Assembly: GCA_020630975.1 (NCBI GenBank)
Contig: JAHDID010000009.1
Coordinates: forward strand, 1-64,000
Origin: Verrucomicrobiota bacterium
GTDB taxonomy: Bacteria; Verrucomicrobiota; Verrucomicrobiia; Verrucomicrobiales; DEV007
Direction: 5' to 3'
DNA length: 64,000 bases
The translations under genes and the position numbers were made by a program. Position 1 is the stretch's first letter. Each line of letters starts with the position of its first letter. Below, piece by piece: positions 1-64,000 of this stretch. The notes beneath the pieces were generated by a model. That model worked only from the letters and a program-made list of their open reading frames with translations, had not been told where the DNA came from and did not search any database.

Positions 1-55
1 ACGTGCGGTTCGGAGGGAGGGGTGCCATTGAAAAGATGGCATCCCTACCCCCTAC
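1..55 (+). mobile_element. 3' end of a group II intron (domains V/VI), truncated by window edge
   Basis: The first bases (ACGTGCGGTTC, then GGAGGGAGGGG) read like the 3' strand of a bacterial group II intron domain V followed by a domain VI stem. GGGGTGCCAT at about 20-28 pairs with ATGGCATCCC at about 35-45 around a GAAAAG-type loop. The intron would end at AC (54-55), matching the AY 3'-end rule. Its 5' part and any reverse-transcriptase gene lie left of the window. Recognition is from motif memory and pairing; the opposing domain V strand is not visible. Confidence 0.6.
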
Positions 56-293
56 TTGAGCGAGAGTCTCCGGCTAATAACGAAGCGTACCAAGGAGCGG
101 CGGAGTCTCGCCGCCGGGCAACCAGAGCCATCGGGCAGGAGCGCCATACCCGGCCAAAATTTTACGCAGCTCGATTCTATGGCTCAGCCTACCGGGTGAC
201 GAAACGTGCACCCCTCCTTGGGCTTCACCTATCGATCGGGGCTAGGATTTCAGAGACTCCCGGCCAAGGTCCGCTGCCCAGAAGGCTGAGCCA
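56..293. other. Non-coding stretch downstream of the group II intron
   Basis: No convincing gene. It contains one strong hairpin, GCGGCG-GAGTCT-CGCCGC at about 99-117, with no T-run. The stretch is the presumed 3' exon flank of the intron and lies past the stop codon of the minus-strand epimerase gene. Short frames here look like chance. Confidence 0.4.
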
Positions 294-1358
294 CTACACC
301 ACTCCCGATACCTCCAACCAATCTGGATGCGCATCGGCATGATCCGCGATCCTCTCCAGCACCTCTACCGTCGATATCTCGGGACGCCAATCCCATGCCG
401 CCTGACACCGCGAGGAATCCAACACTACCCAAGGTATATCAAACAAACGATCCTCCGCCTGCACACCCACCTCATGCTCGCCCCAGTGCTCAGCGGCCCA
501 TGCTGACATCTGCTTCAGAGAAAAAAGACTCTCGCTACCACCCGACACATTGAATGGACGCGCATCGATCTTACCCGATCTAATCTGCTTCAGAACCAAA
601 CGAAACAAATCCTGAGGGTGCAGACAATCCCGACACTGTCGCCCCGAACCATCGAAACCAATATACTTAATCGGCCTGCGGTGTTTGTAAGCATTGAGCC
701 AAAACGCAAAGATCCCCTGATCCGCCCTGCCGAACTGCCCCTCCCCTGCCAACACGCCACACCGATTGATGTACACCGGCATATCAAAACTGTGCGAATA
801 CTCTGCACACACCGTCTCAGCCGCCAGTTTACTAGCCCCATATAAACTGATCGGCGCAGCTGTCGAAAACGACTCATCGATCCCATTACGGGACAGACCC
901 TGAACCTGAGCCGCATCAAAATCGGGAACAAACCAATCCTCCCACTCGCACATGTTCAGCGAGCTCAATGCTTCAATAGAATACACGCGACTCGTGCTGA
1001 GCAGAGTAAAACCCGCCCCCACTTGCTTAGCATGCTCCACCGCATTGATCGCCCCCACTAGGTTTTGCATCATCAGAGGCCGACTCGTCCCCTCTTCGAC
1101 CCCAGATAGCACACTCGGATTCGCCGCCGCATCGATCACCCAATCCACCTCCCCCATTAGGCACACATCATCGACCTCGCAGATATCGCCGTGAATAAAC
1201 TTCACACCGATCTTCTGCAATTTCTCGACATTCGTAGCCGAGCCAGGCCGCGACAAATTATCCAACACCGTGACTTCAAAGCCCTCTTCCAGCGCAACGA
1301 AACAATCAGCCAATTGCTTACCCACAAACCCACAGCCTCCAATGATACCAATTTTCAT
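294..1358 (-). CDS. NAD-dependent epimerase/dehydratase (CDP-paratose/tyvelose 2-epimerase-like)
   Basis: A 354-aa extended short-chain dehydrogenase. The N-terminal Rossmann motif GGCGFVG (residues 7-13) binds NAD, and YGASK (Tyr173, Lys177) is the catalytic pair, with a Ser-containing LLSTSRVYS strand before it. Overall layout (acidic DN after beta-2, DAAANPSV segment, long insert before YGASK, CRDCLHPQDL) resembles CDP-paratose 2-epimerases, which convert nucleotide-linked deoxysugars for surface polysaccharides. The substrate is inferred, not shown. It lies 19 bp downstream of the phosphatase gene on the same strand, so the two are probably co-transcribed. No polysaccharide cluster is visible here, though the downstream side is cut by the intron and window edge. 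Function as SDR is secure; exact sugar is not. Confidence 0.85.
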   Translation of the reverse strand: MKIGIIGGCGFVGKQLADCFVALEEGFEVTVLDNLSRPGSATNVEKLQKIGVKFIHGDICEVDDVCLMGEVDWVIDAAANPSVLSGVEEGTSRPLMMQNLVGAINAVEHAKQVGAGFTLLSTSRVYSIEALSSLNMCEWEDWFVPDFDAAQVQGLSRNGIDESFSTAAPISLYGASKLAAETVCAEYSHSFDMPVYINRCGVLAGEGQFGRADQGIFAFWLNAYKHRRPIKYIGFDGSGRQCRDCLHPQDLFRLVLKQIRSGKIDARPFNVSGGSESLFSLKQMSAWAAEHWGEHEVGVQAEDRLFDIPWVVLDSSRCQAAWDWRPEISTVEVLERIADHADAHPDWLEVSGVV

Positions 1359-1377
1359 CCAAACAATTACTAACCTC

Positions 1378-1884
1378 TCAATTGAGCATCATCGTTCTCT
1401 GATAACCGACAAGCCAATCCCTTTGATCGTCTGTATCAGGCACTGCCACTCCCCTAGACCTTTCAACCCTAGCCAACGCAGACTCAACATCATAATCAAA
1501 CCATAACAAAACACCCACAGCCACAAGAGTCGCCCTACCAATTCCTGCTCTACAGTGAACAGCTAGACTCCCCCCCTCTCTCAAACTCAAATACAGATCC
1601 TCCGTGAAACGCTTAAAGCCTTCCATATCAGAAGGGACACTTCGGTCTTTAATCGGAAACGACACGAAATCCATACCAAGGTTTCCGCAGATCACACATT
1701 CATCCCGAAGCCCCATCATTTCCGCTTCAGGCTCTTCGAGCAACGAAACCACTCTCCGAACACCCGCCTCCTTTAGCCGCTGCAAACTATCCTCAAGCCA
1801 CTCTCCCGGAACAGGCCGAGGCATCACAGCCAAAAATGCACCACTTAATCTCTCAACGACGAATAAACTAGGCTCAAACGCCAT
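1378..1884 (-). CDS. Dual-specificity / tyrosine phosphatase family protein
   Basis: A 168-aa cytoplasmic protein with the cysteine phosphatase P-loop HCRAGIGRA (Cys111, Arg117) and an upstream general-acid Asp in PIKDRSVP (Asp80). That is the usual order of atypical dual-specificity phosphatases (CX5R family). No signal peptide. The substrate could be a phosphoprotein or a phosphorylated small molecule; the sequence does not tell. It is immediately upstream of the epimerase gene with a 19-bp gap, suggesting one mRNA and perhaps dephosphorylation of a sugar-pathway component. A 62-bp gap separates it from the upstream small hypothetical gene. Confidence 0.8.
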   Translation of the reverse strand: MAFEPSLFVVERLSGAFLAVMPRPVPGEWLEDSLQRLKEAGVRRVVSLLEEPEAEMMGLRDECVICGNLGMDFVSFPIKDRSVPSDMEGFKRFTEDLYLSLREGGSLAVHCRAGIGRATLVAVGVLLWFDYDVESALARVERSRGVAVPDTDDQRDWLVGYQRTMMLN

Positions 1885-1946
1885 AACAAAAACCCTCCTA
1901 AAGTAAGGACCAAATAGCTATACTAAACCACTAATAGAACCAGGAG

Positions 1947-2369
1947 CTAACCAAAATGCGGACAGATCTCTTCGATCCGAAATGCATACCCCTTCTTTCC
2001 AGCGTCAAACAGAACAAAATCGATCTGCAAATCACTCCATTTACCATTCAATGGCAAATTAAGTGAAATCGCAGCAGCTAATGGATGTCCCACCGGTGTA
2101 AACCAAATCACATCTTCTAGTGGCTCAGGATTCCCCCCTTTGGCTTCTGACCATTCAGTTATCACAAACTTATCTTCTCCAGGAAAAAGCTGCTCAGAAC
2201 GGTAAGAATCAACCCGACAGTATATATCATCAGGATGAGGATCAGAACTCATACCATAGCCCAATCGCTCAATCACATCTGACACGTTTCCTTTCGCGAG
2301 TACGCTTAACCAAGACTTGGCAAATGCGATCAAATCTTCGTCCGAGATGTCTTTCGGCACATATTCCAT
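1947..2369 (-). CDS. Hypothetical protein (possibly DUF7668-like)
   Basis: A 140-aa soluble protein with no signal peptide or membrane segment. The C-terminal part (NGKWSDLQIDFVLFD, then a GYAFRIEEI strand) resembles a small domain of unknown function I tentatively associate with DUF7668; this is weak recall. I chose the Met at 2369 because AGGA lies eight bases upstream and this start falls 4 bp after the preceding gene's stop. A Met at 2390 would overlap that gene by 17 bp. The tight spacing suggests translation after the long secreted-protein gene, but a functional link is not evident. Confidence 0.6.
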   Translation of the reverse strand: MEYVPKDISDEDLIAFAKSWLSVLAKGNVSDVIERLGYGMSSDPHPDDIYCRVDSYRSEQLFPGEDKFVITEWSEAKGGNPEPLEDVIWFTPVGHPLAAAISLNLPLNGKWSDLQIDFVLFDAGKKGYAFRIEEICPHFG

Positions 2370-2373
2370 CTCA

Positions 2374-5300
2374 CTAATCCTGCACCACACGCAGCCTGAA
2401 ATACTTCCGCGCCTCAGTCGCTGGATCCGATATCACTAGCCGTCTGTTCCCATCCACAAAAGCCTGCTGATAGGTAGCCGTGCCAGCCGGATTGCCATCA
2501 TTTACTACCGACAGAATCTCAGTCCACGTCTCCATATCGGTGGAGCTCTCGATTAGCACGGTGATGCCTGCTACCTCAGTCCGCAGGTTGGTGCTGATCT
2601 CAGCCCAGGTCTCGACGATGTCGATGGTGAGCGGAGCCACCTCGCCATCGGCTAGGGCAAATTCGGTGATGTTATCGATACCATCGCCATCGGCATCGCC
2701 AGTGGGGCCTAGCAAGAAAGGATCGGCCAACTGCTCGGCGGTAAAGGTGGTATTTTGCCAAGTGGTATAGTCGGTCTGTGGTGTCGCATTATACAGATCC
2801 GAGATCTCGGCTGGTGACAACGACCGACGGTAAATACGCAGATCATCGATCTGGCCAAACCACGAATTGCCACCCTGTGTGGTATCGCCGACTCGTAGCT
2901 GCCCTGCGACACGAGTGGTGCCGGAGGCTGACTCCTCTACTAGAGTACCATCATCGTAATAGAGACGGTGCACCCAGGTGCTGGAGTCGGTGTCGTAGGT
3001 ATTTACCATGGTCACCAGATGCCAGTCGCCATCATTCATCGGAGCAGTAGCGACATCGAGTGTCGCCGATGTGTAGCCTCCATTGTGGGCCTGCACGCGG
3101 TCGGGTGTGTTGATCATCCAGATCCGATTCTGCACATCGCCATCGTCCTTGCCTAGGATCGTATTGTAGCCACTCGTGACCGTAGTGCGCACCCAGACTG
3201 AAAAGGTGTACTCATCGCCCTGCGGATCGAAATCGAGATCCGATTGATTCGCTGGGAAGAATGGCACCACCACCTCGCCGCCATTAGCCGTACCGTAGGC
3301 ATTGCCGAAGCGGCCATCGGCATTCCAGGTCGCATTGGCCACCGTGGTGGCGTGGTTGTTGCCATTGGTGCTGGCATCCCAGATCTGATCGCCAGCGCCT
3401 TCATCAAATGTGTAGTGCAGGATCAGATCGCTATCGGTGCTCAGGCCGCCGGTGGGCTGCACCTGTAGACTCAGGCTCTGCGTGGCGCTGCCAGACTCAT
3501 CGCTCACCTGCACCGTGATCGGCGCGGTAGCGGCAGACGTCGCCATACCACTGAGTGTGCCGTCTGGCGCGAGATTGATACCATTGGGCAGGACGCCGCC
3601 GACTAGCTCCCAAGTGCGGGTGCTAGTGCCGCCAGCCGCCTCAAGTGTCGTCGCATAGCTCTGCCCCACTGTGGCTACTGGTAGCGTCGTGGTGGTGATC
3701 GAGAGCGGTGGATTGATGGTGAGCACCGCCGCATCCGACAGCACATTGCCCGCTGCATTGGTGATGCGCACGGTATAGCTACCGGCATCGGCCAGCGTCA
3801 CATTCGCCAGATCGAGCCGAGGTGAGTCGCTGCCCACAGTCGCCCCATCGAGCTGCCACTGGTAAGTAAAAGGTCCGGTGCCCGACACGCTGGTGAATAG
3901 GCTGATCGTATTGCCCACGGCCACGGTCTGGCTGAGCGGCTGGGTAATGACTGTCGGTGCCTCGGGTGCCGGAGCGGTCGCATCGGCTAGGGGCACACCA
4001 TTTTCGTCGCGCCCATCGAGCTGGCCTAGATAAGCGAGCAGATCGCTCTGATCGCCTACCGATAGGCTCAGCACACGGCGATGCGGCTCAGCTGTGGTGA
4101 AATCGTCCGCCGTGGAAACCAGGATAGCATTGATGCCGATATCTGCGGTGCGCAGGATGTCGATCTGATTGGTCGCACCCGCCGTCAGCGTGGTATCGAC
4201 GATCGCCCAGCGCCAGCCACTGGTCATCCAGCCATCGCGCGGCTCCTGACGGAGAGCGGTCACACTCTGCGCCGCGCCACCATTGATGGCGATGTCGAAG
4301 TGGGCATTGCTGTAGCTGCGCACATAGCGAATGGCGATGCGAGCTGTGCCGCCACTGCCGCCATCGACTGCAGAGAAGCGGATACCTGAGCCGGGATCGC
4401 TTTCCAAAAATCTAGCTGTGCCACCCAGCGCACCGCGGAAAAATCCGCCACCACCCTCGCTGGCCGAGTCGGTGGTCAGACTGGAGCCGCCACCCAGATC
4501 CGTAGCTGTCTCGGCTAGGTAGAGCTGACCGCCAGCGTAGTCAAAGACATCGGCCAGACTCTCGGCCTGCCCATGGTGGAGAAAGGTGCGCGAGGCGTGC
4601 AGGCCATGCAGGGTCGGGGTATCGATACCCGTCAGCGGGCCACCTAGGCGGCCGCCACTAAAGTTCGTCAGCGTGCCAGTATCGTGCAGCGCATGAGTGT
4701 CCACCGCTGCCACCAGGCTATCGGTGAGCGCATCGCCACTGTGACAGGTGGCACAGGCCTGTGCGGTAAAGATCGTCTCGCCGCGCTGGGCGGCAGCGCT
4801 CAGACTACCATCTGCCTGGCGCTGGGGACTGCGCGGCAGCTCCGCATGACCGAGCGAAGTCACATAGGCAGCCAGGGCATCGAGATCGGTGCTGAGCCCA
4901 GTTTTGCCCGATGCCGGCGATGGGTGGTAGTCGGCAAACTCCAGCGGCGTGAGATCGAGGAAACCCTCACCTCCGAAGACATCGCGGATGTCGTGCTCAA
5001 AGTCCTGGATCTCATCAAAATTCCCCGACCAGTGTACATTGCCATGCCCCACACCGCTGCGGCCGCGCAGGTCGGTAGTGCGGCGCAGGCCATCGCCACG
5101 CCCGGTGAAATCCCAGGTCTGACCATCGTGCCCGCCATCGACGTGGCAGCTCGCACAGCTGATGTAGCTATCGGCTCCCATGCGCGGGTCGGCCGCATTG
5201 TAAAAGATCTGCTTGCCCAGCAGCACCTCGACGGAGAGCAGCTCGGTGGCCACCGTATCGGTGGTGGCTAGTAGGGGCGCGGTCGTCTGGCTACGCTGCA

Positions 5301-8208
5301 GCAATGGGGTTGCATCGCGCACGGTCACGCTGCGGCCCATCAGGTTTTGAATGAAAAGCCGATTGCTCACCGGGTCGATCAAGAGTCCCTGTGGAGCTAG
5401 CCCTGCCGCCAAATCCACGGTGATCACCGCAGGTGTCGACTCGGCAGAGCTTTCACTATAGGCATGGCCAGTCGAGGCGAGAGACAGGGTATCGAGCCCG
5501 ACCACTCGATTATTCCCCTGTAGGGCGACCAGCAGCGTATCGCCGATCGGCGTGTAGGCGACTGCAGTCGGGCTATCCGAGTTGTCGAAATCCTTGCGGC
5601 TATTGATCACCTCTTGGTTGGTCGATAGATCGAGAAAGGACACTACCGAGCGCAGCATGGTCTCGTGGGTGAGATCAGGCAGGCCGTAGGCATTGCCACG
5701 CACGATATTGTCTTGCTTCGACGCGATGGCGGCTCGACTGCCATCGGGCGAGATAGCGATAGAGGCCAGGTAGTTGGGCATACCGGCGGCGCGATCGCCA
5801 CCATCGGACTGGATGGAGTAGCGCAGCGGTATGGTGCGCTGGTAGGCCAGCGTGCTTCCTGAAAACTCCGCCACCTGCGCCTGCAGATGCGCCGAGATAA
5901 ATCGAGTGACTAGCACCCGGCTACCATCGCCACTCACCGCGATCGCACGCGGTGTCGAAAACGGCGACGCCACCGACACCGGAGCGGCACTAGGCGTAGC
6001 TGTGGTGTAGCGCTGCACCTCGGCAGAGCCGTAGAGTGTCACATACATCGCACTACCATCGGGCGATGGGCAGACTCCATAGGGTGCCGCACCGTAGTCG
6101 AGAGCTATCGTGGTGTGAGTCGAGCCATCGTCGCCGAGCACCCAGATCTCGTCGGACTGGTGACAGGTCACCCAGTAGCGGCCCTGGGCATCGCGAGCGA
6201 TATTGCGCGGATTGGTGCCCACCGTGTGCTCGTCGATTTTTGCCCCAGTCGTCGCATCGAGCACAGAGACGGTATTGGCATCGGGATTCACCGTCCACAG
6301 ACGTCGGCCACCCGCATCGTCGCCCACCGCCATGGTCGAGCTCTGCGTCGGTGCTGGGCCAGTCGGTGCCTCGATCACTAGTGGGCGTAGCGAGCCATTG
6401 GAGATTTGCCCTGAGTCATCGCGCACCTGCACTAGTATCTGTGGGCGCCCCTCGGTGGCATAGGTGTGGCTGGCAGTCGCCGAGCTACCCCAGGCCGACC
6501 ACGTGCTGTCGAAATTGAACCGATACTCCAGAGCTCCAGTACCCGTGGCCACTATCGTCACGTCCAGGCTTTCTCCCGGAGCTGGGTAGTAGTCCGATGC
6601 GGTCACCTCGGAGATGCTCGGCGGAGCCACCGCATCGATGCCGCCGCCTGTGGAAAATCGATATGAGTAGGGCTCGATGGCATTGCCTGCGGCATCGACA
6701 AAGCCGATGGCATTGCCCGGATCGGAGAGAAAATCCACCTGATAGGTCGCATCGGCCACCAGCCCCGTATCCGGCGTGAAGGTGAGCACTCCGGAGAAAT
6801 CGTGGATCAAAAAGCCCGGCACAAAAGTATCCAACGAGCCATCGCCCAGCACCTGGCGCACGGTAAAGTCGATGCCATTGCGTGGGCCGCCATTCCTAGG
6901 ATGCTCGTGCAGGAGAAAGCTGAGCGGTGCGTGGCGTGGATAATTGGTCCGGCCCGTCTGCGGTACGTGATAGGTCACCTGCGGTGCGGTGGTATCGGGT
7001 GCCTGCTGGTGCACCCACACGCCCATGCCTTGGTTGTGCCCAGGGATCGGGTAGCCGCCTGTGAGCCATAGGTTGCCCAGGGCTAGCGACATCTGGCTGG
7101 TATTCACCTCGGTGCCATCCTCGTCCAGCGTCAGCACGATGGGATTGGGATCGCCCGCTAGGAATCGGCTGGTATCGATCTTTCGATTGTGGATAAAGGC
7201 ATATTGGTCCTGAAACACCGGGTAAGAGGCATTGGTAAACTGGGGGATATTCAGACTAGCCGCGAAATCAATCTGCCCGGTGCCAGCAGGGTCAGCCGCT
7301 TCGGTGATGTCGGCACCGACTAGAATATCCGTACTCGAGCCGATCACATATAGTCCCGAGCCATCGCTGAAAAAGGTCGGCCAATAGCCCTCGAAACCCT
7401 GATCCATCGAACCGACGAACTGCGGGGTGATCGAGCGATTCGCCGGATCGGGATCGTCAAAGTTATTGTACTGCAGGCGGTAGACCACCACCCCATCGCG
7501 CCCGGCACCACCGCTGCGTGCATAGACCAGCAGATCGCCGAAAAACATCGGGTGCCAATCGCCACCGCCAAACGGGCCGACGTGGTCAAACTCGGCCATC
7601 ACATTTCGCTGCACGTAGCCCCACTGGCTGAGCGTCATGTGCGAGATCTCAAAGGTCTCATTTGGCGATCCATACCACGCCATCGTCGCCTCCCACGGCC
7701 CGGCTTGGCTGGCGCGATTGTACCACAGCGGCATCTGCGCCAGATTGGGTATGCCATTGGTACCGCCCAGCTCGACTATCCCGCCAAAAGTCTGCACCCG
7801 CATCACTCCCGGCAGCAGTAGCGATCCACTCTGCGCCGTGCCATGGGCTCCCCAGCCGTAGTTGCCCTGGTGCCAGTAGTTGTTGTCGTAGGTCAGACCG
7901 AAGTCCGACGGGTGGCGGCGCACCGGATCCTCCGGATCGGAGATGTCGTACACCCGCAGCACCAGATCCGACCCGACTCGTGAGCCTGGAGCCTCGCCAC
8001 CGACGATGATCCAGCCATTCAGATAGGTGATCGACGTCGTCCGCCCGATCGCCTCCGAGTCATTATCCAGCGGATGGCTCAGCAGCGTGCCCGGAGCCTC
8101 CGTGCGGGGCAGGTTTAGAAAGCCCTGTGTGGTCACCTGCCCGAAGGCCATAGCTGATGCCAAGCAGATAAACAGGCAGATGGCAGCTGAACGTAGAAAA
8201 CGAAACAT
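2374..8208 (-). CDS. Giant secreted di-haem cytochrome/propeller protein with Ig, CBM6-like and LamG modules
   Basis: The product is 1944 aa from Met at 8208, which begins a clean signal peptide ending near AMAFGQ; a longer frame starts at 8268 but its extra 20 residues look unnatural. Domains in order: an N-terminal beta-propeller-like region with a DISDP motif; an SbsA/Big-type Ig segment (DTTAPQVTYHVP); a PKD-like segment; a YVTN-type propeller (VNPDANTVSVLD, TLYGSAEVQRY); then a di-haem cytochrome-peroxidase/MauG-like domain with CASCH (5143-5160) and CATCH (4741-4758); a CBM6/35-like beta-sandwich after the second haem; an Ig domain (VITQPLSQTVAVGNT); a putative-Ig (He_PIG) segment; a LamG domain (LHYTFDEGAGD); and a short C-terminal 'GDADGDGIDNITEFAL' calcium-loop/anchor-like module. 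It is probably exported and possibly surface-bound, with redox activity inferred from the haem motifs. Substrate unknown. Confidence 0.8.
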   Translation of the reverse strand: MFRFLRSAAICLFICLASAMAFGQVTTQGFLNLPRTEAPGTLLSHPLDNDSEAIGRTTSITYLNGWIIVGGEAPGSRVGSDLVLRVYDISDPEDPVRRHPSDFGLTYDNNYWHQGNYGWGAHGTAQSGSLLLPGVMRVQTFGGIVELGGTNGIPNLAQMPLWYNRASQAGPWEATMAWYGSPNETFEISHMTLSQWGYVQRNVMAEFDHVGPFGGGDWHPMFFGDLLVYARSGGAGRDGVVVYRLQYNNFDDPDPANRSITPQFVGSMDQGFEGYWPTFFSDGSGLYVIGSSTDILVGADITEAADPAGTGQIDFAASLNIPQFTNASYPVFQDQYAFIHNRKIDTSRFLAGDPNPIVLTLDEDGTEVNTSQMSLALGNLWLTGGYPIPGHNQGMGVWVHQQAPDTTAPQVTYHVPQTGRTNYPRHAPLSFLLHEHPRNGGPRNGIDFTVRQVLGDGSLDTFVPGFLIHDFSGVLTFTPDTGLVADATYQVDFLSDPGNAIGFVDAAGNAIEPYSYRFSTGGGIDAVAPPSISEVTASDYYPAPGESLDVTIVATGTGALEYRFNFDSTWSAWGSSATASHTYATEGRPQILVQVRDDSGQISNGSLRPLVIEAPTGPAPTQSSTMAVGDDAGGRRLWTVNPDANTVSVLDATTGAKIDEHTVGTNPRNIARDAQGRYWVTCHQSDEIWVLGDDGSTHTTIALDYGAAPYGVCPSPDGSAMYVTLYGSAEVQRYTTATPSAAPVSVASPFSTPRAIAVSGDGSRVLVTRFISAHLQAQVAEFSGSTLAYQRTIPLRYSIQSDGGDRAAGMPNYLASIAISPDGSRAAIASKQDNIVRGNAYGLPDLTHETMLRSVVSFLDLSTNQEVINSRKDFDNSDSPTAVAYTPIGDTLLVALQGNNRVVGLDTLSLASTGHAYSESSAESTPAVITVDLAAGLAPQGLLIDPVSNRLFIQNLMGRSVTVRDATPLLQRSQTTAPLLATTDTVATELLSVEVLLGKQIFYNAADPRMGADSYISCASCHVDGGHDGQTWDFTGRGDGLRRTTDLRGRSGVGHGNVHWSGNFDEIQDFEHDIRDVFGGEGFLDLTPLEFADYHPSPASGKTGLSTDLDALAAYVTSLGHAELPRSPQRQADGSLSAAAQRGETIFTAQACATCHSGDALTDSLVAAVDTHALHDTGTLTNFSGGRLGGPLTGIDTPTLHGLHASRTFLHHGQAESLADVFDYAGGQLYLAETATDLGGGSSLTTDSASEGGGGFFRGALGGTARFLESDPGSGIRFSAVDGGSGGTARIAIRYVRSYSNAHFDIAINGGAAQSVTALRQEPRDGWMTSGWRWAIVDTTLTAGATNQIDILRTADIGINAILVSTADDFTTAEPHRRVLSLSVGDQSDLLAYLGQLDGRDENGVPLADATAPAPEAPTVITQPLSQTVAVGNTISLFTSVSGTGPFTYQWQLDGATVGSDSPRLDLANVTLADAGSYTVRITNAAGNVLSDAAVLTINPPLSITTTTLPVATVGQSYATTLEAAGGTSTRTWELVGGVLPNGINLAPDGTLSGMATSAATAPITVQVSDESGSATQSLSLQVQPTGGLSTDSDLILHYTFDEGAGDQIWDASTNGNNHATTVANATWNADGRFGNAYGTANGGEVVVPFFPANQSDLDFDPQGDEYTFSVWVRTTVTSGYNTILGKDDGDVQNRIWMINTPDRVQAHNGGYTSATLDVATAPMNDGDWHLVTMVNTYDTDSSTWVHRLYYDDGTLVEESASGTTRVAGQLRVGDTTQGGNSWFGQIDDLRIYRRSLSPAEISDLYNATPQTDYTTWQNTTFTAEQLADPFLLGPTGDADGDGIDNITEFALADGEVAPLTIDIVETWAEISTNLRTEVAGITVLIESSTDMETWTEILSVVNDGNPAGTATYQQAFVDGNRRLVISDPATEARKYFRLRVVQD

Positions 8209-8316
8209 AGACGGGTCAGAAACAGATTGGAACGAAAGGATAAGATAAGAAACCCTTGTCCTGATCATATCTCAAGAGCTTCTTTGCCAGGTCGATTGTA
8301 GCTAATTCTAGAAATT

Positions 8317-10347
8317 TCACCTCCTAGGTCTAATCGTCGGCCCACCCTCCACCTGAGCATGGATACGATTCGCCGAATGATCATAGATCTGCTCACCCAA
8401 CAGTCGATCCATGTGATATAGCAGCGCAGTCGCATCATCGCTCTCCCAGCCCTGCTCTGGAGTGAAATCCTCAGAGTAGCGCGCCACAGTCGATAGGCGC
8501 ACACTATCGATCAGGCCATTGAAATGCGAGTAATGCCTAGGTGGGTGCCGATGCGGCAGTGCGCCGATCAGGAGGTCTAGATTATTCGGCTTTCGCTGCC
8601 ACTCGATCTTACCAGAGCCGACCTTTTTCCCGTCGACGAAAAGCTGAGCGGTATCGCCATCCAAAACCCCTGCGATGTGATGCCATTGGTTCGCTTTGAG
8701 CATCGGCTCATTCGCATGGACGATCAGTTCATTCTTCCACGCTGGCAGCTCGAAGCTAGGCCGACCTCCATCGGCAAACAATCCGAATTCTCCAAAGTAG
8801 GCTTTCGTAATCAGTGGAGTGCGACCTTTCATTCCGCCCGTATTCGGAAAAGACCTCGCCTTTACCCAGCACTCCACTGTGAACTGATCTCCCAGCTGGG
8901 GCACCTGCTCGTGCGGGATGCGTAGAAACTGGCTAATCCCACTCAGATCCAGCGCGCCATCCTGCTCGATAGCCGGCATCTCCGCAAAGGAATAGGGAAT
9001 CCACGTCCGCTGTGCCGGTATCGGGTATCGCGATGTCGACGTACGACACTCCGCCACTAGCGATAGGGATAGCGCCTGAAAATCTATATCCGCAGTCCCC
9101 TGGCGCCGCTGAAAAAGAAACGGCACTCGGCACTCCTCTCCGGGTGCTATCGATCGATGCAAGTGGTCGGGGTACACTCGCCAACGACTATCTGTGACGA
9201 TAGGCGTTAACTCGATGCGGATCGGGTATTTAGATGGATTGGTAAATGATACCTCGACCTCCTGATCGACGGCACCATCGCTACCGATTTCGATATCGTC
9301 GCTCAGACGCAGTTTCGATCCGCTCACTTTCTTTAGCTCCTGGTGCAGATCCGGAGTGATATCCAGCACATCCATCGCTGCACCGACAGGGTATGACGTG
9401 ACCGCGATCTGCTGTTTCCGCACTGTCACTAGGTGATACTGATGCAGGTAGCCAGCCGAAGGAAAGGTCTCTGAATTGGTTCCACCCACTGTGGCCAGGG
9501 ATAGATACTGTATCCCATCCCGAGGATCCGAACGCATGTGGTGGATGTGCCCACCAAACACCGCAGTCACATTCTCAGCAGCCTTTAGCACCTCATGGAC
9601 CGGCTCCCAGGTATCGCGATAGTGGCCACCTATCCACCGAGGGTGGTGAGCAAAGACAAACACATGATCTGCCGACTCGCCTTGGATCAACATCTCCTTC
9701 AGCCATGCCATCTGCTCCGCAGACATCTGCTGCAGAGCAGGATTCATGAATCCCTTTTCATTGGTCTCGGCGATCCCTTCATCTGTGTAGAGAACGATGA
9801 AAAAGCAGTTCTTATGCTCAAAGGCATACCACAACGGTCCAAAATGAGTCTCAAAATTCGATTCATGATGCCCCTCAGGCCGACCATGCCCACCCCAATA
9901 AATATCGTGATTTCCCGCTACCGGAAACCAGGGGCATATCAGGTTATTCATGATCCCTTTGTACTCCTCCGCCTCCTGGAGCCACGGCTCTGCAGTCGCA
10001 TACCCCTCGATCAGATCACCCAGCGTCATCACCATATCTGGCTCGACTAGATTCACATCGCGCACCGCATCGGCCAACACATTCACACCCTCTGCAGGCC
10101 CGCCCGTACGATCCCCAAAGACCGCGAACGTAAACATCTCGGCCTCATCTGTCAGAGGGGGGAGGGCGGCCCCTTTTCGAGTCGTAAAGAAGCGTGTCGA
10201 CCCCGCCGCTGCCTCCGTCGGGTGAGCCGCATTCCTCGCCGAAGCGACATGGCGCTGGTGCTCTAGATTATCGAGAACCTCCTGCGCGCATAGAGACGCA
10301 CTGATAGATACCAATAACCAAACTCTAATAGATTTAGACAAACCCAT
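8317..10347 (-). CDS. Secreted calcineurin-like metallophosphoesterase with C-terminal LamG domain
   Basis: A 676-aa protein with an N-terminal signal peptide (hydrophobic segment ending near LCAQ). The metallophosphoesterase core is complete: GDRTGG (metal-binding Asp), GDLIEG, GNHDIYW (Asn-His), a HHPRW block and GGHIHH. After a beta-rich linker, a LamG/concanavalin-like domain occupies roughly residues 455-670 (QFLRIPHEQVPQLGDQFTVECWVKARSF is typical, quoted only in part: FTVECWVKARSF). It would act outside the cytoplasm on a phosphoester, with the LamG domain binding carbohydrate or another surface ligand. The gene precedes the di-haem giant by about 110 bp on the same strand. Confidence 0.85.
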   Translation of the reverse strand: MGLSKSIRVWLLVSISASLCAQEVLDNLEHQRHVASARNAAHPTEAAAGSTRFFTTRKGAALPPLTDEAEMFTFAVFGDRTGGPAEGVNVLADAVRDVNLVEPDMVMTLGDLIEGYATAEPWLQEAEEYKGIMNNLICPWFPVAGNHDIYWGGHGRPEGHHESNFETHFGPLWYAFEHKNCFFIVLYTDEGIAETNEKGFMNPALQQMSAEQMAWLKEMLIQGESADHVFVFAHHPRWIGGHYRDTWEPVHEVLKAAENVTAVFGGHIHHMRSDPRDGIQYLSLATVGGTNSETFPSAGYLHQYHLVTVRKQQIAVTSYPVGAAMDVLDITPDLHQELKKVSGSKLRLSDDIEIGSDGAVDQEVEVSFTNPSKYPIRIELTPIVTDSRWRVYPDHLHRSIAPGEECRVPFLFQRRQGTADIDFQALSLSLVAECRTSTSRYPIPAQRTWIPYSFAEMPAIEQDGALDLSGISQFLRIPHEQVPQLGDQFTVECWVKARSFPNTGGMKGRTPLITKAYFGEFGLFADGGRPSFELPAWKNELIVHANEPMLKANQWHHIAGVLDGDTAQLFVDGKKVGSGKIEWQRKPNNLDLLIGALPHRHPPRHYSHFNGLIDSVRLSTVARYSEDFTPEQGWESDDATALLYHMDRLLGEQIYDHSANRIHAQVEGGPTIRPRR

Positions 10348-10452
10348 ATAGCGATCAGGTGACGGAATTCTGCGACGATTCCGATTTCAGAAAAACGGCC
10401 TACTAACTAGTCGGAATTTTCGCAAATTCCGCTACGTTCTAAATCAAGCCTC

Positions 10453-11334
10453 CTACAGCGTCTTCAGATACTTGAGACTCTGCGTCACGCTCGCCAATGG
10501 ATCTGGCGAGTGATCTTGCTCGATATGACAGTGATCCACTCCAGCCGCCTCAGCCGCCTTGATGATCGGAGCCATGGCGATCATGCCATCTCCTAGCTCT
10601 TCGAAATCGGTCTTCTCGATCTTGTTGTAGTTTGGCAGTTCCACACCCTTGCGCAGATCTTTCAGGTGCAGCTGAGAGACCCTGCCTGAGAGCAGCTCGA
10701 TCAGCGCAGCCGGATCGTGGCCACCGGCTTTTACCCAAAAGACATCCAGCTCAAACTTCATGTCCGCGGAGCACTCTTCGATCAGCACATCGTAGCCACA
10801 GCGGCCGTCCTCCTGCTTGGGCTCAAATTCAAACGCATGGTTGTGATAGGCCAGCTGGACACCCGCCGCCTTAGCCTTGGCAGCAGCCTTGTTGCAGTTT
10901 TCAGCCACCTGCTTGTAGTCATCCAGCGTTTTGCGATTGCGATCAGCGAGGTAAGGGATGACCAGATGACTGATGCCGAGATCCGAGGCATTCTCTAGGA
11001 TCTCATCAAAGCTCACTTTGTGCTCATCCTGCGGATTCACCACGCAATTCCAATCGAAGTGCGAGGAGTTTACCTTCAGGCCGAGCGACTTCGCCACTTT
11101 GACCAAATTCGCCTTTCCAGGAAAGCCATAGGGCTCCACCTGGTGATAGCCCAGCTCCACCAGCGCCTTCAGCGTCTCCTCCACCTGCGCATCCTCTTTC
11201 AGGAGATTGCGCAGGGTGTAGATCTGCAGGCCGATCTGCTGCCGATACCGATTATCCGCAGGCAGCTGAGCTAGCAGAGCAGAGGCCGGTAGGAGGTAGG
11301 CTGTAGAACTGAGAAAAAAGCGACGTCTATCCAT
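10453..11334 (-). CDS. Tat-exported sugar phosphate isomerase/epimerase (xylose isomerase-like TIM barrel)
   Basis: A 293-aa protein of the AP-endonuclease-2/xylose-isomerase-like family. The N-terminus MDRRRFFLSS followed by a hydrophobic stretch ending at ALLAQ is a twin-arginine type signal. Family features include GLQIYTLR at the barrel start, the central AYHNHAFEF strand, a metal-ligand-type ELDVFWVKAGGHDP segment and QLHLKDLRKG near the end. It probably isomerises or dehydrates a sugar or inositol derivative in the periplasm. Such proteins often accompany Gfo/Idh/MocA oxidoreductases, of which two Tat-exported ones occur at 54-57 kb, but they are not adjacent. The substrate is unknown. 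Confidence 0.85.
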   Translation of the reverse strand: MDRRRFFLSSTAYLLPASALLAQLPADNRYRQQIGLQIYTLRNLLKEDAQVEETLKALVELGYHQVEPYGFPGKANLVKVAKSLGLKVNSSHFDWNCVVNPQDEHKVSFDEILENASDLGISHLVIPYLADRNRKTLDDYKQVAENCNKAAAKAKAAGVQLAYHNHAFEFEPKQEDGRCGYDVLIEECSADMKFELDVFWVKAGGHDPAALIELLSGRVSQLHLKDLRKGVELPNYNKIEKTDFEELGDGMIAMAPIIKAAEAAGVDHCHIEQDHSPDPLASVTQSLKYLKTL

Positions 11335-11395
11335 GGCGAGAGCCTATCACAAATTAACATCTCGGCCAAGCTGAACAAATGGAAACCCTACCACC

Positions 11396-14300
11396 TTACT
11401 CAACCACAACACCGGTATCTGGCCCTCCTAAATTCTGGAGCAATCCGATCAAATCATTTATTCGAGAATCCTCAATCTTTTCACTATGAAGCTTTAGTAA
11501 TTTAATAGCCATCTCCACTCCCCCGCGATGCCACCTCGTGTACTCTAATTGAGATGATAACAATTCCCTCATCAGCTTCCGCTGCTTCTTTATATTTTTC
11601 TTCTTCTTAACTTTCTTAATGTCTGCCAGATCCACAGCTCTCCAACAGGTATAATACTCCCAATCACTCTGAGCGTCACTTTCTACCCCTAAATCATTAG
11701 CAATATCCTTCCACAGCCGCCACCACCCCTTGCTCTCAGCCCACCACTTTTCACTAGCTTCACGATTTTCTATCAGACTCTGAACCACCGAACGAATCGC
11801 CTCAGGCTCTACACCTTCCTCTACTGCAACCACTCCTTCAAAAAATCGCCAAGCATCCTCATACCTAGCGTTAGCCAAACATAGGTAGGCACCCCTAATC
11901 ACTTCAAAATTAAGGAACTCACCACCATCCTCATCACCCAAAGATAAATGCAAATCAATAACCTCCACGAAACGATCAAAATTCCCAGCATCCACCCGGA
12001 TCGCTTGAAGAGATTGGATAGCGCCTTGCCGAACCTCCCTAGAGAAGGACTCATCTCCTATGAGCCTCAAATACAAAGCATCAGCCTCCTCAGGCCCATC
12101 AAATAATTCAGTCAACTCCCCTTCTGACACCCAAGCATCCTCAGCATTATAAATATCTCCGGATGGCGACTTCTTCCACAGTTCAATCACTTTACCAATA
12201 AGATCCCGCCAGTTATCGGGCAGCCCCTCCATAGTCTCATCATCAAAATAAAACACCTTATCCACCAACTCCGAAAAACGATCAGCTATATCCGCCTGCG
12301 GACCGTATCGGGTACAACCCATTAGCTCATAACGAAAAGCAACAAGCTCTGATTCATGAAAACATCCGTAACAATCACTAGCACATTCAATTGCGTCACC
12401 TTTTTCTATTTTATCAGCATCAGGCCAGGGATTAACATCCAAGTAAGCTATAAGCTCATCATAGATCGGTCCAGACATCAACAAAGCCGAATACCAAACA
12501 TCTAGATCCTTTAGATTCTCATCACTAAAACCCAGGCTACTGCCCCCCGCTCTGAGCATCTCGACTGCAAAAGACACCCTATCCTGATGACCGTAATCAG
12601 CGAGAGTAGATGGAGCATCCAGAAAAACAGCCCTTAACTCATCACTTCGATCAGGCATCTCCTCCAAATAGCCTAGCATCTCCTGCGTGATAGCCAATGA
12701 ATCAGGGTCTGGGAGCCGAAGACGGCAGTCCAAAATCAAACCAACAAGCCCGTCTCTTACATCACTAGGTAAAAAGTGGTTCAACAACCCAAATTCAGCC
12801 AACTCGATCCCACGAAGAGGATTCTCCTCTGCTACCTGAACAGAAATCAGGTAAGCTGCCGCTTGTCTGATAACATCTGGTAAGTCCGCCTGAACATACA
12901 AATCCTCACACAGCTCGACCCCCGCATCATTATCTCCAACAAGAAAAAGCGCCTCAGCTAATGTCAATTCAGCTGCTGCCACCTTCTCAGCACTTATAGA
13001 ACCCGAACGATTCGCACGTAATCTTTGAAGGCGCGTCACCACCCTCTGCGTTTTTTTCTCAGATGGAAACTGCAGCAACTGAGAAACTGATAACATCGTC
13101 TCCGCCAAAAAAACAGCTTCCTCATCTTCAGAATACAGCTCAGCCATTCTCCTAAACGCCTTAATTCTGGAATCGTGATCTGCTCCGTACATATCAGCAG
13201 GATCCAGCGGAAAATGGTGGTGTATCAAACTAGAAAAACCATCACCTGACGGCATAACAGGAAGAGACTCAGGTGAGCACCTAGATTCGGAAGATCGACC
13301 ATCACCTTGTCGCATCCACAACACAGGAGCTGACATCACCTGCCAACCTTCTCTACTATCGGATGCAAGCTTCTCAAATTCACCAGCAGTAAAAATACCT
13401 TTCCCTCGAATCATCTCCACCTCGTAGCCGAGCTGCCCCCTCTCTACCGCCTTAACTCCTAATCGATATTGATCACCATTTCTCTCCCAGTCCTTTGGTC
13501 GGTCTAGCACCTGCCAGTCCTCAGGATACTTTAGGGTACAAAGCAACCTAGACTCCTGAGGAGATACAATATATGGATTGTGCCGCTTCTGTGCCTCAGA
13601 CTTACCCACTGGTGTCACATAATAACGGTTCAACGGTAGACGAAACCCAACCGTTTTTGCATCAACTAAACTCGCGTCTTTAGCCTGCGTGACATAAAAC
13701 CGATAATGAAAAGGCATATCTCCACCAGCCTCACCAACCTTCGAACCAACAACAGTCACATCCTCACAATCCACGACCCTTACCCGAGAAATATAGCTAA
13801 AAAATTGCTTAAGCCCCTCCTCACACCTCTCCTCTCGTGTTTTCCCCAAGAAAAAATCCTGTAATAAATACCCCAAAATGCCGTCCATGCGAACGGTAAA
13901 CCATCCAGAAAACACACCGTCATCACCAATCTCAAGATCCGCAACCACATCTAACTTAGATGCCGTATATACCGGGGTCTTCATCCACTCATAACTACCA
14001 TTTTCATCAATTAATAGAAGATCTCTATCCGAGTCAGGAAAAGGGAGCAATCCGAAAGGGGCTCCAGACAAAGTAGGGTCACAGACAATTGGCTGCTCTA
14101 CCTCTGGAAGGTCGACCGCTAAGATCGCATGATTAAACAATCCAACCGAAGCAATTTTCTTTGGAACCATGCCTGAATGCTGAGTCTGGATTAATCCAAT
14201 CCTTGAGGATATACCATGGTGTCTCAGCAAAACACGCAACAGATTCGACTTATCTTTGCAATCCCCATATCCGGCACCAACCACGCTTGCAGGAGACCTC

Positions 14301-15313
14301 GGCTTGAATGCACCTTCACCAAACTCTAAACCTGTGTACCGGATATCTTGACTCACATGAGAAAACAGATTCTCAGTAATCTGTCGAGGATCAGTGGCTC
14401 CTTCGGCCCATTCCTCCGCCAATTGTCCCAAACCCTGAATATCTGAACTTGCCTCAACAATCAATTGACTATACCAATCTGCAAAACCATCCCAGTTAGC
14501 ACCTATACCCACCCGCATCTGAGGCAAGTGGTGTAAAATCGAAGGCATACCATGCTCCAACTTAGCGGGTGAGATAAGTGTCTTTTCCCAAGAATACCGT
14601 AGACGACTATCATCCTCCAGCACTTCTCGTTGAGGAATCATGCTCAATCGATGCTGCCACACTTTAAGCCGTGGCTCTTCCTCAATAGGAAACTCTAATA
14701 CAAAGCGTTTTTTCCTAATCGGATATATATCCTGATATAAGCCTTTTGCCGTCCATGCATTTTCGATAATAGGCTGGCTCTTCGTGACCCAGATGATCTC
14801 GATACGACAACCAACCTCTACAGCTGGAAAAATGACCCTGATTTTTTGGGAATCAGAGTAGATATCAATATCCTCATCCGCTTCTCCACTTTCGATAAAT
14901 ATCCCTTCAGGCTCTACAAGAATTGACTCGCCAGAGGGTGAAATTGTCCTTGCCAAGGCAATGTAAACATCTTCTTTATCCCCCCTCATCTGAATTGTCC
15001 GCTTGCTAAAGCGGGACTGAGCAGATTCCAATCGCAACTCAGCGATAGAGTGCGATACAGATATTTCACTGCCATCTGCAGATACACGTACGATTTCCTC
15101 ATCCAAGATTCTCTCAACACCACCACCAGCTGATTCGACTGCCGCAATTTTTTTCGAAGGTAGAGATACAGCCTCTTCGTAAGGCGTGAGCAAAGACTCC
15201 AGTTCGCGCCACTCAGCAGGAGCCTCTTCGAGCAATGAGCTACTCTTAGGCTCTCCAAGCGTGCAGAGAGGATGCAGCAGAAGAAAAAACAGGAGAATAA
15301 GACGGCACATCAT
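11396..15313 (-). CDS. Secreted DUF3857 / transglutaminase-like protein
   Basis: A 1305-aa protein with a signal peptide (MMCRLILLFFLLLHPLCTLG). The N-terminal third is a DUF3857-type beta domain, with text such as FPAVEVGCRIEI and an even WQHRLS strand. It is followed by a transglutaminase core with GYGDCKDKSNLL (nucleophile Cys near residue 347), a His in LFNHAILAVDLP and an Asp in VCDPT, so the Cys-His-Asp triad is present. The C-terminal ~600 residues are alpha-helical, TPR/HEAT-like, and end in KKVKKKKNIKKQRK plus an acidic tail. DUF3857-transglutaminase proteins are common in Bacteroidetes and PVC bacteria, with no settled role. The gene looks clearly richer in A/T than the genes on either side, which may reflect a different origin. 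Confidence 0.8.
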   Translation of the reverse strand: MMCRLILLFFLLLHPLCTLGEPKSSSLLEEAPAEWRELESLLTPYEEAVSLPSKKIAAVESAGGGVERILDEEIVRVSADGSEISVSHSIAELRLESAQSRFSKRTIQMRGDKEDVYIALARTISPSGESILVEPEGIFIESGEADEDIDIYSDSQKIRVIFPAVEVGCRIEIIWVTKSQPIIENAWTAKGLYQDIYPIRKKRFVLEFPIEEEPRLKVWQHRLSMIPQREVLEDDSRLRYSWEKTLISPAKLEHGMPSILHHLPQMRVGIGANWDGFADWYSQLIVEASSDIQGLGQLAEEWAEGATDPRQITENLFSHVSQDIRYTGLEFGEGAFKPRSPASVVGAGYGDCKDKSNLLRVLLRHHGISSRIGLIQTQHSGMVPKKIASVGLFNHAILAVDLPEVEQPIVCDPTLSGAPFGLLPFPDSDRDLLLIDENGSYEWMKTPVYTASKLDVVADLEIGDDGVFSGWFTVRMDGILGYLLQDFFLGKTREERCEEGLKQFFSYISRVRVVDCEDVTVVGSKVGEAGGDMPFHYRFYVTQAKDASLVDAKTVGFRLPLNRYYVTPVGKSEAQKRHNPYIVSPQESRLLCTLKYPEDWQVLDRPKDWERNGDQYRLGVKAVERGQLGYEVEMIRGKGIFTAGEFEKLASDSREGWQVMSAPVLWMRQGDGRSSESRCSPESLPVMPSGDGFSSLIHHHFPLDPADMYGADHDSRIKAFRRMAELYSEDEEAVFLAETMLSVSQLLQFPSEKKTQRVVTRLQRLRANRSGSISAEKVAAAELTLAEALFLVGDNDAGVELCEDLYVQADLPDVIRQAAAYLISVQVAEENPLRGIELAEFGLLNHFLPSDVRDGLVGLILDCRLRLPDPDSLAITQEMLGYLEEMPDRSDELRAVFLDAPSTLADYGHQDRVSFAVEMLRAGGSSLGFSDENLKDLDVWYSALLMSGPIYDELIAYLDVNPWPDADKIEKGDAIECASDCYGCFHESELVAFRYELMGCTRYGPQADIADRFSELVDKVFYFDDETMEGLPDNWRDLIGKVIELWKKSPSGDIYNAEDAWVSEGELTELFDGPEEADALYLRLIGDESFSREVRQGAIQSLQAIRVDAGNFDRFVEVIDLHLSLGDEDGGEFLNFEVIRGAYLCLANARYEDAWRFFEGVVAVEEGVEPEAIRSVVQSLIENREASEKWWAESKGWWRLWKDIANDLGVESDAQSDWEYYTCWRAVDLADIKKVKKKKNIKKQRKLMRELLSSQLEYTRWHRGGVEMAIKLLKLHSEKIEDSRINDLIGLLQNLGGPDTGVVVE

Positions 15314-15376
15314 GAGCCGTTATGCCAGCTATCAATGCCCATGGCAAGCCCTACTATTTACACGACAGAAAATCAG

Positions 15377-15402
15377 GGAGGGGGGCAAAAATTGCCCCCT
15401 CC
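15377..15402. terminator. GC-rich hairpin, probable terminator of the gene at 15453
   Basis: GGAGGGGGGCAA pairs with TTGCCCCCTCC around a short A-rich loop, lying 50 bp past the stop codon of the minus-strand DUF533-like gene. Read on the minus strand, the hairpin is followed by CTGATTTTC, a weak U-tract. Read on the plus strand, an A-run follows. Confidence 0.5.
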
Positions 15403-15452
15403 GCAAAAAAACCTTGGCTGGTCCAAAAGCTGAACCAGCGATTTCAATGTGC

Positions 15453-16316
15453 CTACGACCGAAAGATCTCTGGCTCACCCATTTGGGCGTGAATGTGGTT
15501 GGCCTGATCGGCTGTCAGCCCCAGACCACCAGCTAGCTTGGCGAAATACTCGGCCTCGGCTTGAGAGTCGAGCTTCACCGCCATCAGGGAAAAGGCGTAG
15601 ACCTGCTCATCCATGTCGTCTGGCACTCGGGCCAAAAATCCCTCCAGATCGAGCGGCGAGCTGAGCTGCTCTTTGAGAAAAGCCACCTCACCCGCGTCGA
15701 GATCCCCCATCTTCCCGATGATCTCCTCCTGCTCAGCACTGTCGACAGAGCCGTCCACTTTGGCGGCATTGCACATCGCCTCGATCAACAGCTGTGCCTC
15801 GTCGTGGGCATCCTGAGGCGGCTCATTCATCGGGCCTGGCGCTGCGCCTAGCAGAGCACCGAGCAGCTGCGAGCCACTACCAGCGCCACCGCCATGGCCG
15901 ACACCGGAGCTAGCTCCACCAGCAGCACCGAGGATGCCACCGAGCATATCTCCGAGCCCACCTGCTGCGCCACCGCGTGGGGCACCTCCGCCACCGAGGA
16001 GACCCTCGATCGCGCCCAGCCCACTGCCGCCACGAGCCGCACCACCGCCCAGTAGGCTACCCAGCACATCCATAGCACCGCCACCGCGACCAGATGCAGC
16101 ACCCAGCAGCCCGCCGAGAGCCCCCAGACCGCCATTGCCACCGGAGCGGCGTCCTCCGCCCATCAGCGCTCCTAGGATACTAGCCGCGAGAGCCGCCTTA
16201 CCGCCGCCTCCGCCGTGACCACTCCCACCGAGTAGCGTTCCGAGGATATTACCCCCGGCAGATGAGCCCATGGCATTGTTGGCGAGGAGACTTCCGAGTA
16301 TTTTGACTGCGTCCAT
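15453..16316 (-). CDS. Glycine-rich protein with C-terminal DUF533/TerB-like domain
   Basis: The product is 287 aa from the Met at 16316 (MDAVKILGSLLANNAMG); an upstream in-frame start at 16511 would add 65 unlikely residues. Residues about 1-170 are low-complexity Gly/Ala/Leu with recurrent G-x-LG-LLGG units such as LGSLLGGG, LGALLGAA and LGGILGAAGG. Residues about 180-287 form an acidic helical domain (LLIEAMCNAAKVDGSVDSAE, then EIIGKMGDLD) that matches the DUF533/TerB-like fold. It has an EF-hand-like DGSVDSAEQEE loop. E. coli YebE is a DUF533 protein of unknown function; this one has a much longer glycine-rich arm. Location unclear: no classical signal peptide. Confidence 0.75.
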   Translation of the reverse strand: MDAVKILGSLLANNAMGSSAGGNILGTLLGGSGHGGGGGKAALAASILGALMGGGRRSGGNGGLGALGGLLGAASGRGGGAMDVLGSLLGGGAARGGSGLGAIEGLLGGGGAPRGGAAGGLGDMLGGILGAAGGASSGVGHGGGAGSGSQLLGALLGAAPGPMNEPPQDAHDEAQLLIEAMCNAAKVDGSVDSAEQEEIIGKMGDLDAGEVAFLKEQLSSPLDLEGFLARVPDDMDEQVYAFSLMAVKLDSQAEAEYFAKLAGGLGLTADQANHIHAQMGEPEIFRS

Positions 16317-16543
16317 ATGATGAAAAGTAGATGTTGTTCTTTGAGTTTCTGAATGTTCCAGAAGACTACTACGAAACGGCCTAGGGACACAAGGAATAGC
16401 AGAAACCCCAGCCCAGCTGCTCAGCGCCCCATCGATATTCCGTTGGCCATAATTATCATAATAAGCTACCTTTCTGTGACCTCTACAGCACTGTCGACTC
16501 GTACCAACCACGATTACCCTCTGGGCTTACCCGTCTATTCATT

Positions 16544-19219
16544 ATGTCAAAGCGAGATCACAGTGGGATTTCTCAGGAAATCATTTCAGGCTTCAGTGCA
16601 TCGGTAGAAAAAATCGTCGCGGACTTCTACGCATCGATGCCAGATGAGTACTTCGAGAAGGTGCCAGTCGAGTCACAGAAAGACCACCTACGGACGATCA
16701 TCGCCGGCAAATCTCTGGACCATCCGCAGGACCATTTCCGCCTAAAAGATAGCCACAGTCAGTACACCTTCATCGGTCTCGAAAACCGGCCCGGCCAGTT
16801 GGTCGACTTTCTCCGGCAGATCCCCGAGGACAAAAACCTGAGCTCTGCCGATGTCTTCACCTCGTCGGACAATCAGTTTGTCGTGGATATCTTCAACTTT
16901 CTGCCATCGCAGCAGCCGCCCCATATCGATCACGCCTCTCTGCAGGGCATCGCAGGCTCCGAGGCGGTGGAAGTAGAGATCACTCAGATCGGCGATGACG
17001 AGACGAGGATACAAGTGATAGCTGATAATGCTGAGACCAAGACCATCCTAAAGCGGATCACGGGATTCATGGCATCGCTCCAGCTCGACATCCGGAATGT
17101 CGCTGTGCACAGCCTGACCACCTACGACAATCCGATCGCCGTCATCAATGTGACCTGCAGCCACGTGGTAGCGGACCCTGCCTTTGTGCAGTCGATCCAG
17201 CGCCTGATCCGGCTCGATCCTCGTGTGATCGCCTTTGCCGATGCGCACGATATCGCCCTCTCCACCGCAGAGGTCTTCATCGCCTGCTGCCACATCATCC
17301 ATCACCAGCTATCTCACGTCGATCGCTTTTACTTCAACTATGAGACCGTCGAGACCGCTCTACTCAAACACCACGAGGCCGCCTTTTCCTCGGTAGATGC
17401 GCTGATCGATGGCTCCGCCACCGGCTCGGACCTGAATGCCAGTCACATCGAGCCCGGCACACGAAAGACTCGCGAGCAGCAGATACTCACCTGCTTTGAC
17501 CAACTGATCGACTCCATACAGTCGACCAATGCCGATAAAAACGATCGCCTCGGCCTAGCTCTAGCGATCGGCCCTAGGTTCTTTCAGCAGAGCCCATTCA
17601 AATGCTCACCACTATTCGTGGTCTACTACATCTTCGGAAACAACTTTCAGGGCTACCATGTGCGCTTCAATAACATCGCTCGCGGCGGGCTACGCATACT
17701 GAAGCCCTCCAGCCTAGAGCTGCATGCCCAGCAGGCCGATCACCTGTTTGAGGAGGCATACGGGCTCGCTCATGCGCAGCATTTCAAAAACAAAGACATA
17801 CCCGAGGGAGGCTCGAAGGCGGCTCTCCTCGTTCAGCCAGGCCATCCGGCAGAGAAAGCCGGTAGAGCCTTTGTCGATGCGCTGCTCGATCTCAATCTCA
17901 AAGACTACCCCGACAAGTCGGAGCTAGTCTTCCTAGGACCAGATGAAAATGTCTCCAACGAACTGATCACCTGGACGGTCGACCGCGCTGCGCAGAAAAA
18001 TCACCCCCTCCCCGCTTGCTTCATGAGCTCAAAGCCAGGGGCCGGCATCAATCACAAAGAGTATGGGATCACCAGCGAGGGGGTAAATGTCTACCTCGAG
18101 CAGGCGCTGCTGTTCCACGGCATCGATCCTCGCCAGCAGCCCTTTACCGTAAAACTGACCGGTGGTACCAATGGCGATGTCGCAGGCAATCTCGTGAAAA
18201 TCCTGATCCGCGACTATGGCGACAATGCCAGATTTCTCGGTATAGCCGATGGCACAGCCTCGCTAGAGGATCCCGGCGGCCTCGATCACCAGGAGCTACT
18301 GCGACTCGTGCACGAAGATCTACCGCTCATCTGTTTCTCCCCAGATCGCCTCACCGAGCAGGGCGCCGTGCACGATGCGACTACGGCCGCAGGCGAACAA
18401 CTGCGCAACTCCATGCACAACCGCATCGCCAGCGATGTCTTTCTCACCGGCGGCGGACGCCCTGAGACGATCAATGGCCACAACTGGCGAGACTTTCTCC
18501 TCAGCGGAGGCGTGCCGTCTTCGAAGATCATCGTCGAGGGTGCCAATCTCTTTCTCACCAGTAGCGCGCGCAGCTTTCTCTCTCAGCAGGGCGTCCTCAT
18601 CGTAAAGGATAGCTCGGCCAACAAGTGCGGAGTGATCTGTAGTAGCTTCGAGATCCTCGCCGGCATGCTAATGACCGAGGAAGAGTTCCTCGAAAACAAA
18701 GAGACATTCGTCACCGAAGTCATCGATCAGCTCAGGAAACTCGCCGGTCTCGAGGCCCAGGTCCTACTGCGCACCTCGCGCCTTAATCCGCAAGAAGACC
18801 TACCCGACATCAGCGTACGGCTGAGCGAGGTGATCAACCACGTCTCATCAGTCATCTACCAGCAGATCTGCAAAGACCCATCAGTGATCGCATCGCTCAA
18901 AGTGGTCAGCGATTTCTACACCCCACCGATGCTACTGGAGAAACTGGCAAAAATCGAAGACTCCGACTACTACAGAAAGCTGCTCGCAGCCATCGTATCG
19001 GCAAAGATCGTCTACGCCGAAGGCATCGGTTTTTTCGAAAACGTACCCGAGCGCGAGATCATCAAACTCGTACGCGAATACCTGAGCTACGAACCCAAGA
19101 TCCGCCAGTATATCGAAACCATCGAATCCAGCGACCTGTCCGACAAAGAACAGATCATCGATCTGATTCAGCAGGGCGGTGTGAGCACGGCCTTTCGGGT
19201 GCGTTCGGTGGAGAAGTGA
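16544..19219 (+). CDS. NAD-specific glutamate dehydrogenase, large (Bac_GDH) type
   Basis: An 891-aa enzyme that oxidatively deaminates glutamate to 2-oxoglutarate with NAD. The catalytic half is evident from FQGYHVRFNNIARGGLRI (about residue 365), then KDIPEGGSKAALLVQPG with the conserved Gly-Gly-Ser-Lys, and the glycine-rich GTNGDVAGNLVKI coenzyme segment. Large bacterial GDHs run from about 1000 to 1600 aa, so this is a short member, lacking part of the N-terminal ACT-like regulatory region. Its N-terminal ~350 residues still contain ACT-like stretches (QYTFIGLENRPGQL). No clear Shine-Dalgarno precedes the start. It ends 8 bp before a perfect 12-bp hairpin shared with the convergent kinase gene. 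Confidence 0.85.
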   Translation: MSKRDHSGISQEIISGFSASVEKIVADFYASMPDEYFEKVPVESQKDHLRTIIAGKSLDHPQDHFRLKDSHSQYTFIGLENRPGQLVDFLRQIPEDKNLSSADVFTSSDNQFVVDIFNFLPSQQPPHIDHASLQGIAGSEAVEVEITQIGDDETRIQVIADNAETKTILKRITGFMASLQLDIRNVAVHSLTTYDNPIAVINVTCSHVVADPAFVQSIQRLIRLDPRVIAFADAHDIALSTAEVFIACCHIIHHQLSHVDRFYFNYETVETALLKHHEAAFSSVDALIDGSATGSDLNASHIEPGTRKTREQQILTCFDQLIDSIQSTNADKNDRLGLALAIGPRFFQQSPFKCSPLFVVYYIFGNNFQGYHVRFNNIARGGLRILKPSSLELHAQQADHLFEEAYGLAHAQHFKNKDIPEGGSKAALLVQPGHPAEKAGRAFVDALLDLNLKDYPDKSELVFLGPDENVSNELITWTVDRAAQKNHPLPACFMSSKPGAGINHKEYGITSEGVNVYLEQALLFHGIDPRQQPFTVKLTGGTNGDVAGNLVKILIRDYGDNARFLGIADGTASLEDPGGLDHQELLRLVHEDLPLICFSPDRLTEQGAVHDATTAAGEQLRNSMHNRIASDVFLTGGGRPETINGHNWRDFLLSGGVPSSKIIVEGANLFLTSSARSFLSQQGVLIVKDSSANKCGVICSSFEILAGMLMTEEEFLENKETFVTEVIDQLRKLAGLEAQVLLRTSRLNPQEDLPDISVRLSEVINHVSSVIYQQICKDPSVIASLKVVSDFYTPPMLLEKLAKIEDSDYYRKLLAAIVSAKIVYAEGIGFFENVPEREIIKLVREYLSYEPKIRQYIETIESSDLSDKEQIIDLIQQGGVSTAFRVRSVEK

Positions 19220-19226
19220 TGTAGAT

Positions 19227-19255
19227 ATAGGTCGTATAGGACATATACGACCTAT
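19227..19255. terminator. Perfect 12-bp inverted repeat between convergent genes
   Basis: ATAGGTCGTATA (19227-19238) is exactly complementary to TATACGACCTAT (19244-19255) with a 5-base loop. It lies between the stops of glutamate dehydrogenase (plus) and the sugar kinase (minus). There is no T-run on either side, so it may be a factor-independent bidirectional transcript end, an mRNA-stabilising stem or a protein-binding site. Confidence 0.5.
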
Positions 19256-19277
19256 AGTCATAGATCTGCACTTCCCC

Positions 19278-20372
19278 CTACCGCACAACACGAGCACCGC
19301 CGCCGCCCATCACTTTCTCTACCTCACTGACCGATGCCATACTGGTATCGCCTGGAGTGGTCATCGCTAGAGCGCCGTGTGCGGCACCGTAGTTGATCGC
19401 TTTGCCAGGATCATTGTGCTCGAGAAAACCATAGATAAAGCCTGAGGCGAAGCTATCGCCGCCACCGACCCGATCAAAAATCTCTAGGTGTGGGTACTCA
19501 TTCGACTCGTAAAACTCACCATCGTGCCAGCAGATGGCACCCCAGTCATTGTCGGTGGCCGTGTGCACCTCGCGCAGCGTCGTAGCCGTTGCTTTGAAGT
19601 TGGGGAATTCCTTCACTGCGGTATCGATCATTGCCTTGAAAGCATCGACATTGATACCACGGATGTTTTCATCGACACCCTCTACCTCAAATCCGAGACA
19701 GGCGGTGAAATCCTCCTCATTACCGATCATCACATCGACATTTTTGGCGATCTCGCGATTCACTTCCTGCGCTTTGTCCTGACCACCGATCGCATTCCAC
19801 AGCGATGGACGGTAGTTCAGATCGTAACTGACGATGGTGCCATGCTTTTTCGCCGCTTCACAGGCCGCGATAGTCGTCTCCGCTGCCGACTCACTCAGAG
19901 CCGCAAAGATCCCACCGGTGTGAAACCAGCGCGCACCTTGCTTGCCAAAGATATCATCCCAGTCGTAGTCGCTCGGCTTCATCTGACTGGCAGCCGTATT
20001 GGCTCGATCCGGACAGCCCACGGCCCCACGGATACCATAGCCACGCTCGGTGAAGTTCAGTCCATTGCGCACCTCGCGGCCGATACCATCATAGTCCTTC
20101 CACTGGATGAAGCGCGTATCGACTCCACCCTGCAGGATAAAATCCTCAATCAAGCGACCGACGGGATTATCCGCGAACGCCGTGATCACACCCGTGCGCT
20201 TGCCAAAGCAGCGGCGCAGACCTCGAGTCACATTGTACTCACCGCCACCCTCCCAGGCAGCGAAATTGCGAGCTGTATGTACTCGTCCATCACCGGGATC
20301 GAGACGGAGCATGATCTCCCCCATAGAGAGACAATCGAAGGTAACTTGGTCGGCTGGTTTGATATCGAGCAT
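19278..20372 (-). CDS. PfkB-family carbohydrate kinase (2-keto-3-deoxygluconate kinase-like)
   Basis: A 364-aa ribokinase-fold enzyme. Signatures: N-terminal FDCLSMGEIMLRLDPGDGRV with substrate-binding GEIMLRLDP; a GGGEYNV block (second glycine motif); YDLNYRPSLWN; and the catalytic GGGDSFASGF with the Asp base. GEIMLRLDP, NYRPSLW and the length fit KDG kinases, which phosphorylate 2-keto-3-deoxygluconate in uronate and alginate catabolism, better than fructokinases. The preceding gene on the same strand is a 2-hydroxyacid dehydrogenase, consistent with sugar-acid metabolism, but this link is inferred. A paired AATAGGGTACAAT element sits 41-75 bp before its start and may be its operator. Confidence 0.8.
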   Translation of the reverse strand: MLDIKPADQVTFDCLSMGEIMLRLDPGDGRVHTARNFAAWEGGGEYNVTRGLRRCFGKRTGVITAFADNPVGRLIEDFILQGGVDTRFIQWKDYDGIGREVRNGLNFTERGYGIRGAVGCPDRANTAASQMKPSDYDWDDIFGKQGARWFHTGGIFAALSESAAETTIAACEAAKKHGTIVSYDLNYRPSLWNAIGGQDKAQEVNREIAKNVDVMIGNEEDFTACLGFEVEGVDENIRGINVDAFKAMIDTAVKEFPNFKATATTLREVHTATDNDWGAICWHDGEFYESNEYPHLEIFDRVGGGDSFASGFIYGFLEHNDPGKAINYGAAHGALAMTTPGDTSMASVSEVEKVMGGGGARVVR

Positions 20373-20412
20373 AGCGGTATAGAGTTTGGATTTTGAAATG
20401 ATAGAAAAAATT

Positions 20413-20447
20413 CAATAGGGTACAATTTTGACTCAATAGGGTACAAT
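20413..20447 (+). promoter_or_regulatory. Paired 13-bp direct repeat, 21-bp period (copy 1)
   Basis: CAATAGGGTACAAT occurs at 20413-20426 and again at 20434-20447, an exact 21-bp period (two helical turns). The same paired element recurs at 45000-45033 on the other strand. Here it lies between the 2-hydroxyacid dehydrogenase stop and the kinase start, both minus-strand genes. The geometry is like direct-repeat operators of AraC-type regulators, an inference from spacing only. Confidence 0.55.
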
Positions 20448-20454
20448 CACCCTA

Positions 20455-21420
20455 CTAGAAGCGATTCGCCTGTATGTAGTCGTCGGAGCTACCACTCAGG
20501 TAGTTGATCAAGTTATTCGTCGCGCGCATCGCCTGCCGCTCGACACTCTCATAAGTCCGCGAGCCGATGTGGCTACTGACCACACAGTTGGGGGCCGTCA
20601 GTAGTGGGTGATCCGCTGGCGGTGGCTCCTCGTCGAGCACGTCGGTACCATAGCCACCGATCTTGCCACTGTTTAGCGCCTCTACCATGTCAGCCGTATT
20701 CACTAGCTCACCCCGAGCGCAGTTCAGCACGATAGCGCCGTCCTGCATCTCGGCGATGCTTTCGGCACGGATCATGTCGCGAGTGTTTTCATCGAGAAAG
20801 CAGTGCAGGCTGATCACATTGGCCTGCTTCAGCACAGCCTCCATCGAGTCGCAGCGCTGGATGTCGTGCTGCGCGGCAAAGTCCTCATCCCAGTAGGGGT
20901 CGAATGCGATCACCGGCATGGCAAACGCTCTGGCGCGCACGGCCACTTCCTTGCCGATACGGCCCAGCCCGATGATACCCATGGTCTGGCCCATCACCTC
21001 GTGCCCGGTGATCCGCTTCCACTCACCCTGGCGAGCTGCCCCGCAGACGTCGATGAGCCGCTTGGCGATACAGATCAACAGCCCAAAAGTGTGCTCCGCC
21101 ACTGTCGTGTGGTTCACGCCCGGCGTGTTCAGCACTGGGATCTGCTGCGAGGTGGCGTAGTCCAGATCAATCTTGTCCAGGCCGATGCCGTACTTGCTGA
21201 TCACCTTCAGCCTAGGCAGAGACTTATCGATCACCGCCTGCGTGATGGCATCGTCGCCACAGAGAAAGGCATCGAACTCACCTGCCAGCTCCAGCATCCG
21301 CTCCTCGGGCAGTGGGCCCCGCTCGCGCACCACTTCAAAATCTTGAGACTCTAGCAGATCGTGGTGCGGACCTGGTGTATCCTGATAGCTGGTGGTGGTG
21401 AGAAGAACGCGCGTTGCCAT
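20455..21420 (-). CDS. D-isomer-specific 2-hydroxyacid dehydrogenase (phosphoglycerate dehydrogenase-like)
   Basis: A 321-aa NAD(P)-dependent dehydrogenase of the SerA/formate-dehydrogenase superfamily. The Rossmann motif GLGRIGKEVA is near residue 150. The catalytic Arg lies in LNCARGELV, the acidic partner in VLDEEPP, and the His in SSHIGSRT. It lacks the C-terminal ACT domain of full-length SerA and is of the short type. SSHIGSRTYESVERQAMRA and a preceding HTTVAEHTFGLLI match phosphoglycerate dehydrogenase-like members, but the substrate may be another hydroxyacid, since the next gene is a KDG kinase-like enzyme. It is cytoplasmic, and the gap to the kinase is 82 bp. Confidence 0.8.
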   Translation of the reverse strand: MATRVLLTTTSYQDTPGPHHDLLESQDFEVVRERGPLPEERMLELAGEFDAFLCGDDAITQAVIDKSLPRLKVISKYGIGLDKIDLDYATSQQIPVLNTPGVNHTTVAEHTFGLLICIAKRLIDVCGAARQGEWKRITGHEVMGQTMGIIGLGRIGKEVAVRARAFAMPVIAFDPYWDEDFAAQHDIQRCDSMEAVLKQANVISLHCFLDENTRDMIRAESIAEMQDGAIVLNCARGELVNTADMVEALNSGKIGGYGTDVLDEEPPPADHPLLTAPNCVVSSHIGSRTYESVERQAMRATNNLINYLSGSSDDYIQANRF

Positions 21421-21470
21421 AACTTAACTGAACTTGAAATCCTAAAGATCGAATATTTTCCCGACTTCCC

Positions 21471-21716
21471 ATGAACCCAGAGAAAAATCAAGACCGAGAT
21501 ATGGGCGCACAACCGCTGGATAAGATCCTCGATGACCTCGACCTGGCCAACAGCGACCTCGTAGCCGCCAGCACCGAACAGCTCACCCACAAGCAAGTCG
21601 CCAAATCCCGCAAAGGCCGCCGCGTGACGCCCAATATCCAGCAGAAGATCGCCAATGCACTGGCGGCATGTGAGGGCGGTAGCGGGTATCAGATTGGGGA
21701 TTTGTTCACGTACTGA
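21471..21716 (+). CDS. Small lambda-repressor-like HTH protein
   Basis: An 81-aa basic protein whose segments DLVAAST, THKQVAKSRKGRR and TPNIQQKIANAL have the spacing of a Cro/CI-type five-helix fold, with THKQVAKSRKGRR as helix 2 to recognition helix 3. I have a recollection of short PVC proteins with a similar EQLTHKQV motif, but no characterised member. It is divergent from the hydroxyacid dehydrogenase gene with only 50 bp between starts, so it could regulate that gene and itself. DNA binding is inferred from pattern. ATG at 21471; a weak GA-rich stretch precedes it. Confidence 0.65.
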   Translation: MNPEKNQDRDMGAQPLDKILDDLDLANSDLVAASTEQLTHKQVAKSRKGRRVTPNIQQKIANALAACEGGSGYQIGDLFTY

Positions 21717-21748
21717 AGTGAAACCTTGCCGCTACTGTTTATCAGCCA

Positions 21749-22483
21749 CTAATAGTCCCACATTTTCCGCGGTCTACTTTTTTGGCTATGCAAGTCCCCT
21801 CCCGCCACGCGATCCCAAAAAACTCCCCCAACTTTCTGCTCAACATCATAAGTCACGGCAAGATAGTCCTCCAACTTCCCCTCAAGCTTTTTATTCTCCA
21901 TTTCAAAAGTCCATAGCTTTAGACGCCCCTTGCTGTCCTCTGCCAATATACTCTTAGCAAACGCATGAGGAACAGGCACATCGATTCCATAACGTTCATT
22001 TTCATCACCAATAGTTTCGACTGCTCTATCGAAATAGAACATAGGAGCTGTTAAAACATATGTTTCGAGAATGTTCTTTTCCTCGTTCAAGGTACGAACA
22101 GCCATCTCTAGTTCTCGCCATATACGTCGATTAAACGACGGGAGCTGGGGTGACATATTTGACAGTAGAAACGTTTCACTGTTTTGAATTTCGAGCTCAT
22201 CATGATTCGCACTAGCACTCAGATGCCCTCGGTCAAAACCACTTTTGACATATGCTTTCAAGCCCGCTCGAAACCGTTTAGGGATTCTAATATCTGCTCG
22301 AAAATTATCCCTCCTCTCAATCTCCCACTCAAAACGACTATTGGGATTTACAATTTCTAAAACCCACTTGGCTTGACGGAAATACCATGAATACCCAATT
22401 GAGAAATACCGACCAGTAAGAATTTCATCACAAACCGGAGCACCATAGCGAAGCTCTCTCTGAATTTGAAATGGATCATTCAT
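21749..22483 (-). CDS. DNA/RNA non-specific endonuclease (NUC1 family)
   Basis: A 244-aa His-Me finger nuclease. GFDRGHLSAS (about residue 82) contains the DRGH catalytic His, and LSNMSPQLPSFNRRIWRELE supplies the metal-binding Asn and the downstream Glu. The usual secretion signal is missing: the protein starts MNDPFQIQREL with no hydrophobic N-terminus. Start choice: ATG at 22483 lies two bases after GGAGG, and a TTG nine bases upstream is the alternative. Neither adds a signal peptide. Members normally degrade nucleic acid outside the cell or act as toxins, so a signal-less version may use another export route or be intracellular. It is convergent with the HTH gene, 32 bp apart. Confidence 0.8.
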   Translation of the reverse strand: MNDPFQIQRELRYGAPVCDEILTGRYFSIGYSWYFRQAKWVLEIVNPNSRFEWEIERRDNFRADIRIPKRFRAGLKAYVKSGFDRGHLSASANHDELEIQNSETFLLSNMSPQLPSFNRRIWRELEMAVRTLNEEKNILETYVLTAPMFYFDRAVETIGDENERYGIDVPVPHAFAKSILAEDSKGRLKLWTFEMENKKLEGKLEDYLAVTYDVEQKVGGVFWDRVAGGDLHSQKSRPRKMWDY

Positions 22484-22643
22484 ACCCTCCAATTAAAAAG
22501 GAAAAACGATATAACGGTCAATAAATATTGATAGATTCTCAGGAGGAAATCCGCATTCCCAAATCCATCCATCCCCCATCCCTCCCGCGATCGAGTATCC
22601 CTTTTCCTGTGAGATACCGCTACCTCCCGCGATTACTCTTTAG

Positions 22644-25600
22644 ATGATCATGAAGTGGCGCGCTATTTTTACTCTTCTGGCTTTGCTCAGCCTTGCCTCT
22701 GCCAGCGACCTACCCGCCGACCATGCGGCTCGGATGAAAGCGGGGACGGAACTATTTCGGGAGACGATCCGGCCTGCTATGGTGGAGAATTGCCTGAAAT
22801 GCCACGGCGACGAAAAGGTGCGAGGAGGACTGGATCTATCCTCGCGTGCGCTGCTGATGGAGGGCGGCGACTCTGGCCCTGCGATCGAGATCGCCGAGCC
22901 AGACGAGAGCTACCTACTGATCCTGATGCGGCACGAGGAGGAGCCGACCATGCCGCCGAAGAAGGACCAACTGCCCGATGAGCTGATCGATGCCTTTCGC
23001 CACTGGATCGCACTGGGAGCACCCTATGATAAGCCGTTGATCGAAAAGGCGGGCGACGAGCCACAGGAGATGAAGATCACCGAGAGTGATCGTCAATTTT
23101 GGTCATTTCAGCCGCTGGCAGATCCCGAGCCGCCGGCGACCGATAGCGACTGGGTGCACACCGATATCGATGCCTTTGTGCATGCCCGGCTGGTGGAAAA
23201 TCAGCTATCGCCAAATGCACCAGCCAGCGATCACGCCCGCATTCGGCGCGCCTACCTAGACATCACCGGTCTGCCGCCGACTATCGAGCAGCTACAGGCT
23301 GCCACCAGCATGACGCACGAGCAGCTGGTCGATGAGCTGCTGGCCAGCCCGCACTACGGCGAGCGCTGGGCACGGCATTGGCTAGATGCGGCGCGCTTTG
23401 CCGAGAGCCACGGATTCGAGCAGGACTACGATCGAAAGTTTGCCTACCACTATAGAGACTTTGTCATCAAAGCGCTGAATACCGACATGCCGTGGGATCA
23501 ATTTGTCCGCTGGAATCTAGCTGGCGACGAGATCGCTCCCGACGATCCGCTAGCGATGATGGCCACCGGCTTTCTCGGCGCAGGCGTCTTTCCCACCCAG
23601 CTTACGGAAAAGGAATTCGAGATCGCTCGCTACGACGAGATGGACGATATGGCAGGCACCACCGGCACCGCGATGCTCGGCCTGACCATTGGCTGCGCCC
23701 GCTGTCACGACCACAAGTTTGACCCGATCTCGGAGCAGGATTACTACCGATTCGTCTCCACCTTTACCACCACCATCCGCAGCGAGATCGACATCGATCT
23801 CGATCCGCAGGCCCACCGCCAGGCACTGGACAGCTGGCAGAAAAATCACGACACTCAAGTGGCAGCCCTAGCCGCCTACCAAGGCGCAGACTACTTTCAG
23901 ACCGGCTATCAGAAGTGGCTGGGCGGCGATCTGCAGGCTGCGATACCACAGGCACCCTGGACCCTGCTCAGCGCTATCCAGGCTACTACCGACAGCAAAA
24001 AAACCAATCTCGAGCTACAGCCAGACGGAGCCCTACTCGCCACCGGCGCCAATCCCGCCAAGGTGACCTACACCATCACCGGTCAGAGCCACCCGCAGCA
24101 GCTACGCCACCTACGCATCGAAGCGCTCACGCACGATAGCCTGAACCGCAAAGGCCCCGGTCGCGCTGGCAATGGCAACTTCGCCCTGAGCCATCTGGAG
24201 CTTTTAGTGAAACCCAAGGGTACAGACAAAGCTACTGCGCTAAAGCTAGTGACAGCAGCCGCTACCCACGAGCAGAATGATAAGCACCTCTCCGTGGTAT
24301 CGGCGATCGATAGCAACAAGTCCGGCACCGGCTGGGCAGTCGACTTCGGCGGCATCGGCAAAGACCAAGCCGCCGTCTACACTCTCGACCAGCCCTACGC
24401 TCTGGCCGCCGGTACCGAAGTGGAGGTGCGCATGGCTTTCCTCAATAATGGACAGCACAGCATGGGCCGCTTTCGCCTATCGCTGAGCGGCGAGGCATCG
24501 CCACCTGTGGCCGTGGGCAATGCGGAAGACGGCGAGCTAAAGGCTGCCGTAGCCGCGACCCAGGCAGGCGCCCCACTCACCGCCGCGCAAGAGGCCAAGC
24601 TAGTCGCTCTCTACGCCAAAGATGATGAGGAGTGGCAGAAGCTGCAGCGAGCTGTGACCGACTCCACTACCAAAAAACCACAGCCGCAGATGGCCAAGGT
24701 ACAAGTGACCAGCGAGGGCTTTCCACCTACCAAACACCACGCCGATGGCCGCGGGTTCCCCCACTTTTACCCCGAGACCTATTTCCTCAGCCGCGGCGAT
24801 CCCAATCAAAAAGGCGAGGTCGCACCACCTGGCTACCTGCAGGTACTGATGCGCAATGGCAAGACAGACGACTACTGGCAGAGCAGTCCACCCGCCGACT
24901 GGACTCGCACCAGCTACCGTCGCACCGGACTGGCCCAGTGGATCACCGATACCGAGCATGGCGCCGGGCACCTACTAGCCCGCGTGATCGCCAATCGCCT
25001 GTGGCATCACCACTTTGGCCGTGGCATCGTCGCCACCCCGAATGACTTTGGCCTACAGGGCGAGCTGCCCACCCACCCACAGCTGCTCGACTACCTGGCC
25101 AGTCGCCTGATCGACAATGGCTGGAGCCTGAAGGCCCTGCACCGCGATATACTGCTCAGCGCTACCTGGCAGCAGAGCAGCGCGCCATCGGCTGAAAAAT
25201 CCAAGGCCGATCCGCTCAACCAATGGCTATGGCGCTACACCCCACGCCGACTCGAGGCCGAGGCCGTACGCGACTCGATACTCACCGCCGCCGGACAGCT
25301 AGATACCAAAATGTATGGCCCCGGCACGCTCAGCGAAAGTCACCAGCGGCGTAGCCTCTACTTCATGATCAAGCGCAGCCGCCTAGTACCGATGATGCAG
25401 ATCTTCGACCAGCCCGAGCCACTCACCAGCCAGGGCAGCCGCCCCAGCACCACCATCGCCCCACAGGCACTGATGCTGATGAACAATGCCCAAGTCGTAA
25501 AATGGGCTCAGAGTCTAGCCACAGCGGTGGCAGTTCAGGAAAGTCCCGAAGCGATCCGCTCCATCTACCTACGCACCCTGAGCCGCGAGCCGAGCGAGGC

Positions 25601-25733
25601 CGAGCTAGCAGCGAGTCTAGACTTTGTCGAGCAGCAGGCCCAGTCCTACGAGGGCGGCTATGCAGGCCGCTATGCGATGGCCGACTTTTGCCAGGTCATG
25701 TTCGGCCTGAACGAATTTATCTACCTACCTTAA
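22644..25733 (+). CDS. Planctomycete-type cytochrome protein, PSCyt1-DUF1549-DUF1553
   Basis: A 1029-aa exported protein; MKWRAIFTLLALLSLASASD is the signal peptide, preceded by an alternative Met two codons upstream. NCLKCHGD (about residue 50) is a class I c-type haem site (PSCyt1). DUF1549 follows (HTDIDAFVHARL, then ITGLPPT, and a second conserved GCARCHDHKFDPIS block). A beta-sandwich insert sits around residues 430-620. DUF1553 closes the protein (ARVIANRLWHHHFGRG, SQGSRPSTTIAPQ). This family is a hallmark of Planctomycetes and Verrucomicrobia and is suspected of a role in polysaccharide degradation or redox, without a proven reaction. It is followed 13 bp later by the DUF1501 gene, its standard partner. 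Confidence 0.9.
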   Translation: MIMKWRAIFTLLALLSLASASDLPADHAARMKAGTELFRETIRPAMVENCLKCHGDEKVRGGLDLSSRALLMEGGDSGPAIEIAEPDESYLLILMRHEEEPTMPPKKDQLPDELIDAFRHWIALGAPYDKPLIEKAGDEPQEMKITESDRQFWSFQPLADPEPPATDSDWVHTDIDAFVHARLVENQLSPNAPASDHARIRRAYLDITGLPPTIEQLQAATSMTHEQLVDELLASPHYGERWARHWLDAARFAESHGFEQDYDRKFAYHYRDFVIKALNTDMPWDQFVRWNLAGDEIAPDDPLAMMATGFLGAGVFPTQLTEKEFEIARYDEMDDMAGTTGTAMLGLTIGCARCHDHKFDPISEQDYYRFVSTFTTTIRSEIDIDLDPQAHRQALDSWQKNHDTQVAALAAYQGADYFQTGYQKWLGGDLQAAIPQAPWTLLSAIQATTDSKKTNLELQPDGALLATGANPAKVTYTITGQSHPQQLRHLRIEALTHDSLNRKGPGRAGNGNFALSHLELLVKPKGTDKATALKLVTAAATHEQNDKHLSVVSAIDSNKSGTGWAVDFGGIGKDQAAVYTLDQPYALAAGTEVEVRMAFLNNGQHSMGRFRLSLSGEASPPVAVGNAEDGELKAAVAATQAGAPLTAAQEAKLVALYAKDDEEWQKLQRAVTDSTTKKPQPQMAKVQVTSEGFPPTKHHADGRGFPHFYPETYFLSRGDPNQKGEVAPPGYLQVLMRNGKTDDYWQSSPPADWTRTSYRRTGLAQWITDTEHGAGHLLARVIANRLWHHHFGRGIVATPNDFGLQGELPTHPQLLDYLASRLIDNGWSLKALHRDILLSATWQQSSAPSAEKSKADPLNQWLWRYTPRRLEAEAVRDSILTAAGQLDTKMYGPGTLSESHQRRSLYFMIKRSRLVPMMQIFDQPEPLTSQGSRPSTTIAPQALMLMNNAQVVKWAQSLATAVAVQESPEAIRSIYLRTLSREPSEAELAASLDFVEQQAQSYEGGYAGRYAMADFCQVMFGLNEFIYLP

Positions 25734-25746
25734 AAACCTAAATCTC

Positions 25747-27186
25747 ATGCACGACCTACCAGATCTCTACTCACGTCGTCACCTACTGCAGCGCGCGGGC
25801 GCGGGCTTTGGCAGTATCGGGCTGGCCAGCCTACTCTCGCAGGAGGGACTGCTCGGCTCAGATCAGTCTGCCGACCCGCTGGCACCCAAGCAAGGCCACT
25901 TCCCCGGCAAGGCCAAGTCGGTGATCTGGATCTTTGCCAATGGCGGGCCTAGCCAGGTCGATACCTGGGACTACAAGCCCGAGCTGGAAAAGATGGATGG
26001 CAAAGAGCTAGAGGGCTTCGACAAAGAGACCGGCTTCTTCGCCAATGCCGTCGGCCCGCTGATGAAGTCGCCATTCGAGTTCACCCCGCGCGGGCAGTGC
26101 GGCAAGATGGTGTCCTCCCTGTTTCCCCACCTGGGCGAGCACGTCGATAAAATGGCCTTTATCCACTCGGGGCACACCGAGTCGAATAACCACAGCCCCG
26201 CCCTATTCATGATGAACTCCGGCCTACCACGCATGGGCTACCCCTGTGTGGGATCGTGGGTCACCTACGGTCTGGGCAGTGAGAGCCGCGATCTGCCTGC
26301 CTTTGTGGTGATGAGCGATCCACTCGACCGCGGCCTGCCAAAAGGCTCGGCGGCCAACTGGAGTGCTGGCTTTCTACCCAGCGTCTACCAGGGCACCTGG
26401 CTCAAGCCCAAGGGCGATCCCATCGACAATCTCAATCGTCCCGCTCACATGAGCGACCTGCAGCAGCAGCGCCAGCTAGGCCTACTCAGCCAGCTAAACC
26501 AGCACCACATCGACAGTCGCCCCGGCGATCAGGAGCTGGAGGCGCGGATCAAAAGCTTCGAGCTAGCCTACCGCATGCAGCAGGCGGCACCCGAGGCATT
26601 CGACATCGAGCGCGAGCCCGAGCATGTCAAAAATCTCTACGGCGTAGGGGAGAAACGCTGCGACCACTTCGCCCGCCAGTGTCTGACCGCACGGCGCATG
26701 GTCGAGCGCGGTGTGCGCTTTGTACAGATCTACTCAGGCGGCATGGCCAATCAGCGCAGCTGGGATGGCCACAACGACATCGAGGGCAATCACAGCCAAT
26801 TCGCCGGCGAGACCGATCAGCCCGTGGCGGGTCTACTGGCCGATCTGGAGCAGCGCGGCCTGCTAAAGGACACGCTGGTAGTGTGGGGCGGCGAGTTTGG
26901 CCGCCTACCGCTATCGCAAAAGAGCAAGAAACCAGGCCGCGATCACAATCCCCACTGCTTCACCACTTGGATGGCGGGCGGCGGTATCAAAGGCGGCGTC
27001 AGCTACGGCGAGAGCGACGAGATCGGCCACCACGCCGCTGTCGATCCCGTGCATGTGAACGACATCCACGCCACCATCCTGCATCAGCTCGGATTCGACC
27101 ACGAGAAGCTCACTTACGTCTACAATGGCCGTCGTTTTCGCCTGACAGACGTCGGCGGACATGTGATTCAGGACATCTTAGCATAG
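25747..27186 (+). CDS. DUF1501 domain protein (exported, sulfatase/alkaline phosphatase-like fold)
   Basis: A 479-aa protein with an N-terminal YSRRHLLQRAGAGFG Tat-type signal. DUF1501 landmarks are FANGGPSQVDTWDYKP (metal-binding Asp), SGHTESNNHSP, SWDGHNDIEGNH and WGGEFGRLPLSQ, followed by GRDHNPHCF. The fold is related to alkaline phosphatase/sulfatase, but members usually lack a sulfatase formylglycine motif, and their substrate is unknown. Positioned 13 bp downstream of the DUF1549/1553 gene, forming a two-gene operon that ends at the terminator at 27416. The last residues, VIQDILA, are typical of the family C-terminus. Confidence 0.9.
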   Translation: MHDLPDLYSRRHLLQRAGAGFGSIGLASLLSQEGLLGSDQSADPLAPKQGHFPGKAKSVIWIFANGGPSQVDTWDYKPELEKMDGKELEGFDKETGFFANAVGPLMKSPFEFTPRGQCGKMVSSLFPHLGEHVDKMAFIHSGHTESNNHSPALFMMNSGLPRMGYPCVGSWVTYGLGSESRDLPAFVVMSDPLDRGLPKGSAANWSAGFLPSVYQGTWLKPKGDPIDNLNRPAHMSDLQQQRQLGLLSQLNQHHIDSRPGDQELEARIKSFELAYRMQQAAPEAFDIEREPEHVKNLYGVGEKRCDHFARQCLTARRMVERGVRFVQIYSGGMANQRSWDGHNDIEGNHSQFAGETDQPVAGLLADLEQRGLLKDTLVVWGGEFGRLPLSQKSKKPGRDHNPHCFTTWMAGGGIKGGVSYGESDEIGHHAAVDPVHVNDIHATILHQLGFDHEKLTYVYNGRRFRLTDVGGHVIQDILA

Positions 27187-27415
27187 AAAATTTAATTATT
27201 TTTATCGCCCATACCGATCGCCCACAGCCCTTTATTCATCGGACTTGCAGAGCATTCCACTAACGTTTTCAGCCAAGTATTTCAAAGAAATCATTCAACA
27301 ACAGTGACATTTCTTTCTGCCTCCGTCGTCTATATGCCCCGAAGACAGAAGCGATACTCGGTGGGATGCGGTTTCACCAATTTCTGCTGGGTATGGCAAA
27401 ACAAGCGGTTCCTAA

Positions 27416-27451
27416 GTGGGGTCCATCCTAGTGGTGGGCCTCACTTTTTTT
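27416..27451 (+). terminator. Rho-independent terminator after the DUF1549/DUF1501 operon
   Basis: GTGGGGTCC pairs with GGGCCTCAC (two G-U pairs) around an 11-base loop and is followed by seven T residues (27445-27451). It lies 230 bp after the DUF1501 stop. The stretch in between (27187-27415) has no gene I can support. Confidence 0.6.
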
Positions 27452-27479
27452 CTACCCACCTCCGCTCGTCAACTCGACC

Positions 27480-30400
27480 CTATTGAAATCTGACTATCAG
27501 GCTCCTCCCGCCCATGATGGCCCCTAGCAGCACACAGATCAACAGCAGCCAATATCCACGTCCAGTTGAGCTCTGTATTTTTGACGAGATCTCGAGTTCC
27601 GCGTGGTCTTTGAGCTTTTGAAAATGGATCGGCGCGGTCTCTACGGGAAAGTCCACAGCTATCGAGTAGCGGCCCTGCGGGATCAGAGGTGCAGACAATG
27701 CCTGTGAAGGGTAATAAGTCCCTCCCCCAGCTGCTGCCCCTGAGGGTGATTCGAACCCGAAACCGCCGCCTCCTCCGAATGGATCGGGCTCCATAGCGCC
27801 ACCACTACCAAAGGGATCATCATCGCCCCCGCCAAACGGATCATCATGCATCTCCCCACCTCCGCCAAATGGGTCAGCCCGCCCCACCATGCCTCCTCCT
27901 GCGAAGACTCGAGGGGAGCGAGGCTTACCAGCTGCGCTCTTCGGTAGATCTGGCTGCTCTGCTTGGATAGCAGACCTCGCATTGGACACCCGATTGACTG
28001 CGAGCGTTTCGATAGGCTTTCCATAGTTGATTGCGAAATCATTTTGCTCGTTATTCTGCGATAGATTCAGGGTCGACAGCTTCTGTTGCACCTCATCGCT
28101 GGAGTTACTTTTGTTAAAGAAACTAATCTGGCTTTGAGCGCGATCCGCCTGACTCGCCCCCTTTCCCGATTCGGCATTACTTCCTATAGATTCGCCAAAG
28201 AAATTATTTCCTAGCGATATATTATCATTCAGCCGCAGCTGAGAGCTGACGTTGGTGCGCTGCTCTTCTGCGGCCCGAGCGTTATCCTGGTCCCTAGTTT
28301 TGATATCTCCTGCATTCGATACCCAGGCCGTCTTCGATTCGGTTGGCTCACTCGCGATTTGAGAGGTATCAAAAGCTGGCATCTCGATGCGATTTTCAGT
28401 CAGTACGATTCGTTGCTGAGATAGCTCCTCCTTCAGTTTCTTTAGTTCCTGATTATCGTTATCATCGATCTGCGAGAGTTGAGATTCGATCCGCTCAGCC
28501 AGAGCCAGTCCATTATCATAGCCCAGTGCCTGGCTTCGTTTATCCCCTACTTTGCTCTTACTCGTGGAAAACCAGTTCAAACTCTTTAGCTCATCCAGCT
28601 CGCTCTGCAGCTTTGCCACAGCGCTATCCTCGGCCTGTACTCTCTGCATATTGCCACCCGTATCGACCAACTCATGCCCCTGTGGTAAATGGACTTTCCA
28701 CATGGTCTTTTCTACGGTCATGCCCAGCACTGTGGGATCGTCCAGATTGCGCTTTAGCCGATCACTAGTACCCGACTGCCGTTTACCTACCTTGCGAAAC
28801 ACCACCGACACATCGTATGAGAGCTGCCCTGGCTCAGTCTGAATCAGCGGAATCAGCAGCACATCCTGCCCGTCTATCTTGCCTTTATCGGCTCTCACCA
28901 CCGTGCCTGCCACCGTCACCGATACCAGATCCGCTTTCGGGTCGGCGACAATTGGTAAAAACTGCAAGGAACGGTTCTGCATCCGATACACTGCTTTCAG
29001 CCATTCTTCTCCATTGGCTCGAAAGGCGGTGGTCAATTCTGCAAACTGGATGATCGCATCACTCCCCGCACTCGTCTCCAGACGCTCCAGATCGATGCTC
29101 ATCTGCCACTCTGGTCTAGCTCGGTATAGCTGGGCAGATAGTATCGTTTCGGGCTTGTAGGGCAGCATCGACATCACTGCCTTGTCGACACCCTGACTCT
29201 GGATATCCATCTGAGTGACTGAGCGATTTTCCAGTATCACATAGCGCTCCTGTCGATCGGCTCCGGGTATCGCCAGATCGGGTAGCTGGATGCTATCGGT
29301 ATGCGCCAGCTCCGCCTCGAGTGTCAGAGAGGTGGCACTCGTCAGGTACTCCTGAAAGATCACCTCATAGCGGCGCAGTATATCCGTCTCTGTCACCACC
29401 ACTTCGCGGACCTGATCTCCGATCGCACGAAACTCTGGCGCCCCTACTGCTGTCTCAAACACAAATCGATCGATACCACCCCGACTCACTTCGATATCGG
29501 TGTGTACCGAGAGATCTACCCAGGTATCCTGTATCTGAGCCAGCATCACCCATAGCGAATCATATCGTGACTCCAGCTGAGTGGATATCACCTCGCCGGA
29601 GTAGCTAGCCCTATCGAACCGAAATCCACGCTTTTTCTCCATAGGCGGCAGCACCTCGATATCGCTGCCCACTTCATCGATACCTACCTCACGCACCACT
29701 CGGCGATCCTCTGCAAAATCGATGACCACATCGCGCGTCGTATGAGCTACGACTAGCCCAGTGCCAGATACCTGCTCTTCGGAAAAACCATGAACCCGAA
29801 ACGGACCCATCGCTAGGCTCTGCTCCCCAGCACCCACATCGGTCTGCTCTTGGGTGAGATGGATGAGTAGCGCCGTGACCTCTGGCGTCTCTCCTGCCAA
29901 TCTGACAAACAGATCATTCTCCGTCCGCCACCATTCACGGATCCGGTTACCCTGTACCGATTGCACCTTCGAGTCCGCCGGTATCTCAAAAGCCATCTCC
30001 AGCAGTGGCTCATCCAGAGACGTCACTTGAAATTGGGCTATCGTCTCCAGTTTTGCCGCGCCCACTTGGAATACATAATCCGCTACCACACTTCTCTCTG
30101 CTTCTGCGCTCGATAAGGCATAGTCTAGAGCTTCGTCCTGCCCCGTCAGGGAAAAGGTACTCACTGGGATGAAACCGGATTTTCCATCGGCATCGCCACC
30201 CGATGTGATCTGTCGGTGATTCACTCCAGGGTCTGCTTTGATCCGAATCCCATTAGCACGCAGTATCTCTCGCCGCTGCTCGATCCGCGTCGCCTCCGCG
30301 CTCAAATGGGGGAACCGTCGCTGACTAGCAGTCTCATCTTTCGCCGAATACACCCGCTCTCCAGCAAAGCGAATCACTAGAGAATCCTGAGCAGGCTGAC

Positions 30401-33400
30401 TGAGCGAAAACGACAACTCCCGCAGTCCGCTATCGACCCGATCCGCTATCTGCCAATGTGATAGATGAGGTATATCAAATGAGACAGGCGTAACGGAACG
30501 ATCAAACGAGATCGAGAAATCGGATTTCTCCTGCCCCGAAAACTTCAATTGATACTCGGCCTCAAGCTGCTCCAAACCCTGAGCCACGAACAAGCGAGCA
30601 TTGATGAGCCCTAGACTCGGGCGAGTCGATCGATGGGCAGAAGTTTTCAACCTGCGGCGAAACTGTACCTCTCCCGCCTGTCCGATCGCAGCCGTATAGG
30701 TCGTATTTCCATCCTCGATCCTCTCAGCTAGAGGCCAATCACCCTGCAGCACTGGCTCTGCCACCTCACTGTCCATTTTGATCTCCAGCAGCGTCGCCGA
30801 GCACTGTGGCACCTGCCACTTGGCCGAGTCCTGCCCCTCGACGATCGGTACCTTTAGCTCCACATCTATCACATGCTGCCCAGGCTCCTCCACGAGTATG
30901 GCACCCTCTCGCATCGCTGCGGTTTCTCCGTTCAGCCGGATACTCTCGACACTCACTCCAGAGAAAGCCAATGGCACCTTCTGCCAGCCTCTACCGCGGG
31001 TATGCAGTGCTAGCCGTCCAGATACGGCGATCTCCTCAGTCGTCGACTTCACCCGGTACAGCGCACTCGTCAGATCATAGCTCTTCTTCACCTCTGGCTC
31101 GCCCCCCCCAGTTTGCTCCTGCCGATAGGTTTTTACATCCTGCCACAACTTCTGAAACGAATCGTAATCCAGATAATACCGAGTGGCTGACTGCTCCGAT
31201 AGAGGCACTTCCACATCGTAAGGCACATACACCGTATGTGGAGCCAGACTTTCCTCTGCGGCACCCCATACAGGAAGTATTAACAAAGCTATCAAAGCTG
31301 TCGCTCTACCTATCCGGCGACTCAGCGCATAGGCAAACCAAATTCCGATACCCGCCAGCCAACCGAGTAACAAGGCATTGCAGACGATCGCCACACCTCC
31401 GGTGATCGCCAATGGTAGCAAGCCCAGTAAAACGCCACCCAATAACCCGATAAAAATCGGCATCCGTGCATACCTCCAAGCCCCAATCACAAAAGCCAGA
31501 AACCCAAAACAAATCCACAACCATGCTACCCGGATCTGGCGCTCCCAATTCACATAGCGAAACGCAATCGGCTCTGGTGCGTAAAAGCCATCAAATCCGT
31601 AAAACCTGCCAGACTGCGGCAGATCGAACTCCATAGGCAGGCGACCGATATCGCCGACATCAAAACCTTTCAATCGAGCCGCTCCACCCAGAAACGCTTC
31701 GGATAGGCGGAGATCGTTTTCTTTGGCATTGGGACTCTCGACCATCTTAGCGACCTCTTCCGAATAAGTCGTCATGACAGCCTCCAGATTGGGCTGAGTG
31801 TTTCGGATCGATAGCCTCTTACTCACTAAGTCGTACACCGCACTAGCGCCGTCCGGAAAGGCTACCCCTGCTTGCACCAAAACCGCCTTGGCATGGCGTG
31901 CCTTCACGGTGTTGCCTTCCAGCGACTGGAATACGCGAGGTGGCAGAGGGATCTGGACTAAAACCATACCATCTTGCTCCTCAAAGAGAGCCCTCACATC
32001 GCTCAGACTCGTTACCAAGGGGTAGATGGAAGCCGAAACTGGCGCTGCCGAAACACCAACTCCAAACGTTGTAGCAGCCTCCTCGTCCATCACATATCCA
32101 CCATTGCCAAAACTCTCCAAAAACGCCTCAACCAACGCCATTTCATTTGGCGTGTTTTTAACCGTCAACTCACCAAGGGAGGCATCGTAACTAGCTGACG
32201 ACCCTGCACCAAAAGTGATACCAGCTGACTCAAAGAACTCCTTCACCGATGGCGCCTCTGCGAGTGGCTGAAAAAACTCCGGAGGAGCGGCGTACTGATG
32301 AGCGACCACCTCTCCACTACTATGCCGAGCGATGATGGACACCTCATCTGAATTCACCCGATAGCTCACCGAAGCCAACTGTGTGGTGTATCGAAGCGCC
32401 TCAGCCAGAGGTACATTAGTCAAACGCAGTGTAACGGGGACGTTTTCAACTCCTGCAGCCTCAATAATGATAGGCACCCCTGTACCCTCTGGATCCAACT
32501 GCGCAGACTTCGTTTCCAGAAAAGCAATTGCATCGCTCAGCGGGGTGTCTGCAAACTCAACACTCGGCAGCCGAAGATTCCGCAGCTTATCCTCAGTGGC
32601 ATGCCTAGCACTGATGCTATAGTCGACCGCTCTACGGACAATCGGAGTAAGTGGCAAAGCTTCAAAATCCACTCCCGACCGAATCGACTCTTGATATGCC
32701 TCAACCAATTCCATCTGGTCAGGAGTGTTCTTTATGATTAATTGACTTGTTGCTGGATTATAAATAGCCGTAGCTCCTGGCGGGAAAGAAATACCAGCAT
32801 TCTCTAATACCTCCCTAGCCGTCATTTTCTTCAATATAGGTCTCTCATCAGGATCTGGAGCGGCAAACGGATCAATAGGCCCACCACCTCCTACTGAGAA
32901 GCTGCTCAGAAAACCGGGCGGAACGGTATAGGCGTTCATAACCAACTCCTGATCCGGCCTCGAAAGTGGCACGACTACGATTGCATTCGCTTCCACCTTA
33001 TACTTCATCTGTGCTAGGCTGGTAGTATACCGCAGCACTTCACCTAGCGACACGTTGCTTAGCTTTAGTGTAATCGGGGTGCTACCCACACCACCTGCTT
33101 CCGCAGCTCCATTCCCACCACCGAAACCAAACCCACTATCATCTTCTTGCTGAGACTCACTAGCGGCCGCCAATGGAGCATCCAAGATAATGTTTATCCC
33201 GTTCAACTGAGGGTCTAGATCAACACTTTTCGATTGGATGAATTGCAGCGCATCTCTCAACGGCGTTTCACTGAATTCGATGCTCGGAATTCTGATCGAT
33301 GTCAGCAGATCTTCATTTCTGATCATGGCGTCTACTTCCATATTGGAACCTAGCCCTAGCTCCGGCTCAATTGCCTGCGGCACAGGCGACTCCCAGCCTT

Positions 33401-36299
33401 CCGCTACCTGGCGCAAAAAGGCAGCGCGAGTGTGATCGCGAGCCACATCGTAGTAGTTCATTCGTTCACGCTCATTCGGAGCGAGACTTGATTGCGGAAC
33501 AGAATCATTTCCCTCTACCATCAAACGATCCGCTATATATTCTGAAGGTTTAAACCTCCTGGGCACTCGAATCTCCCCCAGCAAAAACCGATTTTCGATC
33601 TCAAACTCCTGCTGAAGATTGGACCGGAAACGCTGGTAGTCATACCCCTCTGGCAGGTACAAATTCCATTTCGAAAACAGCACTGGTATCGCAGCCGACA
33701 CCGAAATAGGGCTTAGCTTCTCTCTACCAGAACCACGCCAGCGATCTCCCGGCGTTTGGTAAATGATCTGAACCTTCGCCTGCTCGCCGTCGGCATGTTT
33801 TTCCGATAGCAACACCCGCAGGCGATCCCGACCGCTGCGCACTGGCTTCATCCGCTCGCCATCGATGAGCAGACTCCAGAGCACAGCCTCAGCCGGTAGC
33901 TGAACATCCAAAAACTGCTCACCTGACGAGCGCACCTGCAGCCTAGCCTGATGCCTTGCCGGGCCATCTGTCGATACGACGGTATCCAGCAGCAGCGAGT
34001 CGACCACCGTGGACACGATGGTAGCATGCGGGTGACGAGTCCCAGCGAGATCGATGCCCCACTCCCCATCTCGATACCGGTAGGCGGCGATCACTCGGTG
34101 CCGTGGACGATAGCCAGAGATCGATGGCACCTGTAGCGAATCGACCTGATCCACCCCCATGGTATCAAAAGTGATCTCGGTATCGGTATTGGCCTCGACC
34201 ACCCAGGTCCCAGTGGTGCGCTTCGCTGCAGGCACGCTCAGCCTCGGCAGACTCACCGCAAATCGCTTCTTGCCTTTGATATTCTCAGACTCAGCAACCG
34301 TCAGTGGCAAATTGATCGAGTACCGCACCGCCAAAGACCCGCTCACCTCATCCTGAAAGGTCAGGGTCCAATCCCCGCTCTCCTCATCTCTGGTCTGATG
34401 AGTCAGCCCCGGTGAGGAAAAGCGAACCAACTGCGAAACCGACTCATCGACCTGAACGGTCAGCTCCTGGATACCTGAATTGGCGATAGCCAGACTGATC
34501 TGCCCCTCGATTTCCAGACTATTGGCAAGTGGCAACGCATACGCTGTGATAGCCGCCTCTATCTCTGCTGGACGCCGAGTCGCTGACAGAGTCAGCGAAT
34601 AATCATCCAGACGAAACCAAGCGAGACTACCGGTGACGGGAGTCTTGCGCCCATCGCGCGGCTCCAAGCCAGATGACTGCCCAGTACGAATCGAAAATGA
34701 TGAGTCATATCGAACCGCCAAATACCCCGATACGGTCTCGGCTCCGGCCACTAGCAGCGGCTCTAGCTGCAGCTCCATCGGCTCCTCCCCGAGCTGATAC
34801 CAGCCCTCTGGATCGCGCCGCGACTCGATCTTCACCTGTGTCGGCGTCGCATTGCTCAGCCCATCGCTCCAGCGTAGGATCACCGTACCATCTTCCTCTA
34901 CCCAGCTAAAGTCATGTCTCTCGGCACACGTGACCGCTACCAATTCCTCCGCTGTCGGCAGCTCGACGGTCGCCGAAAACAAATGCCCCTCGATAGGGAT
35001 ATAGCTAGCCGATCGAGTCACAAATATAGCCTCTCTCTCGGCTCTCACACTGGTATCCAAAGCCACCGTGAAACGATCCCTGATACCCGACAATGTCACC
35101 ACCGGCGCACTCTGCTGGATGGGAAACTGAAACGATGCGACATAACCCGGCAGCGCGGCCATAGCCGTATCGATCCCATCAGGCACGGGCACGGTGAGAG
35201 CGGCTGTCTCGATCTGTTTGATCCTGACATCCTCAGAGCCCAGTATCGTAAGGGTACCCGACGAGCGGTGAATCCCCTCGATATCGACACTCGGTAGAGC
35301 CACAGCCTCGTCGATCTCCGTCGCACCGATAGGTGACTCCAGGCGTATCCGCAGCGCCGCACTGCGCCTACTGCCAGACTGCAGCTTCACTTCTATATTG
35401 CCACCGCCTTTGCGAGTCCAGCCAGCCAGCTCCACCCCATCGACACTGAGCACCTTGGCCCCAGTCGGTAGCGACATCGTGAATCGCTCTGGCAAATCAC
35501 GTAGATTTGCATTGATGACCACCCCCAGATCACCCAGCACTCGAGTGGAGTCGATTTTATATAGATAGGAGCAGGTCTGAAAAATAGCGGCCCCTGGAAT
35601 AGCAGGCACCTCTCGCTCTGTCCATGCCACCTGCCAGCAGCCACCTTTATCCGAGGGCAGCACCAGCTGAGCACGCCCACCGGCATCGATATAGAATGGC
35701 AACTCACTGGTCATCTGAGCCCCCTCAGGCAGCTCCAACTGCAGGCTAGCTGCGGCAAGCCCTGGACTGTGAATCTCGATCGCCTCACCACCTGCTACCG
35801 ATGCGACTGGCAGGTGAAACTGTGCCACCACTGAATGAACCCCGACTCCATGAGTATAGAGCAGCGGACTCTTCTGCCCGACCACCCGTAGCGCCCCTTC
35901 GCCATCTATGGTGACCCGCCCGAGGTGAGTCGTCGGCAGAGGCAGTGGCACCTCGGTCCACCCATCCTGCTGAAGTATCTCCACATCGTAGGTGGCCTGA
36001 ATCTCCACCACAGCCTCACCAGGTACGATCTCGCCACGCATCTCGACCGAGCGCACCACACCGGGCAGCGGCGGTGCCAGCGATTCCTCTGCATCGGCCA
36101 GCTGAGCACGAGCCGCATCGGTAGCGAGCGTCTGATACTGCTCAGGTGTCAAAAATACCGCCCGGGGTTTTTGTTTGAGCAGAGTCTCCAACTGGTCTAA
36201 TGGCAGCCAAAGCTCGCGGACATCTTGGCCGCTACTCATCGCGGCAAGAGAAACCAGCAACCAAGCAGAGAAGGTTAACAAAGTGTGAGTTTTCATCAC
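27480..36299 (-). CDS. Giant membrane-anchored exported protein, apparent tandem fusion with secretin-N0-like repeats
   Basis: A 2939-aa product. It starts with a signal peptide (hydrophobic to about residue 24, SSGQD), then an N-terminal domain LWLPLDQLETLL..VFLTPEQYQTL. Periplasmic beta domains run to about residue 950. Three secretin-N0/STN-like units follow near residues 995-1520 (IPSIEFSETPLRDALQF, LPSVEFADTPLSDAIAF and LVQIPLPPRVF, each with an 'A/S-x-Y-x-x-x-x-x-x-L' strand and ALRYTT helices). A multi-helix membrane domain lies near 1590-1665. At about 1660-1680 RRIGRATALIALLILPVWGAAEES reads like a signal peptide (shown in part: TALIALLILPVWGAA), and then a second copy of the N-terminal module starts (VYVPYDVEVPL..YYLDYDSFQKLW). 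The tail has coiled-coil/Asn-rich sequence, DPFGGGG repeats and a last transmembrane helix. The next gene upstream (36316) is a third copy of the same architecture, 16 bp away. Function unknown. Confidence 0.75.
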   Translation of the reverse strand: MMKTHTLLTFSAWLLVSLAAMSSGQDVRELWLPLDQLETLLKQKPRAVFLTPEQYQTLATDAARAQLADAEESLAPPLPGVVRSVEMRGEIVPGEAVVEIQATYDVEILQQDGWTEVPLPLPTTHLGRVTIDGEGALRVVGQKSPLLYTHGVGVHSVVAQFHLPVASVAGGEAIEIHSPGLAAASLQLELPEGAQMTSELPFYIDAGGRAQLVLPSDKGGCWQVAWTEREVPAIPGAAIFQTCSYLYKIDSTRVLGDLGVVINANLRDLPERFTMSLPTGAKVLSVDGVELAGWTRKGGGNIEVKLQSGSRRSAALRIRLESPIGATEIDEAVALPSVDIEGIHRSSGTLTILGSEDVRIKQIETAALTVPVPDGIDTAMAALPGYVASFQFPIQQSAPVVTLSGIRDRFTVALDTSVRAEREAIFVTRSASYIPIEGHLFSATVELPTAEELVAVTCAERHDFSWVEEDGTVILRWSDGLSNATPTQVKIESRRDPEGWYQLGEEPMELQLEPLLVAGAETVSGYLAVRYDSSFSIRTGQSSGLEPRDGRKTPVTGSLAWFRLDDYSLTLSATRRPAEIEAAITAYALPLANSLEIEGQISLAIANSGIQELTVQVDESVSQLVRFSSPGLTHQTRDEESGDWTLTFQDEVSGSLAVRYSINLPLTVAESENIKGKKRFAVSLPRLSVPAAKRTTGTWVVEANTDTEITFDTMGVDQVDSLQVPSISGYRPRHRVIAAYRYRDGEWGIDLAGTRHPHATIVSTVVDSLLLDTVVSTDGPARHQARLQVRSSGEQFLDVQLPAEAVLWSLLIDGERMKPVRSGRDRLRVLLSEKHADGEQAKVQIIYQTPGDRWRGSGREKLSPISVSAAIPVLFSKWNLYLPEGYDYQRFRSNLQQEFEIENRFLLGEIRVPRRFKPSEYIADRLMVEGNDSVPQSSLAPNERERMNYYDVARDHTRAAFLRQVAEGWESPVPQAIEPELGLGSNMEVDAMIRNEDLLTSIRIPSIEFSETPLRDALQFIQSKSVDLDPQLNGINIILDAPLAAASESQQEDDSGFGFGGGNGAAEAGGVGSTPITLKLSNVSLGEVLRYTTSLAQMKYKVEANAIVVVPLSRPDQELVMNAYTVPPGFLSSFSVGGGGPIDPFAAPDPDERPILKKMTAREVLENAGISFPPGATAIYNPATSQLIIKNTPDQMELVEAYQESIRSGVDFEALPLTPIVRRAVDYSISARHATEDKLRNLRLPSVEFADTPLSDAIAFLETKSAQLDPEGTGVPIIIEAAGVENVPVTLRLTNVPLAEALRYTTQLASVSYRVNSDEVSIIARHSSGEVVAHQYAAPPEFFQPLAEAPSVKEFFESAGITFGAGSSASYDASLGELTVKNTPNEMALVEAFLESFGNGGYVMDEEAATTFGVGVSAAPVSASIYPLVTSLSDVRALFEEQDGMVLVQIPLPPRVFQSLEGNTVKARHAKAVLVQAGVAFPDGASAVYDLVSKRLSIRNTQPNLEAVMTTYSEEVAKMVESPNAKENDLRLSEAFLGGAARLKGFDVGDIGRLPMEFDLPQSGRFYGFDGFYAPEPIAFRYVNWERQIRVAWLWICFGFLAFVIGAWRYARMPIFIGLLGGVLLGLLPLAITGGVAIVCNALLLGWLAGIGIWFAYALSRRIGRATALIALLILPVWGAAEESLAPHTVYVPYDVEVPLSEQSATRYYLDYDSFQKLWQDVKTYRQEQTGGGEPEVKKSYDLTSALYRVKSTTEEIAVSGRLALHTRGRGWQKVPLAFSGVSVESIRLNGETAAMREGAILVEEPGQHVIDVELKVPIVEGQDSAKWQVPQCSATLLEIKMDSEVAEPVLQGDWPLAERIEDGNTTYTAAIGQAGEVQFRRRLKTSAHRSTRPSLGLINARLFVAQGLEQLEAEYQLKFSGQEKSDFSISFDRSVTPVSFDIPHLSHWQIADRVDSGLRELSFSLSQPAQDSLVIRFAGERVYSAKDETASQRRFPHLSAEATRIEQRREILRANGIRIKADPGVNHRQITSGGDADGKSGFIPVSTFSLTGQDEALDYALSSAEAERSVVADYVFQVGAAKLETIAQFQVTSLDEPLLEMAFEIPADSKVQSVQGNRIREWWRTENDLFVRLAGETPEVTALLIHLTQEQTDVGAGEQSLAMGPFRVHGFSEEQVSGTGLVVAHTTRDVVIDFAEDRRVVREVGIDEVGSDIEVLPPMEKKRGFRFDRASYSGEVISTQLESRYDSLWVMLAQIQDTWVDLSVHTDIEVSRGGIDRFVFETAVGAPEFRAIGDQVREVVVTETDILRRYEVIFQEYLTSATSLTLEAELAHTDSIQLPDLAIPGADRQERYVILENRSVTQMDIQSQGVDKAVMSMLPYKPETILSAQLYRARPEWQMSIDLERLETSAGSDAIIQFAELTTAFRANGEEWLKAVYRMQNRSLQFLPIVADPKADLVSVTVAGTVVRADKGKIDGQDVLLIPLIQTEPGQLSYDVSVVFRKVGKRQSGTSDRLKRNLDDPTVLGMTVEKTMWKVHLPQGHELVDTGGNMQRVQAEDSAVAKLQSELDELKSLNWFSTSKSKVGDKRSQALGYDNGLALAERIESQLSQIDDNDNQELKKLKEELSQQRIVLTENRIEMPAFDTSQIASEPTESKTAWVSNAGDIKTRDQDNARAAEEQRTNVSSQLRLNDNISLGNNFFGESIGSNAESGKGASQADRAQSQISFFNKSNSSDEVQQKLSTLNLSQNNEQNDFAINYGKPIETLAVNRVSNARSAIQAEQPDLPKSAAGKPRSPRVFAGGGMVGRADPFGGGGEMHDDPFGGGDDDPFGSGGAMEPDPFGGGGGFGFESPSGAAAGGGTYYPSQALSAPLIPQGRYSIAVDFPVETAPIHFQKLKDHAELEISSKIQSSTGRGYWLLLICVLLGAIMGGRSLIVRFQ

Positions 36300-36315
36300 A
36301 GGTAGCGCCGACTTT

Positions 36316-39300
36316 CTATGCTTCTTCCTCGTCTTGAGCGACTCGTTTAGCCGACTCCTGCTCCTGCTTATACTGCCGTCGGGCTTTGAGTTTCCGACTC
36401 AGCCATAAAAAAGGCGCTGCGATCAACCCACCCAGCCATTTGATGAAACGAGGAATCCCCCTAGCGATCCAGACTAGCACACCGAGCAGAGTGCCTAGGT
36501 AGATAGCCGTCCAGAAGCTAGCGGCTGACGGACTAACAGCCCCAGCGATGACCAGTGGCAACGCACCAAACACCATGAAGTAGAGAAACCGCCAACGCAC
36601 ACTGCGCCACAGCAAAAGCACCGCTCCCGCAAACGCTAACAACCCGACAAACGCCTCTAAGAATAGTGCATAACTCTGCGCCCGATAGACCACACGGATA
36701 TCGCTGGGAGCATCCAGCCGGTGAAAGGCATACTTTCGCCCTCCCGTCGGCAGCTCCATATCAAAACCCGCCTGCTGAGACTGCTGCAGTGCTGGTGGGT
36801 CCTGCCATAGCCCACTATCGCCCACAGCCAGCTGAGGACCTAGAGTCGGCACCAGCCAATCAAACGCATTGCGAAACCGAGTCCAGCCGCGCTCCGACAC
36901 TGGCATCGACATCGCACTCTTAAACTTTCGGTACCGATAGCCCTCTGGCACATACAGCTGAATACGGCTCTGTAGTACCTCCGCATCGGTCAGCTCTACG
37001 ATCGGGATATCTACCGAGCCGACTCCCAGCTTCTTGCCAGGATGCTCGCTCGGTATCTGATAGATAAACCGAATCGGAAAGGTCGCATCATTCTGTTTGG
37101 CAGGCAGGCGGATCAGCACCACATCCTCATTGGCCCGGCGCATCGGCTGCTGCGGCTGACCATCTACAAATATATCACTGACGATCTGGCCTCCCTCGGG
37201 CAAATCGATACTAAAGAATTGTTTGGCATTGTTCTTCACCCAGTAGATGACCTGAGTGGTGAGCGCCGCATCGCTACTCAATACCGATGTCACATCGGCG
37301 TAGGTAGCCACCGCCTGCGGCACAGGTAGAAATTCATTGCGACTGACCGCCAGATCCAGAGCGTGAGGATGGCGACGGTATTTGTAGGACAAAAAGATCC
37401 CCGAGCGACGCAGCTGTGAGTTGAGCTCCTGTGGGTCGATCGATTCCAGAGACGTCGTCTGAGCATCGAGTATTTCCAGATTGTCATCTTTGGCGATAGC
37501 GATCTGCCCGGTCTCGGTCTGTACCTGATGTAGCTGGATCTCCGGCAGCGACACTGCGAAATTCCGCGCATCACCAGCAGGATCCGCACCATCCTCCAGC
37601 TCGAGCACCAGGGCGTTGGTTGGCTGATCGAGAAACAGCTTTAGCTGGTAAGTGCCCATCTGCTTATCACGCAGCGACACCTGCCAAAAGCGATGCCCAT
37701 CTGGCGGCGTCATCCCCTCCTCGGTATAGGATTTATCGACCTCTTTGATCAAAGCCCCTTCATGGCGCAGATCCTCAGCGATACTCTCTGGTACTGAGAG
37801 CAAAAAGCTATCCACACCAGCGTAGCGGACACGATAGACGACTGTCCACTGGTAGCGAATGATCTGCTCTTTCACCTCGACCATGGTCAGCACCTCGCCA
37901 GTGACTTGCGGCTTTTTCAGGGTGTAGCCGATGGTGGCCGGAGCCGCTTTGCCTCGATAGCGAAATCCGATCTGCATACTACCCGCCCCCGGTATCCGCC
38001 CACCGAGTAGACTCACCTCCTGCTGGCGCAGATCGCCCAGATCAGTCGTGCGCGGATCGAGACTGGAGTCGATCGATAGCCCCACCTTGCCCTCATGCCG
38101 CTCGACATCCTGCGGCGAGAAAACGGGTATCACCGTAGCGGAGTCGGCCGCTGCTCTGATCTGTCGCCCCGTCACCGTTATCGCCGTCGTACCGAGCGTC
38201 CGATTGCGCAGCGTCACGGTGAGGATACGAGTACCATCCACCGTCTCTTCGCTATAGTCTTTCACATCTGGCCCCGCGGCCTCGATGCCATCGAACCCAC
38301 TAGGTATCTCGATGCGAGTCGCAAAGATCCCAGCGCGCTTGATATCATAATCAAAACGCGTGGTAAACTTGGCCGAATCTGTCTCGACCTCGTAGCGAGT
38401 CCAGCTCTCCACCTCCACTACCGGCTCCGCCTTTTTGATAGCTAGTGATAGGTCATAGGGTAGCGCTAGGTAACGATAGCGAGCATAGGGTAGTCCCTCG
38501 TCCACTGTGTCATTACCGACTTCCAGAGACTGCTGAGTCAGACCAGAGTGCCTGAGCGTCTCCAGCTCTAGCTCCGAACTATACGTCACCAGTAGCGAGC
38601 CCCGCTGGCGCACCACATCGCTCGCCTCGATCTGCGGTAGCGACAGCTCCGTCGGTAGCGAGCCGATAGCCTGCTCCAGTAGTATTTTCAGCCGATAGCT
38701 CTCGCGCGCCTCAGAGTGCAGCGCCACCTGTAGCACCTGCTGCTGGCCCGATTTCTCCACACCCCACTCGCGTATATTTTCGCCCTGTACACTCAGGATC
38801 TCCTGCCCCTCGGGCACCTGTACGGCAAACGTCTCTACCGGCGATCGCAGGATCCGATAGTCCAAGGTCATCGAGGTCTGAAGCGCGCCCGGCACTACCG
38901 ATACCACCGTATCGCTATCGACAAATAGCAGCGGAGTCAGCGCTGTCTCTTCTCCCTGCTTCTGCCAAGTCAGGTGAAATTTTTCGGTCTCGCCAAAAAA
39001 GAACGACAATTGAGTATCGCTACCTTTATCCACAGTCGAGTAGGCCGACGCTGGCTTCAAATCAAAGTCCCAACCTTGATCGGGGATAGTCGCCTCGAAC
39101 TTCGATACTCCCGCTTTAGGCAAGGTGATGTGCACATCATTCTTTCCTGCTTCACTGAGCACCTTGGCATAGAGCTTCAGCTTTATCGAATAGCTGCCCT
39201 TTTTCGGCAAGATCAGCTCGTACCCCTTCGCCCCGAGGAGCAGCGTGGCATCACCCGTCTCCGCCTCGGCGATATTCAGTCCAGACTTGGCTAGCGGCAC

Positions 39301-39777
39301 CACAGCCCAGCCCTCTTCCTTAAAGCTCTCCACCTCGAACTCCGCCTCCACCGCCAGCACCCGATCCTCGTCGCCCTCGACCGTAGCGCGGTAGCTAGCA
39401 TTGGAGATCACGCCATCCGTAGGCGGCTTCTCCTTATCCTTTTCCTTCTCGATGGTCAGCTGATTCCACAGATCGAGGAACTCGCGATACGGCAAAAACA
39501 CACCTCGCCCCTCCTTCTCAAAGACCTCTTCCAGTTCGTCGTAAGGCAGGTAGATCGAGCGCTCAGACTTGATGATCTCAGGTTCCACTTTCGCCTCAGC
39601 CTCAGCCTTCTCTTTCACCGCCCCAGTCACCTTAGGACGCGCCTTAGGCTTCCCTTCAACCGCTTTCTTTCTCGCCACAGGGGGCAACTTTCTATCACCT
39701 GCATCCTGCGCTGACAGAGTCGTCGATAAGCCAAGGAACGGCATAATGAAATAGACAAGAATTGATGATCGGCTCAT
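36316..39777 (-). CDS. Exported membrane protein of the same family as the 2939-aa protein
   Basis: A 1153-aa protein from the Met at 39777 (MSRSSILVYFIMPFLGL, signal peptide, cut near SAQD); an in-frame start at 39828 would place 17 residues before it. A charged Lys/Pro/Ala linker precedes SIYLPYDELEEVF..VFLPYREFLDLW, which is collinear with both halves of the neighbouring giant. Long beta-rich periplasmic domains follow, then QLYVPEGYRYRKFKS and MELPTGGRKYAFHRLDAP, matching NLYLPEGYDYQRFRS and MEFDLPQSGRFYGFDGFYAP in the giant. Four or so membrane helices close the protein (around 36450-36680), with a basic/acidic cytoplasmic tail ending DEEEA. It lacks the N0-like repeats. Sixteen bp separate its stop from the giant's start, so one operon. 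Role unknown; envelope scaffold is a guess. Confidence 0.75.
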   Translation of the reverse strand: MSRSSILVYFIMPFLGLSTTLSAQDAGDRKLPPVARKKAVEGKPKARPKVTGAVKEKAEAEAKVEPEIIKSERSIYLPYDELEEVFEKEGRGVFLPYREFLDLWNQLTIEKEKDKEKPPTDGVISNASYRATVEGDEDRVLAVEAEFEVESFKEEGWAVVPLAKSGLNIAEAETGDATLLLGAKGYELILPKKGSYSIKLKLYAKVLSEAGKNDVHITLPKAGVSKFEATIPDQGWDFDLKPASAYSTVDKGSDTQLSFFFGETEKFHLTWQKQGEETALTPLLFVDSDTVVSVVPGALQTSMTLDYRILRSPVETFAVQVPEGQEILSVQGENIREWGVEKSGQQQVLQVALHSEARESYRLKILLEQAIGSLPTELSLPQIEASDVVRQRGSLLVTYSSELELETLRHSGLTQQSLEVGNDTVDEGLPYARYRYLALPYDLSLAIKKAEPVVEVESWTRYEVETDSAKFTTRFDYDIKRAGIFATRIEIPSGFDGIEAAGPDVKDYSEETVDGTRILTVTLRNRTLGTTAITVTGRQIRAAADSATVIPVFSPQDVERHEGKVGLSIDSSLDPRTTDLGDLRQQEVSLLGGRIPGAGSMQIGFRYRGKAAPATIGYTLKKPQVTGEVLTMVEVKEQIIRYQWTVVYRVRYAGVDSFLLSVPESIAEDLRHEGALIKEVDKSYTEEGMTPPDGHRFWQVSLRDKQMGTYQLKLFLDQPTNALVLELEDGADPAGDARNFAVSLPEIQLHQVQTETGQIAIAKDDNLEILDAQTTSLESIDPQELNSQLRRSGIFLSYKYRRHPHALDLAVSRNEFLPVPQAVATYADVTSVLSSDAALTTQVIYWVKNNAKQFFSIDLPEGGQIVSDIFVDGQPQQPMRRANEDVVLIRLPAKQNDATFPIRFIYQIPSEHPGKKLGVGSVDIPIVELTDAEVLQSRIQLYVPEGYRYRKFKSAMSMPVSERGWTRFRNAFDWLVPTLGPQLAVGDSGLWQDPPALQQSQQAGFDMELPTGGRKYAFHRLDAPSDIRVVYRAQSYALFLEAFVGLLAFAGAVLLLWRSVRWRFLYFMVFGALPLVIAGAVSPSAASFWTAIYLGTLLGVLVWIARGIPRFIKWLGGLIAAPFLWLSRKLKARRQYKQEQESAKRVAQDEEEA

Positions 39778-40069
39778 GAGCAGGGTAGAAAATTCGAAGT
39801 TTAAGGTGAACCAAGTAACCCGGCTCACTCCACAGCTTATTCGAAAAGTTTTAGGGATTTGTGAAATAAATGTAAAGTTTTTCAGAGTGAGAAAAAATCC
39901 TAGACGGCTCCGAACCTACACCTCAAAAGCCCTGCAATCGAAAAAACCTCACCAACCAAGCTAGCGACTACAGACCTCGGTTACCTAGACCCAAAACAAC
40001 ATAAGAACCCATCGGATATTTGATTGACAGAAACGCGAAAAACCAGGAACTCTCAAAACACGACGATGA
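39778..40069. other. Non-coding region upstream of the envelope-protein operon
   Basis: No gene supported. The A/T-rich part around 39840-39900 (AAATAAATGTAAAG) could carry the promoter of the minus-strand operon, but no convincing -35/-10 pair was identified. A 62-codon plus-strand frame at 39776-39964 has no recognisable protein character. Confidence 0.35.
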
Positions 40070-40237
40070 AGATATCAGACGGAATACACCCTCCCCGGAT
40101 TCCTATCTCCAGAAGAGTGCTCAGCCTTTATTACCCTCAGCGAAGAAAAAGGCTACTCTGAGGCCAAAATCAGCTTCCCTGGAAACCCACAAATGATAGA
40201 GGGAAGAAGGGAAGAAAGAGTATGGATGAACATTTAG
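40070..40237 (+). pseudogene. Remnant of a 2OG-Fe(II) oxygenase (prolyl 4-hydroxylase-like) gene
   Basis: One frame reads from AGA at 40070 to TAG at 40237, with no start codon and a TGA just before. It encodes TLPGFLSPEECSAFITLSEE, then KGYSEAKISFPGNPQMIEG and a short basic end. This resembles the N-terminal 50 residues of bacterial prolyl-4-hydroxylase-like proteins (GFLSxxEC.x.I.LaE..G...A). The metal-binding HxD...H part is absent. It is a decayed fragment lying between two living genes. Confidence 0.55.
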
Positions 40238-40288
40238 GAAAATCAATTTCGTCACAGAATACTCCCCAACAACGAATATCCTAATGTA

Positions 40289-42178
40289 ATGAGGAATACA
40301 GTCTTTGCCAAACTTCTGCTGCTAGTCACCTGCTGCCTGATTAGCGCAGCTGAAGAGTCTCAATCTGCCGATTCCGAAAGCCAGGTCAGGCAGCTGCTTA
40401 TGGATCAGATCGAGAAGGAACGAGAGCAGCAGCATATAGTAGATAGAGCTTTACCCATCCCAGATACAGGCGATTTCCAGCTCGCTCTAGCACTCCCCGA
40501 TGAAAGGACCTCCTTCGAGATCGGAGAACCAATCGAAATAACCCTCCGCCTGACATGCCTAGCTGAGCCTTTCAAGATAACTCACGGGTGGGACTACAGA
40601 GCTACAGGTTATCCTCAGCGTTGCAAAGTCATCGTGATCAACGAAAAAGGAGAAATACTGAAAGATTATGCAACTAAATATAGCATGGGCGGCATCGGTG
40701 GCGAAACCACAGTAAGCAGCGATAAACCACATGAATTCAAATTCCCTCTGTTAGCCCATGTGAATATTACTAAATCTGGAACCTATCACATCTACACCTC
40801 TCACGATCTAGGCTGGCAGCCCTCCGACCGCCACCCCATCGCGAAGACTACAGTTCAGATCACAAGACCTTCGCCCGAGTCTGCTCAACGCAGGGTAACA
40901 GAGATTTTGGAAAAGAGCGATGAATACTCAGATACCGCAAGCCGCCTACGAGCCCCTATCTACCTACCTGCTCTCAAAAAAGCCGCGCAGTCTGGGAATA
41001 GCAAAGCGGTAGAAGGAATCACCACAATAGAAAACAGCGACGCCATGCGCGCTTTAGTGGAGCTGATAGATAGCAACGATCGAGAGGTAAGTAAGGCTGC
41101 TGCACAAGAGCTTTGTAGGCATCTGCCCACACCATCGACGTACCGCCATGAGTATAGATACTGGGATAAAACCCTAAACCAGAGGGCTATCGAAGCAGCC
41201 TGCCGGCTGATGGAAGATCACTCCAATACCGAAAAAGTAACCTATGCCGCTAATATCATCCATGCCATTGGCTCGCCGGAGAGCATGCCTGCCGTGAGTG
41301 CAGCGATTGCCCATTGGCTGGAGAACACCCCTCCAGCCAGGAAAAACGATGACGAATGGATCGGAGGCCTCCCCAATCCTCTGAATGCGCTGCAAAGGGC
41401 TGCATCCCAACTAATCAAACGTGGACACCGGATCGATCATTGGAATAGCGATGCAGAACTCGCGCTAGGTCTGATCCAACTTCGGCTAGCCTGGTTTGAT
41501 AAGAGACAGAAAAAGGCAGACACCACGATTCGAATTACGACTGAAGAGCAAATCGATCCCGTCGAGCCGCCCATCAATGAAAAATGGCGATCTGGCATAG
41601 AACGGGCCATCAAGCACGACTCGTATCTAATGCGCTATCTCGCCCTACAAGCCATACCTCTCAATGTGAAAGGTAATGAGTTTGAGGATATCGCCTTAGC
41701 AAGCCTGAGTGATGAAGATCTAGGTATCAAAGCAGAAGCCTGTCGGTTAATAGCGACTCACCAGTACAAAGCCTGCCTACCCCACCTTCTTAACATCGTA
41801 CAACACACGACACATGAATACCTATTCACTCAAGCAGCCCACTCAGCAAGTGGATTAGGCGTAGCATCCGAACTCGGCATACTTCTGACAGAACGCCTAG
41901 CGGATAAAGAATTACACGATGAAGCTCTCTACCTATTATTCACCACGGTGCTTGGCTGGAGCCCGAGCAGCGCTGGTGGGAATAGTAACACCACCGATGA
42001 AGAAAGGATGACACTCCGCGAAACCTGGCGAACATTTTTCCAAAATTATGAAGATGCACTTGATGAAGGCAAAGTCCTTTCGCCTGCGGCGCCAGAGATA
42101 ACAATCGACCTCGTAAAACTTGGCGACACCATTCTATTTAACTGTAGCTTCGAAGATGGAACATCTTGGCCTAAATAA
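40289..42178 (+). CDS. Secreted HEAT-repeat-like protein of unknown function
   Basis: A 629-aa protein with signal peptide (AKLLLLVTCCLISAAE). Residues about 65-190 are a beta domain (FQLALALPDERTSFEIGEPI, TYHIYTSHDLGW) resembling intracellular/extracellular Ig-like inhibitor folds, as in many verrucomicrobial secreted proteins. From about residue 200 it is alpha-helical with HEAT-like units (ALVELIDSNDREVSKAAAQE, LMRYLALQAIPL, GIKAEACRLIATHQY). Not recognised as a named family. It is flanked by the oxygenase remnant upstream and by convergent ATP-grasp and ispG genes, and looks richer in A/T than the surrounding genes. Confidence 0.7.
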   Translation: MRNTVFAKLLLLVTCCLISAAEESQSADSESQVRQLLMDQIEKEREQQHIVDRALPIPDTGDFQLALALPDERTSFEIGEPIEITLRLTCLAEPFKITHGWDYRATGYPQRCKVIVINEKGEILKDYATKYSMGGIGGETTVSSDKPHEFKFPLLAHVNITKSGTYHIYTSHDLGWQPSDRHPIAKTTVQITRPSPESAQRRVTEILEKSDEYSDTASRLRAPIYLPALKKAAQSGNSKAVEGITTIENSDAMRALVELIDSNDREVSKAAAQELCRHLPTPSTYRHEYRYWDKTLNQRAIEAACRLMEDHSNTEKVTYAANIIHAIGSPESMPAVSAAIAHWLENTPPARKNDDEWIGGLPNPLNALQRAASQLIKRGHRIDHWNSDAELALGLIQLRLAWFDKRQKKADTTIRITTEEQIDPVEPPINEKWRSGIERAIKHDSYLMRYLALQAIPLNVKGNEFEDIALASLSDEDLGIKAEACRLIATHQYKACLPHLLNIVQHTTHEYLFTQAAHSASGLGVASELGILLTERLADKELHDEALYLLFTTVLGWSPSSAGGNSNTTDEERMTLRETWRTFFQNYEDALDEGKVLSPAAPEITIDLVKLGDTILFNCSFEDGTSWPK

Positions 42179-42275
42179 CTAGAACCAAAGATGGGGACTG
42201 ACGGAAGAAACCAAGCACTTCACCCCTTACATACATTTAGCCACCTCAACATGTGGTCAATGGCTCAAACAGCCC

Positions 42276-42300
42276 AGCGGTTGAAAACCGCCGCTCCCAG
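42276..42300. repeat. Palindromic intergenic repeat GCGGTTGAAAAC-type (copy 1)
   Basis: AGCGGTTGAAAACCGCCGCT followed by CCCAG. The core GCGGTT-GAA-AACCGC is self-complementary. A near copy lies at 47806-47833. Sits between the HEAT protein and the ATP-grasp gene. Confidence 0.55.
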
Positions 42301-42312
42301 TCAGGACTAACG

Positions 42313-43152
42313 CTACCCACTCGATAGCTCAATAATGGTTCGCCACAAACCTCTGGGATTCACTCCCGCATAGCCGGAATCCTGACCGTCATTACATTCG
42401 ATCACGATCCACTTACCAGTGGCAGTCCGGGCGAAATCAATCACAAGAAAGGGCACATCCAATCTCTGTGCTATAATCGATCCAGTTTCAGAAACCGCAC
42501 TCAACCCCACTTCATCTATATCGTACTGAGCCGCAACCCAATACCTACCGACTCCGACTAGCTCACCGCGAAACCAAAAAGACCTAAACTCGTAACTCTT
42601 GGGTAGGTCCGCCCCGGATTCATTCACCACAGATTCCAGCTCCACGTACTCTCTACATACAAGCCTTTGCCACCATAGTATCGACTCTCGATCCCAATCC
42701 GCTAAAAACTGTATCAATTCATCCTTGGTTCTAATGATACTTTTCCCAGAATGCTTATTGGTCTGGCGCTCTCCTTTGATGAAAATCGGAAGCGAAAACT
42801 CCTCCAAAATCTCATCCACAGTTGGCAAGTGCTCATACCATCTACTCCGAGGTGTGAACTCCTCAATAAGCGGATACCAGAACGGCAAGTAGCTACTGCG
42901 CTGATATTGCTCCGGAGAATTGATCAGCGAGATTCCCCATTCCTGAAATTCTTCATATCGCAGATTATAATCCGGAGCGGTCCCGAGACGAGCGATAGCG
43001 GTAACACACTCGTCTAGCCGATACGGATGTTTGCACTGAAATTGAGCCTCGAAGTCAAAATCATATTGAGCAAAACCAATAGGCTTAGCGACAATCCAGA
43101 CGGTATCTTCGACCAATGTCGGACTCGGCGGATTCGAGCTCACCATCGACAT
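42313..43152 (-). CDS. ATP-grasp domain protein (DUF4343-like)
   Basis: A 279-aa cytoplasmic protein. The ATP-grasp pattern is seen in FIKGERQTNKHSGKSII, an REYVELESVV metal-side strand, YEFRSFWFRGELVGVGRYW and the C-terminal FLVIDFARTATGKWIVIECND with Glu-Cys-Asn-Asp as magnesium ligands. This arrangement fits the DUF4343 ATP-grasp group, whose substrates are unknown; ATP-grasp enzymes ligate a carboxylate to an amine. The start at 43152 is fixed by GGAGG ten bases upstream, which lies inside the last codons of ispG, so translation is probably coupled. A 15-codon upstream extension within ispG is unlikely. Confidence 0.75.
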   Translation of the reverse strand: MSMVSSNPPSPTLVEDTVWIVAKPIGFAQYDFDFEAQFQCKHPYRLDECVTAIARLGTAPDYNLRYEEFQEWGISLINSPEQYQRSSYLPFWYPLIEEFTPRSRWYEHLPTVDEILEEFSLPIFIKGERQTNKHSGKSIIRTKDELIQFLADWDRESILWWQRLVCREYVELESVVNESGADLPKSYEFRSFWFRGELVGVGRYWVAAQYDIDEVGLSAVSETGSIIAQRLDVPFLVIDFARTATGKWIVIECNDGQDSGYAGVNPRGLWRTIIELSSG

Positions 43153-43157
43153 AAAAC

Positions 43158-44945
43158 CTACACCTCCACAGGCTCTCCCTCGGGAGCGTCGACCCACTTG
43201 TCGTGCTCTTTGATCAGATCGATCAAGCGATCGACTGCCTCGTCTTCGGGTATGTTGATCTTCACTGACTGCTTGCCGACGTAGAGATTGATCTTGCCAG
43301 GAGCCCCACCGACGTAGCCGAAATCGGCGTCGGCCATCTCGCCGGGACCATTGACGATGCAGCCCATCACAGCGATCCGCACGCCTTTTAGGTGACCTGT
43401 GGCCTCGCGGATACGCTGGGTGGTGGTCTGTAGGTTGAATAGGGTGCGGCCGCAGCTAGGACAGGCGACGTAGTCGGTCTTGAAAATGCGGGCACCACAG
43501 GCCTGCAGGATATTATAGGCTAGGCGCAGGCTCTGCCCAGGCGCGGACTCGCCCTGGATCAGGATCGCATCGCCGATGCCGTCGCAGAGCAGCGAGCCGA
43601 TATTCATACTCGATGCCAGCAGGGTGCGGGTGAAGTCGGCATCATCATCGGTAGATGGGATGAGCGTGTCTTTGAGCAGGATGGGGTGGCGAGCATCGAC
43701 TCGCGCTGCGAGCAGGCGAAAGGCGGGGATCACCGGCAGATCGATGAGACCATCGCAGACCGTGACTAGCTGCGGGGTGTCGCAGGCATTCAGCTCTGCC
43801 ACAGCAGCAGCATCGCGCGGATCGATAGCGACTGCGCCGGAGTCCTCCGCTACTACCTCTGGGGTAAAGTCGCCGAGCTTGTCGATTTTGTGAGCCAGAG
43901 CATCCCACTTGGCACGGCTGGTAAAGACACGGATCGTCTCGCTGCCACCGAGCTGCACATCGCACACGGTGATCGGCTGCGACTCGCGGCGGCTGTAGGA
44001 GAAAGGATCCCAAGGCACCTCATCCCAGGCCAAAGTGGCATCGATCGTCTCAGCTCGCTGACTCTCGACCACCTCGACTAGAGCCTGGGCTACCGGCACC
44101 TCGCGGATGGCATCCTCGGTCAGGCTCACTCGGATGGTATCGCCGATGCCGTCGGCCAGAAGCGATCCGATACCGATAGCACTCTTGATCCGGCCATCCT
44201 CGCCATCGCCAGCTTCAGTCACACCGAGGTGGATGGGGTAGTTCCAGTCGGCTCCCTCCTCGCGCAGGCGAGCGGCTAGCAGGCGATAGGCCGCGATCAT
44301 CACCTTCGGATTACTGGCCTTCATCGAAAAGACAAAGCGATGGTAATCGTTTTTCCGAGCGATACGGGCAAACTCCAGAGCGCTCTCCACCATACCCAGC
44401 GGCGTGTCGCCAAAGCGGTTCATGATGCGGTCGCTCAGCGAGCCGTGATTGGTACCGATACGCATGGCCACTCCGCCCTCGATACATTTCTCCACCAGCG
44501 GGGTAAACGTCTCCTCGATGCGGTCCAGCTCCTCGGCATACTCCTCGTCGGTGTACTCGAGCACGGCGAATTTCTTCTTATCGGCAAAGTTCCCCGGGTT
44601 CACCCGCACCTTTTCCACCCAGTTGGCAGCCTCCATAGCGGCATCTGGCTTGAAGTGGATGTCGGCCACGATCGGCACCTGATAGCCCTGCTCGCGCAGT
44701 CCGCCGACGATGTTTTCCAGATTTTTCGCGACTCGCCTGGTCGGCGCGGTGATGCGCACGATCTCGCAGTCGGCATCGGCCAGCTCGGCACTCTGCTCGA
44801 TACTGGCCTCGGTATCCATCGAGTCACTGGTGATCATCGACTGCACGCGGATGGGATTTTTGCCCCCGATACCGACATCGCCCACCATCACTTCGCGGGT
44901 GGACTGGCGAGACATGGAGAGAGGGTGTGGATTGTGCGAAATCAT
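43158..44945 (-). CDS. ispG: 4-hydroxy-3-methylbut-2-enyl-diphosphate synthase (IspG/GcpE), long form
   Basis: A 595-aa enzyme of the MEP isoprenoid pathway that reduces MEcPP to HMBPP. It begins with the conserved STREVMVGDVGIGGKNPIRV and IVRITAPT, then VADIHFKPDAAMEAANWVEK and VRVNPGNFADKKK. An insert of some 250 residues sits between the TIM barrel and the iron-sulfur domain. The 4Fe-4S ligands are in ACPSCGRTLF and VMGCIVNGPGE. The three-domain form occurs in plants, Chlamydiae, Bacteroidetes and PVC bacteria, whereas E. coli IspG is about 370 aa. The start at 44945 keeps a typical N-terminal length; a Met ten codons in is the alternative. A paired AATAGGGTACAAT element lies about 55-90 bp before it. 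Confidence 0.9.
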   Translation of the reverse strand: MISHNPHPLSMSRQSTREVMVGDVGIGGKNPIRVQSMITSDSMDTEASIEQSAELADADCEIVRITAPTRRVAKNLENIVGGLREQGYQVPIVADIHFKPDAAMEAANWVEKVRVNPGNFADKKKFAVLEYTDEEYAEELDRIEETFTPLVEKCIEGGVAMRIGTNHGSLSDRIMNRFGDTPLGMVESALEFARIARKNDYHRFVFSMKASNPKVMIAAYRLLAARLREEGADWNYPIHLGVTEAGDGEDGRIKSAIGIGSLLADGIGDTIRVSLTEDAIREVPVAQALVEVVESQRAETIDATLAWDEVPWDPFSYSRRESQPITVCDVQLGGSETIRVFTSRAKWDALAHKIDKLGDFTPEVVAEDSGAVAIDPRDAAAVAELNACDTPQLVTVCDGLIDLPVIPAFRLLAARVDARHPILLKDTLIPSTDDDADFTRTLLASSMNIGSLLCDGIGDAILIQGESAPGQSLRLAYNILQACGARIFKTDYVACPSCGRTLFNLQTTTQRIREATGHLKGVRIAVMGCIVNGPGEMADADFGYVGGAPGKINLYVGKQSVKINIPEDEAVDRLIDLIKEHDKWVDAPEGEPVEV

Positions 44946-44999
44946 GACGGACGGATTATCTACCTATGGATACGGACCAGCTGGCCCATTTCTACCGCG

Positions 45000-45033
45000 A
45001 TTGTACCCTATTTAATGAAAATTGTACCCTATT
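45000..45033 (-). promoter_or_regulatory. Paired 13-bp direct repeat, 21-bp period (copy 2), upstream of ispG
   Basis: On the minus strand AATAGGGTACAAT occurs at 45033-45021 and 45012-45000, again with a 21-bp period. The first unit continues as AATAGGGTACAATTTT and the second as AATAGGGTACAATC, exactly as in the copy at 20413. TACAAT here could double as a -10 box about 55 bp before ispG, in the sense direction. Confidence 0.55.
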
Positions 45034-45060
45034 AAATCGCGGGCTGAAGCACTGCTGATG

Positions 45061-45088
45061 TCTCACGCAGAGACGCGGAGGCGCAGAG
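45061..45088. repeat. ACGCRGAG-type short tandem repeat (copy 1)
   Basis: TCTCACGCAGAGACGCGGAG followed by GCGCAGAG: a degenerate tandem array of the 7-8-mer ACGCGGAG. A sister sequence is at 47696-47723. I recall similar repeats scattered in many PVC genomes; their role is unknown. Confidence 0.6.
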
Positions 45089-45341
45089 CTGGACAGTTCC
45101 TACTTTAAAAAATAGTGAGCCGAAGGCTGCAGAAATAATCCGTGTCATCCATGTTCAATCCGTCCAAATCCATGTAAAAATTCTCAGGCTTTGCTATCAA
45201 GCATGGATTTAAAGTGATTAGCATGGATTTCCAAATTTGACTCAAGACATCAATTTCATAATCTAAGTGCATAAGCGCGAAGGACCCTGCTCTGATGAGA
45301 AACTCTAGAAGACCAAACCTCTTTAGGCTTTAGCCCCACTA

Positions 45342-46958
45342 TCACTCGCTACGCAGGGCCTCGGCCGGCTGAAGCCGTGCGGCGATGATAGCGGGGATCA
45401 CGGCTGCGATGGTGCAGATGATGAAAGAGCCGATGGAGATCACGGCGATATCGCTCAGCGTCTGGTGAGCCGGCAGCCCACCCTCGATCCGATAGACATC
45501 TTCATTGAAAAACTCGATCCCAAACCACGCACCCAACCAATTGGCGATGGCATTGCGCTTCCAGATGGTGAGCTGACCGATGAGCAGCCCAAAGACCACC
45601 CCGATGAGACCGACGATGATCCCCTGGCTGATGAAGATACCTGCCACCTGATTCTCGCGCGCGCCGAGCGCTGTCATCAGACCGATCTCAGAGCGCTTCT
45701 GAAAGGTCATGGTGATCATCGTATTCATCGTGCAAAAAGCCGCCACGATCAGCACCATAAAAAGAATGAGATACATCATACCCCGCTCCGCCGCGATGGC
45801 ATTGAAGATCCCCTCGTGGATCTGCATCCAGGTAAGCAGCTCGTAGGGTGGCCCACCACTGCTATGCTCGACATAGTAGAGATTGGCATTGGCATCGATG
45901 AAGGCCTGCCCCCAGCGCAATCCCACCGCGATGAGCAGCAGCACCAGAGTCGCGATCAAGATTCTCGGAAAAGAGCGCTTCGACAGGAAGTAGCCCAACC
46001 CCAAAATCAATCCCGCCAGTGCTACCAGCGGGATCAGCAGCGGCCAGTGCAGCACCTGCTGGGTCGCCATAGCTGCAGGGCTGTAGTCGAGCTTTTGGCG
46101 AGTGCCCATGCCCATCGCTACCAGCAGATCATCTTTGAAGCGATCGGCCTCAAAAGCGTCTTTGATCCGGATAGCGACTCCGTGAGACTGCTCGAGGTCG
46201 AAGTTGTAAAGCACCTGCCCCGTCTCCAGCGCGATGTAGACGAAGGCAGAGTCGAAATCCATATTCCCCGAGTCGAAAATACCTGTCACAGTCACCTCCT
46301 GAGGCAGTGTCGCCTCCTCTAGCTCAAGGGTCGCCTTTTCGCGCTCCTCCTTATTCCCCTTTCGGATCTCGTCGAGGCGCCGCATCAGCTCCTCCATATC
46401 CTTCGGCGAGAAAAGCTGGATCTGATCTCCCACTGAGATCCCCAGATTGCGAGCCATGGCATCGCCTACGACAGCGGAGTAGGGATCGAGGTAAAACTCT
46501 CCCGCTGGCACCATCTCCGGCTCATCTGGTGCATTCTCCGGGTCGTATTTCGGATTGGGCCGCTCTGCGATGAGAGCACTCAGCCTCTTATGCTCGGACG
46601 ATCCCTCCTCTGGCGGATGGATCGCGCGTATGAATGGAGCACTGCGCATCTTATTGAACTCCATGATCACATTGCCAAAGACATAGGGCGTGTAGTGCTC
46701 GACGCCATCGACCGTCTCGAGCTGCTCCAGGATCGGCACAAAGTCCTCGATATAGCCCCCGGCGCGCATCTCCAGATGCGGCGAAAAGCCCAGGATGGTG
46801 TCCTGCATCTTCTTCCCATAACCAGCGAACACCGCCATCACCACCGTGAGCAACCACACACCGAGTGTGACCCCGATGATGGAGATGACCGTGATGATCG
46901 ATACAAAGGAACGCTTTGGCTTCAGGTATCGCAGGGCGATGAATGGGCTGAATAACAT
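45342..46958 (-). CDS. LolC/LolE-family lipoprotein-releasing permease with extra membrane segment
   Basis: A 538-aa FtsX/MacB-type permease starting MLFSPFIALRYLKPKRSF, with first helix around ISIIGVTLGVWLLTVVMAVF. The family periplasmic domain follows (DTILGFSPHLEM). The C-terminal core has three helices, and the conserved FQKRSEIGLMTALGA cytoplasmic loop and LQPAEALRSE end are present. LolC/E proteins are near 400 aa; here about 110 extra residues separate the periplasmic domain from the core, with two hydrophobic runs (LLIPLVALAGLILGLGYFL and ILIATLVLLLIAVGL). It probably works with a LolD ATPase to release outer-membrane lipoproteins, though no ATPase gene is next to it. lgt lies 2.3 kb away. 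Start at 46958 is chosen by family N-terminus; an upstream start at 47036 is unlikely. Confidence 0.8.
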   Translation of the reverse strand: MLFSPFIALRYLKPKRSFVSIITVISIIGVTLGVWLLTVVMAVFAGYGKKMQDTILGFSPHLEMRAGGYIEDFVPILEQLETVDGVEHYTPYVFGNVIMEFNKMRSAPFIRAIHPPEEGSSEHKRLSALIAERPNPKYDPENAPDEPEMVPAGEFYLDPYSAVVGDAMARNLGISVGDQIQLFSPKDMEELMRRLDEIRKGNKEEREKATLELEEATLPQEVTVTGIFDSGNMDFDSAFVYIALETGQVLYNFDLEQSHGVAIRIKDAFEADRFKDDLLVAMGMGTRQKLDYSPAAMATQQVLHWPLLIPLVALAGLILGLGYFLSKRSFPRILIATLVLLLIAVGLRWGQAFIDANANLYYVEHSSGGPPYELLTWMQIHEGIFNAIAAERGMMYLILFMVLIVAAFCTMNTMITMTFQKRSEIGLMTALGARENQVAGIFISQGIIVGLIGVVFGLLIGQLTIWKRNAIANWLGAWFGIEFFNEDVYRIEGGLPAHQTLSDIAVISIGSFIICTIAAVIPAIIAARLQPAEALRSE

Positions 46959-47047
46959 GATCTTGCGCAGTGAGACCGCCCATCGTAATGGATGGTTGAA
47001 TTTTCGATAGTGGAAAATTTCCTCACAATGCCACAACTCACCTAACC

Positions 47048-47689
47048 ATGAGCGATCTACCGAGCATCAATACCACCACCGAGCGATACAAAGCCTTCAT
47101 CTTCCTAGGAGCACCCGGCTGCGGCAAGGGCACTCAAGGAGCCATCCTAGGATCGATCCCACGATTTTACCATTTCTCCATGGGCGATGCTTTTCGCTCC
47201 ATGGACACACGGACCCCGATCGGGCAGGAATTCATCAAATACTCGCGCGAGGGCGAGCTGGTGCCCGACGAGCTGACGATCCGTTTTTTCAAACTCCAGG
47301 TCGATGCTCGAGCCGCTCTGGGCATGTTCAAACCCGATATCGACATCCTCATCCTCGATGGCATCCCCCGCAGTGTCGAGCAGGCGCAGCTGCTGGAGGA
47401 GCACATCGAGGTGCTGCAGCTATTTCACCTCTCCTGCCCCAATCGCGAGGAACTCATCACCCGTATCCGCAAGCGCGCGATCAAAAGCGGTCGCCTCGAC
47501 GATGCCGACGGCCAAGTCATCCGCAACCGCATCCAGACCTACGAGGACGAGACCAAAGAGCTCCTCGAGCACTACAGCGACCGCCGCTCAGACATCGATG
47601 CCAATCAGGTGCCCGTGAAGGTGCTCGACCAGATTTTGGAGGTGATCCTGCAGAATCCGGATTGGCAGCAGTTTGCAGGGGAGGTGTAG
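47048..47689 (+). CDS. adk: Adenylate kinase family nucleoside monophosphate kinase
   Basis: A 213-aa cytoplasmic kinase that interconverts ATP, AMP and ADP. The P-loop GAPGCGKGTQ is at residues 21-30, after an N-terminal extension of about 15 residues. DGIPRSVEQAQ is the AMP-side motif, and ITRIRKRAIKSGRLDDAD is the short LID region. The bacterial long LID with its zinc or Cys cluster is not seen. The LID's usual second Arg is in VIRNRIQTYED. Divergent from the Lol-like gene. The gene symbol is by family; a substrate other than AMP is possible. Confidence 0.8.
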   Translation: MSDLPSINTTTERYKAFIFLGAPGCGKGTQGAILGSIPRFYHFSMGDAFRSMDTRTPIGQEFIKYSREGELVPDELTIRFFKLQVDARAALGMFKPDIDILILDGIPRSVEQAQLLEEHIEVLQLFHLSCPNREELITRIRKRAIKSGRLDDADGQVIRNRIQTYEDETKELLEHYSDRRSDIDANQVPVKVLDQILEVILQNPDWQQFAGEV

Positions 47690-47695
47690 AATAGG

Positions 47696-47723
47696 CTCAC
47701 GCGGAGGCGCTGAGACGCGGAGA
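47696..47723. repeat. ACGCRGAG-type short tandem repeat (copy 2)
   Basis: CTCACGCGGAGGCGCTGAGA followed by CGCGGAGA, six bases past the adenylate kinase stop. Same family as the repeat at 45061. Confidence 0.6.
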
Positions 47724-47805
47724 TTTTTGATACTGGAGGGCTTACGTCTCGTCGCCCGGCAGGCTGAGACTACTTCCATCTGGCGGCGGCTCGGTGCTTA
47801 TGCAG

Positions 47806-47833
47806 TCCGGCGGTTGAAAACACGCCGCTCCCA
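47806..47833. repeat. GCGGTTGAAAAC-type palindromic repeat (copy 2)
   Basis: CCGGCGGTTGAAAACACGCC then GCTCCCAG. Shares GCGGTTGAAAAC and GCCGCTCCCAG with the copy at 42276. Part of an intergenic stretch 47690-47870 that contains no supported gene. Confidence 0.5.
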
Positions 47834-47870
47834 GTACGCCCGCACACGAGACTTCTGCCAATCGTAAATT

Positions 47871-49046
47871 CTACCGAAACTCGAACCGAATGCCTCGGCC
47901 GCGCCAGGCTTTGGTGATATCCTCCTCTAGCTCCTCAAACGTGCGGCCATCGAGTAGCGCATCATAGGCCTCGGGACACTTGGTGCCGGCTTTGATCTCT
48001 TTGAGAAAGGCTTTGATCCGGGCGGCGTCTTTCTCGCCATCCATGTGAAAGAAATAGTAAACAATCAGAGCTGCAGCGCCGTAGTTGAGACCGGCATTGT
48101 TGAGAAAGCTCGAGTAGCTCTGCTGCATCCAGTCATCGAGATTGGGCAGCCGAATGGTTTCTCCCAGCGCGCGACCACCATTGCCATCCTCGCCATAGGC
48201 CGTCACATAGGCCTTTAGCGCAGATAGATCGTCGACATTGAATTTACCCGAGCGATATCCGCTGGTACCGATGTACTCAGCCAAACCCTCGGTGAACCAG
48301 CCACGGGCACCCGGAGCGTAGTACTCGCGGTCGGTCAACTGATGACAGATCTCGTGCGACAGTGTCTTGTTCTCCTTTTTGTAGTCCACACTGAAGGAAC
48401 TGCCGACACGCTTCACGCCCAGACTGCCGAGTGGCACCAGGATCACATCGTTTTTATTCCCCCCACTGAAATAGACCCCCGCCGAGCCCTGAGGGCCGCC
48501 GCGCTCGTGGTAGGTGCCCATCCGCTCGCATAGCTCGATACGGAAGCGCTTTTCCTGAAAGGGCTTCACCATACCCAACGGCAGCTCACGCATAAAGAGA
48601 TTGGTCGCCTCGAAAAGCAGGGCAAACCGCTTTACCACCGAAGTGTTCAGTTTCACATCGCAGTGGTACTCATAGTGATCACTCGCGTAGACGAATTCAT
48701 CGCCATCCTCCTTTAGGATCTCGATGTCTTGGCTGACACTGGCAGAGATCAGGCGCGGCCAGTCACCATCCCAGTTGCCCTCCACCGGAGCACCTGAGCC
48801 ACCACCACGGCTCTGTTTTTCACCCCATTCCTTGATGTAAGTCTGATCAGCCGCAGACAGCGATGCGATCGGCACTGGGTAGTTTTTGCCGCCCATCTTC
48901 AGCACCACATTGGCACCGGATACCTCCACGATTTCAGCCTCGATCTTGCGGCCAGCTTGATTGGTGAAAGTACGCGTCGCTGCCTGGGCAGACACAGCCA
49001 TGAGCAGACAGAGCGCTACGATATAGAGGGGCGAAAGGCGTTTCAT
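47871..49046 (-). CDS. Secreted SHD1-domain zinc metallopeptidase-like protein
   Basis: A 391-aa protein with signal peptide (LYIVALCLLMAVSAQA). Residues about 24-75 form an SHD1-like domain (TFTNQAGRKIEAEIVEVSGA, VPIASLSAADQTYI), which is common as an N-terminal module of PVC secreted proteins. Residues near 230-265 carry the gluzincin zinc motif LSHEICHQL with the third ligand Glu in WFTEGLAEYIG. The rest is helical and ends near an EDITKAWRG helix. Expected to be a periplasmic or outer-surface peptidase with unknown substrate. It is divergent from lgt. Confidence 0.75.
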   Translation of the reverse strand: MKRLSPLYIVALCLLMAVSAQAATRTFTNQAGRKIEAEIVEVSGANVVLKMGGKNYPVPIASLSAADQTYIKEWGEKQSRGGGSGAPVEGNWDGDWPRLISASVSQDIEILKEDGDEFVYASDHYEYHCDVKLNTSVVKRFALLFEATNLFMRELPLGMVKPFQEKRFRIELCERMGTYHERGGPQGSAGVYFSGGNKNDVILVPLGSLGVKRVGSSFSVDYKKENKTLSHEICHQLTDREYYAPGARGWFTEGLAEYIGTSGYRSGKFNVDDLSALKAYVTAYGEDGNGGRALGETIRLPNLDDWMQQSYSSFLNNAGLNYGAAALIVYYFFHMDGEKDAARIKAFLKEIKAGTKCPEAYDALLDGRTFEELEEDITKAWRGRGIRFEFR

Positions 49047-49168
49047 TGGATTGGTCGGTCATTATAGCCATGTCGGCCCACCGATGTCTCGCAAAAAATA
49101 ATTCTGGAAAGATTGAATGAAAAGCCAGCTGCGGAGTCTATCCCTTAGCAACAACAACAAGTGGGGAC

Positions 49169-49198
49169 GCCTGCTGCTCGACACATCGTAAAGCAGGC
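49169..49198 (+). other. Hairpin in the leader region of lgt
   Basis: GCCTGCT (49169-49175) pairs exactly with AGCAGGC (49192-49198) across a 16-base loop. Together with the next hairpin it forms a structured stretch 100 bp before lgt. Possible leader RNA or small RNA; no known riboswitch class recognised. Confidence 0.35.
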
Positions 49199-49211
49199 AG
49201 TTATCCAAAGA

Positions 49212-49244
49212 GGCTCGTCTCGCCGCTCGCGGGACGGGCCTTTT
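49212..49244 (+). terminator. Terminator-like hairpin upstream of lgt
   Basis: GGCTCGTC pairs with GACGGGCC (one G-U) and is followed by TTTT. It lies within the divergent gap before lgt, so it can only end a short transcript started in the gap, as an attenuator or sRNA terminator would. Confidence 0.45.
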
Positions 49245-49293
49245 GCTGCTTGCGGGGCCGCGCCGCAGACGCGAAGAGTGCTCCCTCAGACTC

Positions 49294-50280
49294 ATGACAG
49301 ATCAGCTGCTCGCCACCTACATCCACGATCTTGGCCCATTCCTGTGGCAGATCAAAGGCAACTTCGGCATCCGCTGGTATGGCTTCATGTATGTGGTGGG
49401 CTTTCTGGCGGCCTATCTACTGCTGCGCTGGTTTGTGAAGCTACGCGCCTGCGAGCTACGCGATAGCCAGGTGGGAGATTTCATCACACTCGTCGCCCTC
49501 CTCGGCGTCATGCTCGGCGGTCGTCTCGGCTACATGCTCCTCTACAGGTGGGATGAGCTGCTGCGCGATCCAATCAGCATTTTTAAAGTGCTCAATGGCG
49601 GCATGGCCAGTCATGGGGCGATCCTAGGCATCACTGCCGTGGTATTTTTCTACGCGCGGTGGAAAAAGATCTCCTGGCTCGGCCTCGGAGACAATATCGT
49701 GATCACCGGTCCTCTCGGTGTGTTCTTTGGCCGTTGGGGAAATTTCATCAACGGCGAGCTCTACGGCCGCAAGACCGACCACGCCTGGGGCATGAAGTTT
49801 CCCAGCGAGATCCATGACCTGCCGTATAGCCAGGTGCACCTCTTTCTCGAGCGAGCCGAGGCCATCGTGCCAGGCATCCTCGCTCAAGCCCAGCAGCTCT
49901 CTCAGTGGGGTGCATGCGAGCTGGTCATCGCCACCTCTAGGACCAATCCGGAGTTCAAACAACTGCTCGGCGACACCCTGCTGAATACCCGCCACCCCAG
50001 CCAGATCTACCAGAGTCTGTGCGAGGGACTACTCGTATTCCTCATCCTACTAGCTATCCGCGTGAAGTGGCGCAATGCCTACCATGGCGTCATCTCCGGC
50101 GTCTTTTTCATCATCTACGCGATCGCCCGCATCGCCGTGGAGAATCTACGCGAACCCGATAGCGCTCTCGTGATGGGCATCACCAAAGGCCAATTCTACT
50201 CCCTATTCTTCTTCGCCATCGGCATCGCCATCCTCAGCTGGGCGCTATACCGCAAGCGGCAGAATGCGATACCGCAGTGA
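49294..50280 (+). CDS. lgt: Prolipoprotein diacylglyceryl transferase
   Basis: A 328-aa inner-membrane enzyme that transfers diacylglycerol from phosphatidylglycerol to the lipobox Cys of prelipoproteins. The family signature GRWGNFINGELYGRKT is complete; GIRWYGFMYVVGF begins the core, NGGMASHGAILG carries the conserved HG motif, and HPSQIYQSLCEG and RIAVENLREPD follow. At least six membrane segments. The start at 49294 (MTDQLLATYI) is preferred; a TTG 51 bases upstream would add a basic extension. It ends 20 bp before the convergent coiled-coil gene. Function fits the Lol-like permease gene nearby, which sorts mature lipoproteins. Confidence 0.9.
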   Translation: MTDQLLATYIHDLGPFLWQIKGNFGIRWYGFMYVVGFLAAYLLLRWFVKLRACELRDSQVGDFITLVALLGVMLGGRLGYMLLYRWDELLRDPISIFKVLNGGMASHGAILGITAVVFFYARWKKISWLGLGDNIVITGPLGVFFGRWGNFINGELYGRKTDHAWGMKFPSEIHDLPYSQVHLFLERAEAIVPGILAQAQQLSQWGACELVIATSRTNPEFKQLLGDTLLNTRHPSQIYQSLCEGLLVFLILLAIRVKWRNAYHGVISGVFFIIYAIARIAVENLREPDSALVMGITKGQFYSLFFFAIGIAILSWALYRKRQNAIPQ

Positions 50281-50300
50281 GTGTGTAGTGAGGGACAGAG

Positions 50301-51785
50301 TTACGAAACATCCATATCCGAAAAGCTATCTCCGGCTTCATCGGCAAAAGCGGTCGCCACTTCATCGGCCGTGCTAGCATCGTCTATGCCGGCCTCGGTA
50401 GCATCTCCCTCCCAGCCCAGAGACTCCATACCTTCTAGATCTAGATCTTCAGGATCTACCTCGGCTTCGATCTCCATCGGCAGCGGCTCGGCCTGAGGCG
50501 GCTCTATACTCTGTAACTGCTGATCGAGTCGCTCTTTTGGCGGACCATCCTGCTCATATACCTGTCGATGCTCATCTAGCTCGGGTATGACCTGCCTGGT
50601 AAAACCCTCGTAAGGCATCCGGTGCTCGGCTCGGTGGTTAAAGGCATCCACAGCGAGGAATGGATCGCCATGATCCGAAGCATACTCCAACATACCGCCA
50701 TACATGTGGTAGTCATCATAGTCACAAAAACACTCCCGCGACTGACGCACCCATCTAGCCCGTTTCGACGCCCCTTGTCGTTTCATCTCGGGGACATCGA
50801 CTAACCATTTTGATTTATTACCCACGGACCCTTTGGGATAGCGCTGCCATTTCATTTGAGTACTCGAGATACTCCTCACCCTATTTTCCCGATCCTGAAT
50901 TTCTTTACTCAAGTAAGTTAGTAAATTTTCTAGGTACGCCTTTTTCTTAGTCAATGCATGGCATCGGCCAAACTCAGTCCGCAGATGCCGGGGCACTACC
51001 CTCGTGAGCGAATCCATATCCACTCGATTGAAATAGGCCCACATAGCATGGGCCACCGCCTCGGCTCGTATCGTTGGAAAATTTTTGATCTGTTCGCAGA
51101 TTGTATCGTACTCAGATACCAATTCCTTCAATTGATGTAACGCCAATTTCTGTTTTGCGATTTCATGTGATACTTGTTGCTTGAAATCTGTAAGCTGTTC
51201 GAACTCTGCTACGATATCTTTTAAATCTCGATTCGGGAAGACAGCCTCCACTGTCTCGATGGTTTTGCGCCGTCTCCTAGCTTTTCCAGAGATCTTATCG
51301 AACAATCCTCTAACACCACCAGGAGCCGCATTTAAGTGCCATTGGGCCTCAATCAAAGATAGGAACTCTGAAAAACTATAGGACTGCAATTGCTGATCAA
51401 ACCCTTGTTTTTGCGACTGCAAATCAGCCAGCAGGCTTGGATAGCGCTGCCCTAGTAGGGTATCTCTTTTCTGAAACGATTCATCCGCCTCGATCGCTGG
51501 CACTCTGTCTAACCGGTCCTTGTGATCTGCCTCGACCGAACGAACCACTTCTGCCACGCCGATTTCTGGCACTAAGCGATTAAGGCTTGCTAAGCTAGCA
51601 GACTCTCCTTTATCGACCCATCTACTAGCCAGATACTGATATGCCTCCCGTCGCTCGGCTACCACTTGATTTAGCGCACTAGTCGTTTGGCCAACCTCTG
51701 ATTCTAGCTCCAGTATCTGCCCTCGATACGACTCTATCGCCGCGCTGGCAGCCTTTACGGCTTTACTTTTCGACCACTTTCTCAT
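50301..51785 (-). CDS. Hypothetical coiled-coil protein linked to glycosyltransferase
   Basis: A 494-aa hydrophilic protein with no signal peptide. The N-terminal ~60 residues are a coiled coil (YRGQILELESEVGQTTSALN), with another helical stretch near residues 195-250 (FKQQVSHEIAKQKLALHQLK). A central region has basic motifs (KARRRRKT) and a Cys/Tyr-rich patch (RECFCDYDDYHMYGG). The C-terminal ~80 residues are very acidic. I do not recognise the family. It overlaps the end of the upstream glycosyltransferase gene by 23 bp, so they are co-transcribed and probably cooperate. Confidence 0.65.
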   Translation of the reverse strand: MRKWSKSKAVKAASAAIESYRGQILELESEVGQTTSALNQVVAERREAYQYLASRWVDKGESASLASLNRLVPEIGVAEVVRSVEADHKDRLDRVPAIEADESFQKRDTLLGQRYPSLLADLQSQKQGFDQQLQSYSFSEFLSLIEAQWHLNAAPGGVRGLFDKISGKARRRRKTIETVEAVFPNRDLKDIVAEFEQLTDFKQQVSHEIAKQKLALHQLKELVSEYDTICEQIKNFPTIRAEAVAHAMWAYFNRVDMDSLTRVVPRHLRTEFGRCHALTKKKAYLENLLTYLSKEIQDRENRVRSISSTQMKWQRYPKGSVGNKSKWLVDVPEMKRQGASKRARWVRQSRECFCDYDDYHMYGGMLEYASDHGDPFLAVDAFNHRAEHRMPYEGFTRQVIPELDEHRQVYEQDGPPKERLDQQLQSIEPPQAEPLPMEIEAEVDPEDLDLEGMESLGWEGDATEAGIDDASTADEVATAFADEAGDSFSDMDVS

Positions 51786-53289
51786 GTGTGTTTTCTATTA
51801 AGGTAGCTAGATCTACATCGGGATCGCTCGTCGCATCGACCATCTCAGATAATTCACCTCCTGCTATTACAAATTCCGATAGCTTTTCGACCAATAACCT
51901 CGACTTTTGTCGATCCCTGCCCCTGCGAGCAATTCTCTGCTCCATCAATTCAAAGCCTCTAAGGTCTTGCGACTTAAGTTTCGCATCAGCCAATCCCTCA
52001 CCAAAATCCATTTCCCGATCAAACCATACTGGTAATCTACTCTTAAACCCTGCGTCTCTTATCTCAAACAGAGCATCACGAATCGTTGGATAAGCAGCAT
52101 ATTGCTTGGAGTATCGCAGCCACTCTTTAAAACCTAGGTGACGCCCTTTTGAGAGAGCCACCTCTGCGGCTTCGAGCTGCACCTTCAGCTCTATCGCTTC
52201 GCTAGTAGATCCGGAAAACGCGGTTTGGACTATTTCAGACGCCGCTCTAGTGGCCCCAGCCGACACCGGGCGGTTCGCTAAATTAGGGAATGAACTCTTT
52301 CTGCCTTTATCGAGTATCGTCTGGCACTGCGCCACGACACTCGCGTGGTCTAACCGACCATGCCACCCAGCAGCCTCACCGATACGGATCCGACCATCTT
52401 GATCGTCCAACCCTCTTTCTTGAGCAAAAAATAGACTAGGCACCCCAGCATTTAGCAACTCCTCATAGGTATTGTAACCTGCAGCACTGATCGCTAGGTC
52501 AATACCGGAAAAGTATCTCCATATCCGCGACTCGCGAACCGAGATAACCCTAGGATTCGAGTAGAATGCATCATCCTGACAAAGCGGCCCATAGGCAGCG
52601 AGCACCTTCACATGAGGGATCTCCAGCAGACGATCGATCAAATCCCGAGTGACTTGGGCAGCGGTCTGATCTCCACCACCTCCCGCAGCTACAAACATCA
52701 GTTTCTCGCCTCCATTCAGACCAAAGTGCGAGCGCACCCAGTCGGCGTTTAGTGCCTGATCACCATCGAAACAGGTTGCCTTACCGACAAACAACGGCTC
52801 AACATCCTCTGGAAAGTGGTACCTACCCTGCTCAGCCTCATCATCCGGCACAATGATCCGGTCATACAATTTCAAATGAGCCTGATGAACAGCTGACCGA
52901 GCCTGTTCGAGTAGTTTGTGCCGTTCAATCAATACCGTCGACTTGGCGTAGTCCTTGAGAAAATGAAACTCGGAAAAAGCACCCTGAGCCTGAGTATCGA
53001 CAATCAAAGCGTCTGGGCGCATCCACGCTAGCATATTCGATATCATTATTTTAGCCCCAGATGCATAGCGTTTTGCAGCTCCCTTTTCACTCTGAAACAC
53101 CGACTTACTCGGGAATTTGTACACCGGGAAATCAGTCACTATCCAATCCGCATCACTAGTGGTCAGAAACTGAATATCCACTTTCTCACCCACCAAATCA
53201 CAAAGCAATTTCGCCTGCCTAGCAATTGCTTCGCAGCGACTCAAGTGCCCCAGTCCGATACCATTGATTGCGTAGAAAACTAGTTTCAT
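51763..53289 (-). CDS. GT-B glycosyltransferase (MurG/GT28-like)
   Basis: A 508-aa protein. The N-terminus YAINGIGLGHLSRC is the glycine-rich acceptor-side motif of the MurG/GT28 superfamily. The donor-side motif appears as AISAAGYNTYEELLNAGVPS followed by FFAQERGLDDQ, and AGGGGDQTA sits between the domains. COG4671-like glycosyltransferases share this layout. A helical tail of about 140 residues follows the catalytic region. Sugar and acceptor are unknown. It overlaps the downstream coiled-coil gene by 23 bp. Moderately A/T-rich relative to the flanking lgt gene. Confidence 0.8.
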   Translation of the reverse strand: MKLVFYAINGIGLGHLSRCEAIARQAKLLCDLVGEKVDIQFLTTSDADWIVTDFPVYKFPSKSVFQSEKGAAKRYASGAKIMISNMLAWMRPDALIVDTQAQGAFSEFHFLKDYAKSTVLIERHKLLEQARSAVHQAHLKLYDRIIVPDDEAEQGRYHFPEDVEPLFVGKATCFDGDQALNADWVRSHFGLNGGEKLMFVAAGGGGDQTAAQVTRDLIDRLLEIPHVKVLAAYGPLCQDDAFYSNPRVISVRESRIWRYFSGIDLAISAAGYNTYEELLNAGVPSLFFAQERGLDDQDGRIRIGEAAGWHGRLDHASVVAQCQTILDKGRKSSFPNLANRPVSAGATRAASEIVQTAFSGSTSEAIELKVQLEAAEVALSKGRHLGFKEWLRYSKQYAAYPTIRDALFEIRDAGFKSRLPVWFDREMDFGEGLADAKLKSQDLRGFELMEQRIARRGRDRQKSRLLVEKLSEFVIAGGELSEMVDATSDPDVDLATLIENTHEKVVEK

Positions 53290-53351
53290 CCGAGGGTTTA
53301 ATCGCTGATATTTTCAAGTTTAGCGATTATAAAATGACTCAAGATTAGGAT

Positions 53352-53816
53352 ATGAAAGAAATTTTAGACCGTTGGGGGCTCACCAGTGATAAGCCTGTTC
53401 ACAAGAGCTGGGAAGAATGGCTCGATACTTATTGCTATAAATGGCCTGGGCAAGAGAAGTTCCTGCAAACGCCTATTCCTCGCGGGCCGCTGCAGAATGA
53501 AACCACGAGTTTTGGAGGGTTATTTGGCAACACTACCCGAGCAACTGATCCTGATGACGGGTTGGACCTCGACATCGTGCTAGGAGGATTCATACCGATC
53601 GGCGGTGCAAACAATGGCGATATGCTAGTGATCGACACGCGGTCCGAAATTGATTTTGAAGTCGGATTTATTTCCCATGAATTGGCATGGAGCGAAGACC
53701 GGCCTCAGATTCGAGACTGCTATCGCTCTACCGGACTAGATCTGGAAACTTTTCTCGATCGATTATTTAACGACGGCTCTACGCCGAGAGATTTTTACGA
53801 CTGCCCAGAAGGCTGA
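53352..53816 (+). CDS. SMI1/KNR4 (SUKH)-like small protein
   Basis: A 154-aa acidic, signal-less protein. The C-terminal half, FIPIGGANNGDMLVIDTRS then VGFISHELAWS, has the pattern of SUKH-superfamily domains (PIG..GGD.L.iD...vyfi.HE). In bacteria these are often immunity proteins to polymorphic toxins, many of them nucleases; no toxin gene adjoins it here. The start at 53352 has AGGA one base before ATG, which is too close to be a good ribosome-binding site, so the true start is uncertain. Confidence 0.6.
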   Translation: MKEILDRWGLTSDKPVHKSWEEWLDTYCYKWPGQEKFLQTPIPRGPLQNETTSFGGLFGNTTRATDPDDGLDLDIVLGGFIPIGGANNGDMLVIDTRSEIDFEVGFISHELAWSEDRPQIRDCYRSTGLDLETFLDRLFNDGSTPRDFYDCPEG

Positions 53817-54012
53817 GATTTCACGCATCACAGCGTCAATTCACTCAGTCATTTGCTTGGGTGATGAGCGAGAAAGTTTTCCAGCTGAGCTCTCTTCTTT
53901 ATGATGAAACCTCAGCCTGCCGGGTAGCTGAAGGCAGCCCCTCCTTGACTGACCCTCTGCTTACTTGATTGGTATAGTTTACCTTGGCAGCCACTCGATC
54001 CATTGGCACAAA

Positions 54013-54040
54013 AAAAAGCGGGACTGTTGTCCCGCTTTTT
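54013..54040. terminator. Bidirectional rho-independent terminator
   Basis: AAAAAGCGGGAC (54013-54024), loop TGTT, GTCCCGCTTTTT (54029-54040): a perfect 12-bp stem with A- and T-runs on each flank. It serves both the SUKH-like gene (plus) and the Gfo/Idh/MocA gene (minus). Confidence 0.85.
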
Positions 54041-54075
54041 CACTATTAGAATCTAAGCTGAGAGTCAGGTATAGC

Positions 54076-55563
54076 CTATGCCTTCTCCAATTTGAAGTCC
54101 CAACCTTCGCGGTACTCTTTGGTGATCAGGCGATTGGCTTCTTCGTTATTCGTGAAGCGCAGGTTTGGACCATCCCAGGCTAGGGATTGACCAGGGTAGT
54201 GGAGGCACACATTACCTAGACTGATGGTCTCGGTGAAAGGGCCGGCGTACTTGAAATTTGAGCCGGGGTAGTCGTATGGCTTATTGCCGATCGCTGCCTC
54301 GCGCCACTCGGTGTGGTGACCGATGGATGACTCATAGACTCGCTTGGGTCGGTGATCGCCAGTTGCCTCTTTTAGCGCCATAGCTACCTCGCGGTGAGCT
54401 TCGTTTGGAATGATGCGGCTGGAGTCTCCGTAGTCGCCAGATACCAGCAGCTTGTGCTTGGTGCCGACGTAGATATTACCAGATGTCCGGAGCTCAGCGC
54501 CCTCGGCTAGCTCCTCTAGGCGTGGGTGACGGCGCTTATTGCCATCCTTATCCGTGTAGGAGTTGTCGGTGCCATCATACCAGTAGACCTCGAAGCCAGG
54601 GCGATCGCCTTTCGGGCCAAAGGTCCATTTGATGGTCGAGCCATTCGGGAATGCATCGTCGGTCAGGCCATCGACATTGATCGCCTCGACGTGGGTCGGA
54701 TAGCCCGGATCGAGCGACATGAAGATCGAATCCATGGTGTGACAGGCCATATCGGCCAGCGCGCCGCCACCAAAGTCGAGCACACCGCGCCAGTTGAATG
54801 GATGGTATGGGCCGCCACGCTTGTTAGTCGGCTCAGCTGCGAAATCTCGCTGTGGTGCAGGTCCCAGCCAGCTATCCCAGTCGAGGCCAGCAGGAGGCGT
54901 AGTGCCATCTGGCTTGGGCATACCCTGCGGCCACACAGGACGATTGGTAAAACAGTGGATCTCGGTGATATCGCCGAGGTGACCGCCCTGCACGTAGGCA
55001 GCGATGGCGCGATTGCCCTCGTTGGCGTGGCCCTGATTACCCATCTGGGTAGCGAGCTGGTACTTGTCGGTAGCCTCGGCTAGCTGACGCGACTCCCACA
55101 CGGTGTGAGTCAGCGGCTTTTGAGTGAAAACATGCTTACCGTGGTTCATCGCCAGGACGGTGGCAGGGTAGTGCGAATGATCTGGGGTGCCGATCATCAC
55201 CGCATCGAAGTTGTCGGCCTCTTTTTCGAACATCTCGCGGTAGTCCTGATAGCCTTTGGCACTCTTCCAGTGTTTGGCCAGATCACCCTTACCCTCTTCC
55301 TCGAGCTTCTTGATGGTGTTGGGTATATTTTCCCAGCGACCAGTATCGACATCGCAGTAAGCACCGCAGATATCGCCGTGAGCTGCCACATCGGTGATGT
55401 GGCGCTTGTTGATACCGCCAACGCCGATGAAGGCGACACGGAGTTTATCGCCCTTAGCAGCGGCACTGAGGATAGCTGGCGCTCCTAGGACTGCCGCACC
55501 TGCTGCGGCTCCAGAGGTGGTCAGGAAAGAACGGCGAGATTGAGATGATTGTTTTGAATTCAT
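54076..55563 (-). CDS. Tat-exported Gfo/Idh/MocA family oxidoreductase
   Basis: A 495-aa NAD(P)-dependent oxidoreductase. The N-terminus has SQSRRSFLTTSGAAAGAA, a twin-arginine signal with alanine-rich hydrophobic core ending near ILSAAAKG. The Rossmann segment is LRVAFIGVGGINKRHI, and FDAVMIGTPDHSHYPATVLA and VFTQKPLTHTVWESRQLAE (the conserved KP motif) are typical. The C-terminal half is the usual beta-sheet substrate domain. Members oxidise or epimerise sugars and inositols; secretion with bound cofactor via Tat is common in Verrucomicrobia. It is head-to-head with a homologous gene, 139 bp between starts. Confidence 0.9.
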   Translation of the reverse strand: MNSKQSSQSRRSFLTTSGAAAGAAVLGAPAILSAAAKGDKLRVAFIGVGGINKRHITDVAAHGDICGAYCDVDTGRWENIPNTIKKLEEEGKGDLAKHWKSAKGYQDYREMFEKEADNFDAVMIGTPDHSHYPATVLAMNHGKHVFTQKPLTHTVWESRQLAEATDKYQLATQMGNQGHANEGNRAIAAYVQGGHLGDITEIHCFTNRPVWPQGMPKPDGTTPPAGLDWDSWLGPAPQRDFAAEPTNKRGGPYHPFNWRGVLDFGGGALADMACHTMDSIFMSLDPGYPTHVEAINVDGLTDDAFPNGSTIKWTFGPKGDRPGFEVYWYDGTDNSYTDKDGNKRRHPRLEELAEGAELRTSGNIYVGTKHKLLVSGDYGDSSRIIPNEAHREVAMALKEATGDHRPKRVYESSIGHHTEWREAAIGNKPYDYPGSNFKYAGPFTETISLGNVCLHYPGQSLAWDGPNLRFTNNEEANRLITKEYREGWDFKLEKA

Positions 55564-55702
55564 AAGATCAGGTAGGTTTCGTTGATTCTGGTTCAGATTT
55601 CAGCATTTCCTAGACGTTTTGAGAATCTCAAAATTTAGTGATCTAACTCACTCCATCGAGTCCCTTGCCAGCTACTGCTCATCTGGGGCATCATGGCGTT
55701 TT

Positions 55703-57028
55703 ATGAGTGCTTCACGACGAAATTTCATCAAAACAGCCGCAGGTGTCGCCTCGGCACCACTGATCCTACCACACGGCCTATCCGCCGCAGATGCCGAGCT
55801 AAAGCCGCTGCGCATGGGCTTCATCGGTATGGGCAAGCAGAGCGGCGGACTGCTGCGCAACTTTATGAGCCACAAGGCGATCGTCGTATCGGTCTGCGAT
55901 GTCGACAAAACCCGCGTGAATAACGCCAAGGCAGTGGTGGACAAACACAACTCTGAAAAAGGCATCGACGCCGAGTGTGTCGCCACGACTCGCTACGAGG
56001 ATATCATCGCTCGCGACGATATCGATGCGGTCTGCATCGCCACTCCTGACCACTGGCACGCCATCCCGACCGTGGCGGCTCTGCGCGCGGGCAAGGATGT
56101 CTACTGTGAGAAGCCGCTCACTCACAATATCTTTGAAGCGGTCACCGTGATCGATGAGGTGAAGAAGACCGGACGCATCCTACAGACTGGCTCGATGCAG
56201 CGCTCGTCCAAGGAGTTCCGAGTCGCCTGTGAGCTGGTCCGAAATGGAGTGATCGGCGAGGTCGAAGAGGTCGTCTGTAACTTTGGCGATCCAGGTATCC
56301 CCTGCGATCTGCCCGGCGAAGAGATGGAGCCAGATCTGGACTGGGATCGCTGGCTGGGCCCTGCGCCGATGCGCGACTACAATTCCATCCTCAGCCCCAG
56401 AGGCTTGCACAATCATTTCCCACACTGGAGAAAGTATCAGGAATACGGCGGCGGCATGGTCACCGACTGGGGAGCGCACCACCTCGATATCGCTCAGTGG
56501 GGACTCGGCATGGACGGCTCCGGCCCTGTGGAGGTGATCCCACCAGAAGATCCCAAAGCCAAAAAAGGCTGCGTACTGAAGTATGCGAATGGTATAACCA
56601 TTACTCACGGGGACAGTATCGGGGTCGAGTTTAGAGGCTCGAAAGGCAAGGTGCAGGTGACCCGTGGCAAGTTCGCCCTAGAGGTGGATGGAGAAGTGAA
56701 ATACCAGAGCCTGAGCAAAGAAGACCGCTCGGTGACCTCGCAGTACACGCTAGCCGAGCGCGAGTATCTCGCCGATGCCGAGGTGAAGCTCTACGCTAGC
56801 CGCAGCCACATCGGTGATTTCCTACAGTGTGTGGAAAGCCGCGAGAAGCCGATCACCGATGAGATCGTCGGTGCAGGATCAGCGATCTGCTGTCACTTGA
56901 TGAATATCGGCTACTACTACGATCAAAAAGTGAAGTGGGACCCTGCGAAGAATGAATTCGTCGATGGCACAGGTGATCCAGCTTGGCTGACACGCGAGTA
57001 TCGCGGGCCTTACAATTTCCCTGCGTAA
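55703..57028 (+). CDS. Tat-exported Gfo/Idh/MocA family oxidoreductase (second copy)
   Basis: A 441-aa protein from ATG 55703 (MSASRRNFIKTAAGVASAP), with a clean twin-arginine signal; an in-frame start 84 bases upstream would bury the RR motif, so it is not used. LRMGFIGMGKQSGG is the nucleotide-binding loop, DAVCIATPDHWHAIPTVA and VYCEKPLTHNIFEAV carry the KP catalytic pattern, and GGGMVTDWGAHHLDIAQWG is the conserved second-domain metal-like/His motif. It is related to the divergent neighbour at 54076. It is followed by a strong terminator. Substrate not deducible. Confidence 0.9.
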   Translation: MSASRRNFIKTAAGVASAPLILPHGLSAADAELKPLRMGFIGMGKQSGGLLRNFMSHKAIVVSVCDVDKTRVNNAKAVVDKHNSEKGIDAECVATTRYEDIIARDDIDAVCIATPDHWHAIPTVAALRAGKDVYCEKPLTHNIFEAVTVIDEVKKTGRILQTGSMQRSSKEFRVACELVRNGVIGEVEEVVCNFGDPGIPCDLPGEEMEPDLDWDRWLGPAPMRDYNSILSPRGLHNHFPHWRKYQEYGGGMVTDWGAHHLDIAQWGLGMDGSGPVEVIPPEDPKAKKGCVLKYANGITITHGDSIGVEFRGSKGKVQVTRGKFALEVDGEVKYQSLSKEDRSVTSQYTLAEREYLADAEVKLYASRSHIGDFLQCVESREKPITDEIVGAGSAICCHLMNIGYYYDQKVKWDPAKNEFVDGTGDPAWLTREYRGPYNFPA

Positions 57029-57062
57029 TCTATAGGCAGAAATTTTTGGTTATTGTTTTTGG

Positions 57063-57096
57063 AAAAGCTGCATCCGGTGTCGGATGCAGCTTTTTT
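57063..57096. terminator. Rho-independent terminator between convergent genes
   Basis: AAAAGCTGCATCC ... GGATGCAGCTTTTTT: stem GCTGCATCC/GGATGCAGC (57067-57090, 6-base loop GGTGTC) with A4 on the left and T6 on the right. Serves the oxidoreductase gene and, on the minus strand, the giant metallopeptidase gene. Confidence 0.85.
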
Positions 57097-57115
57097 ATGA
57101 TCAATTCTAGCCAGA

Positions 57116-60100
57116 TCACTCATTCAGCTCGATGCGCATGCGGACGAAGCCTTTGTTGTTCACGGCTGTGATGGCATCGTCGATGCGGATCGTGACGAGC
57201 TCAAAAAGCACATCTACCTCTGTCGTGCTGGTGATCGATATACCCTCGGTGGTCCAGCTACCATCTTCCATCGTCGGGCTAAACTCAGGTATGTAGCTGA
57301 GTCCGCGATCGGCAAAATCGCGACGGCGGCGGAACTGAAACTCGAAGTAATCACTGCCTCCATCCTGCACCACGCTGTAGGTGGGCAAGATTCCCTCGCC
57401 GCTTGTCTCTGCTTGGGCAGGATTGCCGCCGTAGGCGTATTCCTCAAGGTTATTCAGCGTATCTAGATCTGGATTAGCGTCTAGAGCGCGCTCGGCTTCA
57501 CTTAGAGTCGTGTACACTTCTGACCAGCCCTGATAGTCTCGGCCATCGATAGCCGTCACGGATAAGTCGGCAAACGTGGTGATATCGCCATCGTCAGCCG
57601 TCAGTCGCAGGGTGTAGGCACCTGGCGCTGACAGCGTAGCTGTGGTATCGATACCATTGCTATCCGGATTGCTAAACGACACGGCTGCAGGACCTGATAG
57701 CAGGCTCCACGAGCTAGTTAGAGTATCCCTCCAGCGGCCGTCATCGCTACTACTACCCGATAAGGTCACAGTAGGGTAGGTAGGTGTATCGGCGATCGCC
57801 TCACCAGCATCGATAGCTGGACCGATATTGCCAAAAGCATACAGAGCCCCCACCTCATCTAGGCTCAGCACTCGACCTGTCCAGAGGTGAAACTCGTCGA
57901 TGACACCGGCGTAGTAGTGGCCATCGCCACTTTGGTTGCCATCATGGTGCTTACTATCGCCACGCATGGCTCCGAGACCGATCGCTCCGGTATGGGATAT
58001 CATTTCCGCACCCTGACCACTACCGATAAAGATGCCATCGAGGTAGGCCTTCAGCCCGTCCTCGACCAGCGTACCGTCGTCTGGCGTGTCGATCGTGATC
58101 ACCGCATGATGCCACTGCCCTGCCACCACGGGAGTACTGATATAGGTGGTATCCCAGCCATTATTACCGCCGCTCCAGCCGCCGTAGTAGAGTAGACCAT
58201 CCTGTAAATAGAGACTCATCCCTCGGGTGCTACCACCCTCTTCATACAGCACTTCCTTGCCCGATGCGCCTGGGGCATCCGCCTTGAACCAAAGCGAGAT
58301 AGAGCGTTGGCTGAAAGTTCCGGAATTGATCGTCGATGCATTGGAGATCGCGACCACATCATCGCTGCCATCAAAGCTAAGGGCCGATCCCGATATACCA
58401 GCATCGACGGCTGTCCACGTCGGTCCATTGGTCAGGGTTCCATTGTTGTCACTACCGATACTATCGCCAGCAGTCGTCCCTGAGCCTTCATCGAAGGAAT
58501 AGTAAATGATCTGACTAGCTGTATCGGGATTGGACGCCGTATCGATACCGACAAAGGTGTGCACCTCGACACCAGTCGATATACCCACAGAGTCCGCCTG
58601 TAGACGCAGCGTGTAGTGGCCCGGCTGGGAAAACGTAGCTGTAGTCGCTGCTGCCGCACTATCACCAAAGGAGACTGTAGCTCCATCTGGTGCGGCCACA
58701 GCCGACCAGCTGGCCGCCTCGCCACCAGTCGAGCCATCGAGCACCAGCCCTACGCCACTGGGTATCACTACAGCCTGCTGGCTGTTGTTACCTGTATTCA
58801 GCGTCACCTCGGTGCCGATCGCATTGGCTCCTGCGAAGAGAGAGCCAATTTCCGTAGCTGATAGCGCTCGATTCCAAAGCTGGAAATCGTCGACCAATCC
58901 TTCGAACCAATTGCCATTACCGCTCCCATTGCCATCGTGATAGCGAGTCGCATCGCGCATCGCGCCTATCGCATTATCTGCCGAGTGCGCATTGATCGCT
59001 CCGGCAGATGAGCGACCTACCTCAAATCCATCGAGGTACACAATGAACTCACCATCTGTCGTGTCGGGCGCATTCAGCACGATAGCCGCCAGATGCCAAT
59101 CGCTATCGGTAAGCGGCACATTGAAGTAGCTCTCATCCCAGCCATTCTCGCCATTATTCCAACCGCCAAAGTAGAGACTACCCGCCTCGAGGTAGAGATT
59201 GATCCCGCGCGTACCACCGCCCTCTTCGTAGATCATTTGCTTAGCAGACTTGGCTGGATCTGTGGCTTTAAACCATACCGAGATCGTTCGCTCCGAGTGA
59301 GTGGCGGTATTGATATCGGCAGAGTCCGCTATGTCGACCTGATCATCGATACCATTTAGCTGGATAGCCGATCCAGAGACGCCGCCGTCGGCAGCCGTCC
59401 AGGCAACTCCATTGCTGAGCGTACCATTGTGATCGCCGCCTAGACTATCGGTAGCTGTCGTTCCACTACCTTCATCGAAAGTGTAGTGTATCACCTGACC
59501 CTCGGTAGAAGGCGCCGTCCCTGCAGACACACCTGCTGCGACCTGGATCTCGGCGCTGGCAGTATTCACCCCATCGCTAGCCTCGAGTGCCAGTATATAG
59601 GAGCCTGGTAGACTAAACCGAGCCAACGTATCGAATGCCTGAGGTGGTGAAAATGAAACCGACCCTCCCGCAGGACCAGATACCATACGCCACTGGGCAC
59701 TGAGAGCGCCTGGTGGATCTGGCAGGCCATCGTCTGTAGCCTGACCGCGCAGGACGAGACCCGTACCCGGTGGCACTAGAGCAGGGCTCGCAGTGGGTGA
59801 AGATATAGTGACCTCGGGCCCCTGGTCGGCATCGTCACCTAGAGTGATAGTAGCCGTAGCCTGCGTGCCTAGCACTTGATAATCGGGGTCGACAGCCAAG
59901 CCTACGACGATAGTCTCCGCCCCCTCGACCTCATGGTCGTCCAGCGGCGTGATAGTGATATCGATCGTCGATTGATTCGCGGAGAAATTCAGTGTGGTCG
60001 CTGGTGTCGTATAGTCTGCCCCACTGGTCGCACTACCACCGAGAGTGAGACCTACCTCAAGTGCCTGGGAGACATCGCCATAGCGCTGCACGCGCACCTG

Positions 60101-62965
60101 CCCTGTATCCGTGCCTGGCTCGGCAGCCTGGCTATCTAGCGATAGGATACCCACTGCCGATATATCCAGCACAGTGACGGTGGCTGTGGCCGATGTCGCC
60201 CCCTGCGTGGCTGTGACCTGGTAGCTACCCGCCGATGCTGCAGTAAACAAACCAGCGCTATAGATACTACCGCCACCACTCACCGACCAGCTAGGGGAAA
60301 CGGCAACACTGCCACCTGCCAAATCCCACCCCTGGGCGGTAAACTGAGCTGTCGCTCCTATCGGTATCTCTACCTCGTAAGGAGAGACGACCATCGTCAG
60401 CCCACCACTACCATCTAGCCCTTCCTCAGCATAGAAGTCTTTGCCAAACACATTTAGTGAAGACAGCGTAACTGGATTGGTAAACTGCGGCGTGAGCGTG
60501 AGCCCGTGTGCATCGGCGGTAACTGTGTAATCACCTGGCGCCAACCCAGCCAGCGTATAGGTGCCGTCGCCCTCGGTCCAGGTCTGGTCATCATTGCTCA
60601 CGCTGACTCGGGCACCCTCTACCGGTAGACCGCCATGCAGCACTCGACCCGATATCTGGTAGATATCAGATGGCGAACCTACGGTGATGACGATGTCGCG
60701 AGTATCGACGCCGCCCTTCATATCCGATGCGGTAGCACGCACCACATACTGCCCGGCACTACTCCAGCTCTTGGTCGCCGTGGTGGAATTCAGCGCTGCG
60801 GTTACGATCGAGTTATCACCGAAATCCCACGAGTACGCGAGAGTATCGCCATCGGCGTCGCTAGCCGTCAGGCTAAAGTCAACCGACTCATTGGTCGCTA
60901 CAGCGATGCTGCTGGCAGAGAAAGCACTGATGGCGGGTTTCGTATTGGCAGCCTGAGTGTCCAGATTCACGACGACATCGATCCACTGATTCGGAGAACT
61001 ACCGCCCTGCCCTGTCGGTGTGATGTGGATATCCGCTACCTTGTCCGAGTAGGTGCGACCGATGATCAGTGCGGCATCTTCCTTGTCATTATTATCCGTC
61101 GTCCAGCTACCACCCACCGTCGTACTATTGCGTGAGTAGGGGGTCATATCCAGCAGGATGCTACCATCGCCCCCGTAGCTCTCGCGCTGCCAATCGATCT
61201 GCAGACCAGCACGCAGCCAGGTCTCGGAGATGCCATTGGTCGGTAGCCAGCGGTGCGTCAGCCAGTAGCGACGCTTATTGGTGGTGCTAGAGTAGTCGTC
61301 GGAATCGCGATTGATCTTGATACTACGCGCCACGCCAGCGGTCATCGTGCCGTGCTCTGCAGCGGGTACATCATGCCGGTACAGGCGCACTGTCGAGCTC
61401 TCTGTGAGACTCACATGATCGCCATCTCCCTCGACTAGCCAATCGAGCCGCACCTTTTCCCCCGTAGAGAAGTGGCCACGCCCGGCATCGAAGTCACCAC
61501 TGCCGCCCTGGGCGCTCATGGTGGAAAACTTGTGCCCATACTCGATCCACTCATCATTGGCACTATCTCCTCGGTAGCCTCCCGGCACGCTATCCTGCCC
61601 GATCGGCGAGGGGGCATCGGTGCGCCAGTAGTTGGCGTGTAGTAGACCGAGATTGTGCCCAAACTCGTGGCCGGCAGTGCGCAGATTGGTCGCACCCGCA
61701 CCGTTCAGGTGAGAGCCCTTGCCGCCGACGAAGGCAACTCCCGCATAGCCCCAGCCACTGCCGCCGCTGGTCACCACGGTGTAGAAGTCGTAGTTGTTGT
61801 AGTCCCAGTCCTGATCCACTGGCTGGGCGGCCAGAGCGGCATCCCTAGCCTGCTGCAGCAATGTCCCTAGCCCCTGCGGCCACGATGCTGCGGGATCTGC
61901 TAGGGTGATCGTATCGGTGTAGGTGGTGGTGACCGTCGATTTGCCGTAGGAGTTGTCTTGCCAAAATTGCTCCACCACAGACTGCCGCGACTGCAGCGTA
62001 GATAGATCGATAGGATCGAAGCTCGAGTCTTGATCGGCAAAGCGTGCCCGGATATAAAGCAGCCGCTTTGCCCCCTCGGTATGCGCTGATGGTGGTGCTA
62101 CTGGGCCCTCGTTTTCAGCTAGATCGAAGCTGCTCTCCTCGCCTGGAGCCGCTGCGATCAGAGTGATCCCATCGACTTTCTCAGCACGCAGAGACCGGTA
62201 GTTTTGGATAAAGTGAGGACCCAACGTCCGCTCATCGGCCGTCAAAAGCTGTCTCAGCTCTGCGATCGCATCGCCATCTCTAGCCTGATAGATACTGCCC
62301 CCGACTTGGATCGCTCGCTCGGGATAGCCCTCGGCCAGTCGCTCATCATCAGGAACAATACGGACCGGGTCCGCAGCTAGAGCCATCACATCGTCTACCG
62401 CGATACCATGCAGGGAGATGCCCCGCTTGGTGGTGATATCTGCACGCGCGCCGGCTGGATGAGCCTGGTATCGGGTGCCATCGCTACCATCCACAGCAAA
62501 ATGATCGAGTCGGCTCGTCTGCCCGGCGGACAAGCCACAGGTGGCGACTACCTCCAGATCGCCACTCGTGCGGATAGGCTGCTCGAGTCGCTGCTGCACC
62601 TCCTCCGGTAGATCTCTGCGATCTGTGTACGATAAAGCTCGATCCAGCGCCGCTTGGGGATCGAGAGGGATTAACTGCTTCATCGCCTCGCGACGCTGGC
62701 TGGCGAGGCGGATGCCCTCTGCGAGGTCTGTGGCAGCTGCAGACTGCTGAAAGCTGGATTGCCACGCATCGAAAGCCTCAAATTCAGGTTCCAGCTCCAT
62801 ACGCAGCCTAAGCGGCGATGGCACTGGCGGCGGCTCGTCGACAGTGGTCGCGGTGACTCGGTTAGGTTGAAAACCTGCGTCATCGTCCTTCCTAAGGAAG
62901 AGGGAAAGGGAAAAAATAAACAGAAGGGCCAGGGCAGGAGCGACTATGGTGGTAGTACGTCTCAC
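57116..62965 (-). CDS. Giant secreted gluzincin metallopeptidase with PKD, Big, Calx-beta and paired LamG modules
   Basis: A 1949-aa protein with a signal/anchor (TIVAPALALLFIFSLSLFLR). The catalytic zinc motif is HEFGHNLGLLH (about residue 430), with preceding NYDFYTVVTSGG and following GHFSTGEK/VRLDWL, as in M6/M12B-like peptidases. Downstream are a PKD-type domain (SADGDTLAYSWDFGD-like: DADGDTLAYSWDFGD), a carboxypeptidase-regulatory-like segment (YQISGRVLHGGLPVEGARV), a Big-type segment, a Calx-beta-like segment (EVEGAETIVVGL) and two LamG domains preceded by an Ig-like strand each (IHYTFDEGSGTTATDS; IYYSFDEGSGTTAGDS). The C-terminus is a short beta module (FEFQFRRRRDFADRGLSYIP). Probably extracellular, degrading host or algal polymers' protein parts; substrate unknown. 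Confidence 0.8.
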   Translation of the reverse strand: MRRTTTIVAPALALLFIFSLSLFLRKDDDAGFQPNRVTATTVDEPPPVPSPLRLRMELEPEFEAFDAWQSSFQQSAAATDLAEGIRLASQRREAMKQLIPLDPQAALDRALSYTDRRDLPEEVQQRLEQPIRTSGDLEVVATCGLSAGQTSRLDHFAVDGSDGTRYQAHPAGARADITTKRGISLHGIAVDDVMALAADPVRIVPDDERLAEGYPERAIQVGGSIYQARDGDAIAELRQLLTADERTLGPHFIQNYRSLRAEKVDGITLIAAAPGEESSFDLAENEGPVAPPSAHTEGAKRLLYIRARFADQDSSFDPIDLSTLQSRQSVVEQFWQDNSYGKSTVTTTYTDTITLADPAASWPQGLGTLLQQARDAALAAQPVDQDWDYNNYDFYTVVTSGGSGWGYAGVAFVGGKGSHLNGAGATNLRTAGHEFGHNLGLLHANYWRTDAPSPIGQDSVPGGYRGDSANDEWIEYGHKFSTMSAQGGSGDFDAGRGHFSTGEKVRLDWLVEGDGDHVSLTESSTVRLYRHDVPAAEHGTMTAGVARSIKINRDSDDYSSTTNKRRYWLTHRWLPTNGISETWLRAGLQIDWQRESYGGDGSILLDMTPYSRNSTTVGGSWTTDNNDKEDAALIIGRTYSDKVADIHITPTGQGGSSPNQWIDVVVNLDTQAANTKPAISAFSASSIAVATNESVDFSLTASDADGDTLAYSWDFGDNSIVTAALNSTTATKSWSSAGQYVVRATASDMKGGVDTRDIVITVGSPSDIYQISGRVLHGGLPVEGARVSVSNDDQTWTEGDGTYTLAGLAPGDYTVTADAHGLTLTPQFTNPVTLSSLNVFGKDFYAEEGLDGSGGLTMVVSPYEVEIPIGATAQFTAQGWDLAGGSVAVSPSWSVSGGGSIYSAGLFTAASAGSYQVTATQGATSATATVTVLDISAVGILSLDSQAAEPGTDTGQVRVQRYGDVSQALEVGLTLGGSATSGADYTTPATTLNFSANQSTIDITITPLDDHEVEGAETIVVGLAVDPDYQVLGTQATATITLGDDADQGPEVTISSPTASPALVPPGTGLVLRGQATDDGLPDPPGALSAQWRMVSGPAGGSVSFSPPQAFDTLARFSLPGSYILALEASDGVNTASAEIQVAAGVSAGTAPSTEGQVIHYTFDEGSGTTATDSLGGDHNGTLSNGVAWTAADGGVSGSAIQLNGIDDQVDIADSADINTATHSERTISVWFKATDPAKSAKQMIYEEGGGTRGINLYLEAGSLYFGGWNNGENGWDESYFNVPLTDSDWHLAAIVLNAPDTTDGEFIVYLDGFEVGRSSAGAINAHSADNAIGAMRDATRYHDGNGSGNGNWFEGLVDDFQLWNRALSATEIGSLFAGANAIGTEVTLNTGNNSQQAVVIPSGVGLVLDGSTGGEAASWSAVAAPDGATVSFGDSAAAATTATFSQPGHYTLRLQADSVGISTGVEVHTFVGIDTASNPDTASQIIYYSFDEGSGTTAGDSIGSDNNGTLTNGPTWTAVDAGISGSALSFDGSDDVVAISNASTINSGTFSQRSISLWFKADAPGASGKEVLYEEGGSTRGMSLYLQDGLLYYGGWSGGNNGWDTTYISTPVVAGQWHHAVITIDTPDDGTLVEDGLKAYLDGIFIGSGQGAEMISHTGAIGLGAMRGDSKHHDGNQSGDGHYYAGVIDEFHLWTGRVLSLDEVGALYAFGNIGPAIDAGEAIADTPTYPTVTLSGSSSDDGRWRDTLTSSWSLLSGPAAVSFSNPDSNGIDTTATLSAPGAYTLRLTADDGDITTFADLSVTAIDGRDYQGWSEVYTTLSEAERALDANPDLDTLNNLEEYAYGGNPAQAETSGEGILPTYSVVQDGGSDYFEFQFRRRRDFADRGLSYIPEFSPTMEDGSWTTEGISITSTTEVDVLFELVTIRIDDAITAVNNKGFVRMRIELNE

Positions 62966-63030
62966 AGTACCAACCTTGACCCTCCTTTCTAAAAAGCAAC
63001 AAGCTTAAGATTTCAGGAAGGTCACAGGGC

Positions 63031-63059
63031 TTTACAAATCTCTAGGATTTTCATACAAT
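63031..63059 (+). promoter_or_regulatory. Sigma-70-type promoter, probably leaderless transcript
   Basis: TTTACA (63031-63036), 17-base spacer, TACAAT (63054-63059). Each box differs from the consensus by one base. Transcription would start near 63066, two to three bases before the ATG at 63069, so the mRNA would have essentially no leader and no Shine-Dalgarno site. Confidence 0.6.
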
Positions 63060-63068
63060 CATGGGGCG

Positions 63069-63629
63069 ATGAGGCTCTATCATGATAACCCAAATTCCAA
63101 AGCTGAGCTGATCTGGCGATGGGCGCTTCGCCTCACGGGGATCGGGTTAATGGTCTGGGCGTTCATCGATCTGGCTGTCTTATTTGCAAAAGCACCTGGG
63201 ATGGCTACCGCTTTTGGCTTATGTCTGTTCGCATTCGCCAAGATGCTCCTAGGAGCGATCATCCTAGCTCCGACTCTAGCGAACTGGATATCGATACCCA
63301 TTTTCGCCTGGGTCGACTCTATTTACCGCCCAGGCGGGTATAACCGAAAGCCACCGCTATGCTACCGGCTCGGCGAGCAATACATCCGAGAAAAGAAGTA
63401 TGACCTCGCTCTCGTCGAGTATCGAGATATCACGCGCTACTACCCCAAAGAAATCCGCGCTGCGGCTACCCTCTATCTCTTGTACAAGCAGACCGACGAG
63501 ACACGGCGGGCTGAGCGGTGGTATGCACGCTCTATCTTTCGCTACAGTAAACCCCGCTTCGACAAGGCGATCAGTAAAAGTGTGGAGACGTTTTCTCTAG
63601 AAGTGCCGTCCTCCTCGTCGGCTGGATGA
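63069..63629 (+). CDS. Small membrane protein with TPR-like tail
   Basis: A 186-aa protein with two N-terminal transmembrane helices (WALRLTGIGLMVWAFIDLAV and LCLFAFAKMLLGAIILAP), then a soluble part with helical pairs (CYRLGEQYIREKKYDLALVE, AERWYARSIFRY) resembling one or two TPR units. I do not recognise a named family. It starts directly after a strong promoter with almost no leader, on the opposite strand to the giant peptidase gene. Function unknown; a membrane-tethered scaffold is only a guess. Confidence 0.65.
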   Translation: MRLYHDNPNSKAELIWRWALRLTGIGLMVWAFIDLAVLFAKAPGMATAFGLCLFAFAKMLLGAIILAPTLANWISIPIFAWVDSIYRPGGYNRKPPLCYRLGEQYIREKKYDLALVEYRDITRYYPKEIRAAATLYLLYKQTDETRRAERWYARSIFRYSKPRFDKAISKSVETFSLEVPSSSSAG

Positions 63630-63725
63630 AATAATGAGCGAATGCCATGACAGCCGACGGGGGACGTCGGACTCCCAGATCTAGGCTTGCCATATCTGCC
63701 CCATCCTCCATCATTCAGCCGAAAC

Positions 63726-64000
63726 ATGAGTGATAGGGACCAATCAATCGACCAACTGCATCGTGCTTATCAGGAGCGAGGACTGAGCCTGCATCTAGGG
63801 GCAGGGGTATCGGTAGGCAGTGGACTGCCGACTTGGGAAAAACTGGTCCTGATGATGTATTTTATGCTCACCGCTGAGCAAAAGATGTCGGGCTGGCGAA
63901 TTACCTCTACTCGATCGCGGAGTGGTTTCTCGAGCACCAGGCCGAGCCTCTGGAGGTGACTGCTCGAAAGCTGAGGAAATACTTTTTCGATGGCGATGAC
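63726..64000 (+). CDS. SIR2-domain protein, 5' end (partial, apparent frameshift)
   Basis: The N-terminus QLHRAYQERGLSLHLGAGVS and SVGSGLPTWEKLVLMM is the SIR2_2-type NAD-binding start (GAG-S..SGLPTW). The frame from 63726 then runs to a stop at 63957 with unconvincing residues. The -1 frame picks up good coding: KDVGLANYLYSIAEWF and then PLEVTARKLRKYFFDGDD to the edge. The switch falls at CAAAAG (63879-63884), where one A appears missing, or the ribosome slips by -1. SIR2 proteins of this kind are often NAD-depleting phage defence factors. The window cuts the gene, so neighbours and intactness cannot be judged. Confidence 0.65.

Follow-up and report, generated by a model that had tools for sequence, protein, structure and literature searches.

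The 2,939-codon open frame at 27480-36299 (minus strand) of the window, the 64,000-nucleotide stretch of contig JAHDID010000009.1 of a Verrucomicrobiota bacterium (GCA_020630975.1) analyzed here, raises the question of whether two envelope proteins have been fused in it and, if so, what becomes of the export signal of the second. The genome assembly comprises 7.14 Mb in 158 contigs and is 96% complete. The frame is listed with a GTG start, directly followed by an ATG that is the likelier one. Gene B (36316-39828, minus strand, 1,170 aa) ends 16 bases before it, and the two form a tight minus-strand pair with long plus-strand frames on both sides; elsewhere the window carries a PSCyt/DUF1501 pair (22644-27186) and a long GcpE gene (43158-44945, 595 aa). 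Our main reading, to which we assign a probability of roughly 0.6, is a lineage-specific fusion of two genes, A1 and A2, that kept the A2 signal peptide and would yield a polyprotein cut by signal peptidase I. The features are as follows.

36316-39828, minus strand: gene B, the third paralogue (by homology), with an N-terminal hydrophobic segment, a beta module and three helices
36228-36299, minus strand: putative signal peptide of A1, about residues 1-24, judged by eye from the sequence
33576-36227, minus strand: A1N, residues 25-908, beta module homologous to B and A2, with predicted M1-N-like sandwiches at 236-404, 407-574 and 577-755
31665-33518, minus strand: A1R, residues about 928-1545, inserted Amuc_1098/PilQ-type periplasmic repeats, no pore domain matched
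31314-31547, minus strand: A1T, residues 1585-1662, three predicted transmembrane helices, common to the C-terminus of B
31257-31313, minus strand: the joint, residues 1663-1681, former A2 signal peptide, now internal, with a signal-peptidase-like site GAA↓EE (low model confidence)
28620-31256, minus strand: A2 beta module, residues 1682-2560, fold of the same kind as A1N
27549-28619, minus strand: A2 tail, residues 2561-2917, Ser/Gly/Ala-rich, with DPFGG repeats
27492-27548, minus strand: C-terminal transmembrane helix, residues 2918-2936

The sequence-only reading had proposed that the N-terminal module recurs in the second half of the protein, and had named a lack of profile similarity between the halves as the result that would speak against a fusion. 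The module does recur after residue 1682. BLASTP of the two halves reports a match (3.6e-8). When a profile built from 35 rows of the first half is compared with one built from 29 rows of the second, the A1 and A2 modules align from residues 23 and 1684 on with high significance (829 columns, probability 100, E 2.1e-73). Residues 28-895 match gene B residues 90-973 by BLASTP (23% identity, 4.9e-42), and the stretch 1556-1671 matches B residues 1022-1137 (33% identity, 1.7e-8), as expected from the claim that the helices before the recurrence correspond to the membrane domain of the neighbor. For A2, BLASTP returns local matches only, to B (8e-5) and to A1N. Therefore, B, A1, and A2 are three paralogues. 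Pfam at E 1 reports no match for B and, for A1, only a sub-threshold STN match inside A1R; among the alignment rows, those of the window have no Pfam match and single other members have scattered weak ones, while NCBIfam at E 0.01 reports none for the 35 A1-half and 29 A2-half members. Within these sequence searches, the modules are an envelope family that spans two phyla and carries neither a Pfam nor an NCBIfam name.

AlphaFold models of residues 1-930 (mean pLDDT 83.4, pTM 0.49) and 1545-2560 (mean pLDDT 81.4, pTM 0.43) are nearly all beta, except for the membrane helices and short N-terminal helices. An M1 aminopeptidase N-terminal domain is matched by each of the three A1N sandwiches (Z 10.6-11.2, rmsd 3.6-4.2) and by A2 segment 1738-1885 (Z up to 13.2). 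In the comparison across tandem lumenal domains, Ost1/ribophorin I tops the structural second-look lists of both halves (Z 12.7-15.1 for A1N and 13.4-14.1 for A2, over 304-346 residues). The rmsd across domains is 20.8-22.9, which presumably reflects differing angles between the domains, and the TM-scores in Foldseek are 0.14-0.16 by query and 0.23-0.32 by target. Ost1 is also first in Foldseek for A1N; for A2, it comes after two integrin chains. Integrin, complement, and AP2 chains reported by Foldseek were set aside as generic beta repeats, which is a judgement since the Ost1 TM-scores are also low. Searches against solved structures at the sequence level return weak interleukin-10 receptor matches for A1N only (E 0.2 and 0.53) and nothing for A2, and no ribophorin model occurs among the 11 and 12 Pfam families matched at E 1 by the 35 and 29 members. 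Ost1 orthologues are described as widespread among eukaryotes in a paper on the origins of N-glycosylation (PMC4973528), and no paper on a bacterial relative of Ost1 was found in the literature searched.

Are the halves separate genes elsewhere? A scan of named genomes with the full 2,939-aa protein found no relative; a second one with the B alignment returned 45 loci, which were read with profiles for B, A1, and A2 and comprise 14 fused, 15 split, 2 ambiguous, and 14 unclassed ones, the latter being of insufficient length, filled with N, or lacking A1 and A2 (L049, L053-L055, L058, L064, L065, L072, L076, L078, L079, L082, L090, L092). The ambiguous L066 and L088, left unlabelled in all change counts, appear to be fused frames that a frameshift has interrupted; in L088 (7148-14684), from Planctomycetota, the frameshift lies inside A2 and may be real or an assembly error. 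The operon order in relatives is often B, A1, A2, and B is its own frame in every row of a 34-row table. The separate adjacent genes that the sequence-only reading suggested looking for are indeed present: A1 and A2 are distinct in L050, L051, L052, L057, L059-L063, L067, L069, L071, L075, L080, L089, G037, G057, G060, G063 (its A1 is cut, and it was left out of the tree), G079, G085, G145, G180, and G183. They share one frame in 22 proteins, namely the window's, G024, L056, L068, L070, L073, L074, L077, L091, G214, and G038, seven from Planctomycetota (L081, L083-L087, L093), and four from other classes of the phylum (L094, L095, L096, L103). Of 386 genomes drawn from the order, 45 match A2 at 1e-20. 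In 13 of these the match lies in a frame of at least 1,900 aa; ten strong ones are taken to be of this type I arrangement, G100 and G107 by score and frame length only, and three are of type II (G023, G189, G282). The draw from the phylum gave a match in 18 of 387 genomes. Type II relatives (L097-L102, L104, L107-L111) have a single frame of ~2,100-2,420 aa with two B-like modules split by about five helices and a further signal-peptide-like one, and no separate B match in the stretches read. Regarding the flanks, listed for 27 loci with 21 chosen proteins scanned, no Pfam family recurs beside the operon; a rhomboid-protease gene lies directly downstream of the fused A1-A2 in L042 only (L042:14875-15615), and the equally long frame found at this position in L046 has no Pfam match. 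Records L054, L056, L068, and L067, all metagenome bins, are titled Akkermansia muciniphila or Prosthecobacter debontii; the tree places L056, L068, and L067 at distant positions, which makes these titles look unreliable.

Which state came first was read from trees of B, A1, A2, and the joined alignment. In all of them the window pairs with G024 (support 100), next to the split L069 (98-100), and the surrounding clade consists of the split L050, L051, L080, and L052 (93-100 for B, 99-100 for A1 and A2 with some open forks, 98-100 joined), such that the five nearest relatives are all split. These are quick LG+G4 trees with gene-tree branch lengths, built from metagenome assemblies, with warnings for long branches meeting (A1 and A2 trees) and uneven letter make-up, and in the joined tree the Planctomycetota-titled rows do not form a single clade. 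A fused pair nested in an all-split clade argues that the fusion is derived in the window's lineage, which we hold to be very probable on these gene trees, and loss of the stop and start region between adjacent genes, as originally proposed, is the best reading here. The fewest state changes are 5 (B tree) and 6 (A1, A2, and joined trees). When the labels of the joined tree (44 rows with a label, 21 of them fused) were shuffled 1,000 times, the minimum was 9 and the mean 15. A two-rate model gives a probability of the fused state of 0.03 at the window-G024-L069 node and below 0.01 at the next seven nodes outward. The comparison thus shows homologous halves, separate genes in the nearest relatives, and, on these gene trees, a derived fusion.

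The sequence-only reading had also held that full-length homologues intact across many distant phyla would count against a fusion. This objection stands in part: fused full-length forms do occur in Planctomycetota and in other Verrucomicrobiota classes, which makes fusion a recurrent state and not a one-off accident. An improbable alternative takes the fused state as ancestral everywhere, the split genes as products of repeated fission, and the window as a keeper of the old form. All seven classed Planctomycetota rows and the four rows of other classes are fused, and the two deepest nodes lean the same way (0.70 and 0.82), but 11 fissions would be needed, the log-likelihood of fission only is -27.0 as against -17.7 for two rates, and the scheme is already disfavored for the window's lineage; a scheme of fusion only, with 8 events and a split root, reaches -19.0 and is not rejected. 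That the fusion is an assembly or base-calling error is hardly credible. The nearest named relatives are metagenome-assembled, but the frame is open across the joint in two assemblies made separately, over 2,939 codons in the window and at least 1,970 in G024, and errors more readily split frames than fuse them.

Of the 12 split loci examined, 9 have a 4-nt overlap between the stop of A1 and an in-frame start codon of A2 (eight ATG or GTG, and one TTG in L071), and therefore a small length change could fuse the frames. In the window, the helices end at residue 1662 and the former signal peptide follows directly; the hydrophobic stretch 1663-1681, which ends in VWGAA↓EE and overlaps and follows RRIGRA, has the signal-peptide shape first noticed in the bare sequence. 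The idea that the second half is thereby placed in a strange topology did not hold up. Since A1 has three helices, its C-terminus is predicted to be cytoplasmic, and the old signal peptide would insert from inside to outside, leaving A2 periplasmic as when it is a separate protein. Consistent with this, the summed loop charges are inside-positive in 21 of 21 fused proteins scored, L056 being skipped because only three peaks were found. The joints of L068, L074, and L116 contain the sequence SFVIRHSAF, similar to an intergenic repeat drawn into the reading frame, and L066 of the same clade is broken there. Ahead of the old signal peptide, these three joints also have an in-frame ATG with a stretch weakly resembling a ribosome site, as if A2 could be made separately as well from an internal translation start in the fused gene. 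For the window this is very improbable: the only in-frame starts at its joint (1636-1670) are GTG1636, TTG1643, and TTG1669, none with a normally spaced ribosome site.

A signal-peptidase-like site is found at 18 of the 22 fused joints, including the window's, by a rule of our own in the third form tried. A first, looser motif was dropped as undiscriminating, and a second, stricter rule (15/22 vs 9/67) missed the window itself and was replaced. The final rule reports the first match, and some reported sites differ from the choice by eye. The helix two places before the joint, in the same orientation, passes in 3 of 22 proteins (Fisher 1.2e-5), and all other helices together pass in 20 of 67 cases (p 3.4e-5); counted back from the joint, the passes are 4/22, 3/22, 11/21, and 2/2. 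Helix 3 of the window, just before the joint, also passes, as does helix 1 in 11 of 21 proteins; the end of helix 1 is expected on the cytoplasmic side of the membrane, on which signal peptidase is not active. The joints of L068, L070, L074, L077, L091, and L116 pass in 6 of 6 cases and those of Planctomycetota in 5 of 7, while L056, L073, L081, and L087 fail, each with an alanine at -1 by eye and a charge or tyrosine nearby. We consider cutting at the window's joint by signal peptidase I somewhat favored, as a prediction from this site. A less probable alternative is that the protein stays uncut, with the old signal peptide spanning the membrane as a fourth helix and tethering one periplasmic module to the other. 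Recurrent fusion is what a useful tether would lead one to expect, four of the 22 joints fail the rule that 20 of 67 other helices pass, and type II joints are not enriched in the site (5/12 vs 3/12). On the other hand, the site is present at 18 of 22 type I joints, and the joint helix is predicted to be short, 15 residues vs 26, 19, and 26 for the preceding three, though with low confidence (block pLDDT 54, 38, 45).

The region A1R, skipped by the alignment of A1 with the neighboring B and absent from the account of the sequence-only reading, consists of secretin-type repeats matching NCBIfam NF042912 in four stretches (whole-protein E 2.9e-98). The window protein scores 329.9 bits, below the family cut-off of 750, and the match covers positions 199-457 of the 805-position profile (199-456 in its best stretch), with no pore domain matched. 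Amuc_1098 is annotated as the Akkermansia PilQ secretin, with the secretin domain at 650-876, in PMC4960237. Residues 928-1214 (window 32658-33518) share 69-72% identity with G000:C128, the secretin of the same genome, which itself scores 933.9 bits, above the cut-off of the Amuc_1098 family; BLASTP identity to the other 25 secretin rows compared is at most 54%. In a 32-row tree, from which three inserts under 200 aa (L050, L061, L091) had been dropped beforehand, the inserts of the window, G005, and G024, the three genus members compared, each group with the secretin encoded in the same genome (100/99, 91/97, 96/70), the G024 pairing being weak and on a long branch. A clade of the window and G005 inserts is rejected (82 log units, p 3.9e-6), this pair having been chosen with knowledge of the BLAST result. 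The inserts of the window, L002, L134, and L135 likewise track their own genome's secretin and not the orthologous insert. Hence the secretin gene has apparently served, lineage by lineage, as the template from which A1R was recopied or by which it was converted, as its sequence grouping suggests. Split relatives such as L059 and L067 return no A1R match; therefore, A1R is accessory, and any link to the pilus concerns only part of the family.

How might the fused gene work? We infer all the steps that would follow from it. The signal peptide of A1 would export A1N, the three A1 helices would insert into the membrane, and the kept A2 signal peptide would reinsert and deliver A2 to the periplasm. 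Signal peptidase I would then cut at GAA↓EE, giving A1 with a three-helix anchor and A2 with a C-terminal helix anchor in 1:1 amounts. More loosely, B, A1, and A2 could form an inner-membrane-anchored periplasmic scaffold of ribophorin-like beta-sandwiches, a role for which we see about even odds, and the PilQ-type repeats of A1 might contact partners of the type IV pilus secretin; a physical link of the complex to the secretin itself is doubtful. Only tentatively would we extend this polyprotein reading to a PVC-wide ribophorin-like family in which the junction was erased about five times in parallel, each time giving a polyprotein cut by signal peptidase, with the secretin-tracking insert as its link to the type IV pilus. 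Gene fusion normally tethers two proteins, and the A1-A2 joint seems built so that the tether is unnecessary. Its repeated fusion and separation are replicates set up by nature, with which one can ask whether producing two subunits from one chain benefits a bacterium. The insert, in turn, is a first functional handle on an envelope family whose predicted fold resembles a subunit of the eukaryotic N-glycosylation machine.

Four known systems invite comparison. Single domains of both halves resemble the M1 aminopeptidase N-terminal domain (Z 10.6-13.2, rmsd 2.9-4.2), but the HExxH zinc motif and GxMEN are absent from the window protein and from B. Ost1/ribophorin I leads the structural second-look lists of both halves, a likeness of predicted fold that implies no function; however, identity is 7-12%, there is no sequence-profile match, and A1 of the window has three helices where Ost1 has one. 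A1R carries the periplasmic repeats of Amuc_1098/PilQ, close in sequence to the genome's own secretin, but only those that precede the secretin domain. A parallel to the joint is the Bradyrhizobium fbcH gene for cytochromes b and c1, in which a multi-helix protein is followed in one frame by the signal peptide of a second protein, and the precursor is cut into two membrane-anchored chains. The window protein has the same build, a multi-helix protein and an internal signal peptide in one frame: its halves are separate in relatives and joined in frame here, an odd number of helices, with loop charges in the inside-positive pattern, precedes the signal peptide, and the joint carries a signal-peptidase-like site more often than the other helices do. 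In contrast to fbcH, the proteins are different, cleavage is only predicted, and the fused and split states of A1 and A2 alternate within one operon family.
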